A stretch of 23,405 bases of DNA, taken from positions 1 through 23,405 of the IMG/VR virus record IMGVR_UViG_3300027851_001177; one strand, written 5' to 3'. A model generated the notes under the pieces. That model saw only the letters and a program-made list of their open reading frames with translations. It had not been told where the DNA came from and did not search any database. This document shows, piece by piece, positions 1 to 23,405 of this stretch. Source of the DNA: a virus. Every line of letters starts with the position of its first letter. Position 1 is the first letter of the stretch. The position numbers and the translations under genes are program-made.

Positions 1-1086
1 CTAGGCTTTCCGCTTATCCTCATTCAGTTGGTCGGGACTATGTCGGGACTTTGGTGCGCCTGTCTCGCTTGCTTCGAGGGCGTTGCGCACGTCTTCGTCG
101 AGGACGTGGGCGTAGCGCAGGGTGGTTTCGATGCGCTTGTGCTTGAGGGCTTCCTTGGCGGCGGCGAGTGAGCCGGTGGCGCGGACGATGCGGGTGCCGC
201 GTGTGTGGCGCAGATCGTGCAGGCGGAAGCTGTCTACTTTTGCGCCTTCCAGCGCGGCAGCCCAAGGCCTGCGCAAGGCGGTGGGTGTTAGCGGGTAGCG
301 TTGGCCCTTGCGGCGCTTGTCGCGGCTTTTCTGGCAGAGGTAGGTGAAGACGAAGGGCTTGCCTTCCTCGGTCTCGGCATGGGGTTGGCGCGCGATGATC
401 TCGACCAGGGCGGTGGTAAGAGGACGGCTTACGAAGTCTCCGCCCTTGATGCACGTGACGGCCGATTTTGCGGGCAGGTTCACGTCCGCCCAGCGCAAGC
501 CAAGCACCTCGGCGCGTCGCCAGCCCGATTTGAGCAGGAAATCCACCGCATCGACAACATCGTTGCGCAGGGCAAGCATCAGCTTGTCCTCCTCGATCTG
601 CTGCAATTCGCGTGGGGGTTTCTTTGGCACCTTCAGCAGGAGCAAGGCCCAGTCGGGCATTTCGCCGACATCGTACTTCGAGCGCTGGGCGCGCCGCCAC
701 AGGGAGCGCGCGTTCTCGATCTCTCGATTGACCGAAGCGTTTGACCGGCCATTTCGGCGGTTGGCGAAGTAGATCTGCAGATCGCGATCGGTGACTTCGG
801 AGAGCAGCTTCGAGGGGCCGAGGCCTGCTATCAGTTCGGTGAGCATGTAGCGGATGGTCGGCCAGCTGGGCAGCAGCTCGACATGATCCTGATAGAGGCT
901 TGCCGCTTCGTTTACTGTGATCGGCGGGCGCAGGTTGGTAGGGTTGGCGGCGGCATGGCGCTCGCGGCGCTCATAGGTTTCTGCGGCGCGCAGGGTGCTG
1001 CAGCCGGTGGAGCCGTAGTATCGCCTCCCCTTGAACTGAAAATCGTAGTGGTAGTGGGGTTTGCCCTTGGGCTTGTAGACGCTCAC
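1..1086 (-). CDS. int: Tyrosine recombinase / phage integrase
   Basis: Site-specific recombinase that integrates and excises the phage DNA. The 361-aa product has the tyrosine-recombinase layout: an N-terminal arm-binding-like segment (about 1-50), a core-binding helical domain (about 55-145) and a C-terminal catalytic domain. The catalytic residues can be read directly: Arg190 in GWRRAEVLGLRW, His290 and Arg293 in LHDLRHTRGT, His316 in LKHKRIETT and Tyr325 in LRYAHV; Lys214 is the probable beta-hairpin lysine. Translation appears to start at GTG (1084-1086), 13 bases after the stop of the upstream HTH gene. It is the last gene of the leftward early operon, as expected for a gene lying next to attP, but the attachment site would be to the left of base 1 and cannot be seen. 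Length is normal and the gene looks intact. Confidence 0.95.
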   Translation of the reverse strand: MSVYKPKGKPHYHYDFQFKGRRYYGSTGCSTLRAAETYERRERHAAANPTNLRPPITVNEAASLYQDHVELLPSWPTIRYMLTELIAGLGPSKLLSEVTDRDLQIYFANRRNGRSNASVNREIENARSLWRRAQRSKYDVGEMPDWALLLLKVPKKPPRELQQIEEDKLMLALRNDVVDAVDFLLKSGWRRAEVLGLRWADVNLPAKSAVTCIKGGDFVSRPLTTALVEIIARQPHAETEEGKPFVFTYLCQKSRDKRRKGQRYPLTPTALRRPWAAALEGAKVDSFRLHDLRHTRGTRIVRATGSLAAAKEALKHKRIETTLRYAHVLDEDVRNALEASETGAPKSRHSPDQLNEDKRKA

Positions 1087-1099
1087 CGTTGCACCGAGT

Positions 1100-1378
1100 T
1101 CATGCCTTCAGACGATTCCGATCGGTGAAGGGAATGATCTGTGCGCTCTTGCCCTTGCGGTGTTTGGAGCGTGCTGGCTTCGGACTTGGCGGACATGCGG
1201 GTTGCACCGTGCGAAGAGAATCGATGAAGTTCGTGAGATCGTCTTCGGTGTATCGCACGGCGCGGCCAATCAACACATAGCGCAGCTTTCCCTCGCTCCG
1301 CGCCTTGCGGAGCGTGCGCTGGCACAAGCGCAGGCGTTCTGCTGCCTCTGCCTCGGTCAAGAGCAGTTGTCGCGTCAC
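1100..1378 (-). CDS. Excisionase-like helix-turn-helix protein
   Basis: Predicted DNA-binding protein of 92 aa, probably the excisionase or directionality partner of the adjacent integrase. The N-terminal half (about 5-55) reads as a MerR-like HTH_17 domain: TEAEAAERLRLCQRTLRKARSEGKLRYVLIGRAVRYTEDDL, with the typical recognition helix and the R-Y wing strand; the C-terminal third is basic and proline-rich. I chose the GTG at 1376-1378 because it overlaps the stop of the upstream methyltransferase gene (GTGA) and has AGGAAG at good spacing. An in-frame ATG at 1405 would add nine residues but has only weak ribosome-binding sequence. The HTH assignment is firm; the excisionase role rests on position next to int. 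Confidence 0.75.
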   Translation of the reverse strand: MTRQLLLTEAEAAERLRLCQRTLRKARSEGKLRYVLIGRAVRYTEDDLTNFIDSLRTVQPACPPSPKPARSKHRKGKSAQIIPFTDRNRLKA

Positions 1379-2067
1379 GCGGCTTCCTGCTGCCTTTGTT
1401 CCCATGCTTCGGTGATACGGCGGACGGCGGTGGCGAAGTGGGTGGGGTTGTGTTCGATGCCGGTGAAGATCTTGCCGGCCTTGATCGCGGCCACACCGGT
1501 GCTGCCGGTGCCCATGAAGGGATCGCAGACAGTCTTACCCGCGACGTTGCGCAGGATCTTGTTCATCAGCTCATCAGGTTTCACCGTGGGGTGGCCGAAA
1601 TCTTTCAGCGCTCTGGATCTGCAAGCAAAGACGCGGCGCAGATCGGCCAGCTCACCTTGCGGGTGGTAGCCACGATTCCACGCATGGAAGTAGATCTCGA
1701 TCTCCGGGACATAGTGCTTGTTTGCCACCGGCATCGGTGTGGTCTTTTGCCAAACGCAAAGGACGAAGCGGTGGAACAGGCCGTTGAGATAGGCCGACAC
1801 TTCCGGGATTTGGTCATTGTGGCAGAACACAACGACTGCACCGCACAGCAAGGGGTTCACGATTGCATGATCGAAGCCCTGGTCGAGACCTTCCTCCATG
1901 ATCTGGTTGAGATAGGGACGATGCTTGCGGAACGAACCACCGCCGCTGGCACGGATCACATAAGGCGGATCCATGATGTCGGTGTCCATCCAGCCCAAGG
2001 TGGGCCGGATGGTATAGGCATCGCCGAGGTAGAGGCGGTGCGGGCCGATGCTGACGGGGGCGGTCAC
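1375..2067 (-). CDS. DNA adenine/cytosine-N4 methyltransferase, class beta
   Basis: AdoMet-dependent DNA methyltransferase of the N6_N4 family, 230 aa. Motif IV is DPPY at residues 33-36. The AdoMet-binding FxGxG motif (FMGTG, 184-188, within CDPFMGTGSTGVAA) comes later, giving the beta-class order. HPTVKP (159-164) precedes it, as is usual in the family. No restriction endonuclease or specificity subunit is adjacent, so this is a solitary phage methylase. Known roles for such enzymes are protection from host restriction, or imitation of host regulatory methylation such as CcrM; the target site cannot be told from sequence. It starts at GTG (2065-2067), overlapping the upstream stop by four bases, and overlaps the following HTH gene the same way. 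Confidence 0.9.
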   Translation of the reverse strand: MTAPVSIGPHRLYLGDAYTIRPTLGWMDTDIMDPPYVIRASGGGSFRKHRPYLNQIMEEGLDQGFDHAIVNPLLCGAVVVFCHNDQIPEVSAYLNGLFHRFVLCVWQKTTPMPVANKHYVPEIEIYFHAWNRGYHPQGELADLRRVFACRSRALKDFGHPTVKPDELMNKILRNVAGKTVCDPFMGTGSTGVAAIKAGKIFTGIEHNPTHFATAVRRITEAWEQRQQEAA

Positions 2068-2360
2068 AGGATCACACCTTTCGCGCGGAGGCGCGTGGCT
2101 TCGATGCGGTCTGACAGCGGGAAGAGGTGGAAGGGGAGTGCGTGTTTCAGCGCATCAATTGGACCCGGACCGTGGCTGCGGGTGGCCAGCGACAATGTCC
2201 TGCTGCTGCTGCCCAGCATTCGCCACAGATCGAGATCACGGGTGCGAGGCTGAAATTTCGCATGGCGCGACTTGTGACCGGGGCGCGATTTGGCGATGCG
2301 ACATTGGCGTTGGTTGTGACGCCGGGCCAATGCAGGGTTAAAGGTTGGGAAGCGCTTCAT
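2064..2360 (-). CDS. Small basic phage protein, unknown function
   Basis: A 98-aa very basic protein with many Arg, Lys and His and no recognisable domain. The ATG at 2358-2360 was chosen because it makes an ATGA overlap with the upstream stop; the stop in turn overlaps the GTG of the methyltransferase. Such tight coupling on both sides is the main evidence that it is a real gene. The charge suggests nucleic-acid binding, but that is inference only. The frame stays open further upstream (to about 2618), but that stretch overlaps the next gene entirely and reads as an arginine/proline-rich out-of-frame translation. Confidence 0.6.
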   Translation of the reverse strand: MKRFPTFNPALARRHNQRQCRIAKSRPGHKSRHAKFQPRTRDLDLWRMLGSSSRTLSLATRSHGPGPIDALKHALPFHLFPLSDRIEATRLRAKGVIL

Positions 2361-2611
2361 GCCAGCAGCCTTGCCATTGCCTTGCGTCGCCAGCTTCCCA
2401 AAAGGACTGGGCTGGTGTTGCAGGTTCCGGTGCCGATGATACCGGCGCAGACCAGCTGGCCGGTGCCGGTGCGGAAGCGGGTTTCTGCGCCGAGCTGGGC
2501 GATCATCTCGTCTATGACTTCGTGCGGTGGCAGGCCTTGGCCGAGCATTTCGAGGACGAGATCGTTGGCGGATTGCAGGCGCGCGTGGGCCTTTGGTGAG
2601 AGCGGCTTCAT
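2357..2611 (-). CDS. Phage protein of unknown function (84 aa)
   Basis: Small soluble protein. The N-terminal half is helical and amphipathic (MKPLSPKAHARLQSANDLVLEM and a following acidic helix); the C-terminal half is glycine/threonine-rich and ends in a basic tail. No family recognised. Start and stop each form ATGA overlaps with the neighbours, which places it in the translationally coupled early operon. A single cysteine pair (CAG..TCN) is present but not in a zinc-finger spacing. Confidence 0.7.
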   Translation of the reverse strand: MKPLSPKAHARLQSANDLVLEMLGQGLPPHEVIDEMIAQLGAETRFRTGTGQLVCAGIIGTGTCNTSPVLLGSWRRKAMARLLA

Positions 2612-2862
2612 GCTGCACCGCCCGTCTCGACGTACCGGCCTTCGGCGCGTGCGATGAATTCCTTCATCATGGCGAGCATGTCTTCGCGGCTGCCGTTGCT
2701 GATGTAGTTCACGCGACCGTTGTCGATCTGGCCAAACTCTGCTGCGAGCATGACGAAGGCGAGACGCTTGGGCTTGGTCTCACCGTTAAGAGCCTGATCA
2801 ATGGCGGAGGCCAGCGCGTTCATGTTAGCTCGATGGCGCGGATCTATGGGGCGGTGGGTCAT
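2608..2862 (-). CDS. Conserved-type small phage protein (84 aa)
   Basis: An 84-aa protein that ends with RVNYISNGSREDMLAMMKEFIAR, a sentence-like motif that I associate with small early proteins of proteobacterial phages, although I cannot assign a function. The preceding region, FVMLAAEFGQIDNG, looks like a beta strand plus turn. ATGA overlaps at both ends couple it to its neighbours. No metal-binding, membrane or catalytic signature is visible. Confidence 0.75.
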   Translation of the reverse strand: MTHRPIDPRHRANMNALASAIDQALNGETKPKRLAFVMLAAEFGQIDNGRVNYISNGSREDMLAMMKEFIARAEGRYVETGGAA

Positions 2863-3101
2863 GCATCACCGCTTTCTTCGGGCTTGGCCGGTTCGTAGCG
2901 GTTGCCGCAGAACGGGCAGAAGGTGTGGGCCGCGACGCGGGGCTTGGTGCGGCGGTTCTCTGGCTTTCTGGTCTCCTTGCGCATCAGACCGGTGTAGGTG
3001 CGGAGCGACATGCGCTTAAGGTCGGGCGACAGAACAAGGCTGGTATCCAGTTCCTGCCCGTCAAGCTTGGCGTTGATTTCCGTAATGCAGTTGCAGGTCA
3101 T
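2859..3101 (-). CDS. Small putative zinc-binding phage protein (80 aa)
   Basis: The C-terminal part contains FCPFCGNRY (Cys62, Cys65), typical of one half of a zinc ribbon; the N-terminus carries a second pair in MTCNC (Cys3, Cys5), so a single four-cysteine site is possible. The middle is basic. Function unknown; nucleic-acid or protein contact is a guess. Its leader, AAAGGCCCCGCA before the ATG, is nearly identical to the leader of the gene starting at 4368. The stop overlaps the next gene (ATGA). Confidence 0.75.
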   Translation of the reverse strand: MTCNCITEINAKLDGQELDTSLVLSPDLKRMSLRTYTGLMRKETRKPENRRTKPRVAAHTFCPFCGNRYEPAKPEESGDA

Positions 3102-3116
3102 TGCGGGGCCTTTCGG

Positions 3117-3554
3117 TCAGAAGGGGATGATGGCGTCGAGGATGCGCGTGGACAGATCGCCGCTGGTCAGGGCGCGGCCCAGCACTTCGATGTGAGATTT
3201 TGAGCCCCACAGCGCTTGCGTGATGCGGTTGGTGCCGATCGCTGTGCCAAGATCCCGGATGTCGATTGTCAGGTCGGGATCGGTGCGCTCTCCCCGGCTG
3301 TCGATGGGATGGCCGAAGAAATAGAGAAACTGCATTGGCCAAGCGTGCTTATGCACGGACCAGAAGGTGTAGATTTCCGCCTTTCCGCCGGTCTTGCCAA
3401 CAGCGAAGCAGAAGCTAGGGCCGCATTCCGGGGTGCCGTCCATCGAGCCATCGCTGTGATTGCCGAAAAGCGAAGGGCATTTTGAGCGGTGTTCGCGATA
3501 ATGCGCGAGCTGGCTCTGTGCGATTTGGAGGGGCGAAGTCGCGCGGTGGTTCAT
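3117..3554 (-). CDS. Phage protein of unknown function (145 aa)
   Basis: A 145-aa soluble protein with an aromatic-rich centre (EIYTFWSVHKHAWPMQFLYFFGHP), suggesting a folded beta core, followed by DPDLTIDIRDLGTAIGTN. No domain recognised. It begins with an ATGA overlap with the upstream gene and is followed by a 15-base gap that holds the AAAGG ribosome-binding sequence of the next gene. Start choice is supported by the overlap. Confidence 0.75.
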   Translation of the reverse strand: MNHRATSPLQIAQSQLAHYREHRSKCPSLFGNHSDGSMDGTPECGPSFCFAVGKTGGKAEIYTFWSVHKHAWPMQFLYFFGHPIDSRGERTDPDLTIDIRDLGTAIGTNRITQALWGSKSHIEVLGRALTSGDLSTRILDAIIPF

Positions 3555-4105
3555 GCCGCACCGCCTTCCTGCAGGCGCTTGGCCTCGGCGTTGTGGGCTT
3601 CGATTGCGGCCATGAATTCGCTCTCGGGCAGAGCGCGCAGGTGGGCTTCATTGGGTTCGAAGCCGTCTTCTGCAAAACGGGGCAGGCGCAGGAATATGCG
3701 GTCGGCGGGAAAGGTAACCCGCAATTCGCTTGCGAAGTATATCTTGCCACCATCGATCGCGAAATGCGGCGGATTGTAACCATAGCTACTGGCCAGATCG
3801 TGGGGCAGCGGCGCGCTATTCAATGAGGCGATCTTCGCTGCTGCAGCTTTGCCGATCTTGGTGCTTTTGAGCGGTAGGGCCTCGATCTTGCCGTTATCGC
3901 TTCCGATCTTTCGCCATCCTGCGGGCACACTCTCGAAGAAGATCGAACGCATCCCGCCGCTGTGGCTTGGGCGAAAACCCGATCCTCCGAGTTCTTCGAC
4001 ATAGGCCCACTGGGACGCTTTGGCGGCATCAACTGCAGCGTAATGCGCGTGGGCCAATTCCAGCGCACCGATCACCTCATAGGTGGTCACGAATACTTTG
4101 CTCAT
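3551..4105 (-). CDS. Phage protein of unknown function (184 aa)
   Basis: A 184-aa protein. The N-terminus, MSKVFVTTYEVIGALELAHAHYAAV, looks like a structured domain start; the C-terminus is a charged helix (SEFMAAIEAHNAEAKRLQEG). There is no signal peptide, membrane segment or metal motif, and I do not recognise the family. ATGA overlaps on both sides place it firmly in the early operon. Its size and mixed alpha/beta composition argue for a genuine folded protein. Confidence 0.75.
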   Translation of the reverse strand: MSKVFVTTYEVIGALELAHAHYAAVDAAKASQWAYVEELGGSGFRPSHSGGMRSIFFESVPAGWRKIGSDNGKIEALPLKSTKIGKAAAAKIASLNSAPLPHDLASSYGYNPPHFAIDGGKIYFASELRVTFPADRIFLRLPRFAEDGFEPNEAHLRALPESEFMAAIEAHNAEAKRLQEGGAA

Positions 4106-4368
4106 GCCACTGCTCCCGACTGGCGGGGGCGGCCTTGGGCGCGTTGGAGGCCTTCGGCGGCGGCGTAGTAGTTGACCATGCGGCCGGTGACACCGTGGGC
4201 GTGGGCGATGGCTTCGACCTTTTCGCCCAGCACATAATCGGCGAGGATAGCGTAGCGGACGGCCAGCGCGCGGAAGCGTTTGGCTTTGCCGGGGGCACGA
4301 TCACGCAGCTTCTTTGGGGCCATTGCGAGCGCGGGGCCAATCAGCGGTTCGGGAACTATGGGAGACAT
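4102..4368 (-). CDS. Small helix-turn-helix protein (88 aa)
   Basis: An 88-aa protein with a probable HTH at about 45-72 (YVLGEKVEAIAHAHGVTGRMVNYYAAAEGL), the arrangement seen in many small phage DNA-binding proteins and in resolvase-type HTHs. The first 30 residues are proline/lysine-rich and probably flexible. The ATG at 4366-4368 was chosen because AAAGG lies seven bases upstream; the frame is open further but without a good start. The role (regulator or packaging-type DNA recognition) is not determined; location among early genes favours regulation or replication. Confidence 0.7.
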   Translation of the reverse strand: MSPIVPEPLIGPALAMAPKKLRDRAPGKAKRFRALAVRYAILADYVLGEKVEAIAHAHGVTGRMVNYYAAAEGLQRAQGRPRQSGAVA

Positions 4369-4396
4369 TTGCGGGGCCTTTTTGGTACGTGGGAAA

Positions 4397-4672
4397 TCAA
4401 TCGAAGAGCATCCAGCGTGGGGGCTGGTGATCTTCGACAGGGGGATCGGCGGTGGCCGGGGGACGGCGGGCGCTTTCGCGCTGGATGCGGCGGGCTTCGA
4501 GGCGCTGATCGACCGCGCTCCAGCGGGCATCGGCATCGCGATCCACAAGGCGGGCGCGGGCTTCGGTGAGGGTGCAGCCCTCGGCCATTGCCACCTGCAT
4601 TTCGGTGCGGTGATCGCGGAGGCGCTCTGCCCGTGGGCGGCGGTCTCGGGTCCGGGTGAAGGACGCGGTCAC
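4397..4672 (-). CDS. Charged helical phage protein (91 aa)
   Basis: A very charged, mostly helical protein (repeated RxxR, ExR patterns, with TLTEARARLVDRDADARW in the middle) and a proline-rich tail. No family recognised. The start is one of two consecutive GTG codons; the GTG at 4670-4672 overlaps the upstream stop as GTGA, whereas the GTG at 4675 would add one residue. A 28-base gap separates its stop from the next gene. The low-complexity composition means the reading is less certain than for its neighbours. Confidence 0.6.
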   Translation of the reverse strand: MTASFTRTRDRRPRAERLRDHRTEMQVAMAEGCTLTEARARLVDRDADARWSAVDQRLEARRIQRESARRPPATADPPVEDHQPPRWMLFD

Positions 4673-4800
4673 CACGGCAGGCAGCCTTCGATCGGGCAGC
4701 GGGCGAAACCGGCCACGATGCGTTCGGCAAAGTGGAGCGCGGTGGCAAAGGCCAAGGCGAAGGCCGCGAGGCGGGCCGCATGGTGGAGCTGGTGCGCCAT
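4669..4800 (-). CDS. Small hydrophobic phage protein (43 aa)
   Basis: A short gene whose product is dominated by one hydrophobic stretch (about residues 8-32, ARLAAFALAFATALHFAERIVAGFA) and ends with two cysteines (ARCPIEGCLPW). It would be a single-pass membrane peptide. Evidence for reality is context: its ATG overlaps the upstream stop (TGATG at 4800) and its stop overlaps the next GTG. Function unknown. Confidence 0.5.
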   Translation of the reverse strand: MAHQLHHAARLAAFALAFATALHFAERIVAGFARCPIEGCLPW

Positions 4801-5144
4801 CACGCGGCCTGCTGCTGATCGGCGAGCAGGGTGTTGACCCGCTCTACCCATTTCACGCGCTTTGCCGATCCGGGCGGCATCAGGGCCGCGCCTTCCTGCA
4901 ACAGGGCGAGAACCTGCCTGCGCAGGCGGACCTTGTCTGGCGATGGCCTGCGCGGATTGACGGTGCGCGACGCGATGCTTCTGGATGCGATTCCGGCGCG
5001 GGTGCAATCTGCGCACCACACCTTGCTGCCGCGCCGGGACCAGCCCACCGGCAGTTGCGCATCGGGCGCATTGTGGATGTTGCCGCAGGAGCATTCGAAG
5101 CTGGCGACATGCGGCAGGGTGCCGGGGACGCGGGCGCGCTTCAC
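4800..5144 (-). CDS. Putative zinc-ribbon phage protein (114 aa)
   Basis: The N-terminal half has four cysteines spaced as in a zinc ribbon (Cys18, Cys20 in ECSCGN; Cys44, Cys47 in WCADC). The C-terminal half is basic and helical. A role in nucleic-acid binding is plausible but not shown. It starts with an ATGA overlap with the gene upstream and ends with a TGATG overlap with the gene downstream. Several genes of this operon carry such cysteine pairs. Confidence 0.7.
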   Translation of the reverse strand: MKRARVPGTLPHVASFECSCGNIHNAPDAQLPVGWSRRGSKVWCADCTRAGIASRSIASRTVNPRRPSPDKVRLRRQVLALLQEGAALMPPGSAKRVKWVERVNTLLADQQQAA

Positions 5145-5311
5145 TGGCCCGCTCCCGGCAGCTGGCTAACCAGCGCAACGACGGCCAATGAGAACGCGAT
5201 GAGCGCGATCAGCACGATGCCTGTCAGGGCGGTTCCGGCAGGCAGTTTGCGATCTGCCGGGGAGCGGCAATCACGGCATGGGCAATGCTGGCGGTGATAT
5301 TCAGACGGCAT
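5141..5311 (-). CDS. Small single-pass membrane protein with CPCRDC motif (56 aa)
   Basis: A 56-aa protein with a cysteine cluster (HCPCRDC, residues 9-15) followed by one clear transmembrane helix at about 28-49 (ALTGIVLIALIAFSLAVVALV). The expected topology is a short cysteine-containing head and a very short tail. The ATG at 5309-5311 gives an 11-base overlap with the upstream gene. Its stop makes an ATGA overlap with the downstream gene. Function unknown; membrane location is inferred from hydrophobicity. Confidence 0.6.
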   Translation of the reverse strand: MPSEYHRQHCPCRDCRSPADRKLPAGTALTGIVLIALIAFSLAVVALVSQLPGAGQ

Positions 5312-5819
5312 GGTGGGCCTCCTGGTTGATGCGCGATTCCGCGCGGATTTGGCGGGTGAGCGCCGCGAGCGCGTGGGTTCTGCGGCCCGGTTCAAGGTGC
5401 CAGCGCATGGCGATCACGCATTCGGCCTGCGCGGCCAGTTCATCGGAGAAGGTGCCTTCATCGCGGGCGATTTCGGCGATGGTGCGCAGGCTGGCGTCGA
5501 GCGCGGCGCGGCGTAGATCGAGCGAGGCTAGCGGCGCTGCCTCCCCTTCCCCGGTGCAGATCCAGCGCCAATCGGCGGCGATCATGCGGAAGGTGGCGAG
5601 TTCGGCCTCGGCTTCTTCGGCAGACATCTTTCCGGCGCGGATCAGGGCGGGAAAGCGCTTTTCACGCGAGGCGAGCATGCGCTCTGCCATCGCCAGCAGA
5701 CCGGCATAGTCGTAGAGGCCGAAGGGCGGATCGAAGGTTTCGATGCCCTGCCAGACCCGGCGCGCGCGGTTCGCGTTGAGATCGAGCACACCGGCATCAT
5801 CGATGAGGATCGCGCCCAT
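5301..5819 (-). CDS. Phage protein of unknown function (172 aa)
   Basis: A 172-aa, largely alpha-helical and acidic soluble protein. The run AERMLASREKRFPALIRAGKMSAEEAEAELATFRMIAADWRWI reads like a helical repeat seen in small phage proteins that act near replication genes, but no family name can be given. It starts immediately at the stop of the primase-helicase gene (one-base TGATG overlap), so its translation is coupled to that enzyme; a role as accessory to replication is an inference from that. Confidence 0.75.
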   Translation of the reverse strand: MGAILIDDAGVLDLNANRARRVWQGIETFDPPFGLYDYAGLLAMAERMLASREKRFPALIRAGKMSAEEAEAELATFRMIAADWRWICTGEGEAAPLASLDLRRAALDASLRTIAEIARDEGTFSDELAAQAECVIAMRWHLEPGRRTHALAALTRQIRAESRINQEAHHAV

Positions 5820-8482
5820 CAGATGATCCGTTCCGGCTTGGCGGGCTGTTCAAACACCCAGCAGGGGACCGACCGGTTATCGGGCGCATTGACGTTCTTG
5901 TTGGCCAGCCACTTGCGGGAATGGCTGTCGCGCAGAACCTTTTTCAGCACGTCCATGTTGGGCAGCCTCAGGCCCGCGTGGTGGCAGCGGCTTTCGAACT
6001 GGGGCAGATTTATCGCGATCTTGGTGACCGGATCGCGCGATTGATTGAGGCTCTTGCCATCGCCGTGCGCCGTCGGGTCTTCGCGGCTGATCAGGTAATC
6101 AACCTTCTCCCAGAATTCGGCCACGATGGGGTGATCGCCGCCCGCGCTCTGCTGGCGATCGAGCGCCATCGCATCGATCAAGCCGAGCGTTTCTGCGACC
6201 CAATCGGCGCGGATATCCGGGAACAGTTTGGGCAGAGCCTCGACAGCAGCGGCCAGCTGGCTGTGGCACTTGATCGGGCGGGCATTGTGCAAGCCCTGCA
6301 CCCGCTTTCCCATTGTGCTGTCGTGATGGGAGTAGCGATCAAAGAAGAACGGCAGGTAATCCGCCTCTTGCCGCGCGACATGAACGATGGTCCCGGAGAG
6401 CGGTTCAATCGGCCATTGTTCAAGGCGGACGGCGGCTTCCTTGGTGCCTTCGTTCCAGCGTGACTTGTCGATCGCCATCGACATCAGGCGTTCGAGCACT
6501 GCCGGGATTGCGTCGATCCGCTCGTTCTGCATCAGATAGATCGAGCCGAGGAACGGCGGGGAGACAGTTTCGAAGCCGTCTGTCTTCTGCCCGGTGCCGC
6601 GCGGGCTACGACCGTTGTAGAGCACCAGCAGTTCGTTGAAATCGAACTTGGCCTTGCCGGTCTTCTTCTCGTCGTCGCGCCCACCCTCGATCAGGCCGAC
6701 CGGCAGGTTCGAGACCTTCATCAGGGTTCGGGCGAGGAAGACCGCCGTGCCCTTGTTCGGATCGTCACCTTCGTAATCAGCCCGACCGAGCAGCTTCCAA
6801 AGAAATTCGACCATCGTGGATTTGCCGGAACCGGGAGGGCCGGTGATTTCCAGAAAGCCCAGCGACTTGTGCTTTTCGCGGATCTGAACCGCAAAAAGGG
6901 ACATGGTGAAGAAGGCCAGTGCGATCAGACCCTTGGGGCCGTAGGCGGTCCACAGATCGGGCACCCAATCGAACTTGAGCTGGTCAGGATCATAGGCGAT
7001 GTCGAGCATACGTTCGGCACTGCGCAGCTTCACCGCCTGCTTGCCGAGATCGAAGTAGCTTTCCTTGTTCGCCTTGATCAGCCGCCCTTGGTGGACGGCG
7101 ATATCGCCCAGCAGCCACGCGCGGTGATCGCGCGAGTAACCCGTGAAATCGATAGGTTCGACTACTTTGAGATTGGGGATCTGCGACCGCATGATGCGAT
7201 CAAGCTGTTCTCCCGTTCCGCTCCACGAACCGGCGAAGTCCATCAGCCGCTTCTTGAATTCACCGCTGTTCGAACAGGCGGCAGAGGTGAAACGCGCCTT
7301 CACCGGGGGCTGGGCTGTGGGGAAATCGATCTTGAGGAAGTAGGTCGTTACGTCCTTTGCCTCGCTGCGTTCGCGGTAAAGGATGCGGAACGCGCAATTG
7401 GCGATCTGCTCGATCTCGATCTGACGATGATCGCCGTCCTCATCCTTGCGCAGGCGGCACCACCAGAGGCGGTTGCCATGCCGGAAATCAAAAGCGCCGA
7501 CCGAGCGTGCCTGATCCAGCTTGCGAGCGACGATCAACTTGGCCTTGTCATAGGCCGTGGCGGCAAGGGTCAATTTGCCGTTGTAGAGGTACTCCTCGAA
7601 CGCCTTGGCACCCAGCGGGGCCTTTTCCGGGTCACCTTTCCAGTCGAGGTGTTCTTTGAGAAGGTCGTTCCAGTCCTTCTTGGTGCCCTCGCCATCGGGT
7701 TTGACCTGCAGGGCTTCGGCTTCCCAGCCTTCTGCCCGCGCCTGCAGCACGTGCTTGCGCGATGCCCCGACACCGGCATCGCCGACATCGTAGGCGAAGA
7801 ACAGCTTGGGCCGGGTGGCGCGTCCGATGCGCTCAAGTTCCTTGCGCAGATCGGCAAGGAAGTGTTCGGGCCAGTTATTGGTGGACATGACCGATGCGGC
7901 GATCTTGTGCACCTGGCACAGCGACACGGTGTCGATGATACCCTCGGCCAAGAGAATTTCCTCGGCGCGGGCATAGTCCTCCATCGTCAGGCGCGGAGGA
8001 ATCCAGCAGTGGCCCTTGTATGTGCCGCCGTATCCGAAATTGGCCTTGGCCTTGAACCGGCCCACCCGGTCAATCAGGCGTTCCCAGAAGGTATCGCCCA
8101 CCATGAAGCGCACCGTGGCCGATGTTGCTCCGGTTTCCCGATCCTGAAACAGTTCCTGCGTATAGGAACCGCGCAGGTATTGCAGATCCAGCCCGCGATC
8201 GTTCAGCAGATAGGCGTCTGCCGTGGCGGTGGGGTTTTCCGGGGTGGGAGCGAAGCGCTTTGACCAATCCTCGAACAGATCGGGCAGCAGGTTGCGGACG
8301 CTGTCCGACCAACCGCAGTTGTCGGCGCGGCTGCACTTGACCACTTTCGGGTCTTTGGCGGCGCAATAGGCTTCGCGCTTTTGGCACTGCGGGCACGTGC
8401 CCTCCTGCAACCAAGCGCCCTTGGTTTTGCGAAACTTGAACTGCTCTTGCAGGCCTTTGATGATGTCAGCTTCAAGGCTCAC
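5819..8482 (-). CDS. Phage DNA primase-helicase (zinc finger, Toprim, P-loop ATPase)
   Basis: Bifunctional replication protein of 887 aa. Residues 30-56 carry a zinc-finger set (CPQC, then Cys40, Cys50, Cys56) like the primase template-recognition finger. A Toprim domain follows: AEGIIDTVS with Glu180, and AYDVGDAG with Asp232. Its C-terminal half contains a Walker A motif, GPPGSGKST (548-556), followed by an ATPase core; LIEGGRDDEKK, around 600, may hold the Walker B acidic residues. It would prime and unwind phage DNA, making it the central replication enzyme. The ATG overlaps the upstream stop (ATGA at 8479-8482) and the stop overlaps the next ATG. The fusion of primase and helicase parts is common in temperate phages; P2 itself uses a different initiator (A), so replication here is unlike P2. 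Confidence 0.9.
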   Translation of the reverse strand: MSLEADIIKGLQEQFKFRKTKGAWLQEGTCPQCQKREAYCAAKDPKVVKCSRADNCGWSDSVRNLLPDLFEDWSKRFAPTPENPTATADAYLLNDRGLDLQYLRGSYTQELFQDRETGATSATVRFMVGDTFWERLIDRVGRFKAKANFGYGGTYKGHCWIPPRLTMEDYARAEEILLAEGIIDTVSLCQVHKIAASVMSTNNWPEHFLADLRKELERIGRATRPKLFFAYDVGDAGVGASRKHVLQARAEGWEAEALQVKPDGEGTKKDWNDLLKEHLDWKGDPEKAPLGAKAFEEYLYNGKLTLAATAYDKAKLIVARKLDQARSVGAFDFRHGNRLWWCRLRKDEDGDHRQIEIEQIANCAFRILYRERSEAKDVTTYFLKIDFPTAQPPVKARFTSAACSNSGEFKKRLMDFAGSWSGTGEQLDRIMRSQIPNLKVVEPIDFTGYSRDHRAWLLGDIAVHQGRLIKANKESYFDLGKQAVKLRSAERMLDIAYDPDQLKFDWVPDLWTAYGPKGLIALAFFTMSLFAVQIREKHKSLGFLEITGPPGSGKSTMVEFLWKLLGRADYEGDDPNKGTAVFLARTLMKVSNLPVGLIEGGRDDEKKTGKAKFDFNELLVLYNGRSPRGTGQKTDGFETVSPPFLGSIYLMQNERIDAIPAVLERLMSMAIDKSRWNEGTKEAAVRLEQWPIEPLSGTIVHVARQEADYLPFFFDRYSHHDSTMGKRVQGLHNARPIKCHSQLAAAVEALPKLFPDIRADWVAETLGLIDAMALDRQQSAGGDHPIVAEFWEKVDYLISREDPTAHGDGKSLNQSRDPVTKIAINLPQFESRCHHAGLRLPNMDVLKKVLRDSHSRKWLANKNVNAPDNRSVPCWVFEQPAKPERII

Positions 8483-8832
8483 TGCGCAGGCCCAGCCTTC
8501 TGGCCATCGCCCTTGGCTGCCGCGATCAGGTTTGCCGCCGAGGTGACGTAGTGCCGCCCGAATTCAGTGAGGCGGTAGCTGCTGCTCATCTGACGCTTTC
8601 GGCCAACGTGGCGTTTCCACGTGCTGTCGCGCCATTGGACGAGGCCCTTCTGCTCCCACGCAGGGGCTTCGAGCATTTCGATCACCGCAACGTCGAACGC
8701 ATCCGCTTCACGGAAACCGCCGACCGAAGCGAGGAAATGGCGCTGGCGGCGGGTGAGGCGCGGCGCGACCAGGCGCAGGGCCTTGTCGAACCCGATACGG
8801 CGTGTGGCCGGGATGATGGAACGTGCAGGCAA
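8479..8832 (-). CDS. Early phage protein, possible winged-helix (117 aa)
   Basis: A 117-aa basic protein. The stretch from about 25 to 100 (LTRRQRHFLASVGGF..., then ...SSYRLTEFGRHYVTS) has the look of a winged-helix domain, with the YRLTEFGR strand typical of PadR/MarR-like wings, but I cannot name the family. The start is a TTG at 8830-8832, chosen because GAGGGGGA lies five to six bases upstream. It is the first gene after the only sizeable gap of the early operon and is coupled to the primase by ATGA. Confidence 0.65.
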   Translation of the reverse strand: MPARSIIPATRRIGFDKALRLVAPRLTRRQRHFLASVGGFREADAFDVAVIEMLEAPAWEQKGLVQWRDSTWKRHVGRKRQMSSSYRLTEFGRHYVTSAANLIAAAKGDGQKAGPAQ

Positions 8833-8843
8833 AGCTTCCCCCT

Positions 8844-8860
8844 CGCCCGGATTACGGGCG
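8844..8860. repeat. Hairpin between early sub-operons
   Basis: CGCCCG and CGGGCG form a perfect 6-bp stem around a 5-base loop. It lies 12 bases upstream of the TTG start at 8832, so in the leftward RNA it would stand just before the ribosome-binding site. It may shape initiation or processing of the downstream transcript. No T-run follows, so it does not look like a strong intrinsic terminator. Confidence 0.45.
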
Positions 8861-8891
8861 TTGATGGTCCAATGGTTTTCAGGTTGGTGGC

Positions 8892-8910
8892 CCCCGGATC
8901 AGGTCCGGGG
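8892..8910. repeat. GC-rich palindrome (CCCCGGA-N5-TCCGGGG)
   Basis: A perfect 7-bp inverted repeat with a 5-base spacer, just downstream of the Ogr-like gene stop. Palindromes of this form resemble the dispersed intergenic elements I associate with sphingomonad and related alphaproteobacterial chromosomes. It could act as an mRNA 3' stabiliser or weak terminator after the regulatory genes. Its chromosomal-type appearance inside a prophage is worth noting. Confidence 0.5.
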
Positions 8911-8918
8911 TGACGGGA

Positions 8919-9287
8919 TCAGCCGGAGAACATGCTGATCTGCGCCGGGTCTCCCTCTTCGCCCTTGCGCGCCGTCACGTGCGGCACCTGATCACGCGGG
9001 CAGACCGGCAGATCGAGGTCGGGCCGATCAATCAGGCCGGGGCTGTAGGAGTGGACGAAGACTACCTGCGCGGCGAAAGTGTGGCCGCAACCGGTGTTGG
9101 TGCAGTGCGCCTCAAGGTGTTTGACCTTTTCGGTGATGCGTTCCGACCGGCGAATGAAGCATGGCTCTTCGCACTTTGGGCAGGTGATGAAGGCGCTGTC
9201 TTTCGCAGGCTTTCCGCCAGAGCGGAGGCGCATCTGCAAAGGCGCGCTGATCATCGGGCGCGGGGCGAGATGGCCTTCACCGCTCAT
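8919..9287 (-). CDS. ogr: Ogr/Delta-type zinc-finger late transcription activator
   Basis: Member of the Ogr/Delta family, which activates P2-type late (head, tail, lysis) promoters. The 122-aa product has CPKC at 36-39, then Cys62 and Cys67: the spacing C-x2-C-x22-C-x4-C equals that of P2 Ogr, and the connecting text (RRSERITEKVKHLEAHCTNTGCGHTFAAQVVFVHSYSPG) matches the family pattern of ...T..RYIT...CQN..C..TF.....V..Y..PG. Unlike P2 Ogr (about 72 aa) it has extra N-terminal (about 33 aa) and C-terminal extensions. The ATG at 9285-9287 was chosen for its ATGA overlap with the upstream stop. Lying in the early operon, it would link early expression to activation of the tail/lysis genes at 12.6-23.4 kb. 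Confidence 0.88.
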   Translation of the reverse strand: MSGEGHLAPRPMISAPLQMRLRSGGKPAKDSAFITCPKCEEPCFIRRSERITEKVKHLEAHCTNTGCGHTFAAQVVFVHSYSPGLIDRPDLDLPVCPRDQVPHVTARKGEEGDPAQISMFSG

Positions 9288-9751
9288 GATTGGCACCGCT
9301 CATGAACATTCCCCTTTTCCAAGCTGGCGACCAGCGCCTGCATTTTGCCCAGTCCTTCGCGGGCCTCATCGATTGCGCGGGCGCGGGTCGCCGGGCAGTT
9401 TGCGCGGTTGGCAACGGCAAGGGCTGCAGCCACCGCTTCGCCCACTTCCTTCGATACCTCGCCCGAAAGCATCATGAGCTGATCGGGATCTTCCGGCTCG
9501 GCCTGGTCAAGTTCAAGGAACGCTTCGTAAGATGCGAAGAGCGGCGCACCATTCCCGCCAGCGCGACGATAGGCTGCATCAAGGCGCATGGCTGCGCGCA
9601 GGCTGATCCCTCGCCCGGTGTCTGGATCGGACATCTTGCGCAGTGCCCATTCCTTGATGCCGCTCACCTCGGCGCAACCGTCGTAGCCAAGCACCTTCAC
9701 GATATCGAGCAGCGCGGCGTGCGGGGTGAGCGGCGTGCGTTCCTTGGTCAT
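9284..9751 (-). CDS. CII-like phage regulatory protein
   Basis: A 155-aa protein with an N-terminal DNA-binding-like segment: residues about 10-62 (TPHAALLDIVKVLGYDGCAEVSGIKEWALRKMSDPDTGRGISLRAAMRLDAAYRRAGG) follow the pattern of the phage regulatory CII / CP76 family, in which a helix-turn-helix is followed by SDPD and LDAA motifs. The C-terminal half is helical and acidic. In P2-like and related phages such proteins steer replication or the lysis-lysogeny decision. Start ATG at 9751 overlaps the stop of the 54-aa gene. Assignment is by motif similarity; the DNA target is unknown. Confidence 0.65.
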   Translation of the reverse strand: MTKERTPLTPHAALLDIVKVLGYDGCAEVSGIKEWALRKMSDPDTGRGISLRAAMRLDAAYRRAGGNGAPLFASYEAFLELDQAEPEDPDQLMMLSGEVSKEVGEAVAAALAVANRANCPATRARAIDEAREGLGKMQALVASLEKGNVHERCQS

Positions 9752-9912
9752 GCCTGTGTCCTTGGCGCATTGGCGAGAACGCGGTTGGCGGAATCAATGC
9801 GGCGGGTGATCACGCGGCGGGCGGTTTCATCCGCTGTTTCCGCCAGCACCGTTTCCAGCGTGGAACGGCACTGCCGCAGGCACTCGGCCAGTTCGAGTTC
9901 TAGCGAGGTCAT
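9748..9912 (-). CDS. Small helical phage protein (54 aa)
   Basis: A 54-aa gene below usual length cut-offs. The translation begins MTSLELELAECLRQCRSTLE and ends RVLANAPRTQA; it is almost entirely helical and charged. It overlaps both neighbours by four bases (ATGA at 9909-9912 and 9748-9751) and fills exactly the space between the Cro-like and CII-like genes, which is the main reason to call it. Function unknown; a small partner or modulator of the switch proteins is conceivable. Confidence 0.65.
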   Translation of the reverse strand: MTSLELELAECLRQCRSTLETVLAETADETARRVITRRIDSANRVLANAPRTQA

Positions 9913-10265
9913 GCGGTCCTCCGCTGGGCAGTCGTGTCCAAAGCGTTGATCCGATTGCCGTTTCTTTTGCGGCTAACGGTGGATACCACCGTGATGTCCG
10001 GGCCGGTAGCCATGTCGACACCGTACCAGCGGGGATGCGCTGGGAGCACTTCCATCGGATAGATATCAGGGCGGAGACAATGACGAGAGACTTCATAAAG
10101 CTCTTCGGCACGAAGGACATATTCAGCTGGAAGTTGCTTGGACTGGTTCAGCCAGCGCCACACACGCGGTTGCGTCACTCCCAGATCACGCGCCATCTGG
10201 CTGGCGCTACCCGCGCGTTCTTCGCAGAGCTTCAGGGCTTCGTAGCGGGTGAGTTCTTCAATCAT
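9909..10265 (-). CDS. Cro/YdaS-like repressor, first gene of the lytic operon
   Basis: DNA-binding protein of 118 aa with a Cro/YdaS-type HTH: residues 1-55 read YEALKLCEERAGSASQMARDLGVTQPRVWRWLNQSKQLPAEYVLRAEELY, including the Q-x-x-V-x-R/W-W recognition helix. The following SRHCLRPDIYP is a hallmark of this family. The C-terminal 45 residues are less conserved. It is transcribed divergently from the cI repressor and opens the leftward early operon, so it should act as Cro does, shutting off cI. Its ATG (10263-10265) lies only about 8 bases from the predicted -10, with no ribosome-binding sequence, suggesting a leaderless mRNA. Confidence 0.85.
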   Translation of the reverse strand: MIEELTRYEALKLCEERAGSASQMARDLGVTQPRVWRWLNQSKQLPAEYVLRAEELYEVSRHCLRPDIYPMEVLPAHPRWYGVDMATGPDITVVSTVSRKRNGNRINALDTTAQRRTA

Positions 10266-10272
10266 GAAGAGA

Positions 10273-10300
10273 GTTATACATTATCGTTTAGAACGATCAA
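10273..10300 (-). promoter_or_regulatory. Putative lytic (cro) promoter
   Basis: On the minus strand, TTGATC (10295-10300) is separated by 16 bases from TATAAC (10273-10278). Transcription would start at about 10266, beside the cro ATG at 10265. The promoter lies across the first operator repeat and its perfect dyad ATCGTT-TAG-AACGAT (10283-10297), so repressor binding there would block it. Confidence 0.6.
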
Positions 10301-10350
10301 GCGCCAATTATACAAAATCGTTGAGTGTCCCTCTAACCGTTTCCGTATAG
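10274..10350. promoter_or_regulatory. Switch operators: three related repeats
   Basis: Two direct copies, TTATACAttATCGTTtAG (10274-10291) and TTATACAaaATCGTTgAG (10308-10325), are 34 bases apart start to start. A third, diverged and inverted copy is CTATACGGAAACGGTTAG on the minus strand (within 10331-10350). The first copy also contains a perfect 6-bp dyad (10283-10297). Their placement over both divergent promoters makes them the likely CI/Cro operators. The third copy overlaps the predicted cI -10. Confidence 0.6.
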
Positions 10351-10351
10351 C
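10346..10351 (+). promoter_or_regulatory. Possible cI -10 element
   Basis: TATAGC lies eight bases before the cI ATG at 10360, with no ribosome-binding sequence in between, so a transcript from here would be leaderless or nearly so, as is known for lambda cI from PRM. A -35 is poor (TTGAGT at 10321-10326 would need a 19-base spacer), which could mean activation by a bound repressor. Confidence 0.4.
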
Positions 10352-10359
10352 TAAGCGAC

Positions 10360-11073
10360 ATGGCTGAGATTATCGGTTCACGCCTTGAGCAACTCATGAA
10401 GGACCGAGGTTCCAATCAGTCGGTATTGGCGCGCGCACTCGGCATTTCGCAGCCGTCGGTGGGGCGGCTGATTAGCGGCGAAACCCGCGAATCTGGAAAG
10501 CTGATCGAGCTTGCCCGACTGCTGCAAACATCGCCCGAATACCTCATCGGTGAGGTGGATGATCCCGATTTGCTGCCATCACTCGGCGACAAGAAGGTTG
10601 CGTTTGGCGCATTCCCAAATGCGGAACCGTTAGCCGAGGAAGTGGACGAAGACGACGAAATCGTCGAGATCGAGGAGCTTGATCTCACGTTCGGCATGGG
10701 CGGCGGCAGCTATCTCGACATGCCAGTGAAGGCCAAGCCCCGGAAATTTACGCGCGGATGGCTGCGCATGTTCACGCAGGCCCCGCCGGTGCGCATCAAG
10801 ATTGCCCAGGGCATTGGCGATTCGATGGCGCCGACGATCCAGAACGCCGACATCGTGATCATCGACACCGCCGACACGCGGGTGAAGATGGGCGATCAGA
10901 TCTGGGCCGTGGCCTATGGCGAGACTGGCCTGATCAAGCGGCTGCGCCCGCTGCCCAGTGGCGGGGTGAAGATCATGTCTGACAACCCGCTGATCGAAGC
11001 CGAGACCGCCTATGACGGCGAGTTGCACGTGATCGGAAAGGTGGTTGCTGTCGTTCGCAGGATGGCTGGCTGA
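10360..11073 (+). CDS. CI-type phage repressor with S24 peptidase-like domain
   Basis: Lysogeny repressor of 237 aa. N-terminal HTH_3 domain at about 5-60 (SNQSVLARALGISQPSVGRLISGETRESGKLIELARLL). After an acidic linker (85-110) comes a LexA/S24-type domain with GDSM containing the nucleophile Ser155 and the general base Lys193 in LIKRL, 38 residues apart as in lambda CI. The usual Ala-Gly cleavage pair upstream of the serine is not present; the corresponding place reads FGMGGGS (111-117). It is divergent from cro and heads a rightward operon, with a TGATG overlap to the next gene. It should hold the prophage silent; whether it self-cleaves on DNA damage is uncertain. Confidence 0.92.
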   Translation: MAEIIGSRLEQLMKDRGSNQSVLARALGISQPSVGRLISGETRESGKLIELARLLQTSPEYLIGEVDDPDLLPSLGDKKVAFGAFPNAEPLAEEVDEDDEIVEIEELDLTFGMGGGSYLDMPVKAKPRKFTRGWLRMFTQAPPVRIKIAQGIGDSMAPTIQNADIVIIDTADTRVKMGDQIWAVAYGETGLIKRLRPLPSGGVKIMSDNPLIEAETAYDGELHVIGKVVAVVRRMAG

Positions 11074-11330
11074 TGGAGAGCGGCGAAGAAATTCCGAGCG
11101 GATCGCCCCAGCTTTATCTCTTCTGGCTGGCGATGGCGCAGGGCCGCGAAGAAGATGTTTCCCGCTATCTGAAGCAAGCTGGTTATAGCAACGTGTCCGA
11201 CGCTTTCCGCGATCTGAAAGAGGATGTGCAGTGGAGCGCGCAAGAACTGCGCAAATGCAACGACATTGATTCTGCAGTGGAAATGGAGAGGCTGGCGGCT
11301 GAGATTGCCAGCTATCTAAACCCCAACTGA
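11073..11330 (+). CDS. Unknown protein coupled to cI (85 aa)
   Basis: A small helical protein with an aromatic N-terminal part (SPQLYLFWLAMAQGREEDVSRYLKQAGY) and two further helices. No family recognised. Start and stop each share a base with their neighbours (TGATG), so it is translationally coupled to cI and to the HIRAN gene and should be made in the lysogen. A role in immunity or as a partner of the HIRAN protein is inferred only from this coupling. Confidence 0.75.
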   Translation: MESGEEIPSGSPQLYLFWLAMAQGREEDVSRYLKQAGYSNVSDAFRDLKEDVQWSAQELRKCNDIDSAVEMERLAAEIASYLNPN

Positions 11331-11752
11331 TGCCGCTACCTGCCTTCTCGCTCGCCGTGGTGGGCGCTGATTTCGCAAATGAAGACAAGGCGCGCAGCAA
11401 CCGCCGGTTCGAGATCGCATTGTGCAAGCCGGGTGACATGGTCCACCTGGTGCCGGAACCCAAGAACAAGGCCGACAGCAATGCCGTGGCGGTGTTTTCC
11501 GAGCGCGGCATCCAGATCGGCTATGTCACCGCCGAACGGTGCGTGCGCACCGGCGCGCTGATCCGGGAGGGGCGCGAGTTAAATTCGGTATTTCAACAGG
11601 CTGCGCCCTACGGTTGTGTGATCCGCGTCGCATTCGACGGAGAGGCTCCGGTGGTAGACCTCAATGCGATACCGATTCCGCGCAGGCCGGAGCTGGCCGA
11701 GGGGGCGGATCTTGATTTTGAATTTGAGCCGGACCCGGAGTGGCCGGATTAG
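11330..11752 (+). CDS. HIRAN-domain protein
   Basis: A 140-aa protein whose residues 5-75 match the HIRAN pattern: SLAVVGADFAN, RRFEIALCKPGDMVHLVPEPKNKADSNAVAVFSERGIQIGYVTAE, with the LVPEP-N-D-NAVAV core and the GY strand. HIRAN domains bind DNA or DNA ends (3' ends in HLTF) and occur alone or fused to nucleases and helicases. The acidic tail (EGADLDFEFEPDPEW) is unusual. It lies in the cI operon, so expression in the lysogen is likely; candidate roles are DNA-end recognition, protection of phage DNA or exclusion of other phages. Role not proven. Confidence 0.8.
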   Translation: MPLPAFSLAVVGADFANEDKARSNRRFEIALCKPGDMVHLVPEPKNKADSNAVAVFSERGIQIGYVTAERCVRTGALIREGRELNSVFQQAAPYGCVIRVAFDGEAPVVDLNAIPIPRRPELAEGADLDFEFEPDPEWPD

Positions 11753-11782
11753 CGGGGTGACCCAACTGTGAGGATGGTTTGA

Positions 11783-12295
11783 ATGATGCGCTGGGCGGTG
11801 CCGTTGCTTGCATTCGTGGTCGGTTCGTGCGGTGCCGAAAGTGTCCAGAGTCATAACTTCAGCTTGAAGGTCGACACGCCGTTTGTGCCGGGGGTCAACA
11901 AGGTTGTCGGCGTTCGGGTAGATATTGGCGGGGATGGCCGCGATGCTGGGCTGCTCATCGCAACTGCGAAAGCAATAAAGGCAATGGCGGCTGACCTGAA
12001 CAACGGCAAATCGCCGGTCAATGGTCCCTTCGACCGCATTTATTTTACGGTCTACGCCCCGCAGGTCGAGCGCACCTCATCTGTCAATGGCAAGCTAATT
12101 CACCTCACCTATGATCGGCAGGAACTGCAGAGAACTGTTCGCATCGGAGTAGATGAAGACACGCTTCTAGCTTCGGCGAGCGATGTGGGCTGGTGGACTC
12201 CTGCGAACGACGATGTAATCGACAGCTATTGCCTCCAGCAGGTGCAAAGTGCCTTTTGCGCTAAAATTGCTTCGCCGCAGAGCATCTCGCAATGA
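11783..12295 (+). CDS. Putative lipoprotein of unknown function (170 aa)
   Basis: The N-terminus is a lipoprotein signal: MMRWAVPLLAFVVGSC, with a lipobox ending in Cys16. The mature part is mixed alpha/beta (NFSLKVDTPFVPGVNKVVGVRVDIGG...) with a further cysteine pair near the C-terminus (SYCLQQVQSAFCAKI), perhaps a disulfide, which fits an exported protein. No family recognised. It follows the HIRAN gene by 30 bases with AGGATGG before the ATG, and overlaps the Excalibur gene by ATGA. A prophage-encoded lipoprotein in the lysogenic operon suggests surface modification or superinfection exclusion, but this is inference. Confidence 0.7.
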   Translation: MMRWAVPLLAFVVGSCGAESVQSHNFSLKVDTPFVPGVNKVVGVRVDIGGDGRDAGLLIATAKAIKAMAADLNNGKSPVNGPFDRIYFTVYAPQVERTSSVNGKLIHLTYDRQELQRTVRIGVDEDTLLASASDVGWWTPANDDVIDSYCLQQVQSAFCAKIASPQSISQ

Positions 12296-12576
12296 ACCGC
12301 CGCGCGCTTCTGGCGGGGCTGCTCGCATCGCTGCTGATCGGCCTGCCGGAAGGCGCAAAGGCGGCGCGGAAGCGCAAGGCGCGCAAGAGCAGATCCGGCA
12401 CATCGCGGCGGCGGTCCAGTGGGTCAGGATCTTCGCGCCGGTCTGGTGGGGGTGGAGCCAGCTATTACCCCAACTGTGCCGCCGCCCGCGCTGATGGTGC
12501 TGCACCGGTGCGCAGAGGTGATCCCGGTTATTCGCGCAAGCTGGATCGTGATGGTGACGGGGTGGGTTGCGAGTAG
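12292..12576 (+). CDS. Exported Excalibur-domain protein (94 aa)
   Basis: A 94-aa protein with a signal peptide (MNRRALLAGLLASLLIGLPEGAKA, probable cleavage after AKA), a low-complexity Arg/Ser/Gly stretch (25-55) and a C-terminal Excalibur domain: YYPNCAAARADGAAPVRRGDPGYSRKLDRDGDGVGCE. This domain has a conserved DxDxDGxxCE calcium-binding-like loop (Asp85-Glu94) and a disulfide-forming cysteine pair, and is found on secreted or surface proteins. The start overlaps the lipoprotein stop (ATGA), so the two exported products are made together. Probable location: periplasm or cell surface. Confidence 0.8.
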   Translation: MNRRALLAGLLASLLIGLPEGAKAARKRKARKSRSGTSRRRSSGSGSSRRSGGGGASYYPNCAAARADGAAPVRRGDPGYSRKLDRDGDGVGCE

Positions 12577-12607
12577 GCCGCAACTGGCTGAACATGCCCT
12601 CCCCTAG

Positions 12608-12629
12608 CCCCTCCCGCCTGCGGGAGGGG
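12608..12629. terminator. Palindrome between convergent operons, probable bidirectional terminator
   Basis: CCCCTCCCGC and GCGGGAGGGG form a perfect 10-bp stem with a two-base centre. It sits between the rightward lysogenic operon (ends 12576) and the leftward gpD gene (ends 12638). There is no strong T-run on either side, so termination may be incomplete. The element resembles GC-rich intergenic repeats of alphaproteobacterial chromosomes. Confidence 0.55.
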
Positions 12630-12637
12630 AAACTTGA

Positions 12638-13627
12638 TTAAGCGCTCTCCAGCGTCACCTTCTGCTGTAGCCCGCCTGCGCTAAGCGAGGTTTCCACGCT
12701 TTCCACCAGCCATTCGATTGCATCGATGCGCGCGTTCCACCCGGCCAGTTTCACGCGGGCGTTGGGCTGGATCTGCAAGTCGGCTTCGGCAAGGTCATAG
12801 TTGAACGTGAAGGCACCGCGCTTGCCTTTGCCGGTGGCGGCATCCACGGCCTGCTGCGCTTCGGCCTCGCTGCCGTAGACTCGCTTCAGCTTCTTCGGGT
12901 TCTGCCCGCCGCTAGATACCGTCTTGCGCTTGCCGGTGCCCTTGTCGTGCCAATCGGCCTGCGCGCCATCGTTCTTTTCCCGGTCTGCCTCGGTAAAGCG
13001 CCATGACCATCTATCGCGGCGGGTGAGGATCAGGGTGGGGATGGTTTTGCCGGTGGCGGTGGTCTTTGATCCCATCGGCATGAAGATCAGCCTGCCGTCC
13101 TTCCACGTGGCCAGCGCATCAAACCGGCTGCCCAGATCTTTGACAAAAGCCATGTCCGATTTGCCGTGCTGTTCGATCACTGCGATCGCCCGCGCGGCCA
13201 GATCGGGGTGGACCAGCGCGGCGTTGCCATATCGGCCGGCAATGGTGTTCAGCACCGCGCCAACGGTGGTGTCCTTCCACGTTTGGGTGCGGCGCTTGCG
13301 ATAATCGCCTGCCATGTCTGCCGACCGGGCGCGGATGGTGATGATGTCGGGCGTGCCGCTTTCTTCCACCTCGTCCACCTTGAACCGGCCTTTTCCGACC
13401 AGTCCGGTGGCAGGTCCGCCGCGCCGCCAGCCCAGCGCCAGCGAAAGCGTGCGCCCGGTGCGTGGGGCGATCAGCAGGCGATCATGGTTGTGGAGGGTGA
13501 GCGAGAGTTCGTCGGCCTCTCCGCCGCGCTTTTCGGTCAACCGCAGATCGAGGAAGCGCGGATCGACCTTTGCGGCCAGATCGGTGCCATCATCGAGCAG
13601 GAGTTGCAGGCCCGCGACATTGGCCAT
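12638..13627 (-). CDS. D: Phage late control gene D protein (baseplate hub gpD)
   Basis: Homologue of P2 gpD, the hub at the tail end that connects tube, spike and tape measure. The 329-aa product has the gpD layout: an N-terminal barrel domain (FLDLRLTEKRGGEADELSLTLHNHDRLLIAPRTGRTLSLALGW), the middle part (DYRKRRTQTWKDTTVGAVLNTIAGRYG) and QHGKSDMAFVKDLGSRFDALATWKDGRLIFMP, all family hallmarks. Length is close to the P2 protein (about 390) but slightly short. It is the last gene of the tail operon; its ATG shares a base with the U stop (TGATG). Intact. Confidence 0.93.
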   Translation of the reverse strand: MANVAGLQLLLDDGTDLAAKVDPRFLDLRLTEKRGGEADELSLTLHNHDRLLIAPRTGRTLSLALGWRRGGPATGLVGKGRFKVDEVEESGTPDIITIRARSADMAGDYRKRRTQTWKDTTVGAVLNTIAGRYGNAALVHPDLAARAIAVIEQHGKSDMAFVKDLGSRFDALATWKDGRLIFMPMGSKTTATGKTIPTLILTRRDRWSWRFTEADREKNDGAQADWHDKGTGKRKTVSSGGQNPKKLKRVYGSEAEAQQAVDAATGKGKRGAFTFNYDLAEADLQIQPNARVKLAGWNARIDAIEWLVESVETSLSAGGLQQKVTLESA

Positions 13628-14037
13628 CAGTCCACCCGTTCAAGATCGATGACGAAGTCCACGCCGCGCGGCAGGCCACCGCCCATGATGCCGATCTGGT
13701 TTTCCTCGATCCGCACGATGCGGAAATGGCCCAGCACGCGGCCAAGGCCATCGACCAGCGGATAATCATCGCCGGTATCGGCCATAGCCTTCACGATATC
13801 GATGGCAACGAACTGCCCGGACACTTCGGGCATGAGCCGCCCTGCCAGCGTGATGTTGTCTTCCCCTGGGCCAAGATACTGGCTGGCGGGCCGCGCCATG
13901 AAGCGTTCGGACGTGGCGTGCCGCCAGCTGGTGCGGCGTGACAGTTCGGAATAAGCCATCGCATCGATGCCGAAGAGGAACATACCCAGCGTGAGCAGGT
14001 GGCCGGGTGACAGGGTGTTTGTTGGCAGCGAAGCCAT
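13627..14037 (-). CDS. U: Tail protein U (tail terminator)
   Basis: Homologue of P2 gpU, which caps the tail. The 136-aa product carries SYSELSRRTSWRHATSERFMARPASQYLGPGEDNITLAGRLMPEVSG and the end motif PRGVDFVIDLERVD, typical of the phage tail protein U family; GHFRIVRIEENQ is also characteristic. It sits between the tape measure (T) and D genes exactly as in P2. Start and stop each overlap neighbours by one base. Confidence 0.9.
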   Translation of the reverse strand: MASLPTNTLSPGHLLTLGMFLFGIDAMAYSELSRRTSWRHATSERFMARPASQYLGPGEDNITLAGRLMPEVSGQFVAIDIVKAMADTGDDYPLVDGLGRVLGHFRIVRIEENQIGIMGGGLPRGVDFVIDLERVD

Positions 14038-16274
14038 CAGCGGTCCCCTTCGTATGAGCTGCGCGCCCGCACGCCCTGCACCTGTTCGATTTTGCGGATC
14101 ACCGCCTGGGCAAGTTCATCGACGCTTTGCCCCGGTGCGCCATAGACCTGCACGGTGAGAGGGCCTGCGGATTGCGCTGGCTTCATCCCGGAGCCGGAAG
14201 GTGCGTTCATGGCAAGTGCGCTGCCGCTGGTGATTGCTGATTTGCCAGCAGCGGCCACCCCAGCGGCGAGATTGCGGGCCGATGCCATCGGTGCCGCTCG
14301 TGAACGATCAATGCCACGTGCCAGCCCTGCCGACACATGGCTGCCCAGTTCCATGAAAACGCGCGATGGAGAATGCATGTTCAGTGCCTTTTGCACCGGC
14401 AGCGGCAGGGTCTTGGCCAGCGAATAGAGGGTTTCCTTGATCCCTTCCCACCGCGATTTGATGCCGTTGATCAGGCCATTGACAATTGCTGCACCGGCAT
14501 TGGCAAAAATCTGACCGAAGCCGATGAGGATCGAAACAACGCCTTCCAAGCCAGAGCGAAAAATGGTTTTGGCGGCTTCCCAAATTCCGCTGAAATCACC
14601 CCGGATCATTGCGGTGAGCATGTCGATTGCACCACCGATCATCCCGAATGCAGCCTGCACCACACCCACGAACGTCTGGATAACAGCCACCACGACCGAC
14701 CCGAAAACGTCCTTCATCATCTGCCCGAATGCCTGCAATTCCGGCGATGCCTGGGCGGCGGCGAACAGGTTCTGGAGTTTGGTCCACAGCCCCATGATGG
14801 TATCCATCAGCGGGCGGAACTGCGCAGCCAGCCAATCCCAATTGTCGTAAATCAGGTAGGCGGCAAGGGCGATTGCAGCGGCTACACCCGCAACAATCGC
14901 AAGCAGCGGGGCGAGGCCAATGCCAAGCCCGGCGGCAACCGTCATCAGCGTGCCGAAGATCGAAACGAGCGCGCCCACGCCCATGAGAACCGGCCCCATG
15001 AACGCCGCCATCATCGCTGCCCAGATGATGAACGACTGCATTCCCGGTGGCAGGTTGCCGAACAGTTCAAGCATCCGGGTGAAAGTATCGATTACCGGGG
15101 TAAGCTTCGGCAGCAGTTCATCGCCAATCTTGACCTTGAGTTCATCCCATGCGGTGGCAGCGGCTTTCAGGCGGTTGGCAGTGCTGTCCTGCGTGCGGAT
15201 CACATCGCCGTTGGCGTTCGCCAGTTGCTCCCGGATCAGGACAGCGCGAACGAGGACTTTTTCTTCTTCAGAAAGTTCCTTTTTCCCCTTCATCAGCCCA
15301 AGTTGCAGGGCCTTGGCTTTGAGCGCGTTATCAGACAGCAGCACGCCGACCGCGCGCAGCGGTTCTGCCTCACCGATCAGACCGGAGAAAATCTTCTGCT
15401 TGGAGGTGTCGTTGCCAAGGTTCCTGAAGCTGGCGAGGTCTTGGGTCAGGACTGTCATTTCCTGCGCAAGCCGCACCGCCGATTCATGATCCGTCATCTT
15501 CGAAAAGAGGGTCATGTAGTCCATCGACATCGACTGCATTTCAGAGGTCGAGCGCTGCATCGTGTTGCCGGTGCTCTCGGCCCACTTCCTCGCTGCTGCG
15601 GCTGACTTTCCGAACGTCACCTCAAATGCGCTCTGCATTTCCTGCGCGTCCATTGCCGCTTTGAACGCCACCGCTCCGAAACCGAGAATCGGCGCGGTTA
15701 CCACGGCAGATGATGTCATGCCTGCGCCGGAGATCGACTGGCCTGCGCCTTTCAGCTTCTCACCCTGCCCGCGCATCCTGCCCAGTTCGGCCAGCCTGTC
15801 CTTCTGGCGCTTGAGCTTGGTGTTGTTCTCCTCGATCTGACTGCCGAGCCTGCGCTCCTCGTCGGTCAGACGCGAAACATCGACGCCGGAATCCTTGAGC
15901 GAGGATTGCAACTTGCCCAGCTGGTTGCTCTGGCTTTCGACCGTGCGGGACAGCTTTTTTGCGCCGCTTTCCAGCAGCTTCAATTCGGCGCGCATTTCCT
16001 TGGTGGGCTTGGTGCTTTGCGCCATTTCGGCCCGCAGATCGCGGGCACGGCGGCGCATTTCGTCGATGGATTTGTGATTGGCCTGCATCGACTGCTGCAG
16101 CTTCTTGCTCTCGCCAATCTTCTCCTGGGCACGCTGCAGCGCCTTGGTATCGTCCTGCAGCTTGCGGAAATCCTTGCCGAGACCTTTGGCCCCGGCAGCA
16201 AGCCGCTTGATCGTGCCGCCGAGGCGATCAATCGCCTCGAACGACACGGACAAGCGCAGGTTGCGATCACTCAC
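14037..16274 (-). CDS. T: Tail tape measure protein
   Basis: The 745-aa protein determines tail length and is threaded in the tube. Residues 1-160 are coiled-coil rich (KLQDDTKALQRAQEKIGESKKLQQSM...). A TP901-like tape measure domain follows (AMDAQEMQSAFEVTFGKSAAAARKWAESTGNTMQRSTSEMQSMSMDYMTLFSKM, about 208-260), then a hydrophobic section of several helices (about 410-475, including WAAMMAAFMGPVLMGVGALVSIFG), which would be membrane-active during DNA entry. The C-terminus (LNMHSPSRVFMELGSHVSAGLARGI) is a common tape measure motif. Start is GTG (16272-16274), overlapping the E' gene by eight bases. By the usual rule of about 0.15 nm per residue the tail would be near 110 nm (inference). Confidence 0.92.
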   Translation of the reverse strand: MSDRNLRLSVSFEAIDRLGGTIKRLAAGAKGLGKDFRKLQDDTKALQRAQEKIGESKKLQQSMQANHKSIDEMRRRARDLRAEMAQSTKPTKEMRAELKLLESGAKKLSRTVESQSNQLGKLQSSLKDSGVDVSRLTDEERRLGSQIEENNTKLKRQKDRLAELGRMRGQGEKLKGAGQSISGAGMTSSAVVTAPILGFGAVAFKAAMDAQEMQSAFEVTFGKSAAAARKWAESTGNTMQRSTSEMQSMSMDYMTLFSKMTDHESAVRLAQEMTVLTQDLASFRNLGNDTSKQKIFSGLIGEAEPLRAVGVLLSDNALKAKALQLGLMKGKKELSEEEKVLVRAVLIREQLANANGDVIRTQDSTANRLKAAATAWDELKVKIGDELLPKLTPVIDTFTRMLELFGNLPPGMQSFIIWAAMMAAFMGPVLMGVGALVSIFGTLMTVAAGLGIGLAPLLAIVAGVAAAIALAAYLIYDNWDWLAAQFRPLMDTIMGLWTKLQNLFAAAQASPELQAFGQMMKDVFGSVVVAVIQTFVGVVQAAFGMIGGAIDMLTAMIRGDFSGIWEAAKTIFRSGLEGVVSILIGFGQIFANAGAAIVNGLINGIKSRWEGIKETLYSLAKTLPLPVQKALNMHSPSRVFMELGSHVSAGLARGIDRSRAAPMASARNLAAGVAAAGKSAITSGSALAMNAPSGSGMKPAQSAGPLTVQVYGAPGQSVDELAQAVIRKIEQVQGVRARSSYEGDR

Positions 16275-16404
16275 GGCCTTCGCCCTTTCCGTTGATGCGG
16301 TTCCAGCGGTCTACCGCCAGCTTGCGCCAATCGAGCAGTTCGGGAACCGACATCGGGTCCATGACATCGGGTGTCCAATGGAACACGGTGGCGATGTCGG
16401 CCAT
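16267..16404 (-). CDS. E': Tail protein E' (GpE family), frameshift extension of E
   Basis: A short reading frame, below usual gene-length cut-offs. It can be read as a 45-aa GpE-family (P2 E') protein from the ATG at 16402-16404: MADIATVFHWTPDVMDP followed by MSVPELLDWRKLAVDRWNR. The family signature (D-I-x-x-V-F-H-W-x-P, then LLxWrxxAvxrw) is clear. In P2 the E' frame is translated by a -1 frameshift at the end of E, giving E+E'. Here the -1 frame after the slippery site at 16449-16455 runs without a stop (HSEGPVELAERVEDV) into this ATG. It overlaps T and would chaperone the tape measure. Confidence 0.88.
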   Translation of the reverse strand: MADIATVFHWTPDVMDPMSVPELLDWRKLAVDRWNRINGKGEGRE

Positions 16405-16412
16405 CACGTCCT

Positions 16413-16709
16413 CTACGCGCTCTGCGAGTTCGACTGGTCCTTCGGAATGAAAAAATCCGCGATCTTCGTGCTGATCGTGAACAGGTCGGACACCGAAAGA
16501 TTGAGCACTTCGGGATTGGTCAGCGGCGGCACCGTGATGCGGGGCAGCAGATCGTGAACGGCATCGATCTTCAACTGCACGATATCGATCATGGAAAGGC
16601 CGCGCAGTTCGCCCGAACGCGGGCGGCGCAGGCCAAGCTCTGCGATTTTCTGGTCACCACGAATTACGGGTTCTTCGAGAGTGACGGTCACAAGGGTGGT
16701 TTCGGACAT
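16413..16709 (-). CDS. E: Tail assembly chaperone gpE
   Basis: A 98-aa member of the P2 gpE-type tail assembly chaperone family. Hallmarks: VTLEEPVIRGDQKIAELGLRRPRSGELRGLSMIDIVQLKIDAV, then LLPRITVPPLTNPEVLNLSVSDLFTISTKIADFF. It binds the tape measure protein during tail assembly. ATG at 16707-16709 was chosen; another in-frame ATG at 16724 adds five residues. The final part contains a T_TTT_TTC heptamer that can send ribosomes into the E' frame, giving an E+E' protein of about 147 aa. The zero-frame stop is at 16413-16415. A hairpin-rich, 207-base non-coding stretch lies upstream. Confidence 0.9.
   Translation of the reverse strand: MSETTLVTVTLEEPVIRGDQKIAELGLRRPRSGELRGLSMIDIVQLKIDAVHDLLPRITVPPLTNPEVLNLSVSDLFTISTKIADFFIPKDQSNSQSA
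16449..16455 (-). promoter_or_regulatory. Programmed -1 frameshift site in E (T_TTT_TTC)
   Basis: On the minus strand the heptamer T TTT TTC is in the correct phase for simultaneous slippage: codons 85-87 of E read GAT TTT TTC. After slipping, the next codons are CAT TCC GAA GGA CCA and remain open through to the E' ATG. P2 has T_TTT_TTG at the same place. Position, phase and continuity make this a well-supported recoding signal. Confidence 0.85.
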
Positions 16710-16744
16710 CGTGCGGGGCTCCATTGGGTGCGGGGCAATGGAAC

Positions 16745-16793
16745 GCCTGCGGTGGTGGTCAGCAGGGGGTTCGGGACCGCCACCACCGCAGGC
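16745..16793. terminator. Large GC-rich hairpin upstream of E
   Basis: A perfect 14-bp inverted repeat: GCCTGCGGTGGTGG (16745-16758) and CCACCACCGCAGGC (16780-16793) around a 21-base loop. It lies between the regulatory island and E on the leftward transcript, 36 bases before the E ATG. No T-run follows it, so the role may be termination, RNA processing or mRNA stabilisation at the 5' end of the E-E'-T-U-D transcript. The type given is a best guess. Confidence 0.45.
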
Positions 16794-16824
16794 CCTTGCC
16801 GTGCAGCGCCCCGCAAAAGGACTG

Positions 16825-16849
16825 CCCGGCAAAGCGGAAGCTTGCCGGG
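16825..16849 (-). terminator. Hairpin with short T-run, possible end of the SHOCT/RHH transcript
   Basis: CCCGGCAA and TTGCCGGG form a perfect 8-bp stem around a nine-base loop; in the leftward direction it is followed at 8 bases by TTTT. It is 68 bases past the stop of the SHOCT-like gene and could terminate the leftward island transcript, leaving E, E', T, U and D to depend on read-through or a local late promoter. Confidence 0.45.
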
Positions 16850-16889
16850 TGGTGTGACCCGCGCGCGCGTGGGCTGCTATCGGGGTGGT

Positions 16890-16910
16890 GGGTAGAGGCC
16901 GGGTTTACCC
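16890..16910. promoter_or_regulatory. 21-bp dyad element, copy 1 (GGGTA-N11-TACCC)
   Basis: GGTAGAGGCCGGGTTTACC (16891-16909) differs at one base from 21201-21219. In both copies the outermost pair keeps the dyad but with exchanged bases: G..C here, C..G there. It lies seven bases downstream of the SHOCT gene stop and about 180 bases before E. Ogr-family activators bind an interrupted dyad, so this is a candidate late operator, unproven. Confidence 0.4.
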
Positions 16911-16916
16911 TCAAAA

Positions 16917-17387
16917 CTACCGATTTAGCAGGAGGGCCTTTTGCGCGGCGAACTCTTCTGGAGTGAGAATCCCTCGTTCAAGGAGGTTGGCCAATTTGGT
17001 CAAATCATCCGCAATAGAACTACCTACTGTGGCAGAACTTGGCCGGGCTGCTTTGCTGGATGCTTCGACAATTTCTCTGAGGCGCTCAAAACTCGCACTT
17101 TGCTTAGCGCCCTTGAAAAGTACGCTGTTCTCGTCGGAGGTGGCCGAGAGCAGCCCGCCGCGACTTTCGGCCCCCCCTAAGATCGAGAATTGAATGTAAC
17201 CAGATGTGAATGTGCCGGAAGGTTTGAACTGCACTGCTGTAATGCTGGCAAATGGTATCCGCTTTTCACCCTTCAAACCATGATTGGCGAAAGAGACAAG
17301 GCCCTTCCGACGAATAACGATCCCCTCACTCGTTACTTCGACGTGTGCCCCGAATCCTTCAAACACCTGACTTGCGCTCATGCTCAT
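16917..17387 (-). CDS. PH-like (DUF4429-type) protein with SHOCT domain
   Basis: A 156-aa protein of two parts. Residues about 1-105 are beta-rich (AHVEVTSEGIVIRRKGLVSFANHGLKGEKRIPFASITAVQFKPSGTFTSGYIQFSILGG), the pattern of a PH-like / DUF4429 domain with the I-x-F-xx-I-xx-V-Q strand. The last 33 residues (IADDLTKLANLLERGILTPEEFAAQKALLLNR) are a SHOCT oligomerisation domain. The ATG at 17385-17387 has GAGGGC just upstream; a second ATG is two codons later. It lies 50 bases downstream of the RHH repressor gene and belongs to the regulatory island rather than to the tail. Function in phages is unknown; the domain pair suggests binding a membrane or protein partner. Confidence 0.75.
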   Translation of the reverse strand: MSMSASQVFEGFGAHVEVTSEGIVIRRKGLVSFANHGLKGEKRIPFASITAVQFKPSGTFTSGYIQFSILGGAESRGGLLSATSDENSVLFKGAKQSASFERLREIVEASSKAARPSSATVGSSIADDLTKLANLLERGILTPEEFAAQKALLLNR

Positions 17388-17437
17388 CGCCCTCAATCTA
17401 CGAATCGAAGCGATTGTCTTAGTGCGCGATAGAAGAA

Positions 17438-17623
17438 TCAATCTCTTGAATCATCGAGAGCCTTCTCGACAAGGCGGCGGATTGCTTCAGGCCGATTGAC
17501 CGCTTCACGCTCTGCAAAATCGTCAATCTTTTCCAGCATGCCTCGCTCGATCCGAACAGCGACTTGTTCGCTATCGACCTTAGGACGGCCCCTAGGTTTT
17601 TTGCATGCATTTAACATTGACAT
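17438..17623 (-). CDS. Ribbon-helix-helix (CopG/Arc-type) repressor
   Basis: A 61-aa DNA-binding protein with an RHH fold: DSEQVAVRIERGMLEKIDDFAEREAVNRPEAIRRLVEKALDD. The beta strand is VAVRIE, followed by helix A (MLEKIDDFAERE) and helix B (RPEAIRRLVEKAL) with the N-R-P/S-E-A-I-R-R-L signature. The basic N-terminal arm includes KKPRGRPK. It starts at 17621-17623 (or at the ATG two codons later), between the two arms of an inverted repeat, and there is essentially no leader. Its divergent neighbours end in a P22-type antirepressor gene, so it is the likely counterpart of P22 Mnt: a repressor of antirepressor synthesis, probably autoregulated. Confidence 0.88.
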   Translation of the reverse strand: MSMLNACKKPRGRPKVDSEQVAVRIERGMLEKIDDFAEREAVNRPEAIRRLVEKALDDSRD

Positions 17624-17658
17624 ACAGATTTAATGCATGCAAATAATTCGGGCGTCAA
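17600..17658. promoter_or_regulatory. Operator dyad and overlapping divergent promoters of the antirepressor island
   Basis: Inverted arms TTTGCATGCATTTAA (17600-17614) and TTAATGCATGCAAA (17630-17643) each contain the palindrome TGCATGCA. Rightward promoter: perfect TTGACA (17617-17622) and AAATAAT (17641-17647). Leftward promoter: TTGACG (17653-17658) and CATTAA (17630-17635) with a 17-base spacer. The right arm lies in both promoters, so one bound RHH protein would silence both directions. The leftward start would fall at the RHH ATG, suggesting leaderless translation. Confidence 0.7.
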
Positions 17659-17682
17659 GGGAGTACCAATCCCGAGACGCCC
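17650..17682 (+). promoter_or_regulatory. 5'-UTR hairpin of the antirepressor operon
   Basis: GGGCGTC / GACGCCC (7 bp) and inner GGGA / TCCC (4 bp) with a 7-base loop. The hairpin encloses the first copy of CAAGGGAGT; an identical CAAGGGAGT lies at 17693-17701, just before the GTG start at 17709. The predicted start of transcription (about 17654) would remove the first few bases of the stem. It could tune translation or RNA stability. Confidence 0.45.
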
Positions 17683-17708
17683 TAACTCAAACCAAGGGAG
17701 TTCCGCCC

Positions 17709-17852
17709 GTGGCCCAAGCTAAAGTCGTTCCTATCACCGCCGCCCTGCCTGTCGCAACCTCTGCCAAGATTGTTGATCTGGCAAAGGTCCGCCGGATCAA
17801 GCTGCTCCGTGATCTGTGGGACCAGCACAATCAGGACGGGAGCGCGCGGTGA
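17709..17852 (+). CDS. Small island protein, unknown function (47 aa)
   Basis: A 47-aa basic product (MAQAKVVPITAALPVATSAK at the start, RRIKLLRDLWDQHNQDG near the end). The GTG at 17709-17711 was chosen because AAGGGAG precedes it by eight bases; an upstream in-frame ATG at 17637 lies inside the operator and would be before the predicted transcription start. It overlaps the next ATG by one base (TGATG). No family recognised. It is the first gene of the rightward antirepressor operon. Confidence 0.6.
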   Translation: MAQAKVVPITAALPVATSAKIVDLAKVRRIKLLRDLWDQHNQDGSAR

Positions 17853-18196
17853 TGGGTATGCCCATTGCGCAGGCGCAGTTCCTGCCCCGCACCATCACGC
17901 TCGGTATCAACACTGTTTCGCGTAAGGCCATCGAACAGCAGATTGATTTCCTGATCGGCCTGCTGGACCAGATCGACGGCGATCCCGACCTTGAGGAAGA
18001 CGATCACCATTTCGACCCGCTCGACTTTGGCGAGCTGGATCGCATCAGCGTCGTCAAGCCAACTTATCGCATCGATCAGTCAACCGGCCCGAACAACCTC
18101 AGCGAAGCGTGGGCACCGGATTATGAACTGCCCGCAGGCTTTCCTTTGCCCGAAGCCTTTATCGAATCAGACGAATATGCGCAGATCAAGGTCTGA
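17852..18196 (+). CDS. Acidic island protein, unknown function (114 aa)
   Basis: A 114-aa acidic protein: an N-terminal helix (SRKAIEQQIDFLIGLLDQIDGD) followed by an Asp/Glu-rich segment (PDLEEDDHHFDPLDFGELD). No family recognised. The ATG at 17852 is shared with the TGA of the preceding gene; a GTG at 17849 is an alternative. Its stop is followed by AGGGGAAGCGAG, the ribosome-binding site of the antirepressor, so the three genes form one operon. High acidity could mean a DNA mimic or partner-protein role, but nothing in the sequence proves this. Confidence 0.65.
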   Translation: MGMPIAQAQFLPRTITLGINTVSRKAIEQQIDFLIGLLDQIDGDPDLEEDDHHFDPLDFGELDRISVVKPTYRIDQSTGPNNLSEAWAPDYELPAGFPLPEAFIESDEYAQIKV

Positions 18197-18608
18197 CAGG
18201 GGAAGCGAGATGAGTGCAACCTACGAGCTGGTACCGTTCCATCAGCACAAGCTGCTGACGGTCAATCAGGATGGGGACGTTTTCGTTCCCCTCAAACCAT
18301 TGGTGCTAGCTATGGGACTTGCATGGGAATCACAGCGTCAACGAGTGGCTCGTGACCCAGTTCTCGGCAAAGGTACCTGTATTTTACAGGTACCTTCTGG
18401 GGGTGGTCCGCAGGATATGCTTGCAATGCGCTTGGAAAGGATTCCGGGCTTCATTGCCACCATTCCAACAGGGCACATCAAAAACCTTGAGATTCGAAAA
18501 GCAGTGATTCTCTTTCAGGAGGAGGCCTTCGACGTCCTGTTTGCCCACTTCTTTCAGGGACGAAAGGGAACAATAGCAGGCGAAATATCAGACAGGGGAG
18601 CGAGACGA
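18195..18608. repeat. Near-identical 18/19-bp sequences flanking the antirepressor N-domain
   Basis: GACAGGGGAAGCGAGATGA (18195-18213, containing the ribosome-binding site and ATG) recurs as GACAGGGGAGCGAGACGA (18591-18608) inside the gene, with one base deleted and T changed to C in ATG. They bracket almost exactly the P22_AR_N-coding stretch, whose base composition is clearly less GC-rich than the following part. This looks like a recombination boundary. Confidence 0.5.
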
Positions 18609-19049
18609 AGGGAGCTACCCGCGCTCCTTGATCGCATGAAGACCGAAACGCACCCCGAAGTCCGCAGGGTGATTCATCAGGTGATCGTCAGAGCCTGCGA
18701 GGCGGAAGGCATTGAGCCGCCCACGATTGACGCCATCGCGCCGCCACCGGAGCAGAGGCCAGAATTGGCCGAGACGTTCTTTGCTGCCTTGTCCGAATTG
18801 CAGGATAAAGGCGTGCCGGTCGATTACCACCGCGACCCCACGCTGCTCGCGGTCCCGCTCAAGGCGGTCGAGTTCGCTGCGGTTCGGCACAAAATTAAAT
18901 GCGCGCGCGGGCAGCCGTTGTGGGCAGCACTGCGCGCGCATGTCGCATTCGAGATGGCCGGGGCAGTCAACTGCCGGGATGGCAAGTCCCGGCACTGCTG
19001 GGTGTTCAGGCGGGAAAAGCTGCCTGTTGAGTTTCCCCCGCCAGCCTGA
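18210..19049 (+). CDS. Phage antirepressor, P22_AR_N domain
   Basis: A 279-aa protein whose N-terminal part (14-115) is a P22 antirepressor N-domain: GDVFVPLKPLVLAMGLAWESQRQRVARDPVLGKG, PSGGGPQDMLAMRLERIPGFIATIPTGHIKNLEIRKAVILFQEEAFDVLFAHFF. The C-terminal part (about 140-279) is a separate, basic module ending in HCWVFRREKLPVEFPPPA that I do not recognise. Antirepressors of this type bind and inactivate CI-like repressors, here presumably the protein at 10360. ATG at 18210 has AGGGGA at good spacing. The gene is oriented against the tail operon, and its TGA abuts the stop of FII. Confidence 0.85.
   Translation: MSATYELVPFHQHKLLTVNQDGDVFVPLKPLVLAMGLAWESQRQRVARDPVLGKGTCILQVPSGGGPQDMLAMRLERIPGFIATIPTGHIKNLEIRKAVILFQEEAFDVLFAHFFQGRKGTIAGEISDRGARRRELPALLDRMKTETHPEVRRVIHQVIVRACEAEGIEPPTIDAIAPPPEQRPELAETFFAALSELQDKGVPVDYHRDPTLLAVPLKAVEFAAVRHKIKCARGQPLWAALRAHVAFEMAGAVNCRDGKSRHCWVFRREKLPVEFPPPA
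18370..18396. repeat. 27-bp perfect interrupted palindrome inside the antirepressor gene
   Basis: AAGGTACCTGTA (18370-18381) and TACAGGTACCTT (18385-18396) are exact reverse complements with TTT between. It lies in the antirepressor codons for KGTCILQVP. A 12-bp perfect stem by chance is very unlikely. It could be an operator, an RNA hairpin limiting translation, or a recombination site. Confidence 0.6.
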
Positions 19050-19559
19050 TCAGCTGGAAATGATCGCCATGATCTCGGCATAGCGATCGACGCCATCGAC
19101 GATGAAGATGCCGCGCAGCATGTCGATCTCGATCTCGGTGCGGCCATCCACCACGCGGCGGTAGTAGGCCAGCGGCACCTTGAATTTCTGTTCGGTGCTG
19201 TCGCCCGCTTTGGATTTTCCGGGATCGATTTCGGTAAAGCGGCCACCGATGTAGACTTCCACCGCCTGGGCGGCGCTGCCGTTATCTGCCTGATAGGCCC
19301 CGACGAGGCGCAGGCGGACGCCATCGACGCGGGTGGTGCCGAATTTGCGGATCAGGGCCGCTTCGTGCCCGCCCATCGTGATACCGGCCTCCTGCGCCTC
19401 AAGCCCCATGTCGAGCATCACCGGCCCCAGCATGCCGCCGCCGCGCCATTCCTCGGTCGCAATCGCCAACTTCGGCTCTTCGAATTCGGTAATGACGCCA
19501 ATGTAGCTTTCGCCATCGACGAAGGTGTTAAGGTTCTTCAGTTTGCGCGGGAGGCCCAT
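19050..19559 (-). CDS. FII: Major tail tube protein FII
   Basis: The 169-aa P2 FII-type tail tube protein that forms the inner tube of the contractile tail. Family signs: MGLPRKLKNLNTFVDGESYIGVITEFEEPKLAIATEEWRGGGMLGPV, then DMGLEAQEAGITMGGHEAALIRKFG and the end DMLRGIFIVDGVDRYAEIMAI. Length is normal (P2 FII is 172). ATG at 19557-19559 with AAAGGA seven bases upstream. It follows the sheath gene as in P2; its stop abuts the antirepressor stop. Confidence 0.95.
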   Translation of the reverse strand: MGLPRKLKNLNTFVDGESYIGVITEFEEPKLAIATEEWRGGGMLGPVMLDMGLEAQEAGITMGGHEAALIRKFGTTRVDGVRLRLVGAYQADNGSAAQAVEVYIGGRFTEIDPGKSKAGDSTEQKFKVPLAYYRRVVDGRTEIEIDMLRGIFIVDGVDRYAEIMAIISS

Positions 19560-19597
19560 GAGGGTTTCCTTTCAGAAGCGGGAAGCGGGTGGGGCGA

Positions 19598-20764
19598 TCA
19601 GGCAGCGTTGGCGATCTGATCGGCAAAGCCGGAGTAGTAGAAATCGGTGATGACGAGGCTGACCTGCGGGTTTTCCATCGGTGCCACCGGGGTGTACTGG
19701 ATGCGGAAATTCGGACGGCCAGCGGCAAGCTGCTCTGCCGGGTTGGCATCGGCATCGAAGAAGATTTCCGCGCCCATGATCCGGCCTTCCACCACCAGTC
19801 GGCGGAATTCGGCGTTCACCGTTTCCATCAGGTCTTTGACGCGCGCCACGGTCATCGGCTGATCGAGGAACGGCTGCACCGCGCTGGCGATTACATCCTG
19901 CAGGGCGTGGCTGGTGCGGACCGCCGATTCAAAGCTGAACTCTGGCTCATTCTCACCCGCCGTGGTGCGATTGCCCCAGAGCCGATAGCCCGAATTGCGG
20001 ATGATCGTGGTCACCTGCGCATCATTCAGCACACCGGCATCGGTATCGTTATCGAGCAGATCGTAGTGGACGTTCTTCGTTACCCCGGTGACGCCATAGA
20101 ACGGCACATTGCTAACGGTCTTGTGCCAGCCCTGATCCTCATCGATGCGGGCGCGCAGGCCCAGCGTGCGGGCAACGATCTCGCCTGAAAAAGTGGCCGA
20201 GCTATCGGGCCAGAGCAGCATCAATTCCCGCGCGGCGAATTCATCGCGATAGGTGACCACTTCGGCCACATCGTCACCAATGGCGCTGGCATAGACAAAG
20301 GCGCGCAGCTTGCGCGCGGTGATGACCATTTCTGCCACCACGGCCTGCGTATCGAGGCCGGGAGCGCCGATGATGCGCGGGCGACGGCCCACCACCGTTT
20401 CTGCCGCGAGCAGCGCCTGCAGGCCGGTGTAGACATTGCCATCGGTGGTGCCGATCACGTTGGCGTCGGTCTCTGCCTGATCCTCGCCCTCGGCCACGCG
20501 CACCACGATCACCAGCGGGCTGGCTTCATCGCCGATGGCTTCGAGCGCGGCCTTGAGCGTGCCGCCGCTGCCCGCCTTGCCCGCCGCCGCATCGACACTG
20601 GTTACCAGCACCGGCGTGTTGAGCGGGAACGCCGCATCAATCGCACCCTGCACTTCGGGCGCGATGGCGGTGGACGTGGCGATCAGGCCGATGGTGGACA
20701 GGGTGCTGCGCGCAATCGTGCGGACGCCGCTTGCGGATTCGGTGATGGTGAGACCGTGGGCCAT
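19598..20764 (-). CDS. FI: Tail sheath protein FI
   Basis: The 388-aa contractile sheath protein. It begins MAHGLTITESASGVRTIARSTLSTIGLIATS and contains the mid-region YASAIGDDVAEVVTYRDEFAARELMLLWPDSS and the C-terminal VTGVTKNVHYDLLDNDTDAGVLNDAQVTTIIRNSGYRLWGNRTT, all characteristic of P2-type sheaths; the last strand (PQVSLVITDFYYSGFADQIAN) is the one that links subunits. ATG at 20762-20764 has AAGGAA eight bases upstream; the frame stays open further, into W, but that part does not resemble sheath. Length agrees with P2 FI (396). Confidence 0.95.
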   Translation of the reverse strand: MAHGLTITESASGVRTIARSTLSTIGLIATSTAIAPEVQGAIDAAFPLNTPVLVTSVDAAAGKAGSGGTLKAALEAIGDEASPLVIVVRVAEGEDQAETDANVIGTTDGNVYTGLQALLAAETVVGRRPRIIGAPGLDTQAVVAEMVITARKLRAFVYASAIGDDVAEVVTYRDEFAARELMLLWPDSSATFSGEIVARTLGLRARIDEDQGWHKTVSNVPFYGVTGVTKNVHYDLLDNDTDAGVLNDAQVTTIIRNSGYRLWGNRTTAGENEPEFSFESAVRTSHALQDVIASAVQPFLDQPMTVARVKDLMETVNAEFRRLVVEGRIMGAEIFFDADANPAEQLAAGRPNFRIQYTPVAPMENPQVSLVITDFYYSGFADQIANAA

Positions 20765-20775
20765 TGGCAGTTCCT

Positions 20776-21153
20776 TCAGCTTGAAGCGTTGGCGAGGGCG
20801 ACATTTCGCCGGATGGGGATGGAGAGCGAGACCAGCGCGGTGGGATCTGGGGCATCGAGATCGTACCCTTCGATGCCGATGACCGGCGCGCCGCCTGCGA
20901 AATTGCCAGACAGGGTGACGCGGGTGATCTGGAACCGCGTTTCCCACCGGCGGATGGCAATGGCGGTGGCAGCGCGCAGCAGCATGGCGGTGGCCGCATT
21001 GAGCGGGCGATCGAGCAGTTCGAACAGCAGCGAGCCGAAATCACGGCGCATGGTGCAAGTGCCCAGTGGCGTGGTGAGGATGCGGGCGATCGACTGCGCC
21101 CGGCGTGGTGCGCCGGTGATAGCCTTGCCCGAATTTGCATCCATGCCGATCAT
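20776..21153 (-). CDS. W: Baseplate wedge protein W (GPW/gp25)
   Basis: A 125-aa GPW/gp25-family wedge protein, homologous to T4 gp25, that starts sheath assembly. Hallmarks: SIARILTTPLGTCTMRRDFGSLLFELLDRPLN, then a helix and RRWETRFQITRVTLSG. Start ATG at 21151-21153; a second in-frame ATG three codons later is possible because neither has a strong ribosome-binding sequence. In P2, W is followed by J, I, H and G, but here it is followed after 11 bases by FI. Confidence 0.93.
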   Translation of the reverse strand: MIGMDANSGKAITGAPRRAQSIARILTTPLGTCTMRRDFGSLLFELLDRPLNAATAMLLRAATAIAIRRWETRFQITRVTLSGNFAGGAPVIGIEGYDLDAPDPTALVSLSIPIRRNVALANASS

Positions 21154-21199
21154 GACCGCACAGAAGCGCGCATTGCGCGCGGGAGGCCAGCGGGCGGGA

Positions 21200-21220
21200 C
21201 GGTAGAGGCCGGGATTACCG
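21200..21220. promoter_or_regulatory. 21-bp dyad element, copy 2 (CGGTA-N11-TACCG)
   Basis: GGTAGAGGCCGGGATTACC (21201-21219) with matching outer bases C..G. It lies 11 bases below the V stop and 46 bases upstream of the W ATG, the only appreciable gap in this part of the tail operon. See copy 1 at 16890-16910: one mismatch in the core and a compensated change in the outer pair. Confidence 0.4.
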
Positions 21221-21231
21221 GGAAGCGCGGG

Positions 21232-21792
21232 CTAGATCGGGTTCCCCGTCTGGCTGCCGCCGCCCTGGACACCGCCGTGCTTGTGCGATTTCAGGCTGAT
21301 GCCATCTGCGGTGACATCACCGGTGACGGCTACATCACCCTCAATCGAGACTGGCCCGCGAATGGTCAAGCCCCCCGGAGCTTCGATCAGGGCGGTGGCA
21401 CCGGCGGGCAGGACGGCGGAAAGCGCGTGCGATTCCGGATCATAGGCAATCACCGCGCCATCATCGAATTCGATCAGCTCTGCCAGCGTGGAACCGGGCG
21501 CGGGGTTGGTATCGTTGTTCAGGCCCAGCAGCGCCACGCCATTGCCGATCTGGCCATCGGGGCAGAGCAGCACGCATTCCTCGCCCACGCTGGGCGGTGA
21601 CCAGCTGCGGGTTTTCCCGGCGCGGAAGGCCAGCCAGCGGATGGGTGGGGTTTCACCGCCTTCTCCTGCGCCCTCTTCGGGATCTGCGAAGCGCACCTTG
21701 CAGCGCGGGGGCGAGAGGGTGACTTCGCTGATCTGGCCGAGGCGGATCAGCGTGGAGGGATCGAGCGGGATGTCTTCTTCGGCAGGTGGCAT
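21232..21792 (-). CDS. V: Baseplate assembly protein V (tail spike)
   Basis: The 186-aa membrane-piercing spike protein of the P2 V family. The N-terminal OB-fold region (RLGQISEVTLSPPRCKVRFAD, then IRWLAFRAGKTRSWSPPSVGEECVLLCPDGQIGNGVALLG) is the gpV domain; the C-terminal part forms a beta-helix needle (GLTIRGPVSIEGDVAVTGDVTADG). The tip carries SHKHGGVQGG, an HxH that binds a metal ion in P2 V. The ATG at 21790-21792 shares a base with the upstream stop; an earlier in-frame ATG at 21819 would add nine residues. Confidence 0.93.
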   Translation of the reverse strand: MPPAEEDIPLDPSTLIRLGQISEVTLSPPRCKVRFADPEEGAGEGGETPPIRWLAFRAGKTRSWSPPSVGEECVLLCPDGQIGNGVALLGLNNDTNPAPGSTLAELIEFDDGAVIAYDPESHALSAVLPAGATALIEAPGGLTIRGPVSIEGDVAVTGDVTADGISLKSHKHGGVQGGGSQTGNPI

Positions 21793-22043
21793 CAGCGCGC
21801 CTTGGATGGTGCGGGGCAAAGCCGATCATGTACTTCGTTGTGCTCGATCACTTCGGCAACGGTCTGTTCGCTATCCCACTGGTTGCCGGGATCATCGACA
21901 CCGGCAACAGGCGCAGGCTCTATCGAGATGCGCCGGTCATTCAGGCATAAATCGCTGACAGTTTTCGGGCGTTCGGGCTGATCGCAGGCACTGATCATAA
22001 CGAGCGCGGCTGCGAGGATCGCGAATTTCGATGCGGGCGGCAT
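21792..22043 (-). CDS. Putative o-spanin (Rz1-like outer-membrane lipoprotein)
   Basis: An 83-aa lipoprotein: signal MPPASKFAILAAALVMISAC with the lipobox ending at Cys20. The mature part contains CLNDRRISIEPAPVAGVDDPGNQWDSEQTVAEVIEHNEVHDRLC, a pattern I associate with Rz1-like proteins of alphaproteobacterial phages. It starts inside the i-spanin gene in another frame (107-base overlap) and runs past its end, the overlapping architecture typical of two-component spanins. The two proteins would span the periplasm and fuse inner and outer membranes in the final lysis step. The stop shares a base with the V start. Confidence 0.75.
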   Translation of the reverse strand: MPPASKFAILAAALVMISACDQPERPKTVSDLCLNDRRISIEPAPVAGVDDPGNQWDSEQTVAEVIEHNEVHDRLCPAPSKAR

Positions 22044-22257
22044 TGCCTTCCTCCGTGCGGGTGAGCGTGGTTTCCAGATCCTGCGCGCGCTGGCTTGCCG
22101 CACCTGCATCGCGCTGGGCCGTTTGCGATTGTTTGATGGTTCGGGCGGTGCTGGCCAGCCCCTGCACAATGCCGAAAGCGATCAGGGCGAGCAGAAAATA
22201 CACGATGGTCCCGCGCGAAATTCCAAGCGCGGTGCGTGCGCCCAGCCATTCAAGCAT
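21937..22257 (-). CDS. Putative i-spanin (Rz-like)
   Basis: A 106-aa protein with an N-terminal transmembrane segment (about residues 13-35, RGTIVYFLLALIAFGIVQGL) followed by a coiled-coil-forming periplasmic region (STARTIKQSQTAQRDAGAASQRAQDLETTLTRTEEGNAARIEIRD) and a cysteine-containing end. This topology is that of a Rz-type i-spanin. It contains the start of the lipoprotein gene in a second frame. The ATG at 22255-22257 overlaps the upstream stop (22250) by eight bases. Rz/Rz1 pair assigned by topology and overlap, not by sequence identity to the lambda proteins. Confidence 0.78.
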   Translation of the reverse strand: MLEWLGARTALGISRGTIVYFLLALIAFGIVQGLASTARTIKQSQTAQRDAGAASQRAQDLETTLTRTEEGNAARIEIRDPRSRARYDQCLRSARTPENCQRFMPE

Positions 22258-22582
22258 CAGGCTTCTCCCGTTCGGTATCGCCACCTTCGAAATTGAAGGA
22301 CTTGTCGCCCGATTTGCCCTGCAGCTTGCGCGGGGTGACCGCAAAGCCAAGGCCCAGCAGCACCAGCCCGATTGACCCCATCGCAATCCACAGCGTCCAG
22401 CGGATAGTTGTGGCGCGGTTCACTTCGCTGGCGCGCGTCCAGCCTTCGGCAGGCAGCAGCTGCGCCACGCCCCACCAGACGAAAGCGGTGAGCACCACTG
22501 CGCCCGCGACCGAAAAGACCAGCGCGGCAAAGGCGCGCCAATCGCGCGGGGGCCAAGTGGGGATCAGGTCGCGCAGGCTCAT
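22250..22582 (-). CDS. Two-TM membrane protein of the lysis cassette (110 aa)
   Basis: Two hydrophobic helices, about 14-40 (WRAFAALVFSVAGAVVLTAFVWWGVA) and about 60-85 (RWTLWIAMGSIGLVLLGLGFAV), separated by a short, charged periplasmic loop, and a charged C-tail (GDKSFNFEGGDTEREKPDA). It could be a second holin-like or antiholin-like protein. Start ATG overlaps the endolysin stop (22579-22582). Position between the endolysin and the spanins supports a lysis role. Confidence 0.7.
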   Translation of the reverse strand: MSLRDLIPTWPPRDWRAFAALVFSVAGAVVLTAFVWWGVAQLLPAEGWTRASEVNRATTIRWTLWIAMGSIGLVLLGLGFAVTPRKLQGKSGDKSFNFEGGDTEREKPDA

Positions 22583-23208
22583 GCCTTTGCGCCGGTCTTG
22601 CGAGCCAGCCATGCCTTGAAATCACCCACCGTCTTGCCCCGCAGGATCGATGGATTGGCGGAAGTGGCAGCTTGGCCTGCCAGCACATCGGCGCGGCTTG
22701 CATCGGCTGCTTTCAGCACCTTTGCCGCCGTGCCCGCGCCAAAGAAGTGTGCGGCATAAAGCGTGGCAGCGGTGATCGGGATACCCTGCTGCAGCAGGTG
22801 GCGAGCGTTTTTCAGCGTGAAGCTGCGCGCGCGGGCAGTCTGTTCTTCCACCGGTGGACGCAGGCCACCGAACGCCTGCTGTGGTTCGGCTCCCCAAGCA
22901 CCACCCTCACCCAACCACGTGGAGCGGATGAACTGGTAGAGGCCGCTGGCGGTGGACGTGCTGGCCTTCACGTAGGGGCGATTGCCGCTTTCGATTTTCG
23001 CCAGGATATCGAAGTAGCCCGCCGGGATCGGATTGGCTGCGGCATCAACCGGGACGGCTGCCGCTTTCGCAGGCCGGGGCACGTTGAACGCATCGAGCAA
23101 GTTGTCGAGCGCCAGCACATTGCCGGGATCATTAAACAGGCCGGGGCGGGCAAGCGCGCGCACGGCATCGAAAATCGGTTTGCGCGGATCCAGCGTTCCG
23201 GTTGTCAT
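22579..23208 (-). CDS. Lytic transglycosylase-like endolysin
   Basis: A 209-aa peptidoglycan-degrading enzyme. KIESGNRPYVKASTSTASGLYQFIRSTW is the SLT-type catalytic region, with Glu73 in the KIESG motif as probable acid and GLYQF as the substrate-binding motif. A helical domain (THLLQQG..., ITAATLYAAHFFGAGTAAKVL) follows, as in phage and type-secretion transglycosylases. No signal peptide is visible, so export is by the holin. ATG at 23206-23208 shares its A with the stop of the holin gene. The first 60 residues have no clear domain. Confidence 0.85.
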   Translation of the reverse strand: MTTGTLDPRKPIFDAVRALARPGLFNDPGNVLALDNLLDAFNVPRPAKAAAVPVDAAANPIPAGYFDILAKIESGNRPYVKASTSTASGLYQFIRSTWLGEGGAWGAEPQQAFGGLRPPVEEQTARARSFTLKNARHLLQQGIPITAATLYAAHFFGAGTAAKVLKAADASRADVLAGQAATSANPSILRGKTVGDFKAWLARKTGAKA

Positions 23209-23405
23209 CAGGGCAAGTCCTTCTTGCGGCCCAGCATCGCCTGCACGGTGGCGGTTTCCCAAATGCGGATGCAGGTCCAGACGATGGTGAGGACAGAGGC
23301 GACGGCAGGCAGCACGCTGATGAGACTCCCCAACAGGGCGACGATGGATGTGGCATCGAGGGCGTGCTTGAAGCCATCGGGCAGATCGGTGAAGGACGGC
23401 TTCAA
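23208..23405 (-). CDS. Holin, partial at window edge
   Basis: At least 65 aa are visible: KPSFTDLPDGFKHALDATSIVALLGSLISVLPAVASVLTIVWTCIRIWETATVQAMLGRKKDLP. One long hydrophobic segment (about 22-45) followed by RIWETATVQ, a C-terminal signature of holins in proteobacterial phages. It is directly upstream of the endolysin (TGATG). The last codon in the window is TTG (23403-23405), which may be the start or may be an internal codon; the 5' end could lie outside the window. Confidence 0.75.
   Translation of the reverse strand: MKPSFTDLPDGFKHALDATSIVALLGSLISVLPAVASVLTIVWTCIRIWETATVQAMLGRKKDLP

Follow-up and report, generated by a model that had tools for sequence, protein, structure and literature searches.

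The window, the whole 23,405-base stretch of an IMG/VR record that was analysed, has the tail operon of a P2-like phage on its minus strand. Because the genomes closest to the window were those of Novosphingobium, the host of the phage is probably a member of this genus. Five genes were located between the adjacent tail genes FII and gpE, and both flanks were identified by Pfam and PHROG matches (Table 1). On one strand, an RHH repressor gene is followed by a DUF4429/SHOCT gene; these face two small genes, here called small1 and small2, and a P22_AR_N gene, here called AR, whose stop codon abuts that of FII. An RHH gene opposed to two small genes and an antirepressor-type gene between these tail genes had been given in the original prediction, and this gene content and position were confirmed. 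The G+C contents of RHH, SHOCT, small2, and AR were 50–58%, compared with 61.5% for the whole window.

Table 1. Positions of the cassette, its control elements, its flanking genes, and the CI-like repressor gene in the window
Feature	Position	Strand	Evidence or remark
CI-like repressor with S24 domain, proposed AR target	10360–11073	+	domain match; target role inferred
gpE, tail gene E (flank)	16413–16709	-	phrog_103 5e-30
Terminator-like hairpin between cassette and gpE	16825–16849	-	similar hairpin at the L105 FII–E junction
Core of inserted cassette	16911–19049	.	empty sites L002, L003/L106, L004; left edge from L105
DUF4429/SHOCT passenger gene	16917–17441	-	DUF4429 3e-9; SHOCT 9e-8
RHH repressor gene	17438–17623	-	RHH_1 9e-5; phrog_4738 "transcriptional repressor" 7e-9; also phrog_876
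Putative RHH operator, inverted repeat	17597–17646	.	arms 17597–17614 / 17629–17646
Putative ant-operon promoter	17617–17646	+	TTGACA 17617–17622, AAATAA 17641–17646; layout conserved in L177, L223, L205
Conserved leader hairpin	17650–17682	+	GGGCGTC...GACGCCC; recurs in relatives
small1, first gene of divergent operon	17709–17852	+	GTG start; alternative ATG 17637
small2	17852–18196	+	start overlaps small1 stop; homologue in L211 cassette, 59% identity
AR, antirepressor-type with primase-type C-terminal domain	18210–19049	+	P22_AR_N 8e-23; phrog_524 "anti-repressor Ant" 3e-34
FII, tail tube gene (flank)	19050–19559	-	Phage_tube 5e-52

The block is an insertion. It was absent from all 132 relatives carrying both FII and gpE, in which the FII–E gap was 12–391 bp (median, 98 bp) as against 2340 bp in the window. 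Three distinct relatives (L002, L003/L106, and L004) had an empty site with 2–9 bp at the junction, and DNA homology to them broke off at 16835–16840 and restarted at 19048–19050. In the alignment with L002, identity was 96% to 16702–16839 and 89% to 19049–20637, with 4 bp between the two segments; the same join was present in L003/L106 (2 bp between) and in L004 (9 bp between). The region 16840–16910 was also present in L105 (Novosphingobium sp. 28-62-57), the FII of which was 95% identical; therefore, the cassette core was set to begin at 16911. The possibility that the block is conserved in all relatives as part of the tail operon, raised with the original prediction, was not borne out, since the search of relatives for this gene order and for empty sites found the cassette missing from nearly all of them.

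The RHH gene and the operon of small1, small2, and AR (hereafter the ant operon) diverge from a common control region. A putative operator there consisted of two 18-nt arms (arm sequence TGCATGCA) separated by 14 nt, with 16 of the 18 positions paired. This repeat is beyond chance expectation, the maximum in 300 dinucleotide shuffles being 14 paired positions. It contained the RHH start codon and enclosed a TTGACA -35 box, and AAATAA, a plausible -10 box, followed 18 nt on within the right arm. Because a generic promoter scanner reported no site anywhere in the block, the promoter call relied on TTGACA-18-AAATAA and on the matching arrangement seen in relatives. The operators of relatives differed in sequence and kept this geometry, for example TGCTCAT...ATGAGCA in L177 and L223. 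Of the shared operator with overlapping promoters that had been predicted, the inverted repeat around TTGACA thus stood, exceeding the shuffles, whereas the promoter was absent from the generic scan. Control by CI or LexA was considered and rejected: the CI-side repeat (TTATACA..ATCGTT, 10274–10325) was unlike the cassette operator, and the patterns GTTCN7GTTC, GAACN7GAAC, and CTGTN8ACAG were all absent from the whole window. The proposed regulation of the ant operon by RHH is well supported by the anatomy of this region.

The leader hairpin begins approximately at the expected mRNA start and gave a fold z-score of -3.5. Eleven RHH loci had this hairpin, and their stems were of seven kinds, in which compensatory changes had altered both sides at several positions. 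Of the stem cells, 75/77 were paired, a count to be read with the arms having been chosen as inverted repeats by visual inspection, which makes its permutation count overstate the significance, and with a DNA palindrome giving equal counts. Automatic alignment of the hairpins put two outer pairs in the wrong place. For small1, the GTG codon, with AAGGGAG upstream, is probably the start, rather than the alternative ATG. The small1 motif LLRxLWxxxxxDGSA was found in seven distinct loci (the window, L175, L177/L179, L181/L191, L222–224, L239/L240, and L254), each time in the first gene of the RHH-facing operon; comparison with the RHH and Arc profiles of Pfam and PHROG gave no match. No relative of small2 was found by exact peptide words, and its L211 homologue was found by position.

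On the repressor side, the only solved structure matched by the RHH sequence was NikR, and weakly. Plasmids of Devosia, Rhodoplanes, Sulfitobacter, and Paracoccus also carried RHH relatives, which faced genes other than AR; thus, RHH by itself is no marker of the cassette. The SHOCT frame, with TTG 17441 as its opening codon and 17387 as the position of its first ATG, overlaps the RHH gene by 4 bp. The gene behind RHH varied: the window had SHOCT there, L177/L179 an ISL3 transposase, L193 a LuxR-type gene, and L211 a second antirepressor-type gene. In L008 (Novosphingobium CF614), the SHOCT homologue lay behind CI and not behind RHH. Judged from gene order, SHOCT is a passenger; since it follows RHH in the window and CI in L008, it would be co-expressed with a repressor at both places, and hence in the lysogen. 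Of the genes additional to the P22 module that had been suggested as possible new components, small1 and small2 recur in other cassettes, and SHOCT is the passenger.

An RHH-alignment scan gave 80 loci, in 20 of which homologues of the ant cassette adjoined RHH, mostly divergent from it. Between T and U in L008/L107 (both Novosphingobium CF614), RHH was opposite a small gene and an AR with 34% identity over the full length, and the T–U gap of L008 was 1485 bp as against a median of 19.5 bp in 112 relatives. Between S and J, L175 had RHH opposite small1, a middle gene, and AR; L243 had a P22_AR_N cassette; and L193 had a degraded copy with an AR fragment. A Bro-N-type cassette lay beside S in L192, and in L211, beside the portal gene Q, RHH was opposite the small2 homologue and AR. 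Related cassettes were upstream of V in L217 and beside the tape measure gene in the siphophages L096 and L208. RHH and small1 were kept with no AR nearby in L181/L191 and in L239, which indicates that the RHH switch can exist without AR. A rule that AR always opposes late genes was rejected, since it was true for the window, L008, L175, and L192 and false for L243, L217, and L096.

The cassette was also found inside a transposon. In L177 (Sphingomonas ursincola) and L179 (a viral contig), RHH, small1, a middle gene, and a Bro-N antirepressor shared a single element with the gene for an ISL3 transposase (DDE_Tnp_ISL3, 8e-47), which overlaps the RHH stop. The two elements were 89% identical over 3.2 kb, and each had perfect 23-bp terminal inverted repeats. 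The 8-bp target duplication GCCCCAGC flanked the L179 element on both sides, and L177 matched it at 7 of 8 bases. The L177 element interrupts a D12-class methylase gene, of which L179 has an unbroken copy, so that L179 represents the empty site for the L177 insertion; the L179 element is just downstream of its methylase gene, where L177 has no copy. In L179, the methylase gene comes after a P2-type terminase and portal. These elements showed that transposition can carry the cassette along as cargo. They share with ISL3-family insertion sequences carrying passenger genes the transposase, terminal repeats, target duplication, and cargo genes, but differ in what they carry, an RHH/small1/Bro-N-antirepressor cassette, and in the overlap of its RHH gene with that of the transposase. 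The window block was rejected as such a transposon: its borders had nothing plausibly matching the L177 ends, and none of its five genes was a transposase gene; because it lacks such ends, L177/L179 do not imply that it arrived by transposon. In the library searched, the term "ant moron" appeared in a single paper, and literature combining antirepressor, transposon, and ISL3 consisted, by title and abstract, of genome reports on other subjects; such an absence is no proof of novelty.

We consider the block to be an ant moron, that is, a self-contained cassette silenced by RHH and inserted after the FII stop, which would antagonise CI-type repressors when derepressed; we put the probability of this reading at roughly 0.6. 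In the lysogen, RHH would bind the inverted repeat on either side of the -35 box, silencing small1-small2-AR, and SHOCT would ride as a passenger on the RHH transcript. The ant promoter would fire once RHH is outcompeted or where there is none, for example in a newly entered cell, giving an mRNA that starts with the conserved hairpin and from which small1, small2, and AR would be produced. AR would then antagonise a CI-type repressor, either that of its own phage or that of a resident prophage. Binding by RHH, derepression on entry, and the action of AR on a CI are inferred steps. Inactivation of the window CI by AR, as originally predicted, is plausible. The S24 domain of this CI has GDSM and IKR motifs, and the protein may undergo SOS cleavage with no need of an antirepressor; because of these features, SOS induction can probably proceed without AR. 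P22 c2 is also cleavable.

The C-terminal half of AR may point to a different target. It matched phrog_20645, a family also matched by the C-terminus of the window primase, and the two C-termini were homologous (hhalign 99.7%). The antirepressor of L177/L179 retained the same C-terminal domain with the N-terminus swapped for Bro-N. In VIA-align comparisons, which were middling and give hints only, the modelled AR N-terminus resembled Bro/KilA-N-type folds (granulovirus Orf22, Z 8.0; DdrC; Mbp1) and the modelled C-terminus resembled DNA-binding winged helices (TcpK and residues 452–561 of SaPIBov1 Rep; Z about 7). These features would fit an AR directed at replication, in which the primase-like C-terminus binds the DNA or the partner of the primase and blocks or redirects the replication of resident or competing phages, with the N-terminal Ant domain serving for oligomerisation or DNA binding. 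However, the Ant family is named by its N-terminal domain and the structural matches are middling, and we regard this reading as unlikely, though the strongest of the rivals. Searches with AR gave nothing significant in Foldseek, no solved structure by sequence, and no close relative when viral contigs were searched with exact peptide words, and a PADLOC scan of the cassette proteins for defence function gave no match. In a class-wide sample of 385 genomes, the C-terminal domain occurred only in the G003 cassette and in primases; thus, at this sampling, the cassette is rare outside sphingomonads.

The degraded copy in L193, the loci retaining RHH and small1 with no nearby AR, and the changing occupant of the slot behind RHH would also suit a decayed or selfish passenger, in which RHH silences cargo that no longer affects lysogeny and selection keeps SHOCT and small2, for example for lysogenic conversion. 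Against this, all five frames in the window are intact with AR at full length, and the AR family recurs in independent phages with the operator, hairpin, and small1 preserved, so that we find it improbable. There is also a broader and more tentative proposal, which we would not yet favour: RHH, small1, the hairpin, and the antirepressor may form a unit able to move on its own among temperate phages of alphaproteobacteria, by ISL3 transposition and with later fixation at many late-gene junctions. It would have an undescribed leader RNA element and an antirepressor with a primase-derived C-terminus, so that it may act against the replication of resident prophages as well as their repression.

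The block had been predicted to be a P22 immI-like secondary immunity switch transplanted into a P2-like phage. What survives is a separate Ant-type cassette, controlled by RHH, that was inserted among late genes. Like P22 immI (mnt-arc-ant), which in P22-like phages is called the "ant moron", it has a P22_AR_N gene last in an operon that faces a small RHH gene over a shared control region, is inserted among late genes, varies between relatives, and has extra genes (PMC2629481). Despite the common domain, divergent RHH gene, and late-gene location, transfer of a genuine P22 immI block from one phage to another is very improbable, as the cassette failed on four of the features tested: P22 Mnt and Arc match phrog_795, phrog_3178, and phrog_228, which are not those of the window RHH; the P22 ant operon begins with an Arc-like RHH gene and that of the window with small1, which lacks an RHH match; sar RNA (RF00262) was found in the P22 control (E 5.7e-20) and not in the window block; and the C-terminal half of P22 Ant matches phrog_377 and phrog_2812, with an overall identity to AR of 20%. 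In addition, P22 ant has the same orientation as genes 16 and 9, whereas the window AR is antiparallel to the tail genes, and the present cassettes differ from P22 immI in having several insertion sites and a recurrent leader hairpin. On sequence grounds, small1 and the leader hairpin are recurrent cassette parts that P22 does not have. Antirepressors controlled by LexA or by a repressor (PMC3121763) differ from the window cassette, which has a dedicated RHH and none of the searched LexA patterns. As in the window, the genes for 186 Tum, the Gifsy antirepressors, and Fels-1 FsoA are outside the immunity region, with the lysogenic repressor as proposed target (PMC3121763), and P22 Ant has several different repressors as targets (PMC3121763). 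In 2008, an analysis of P22-like phages asked why ant morons are found at only one morphogenetic-gene site and how they arrived (PMC2629481); cassettes at other gene boundaries and inside a transposon suggest how such switches spread, and the route is testable because related cassettes occur at several P2-like junctions and in a clean-ended transposon. An AR whose second half is common to the phage primase offers a handle on the role of Ant proteins (PMC3121763).

The C-terminal domains of the window primase and of the cassette's P22_AR_N antirepressor-type protein were homologous (phrog_20645; hhalign 99.7%). Copies of a 45-bp intergenic repeat, 78% identical, occurred at the left edge of the cassette and farther up the tail operon, and this repeat, also present in Novosphingobium sp. 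28-62-57 (L105), is possibly a boundary or recombination sequence.

Coordinates of the features described
Feature	Position	Strand
Phage DNA primase (phrog_1139)	window 5819-8482	-
Genes for HIRAN- and Excalibur-domain proteins	window 11330-11752 and 12292-12576	
45-bp repeat	window 16866-16910 and 21175-21219	
SHOCT/DUF4429 homologue	L008 15435-15899	
Antirepressor-type genes flanking one RHH gene	L211 1-915 and 1875-2597	
RHH locus	L199 2701-4222	
HTH-like/P22_AR_N pair	L086 2519-3873	
ISL3-family transposon	L177 about 3930-7080; L179 about 8113-11264	

In Novosphingobium CF614 (L008), the homologue of the SHOCT/DUF4429 passenger gene (39%) lay immediately after CI; therefore, this gene was placed after a repressor gene in both this phage and the window phage. 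Genes downstream of the window CI coded for two proteins: one with a HIRAN domain, which was a weak PADLOC candidate (PDC-M03B), and one with an Excalibur domain.

The ISL3-family transposon of Sphingomonas ursincola (L177) and a viral contig (L179) carried RHH, small1 (the recurrent first gene opposite RHH), a middle gene, and a Bro-N antirepressor as cargo; it split a D12-class methylase gene in L177, and this gene was intact in L179. In the relative L211, a single RHH gene was flanked by two antirepressor-type genes, Bro-N behind it and P22_AR_N on the divergent side. A related RHH in a Devosia plasmid-borne phage (L199), located between tape measure and tail tube, faced two genes, one small and the other HNH-like, indicating that the cassette's RHH type guards other inserted genes too. 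In Acinetobacter phage ABMM1 (L086), a P22_AR_N gene divergent from an HTH-like gene was placed between the tail tube and sheath genes; this pair is a different control type (HTH-like) at a tail junction.
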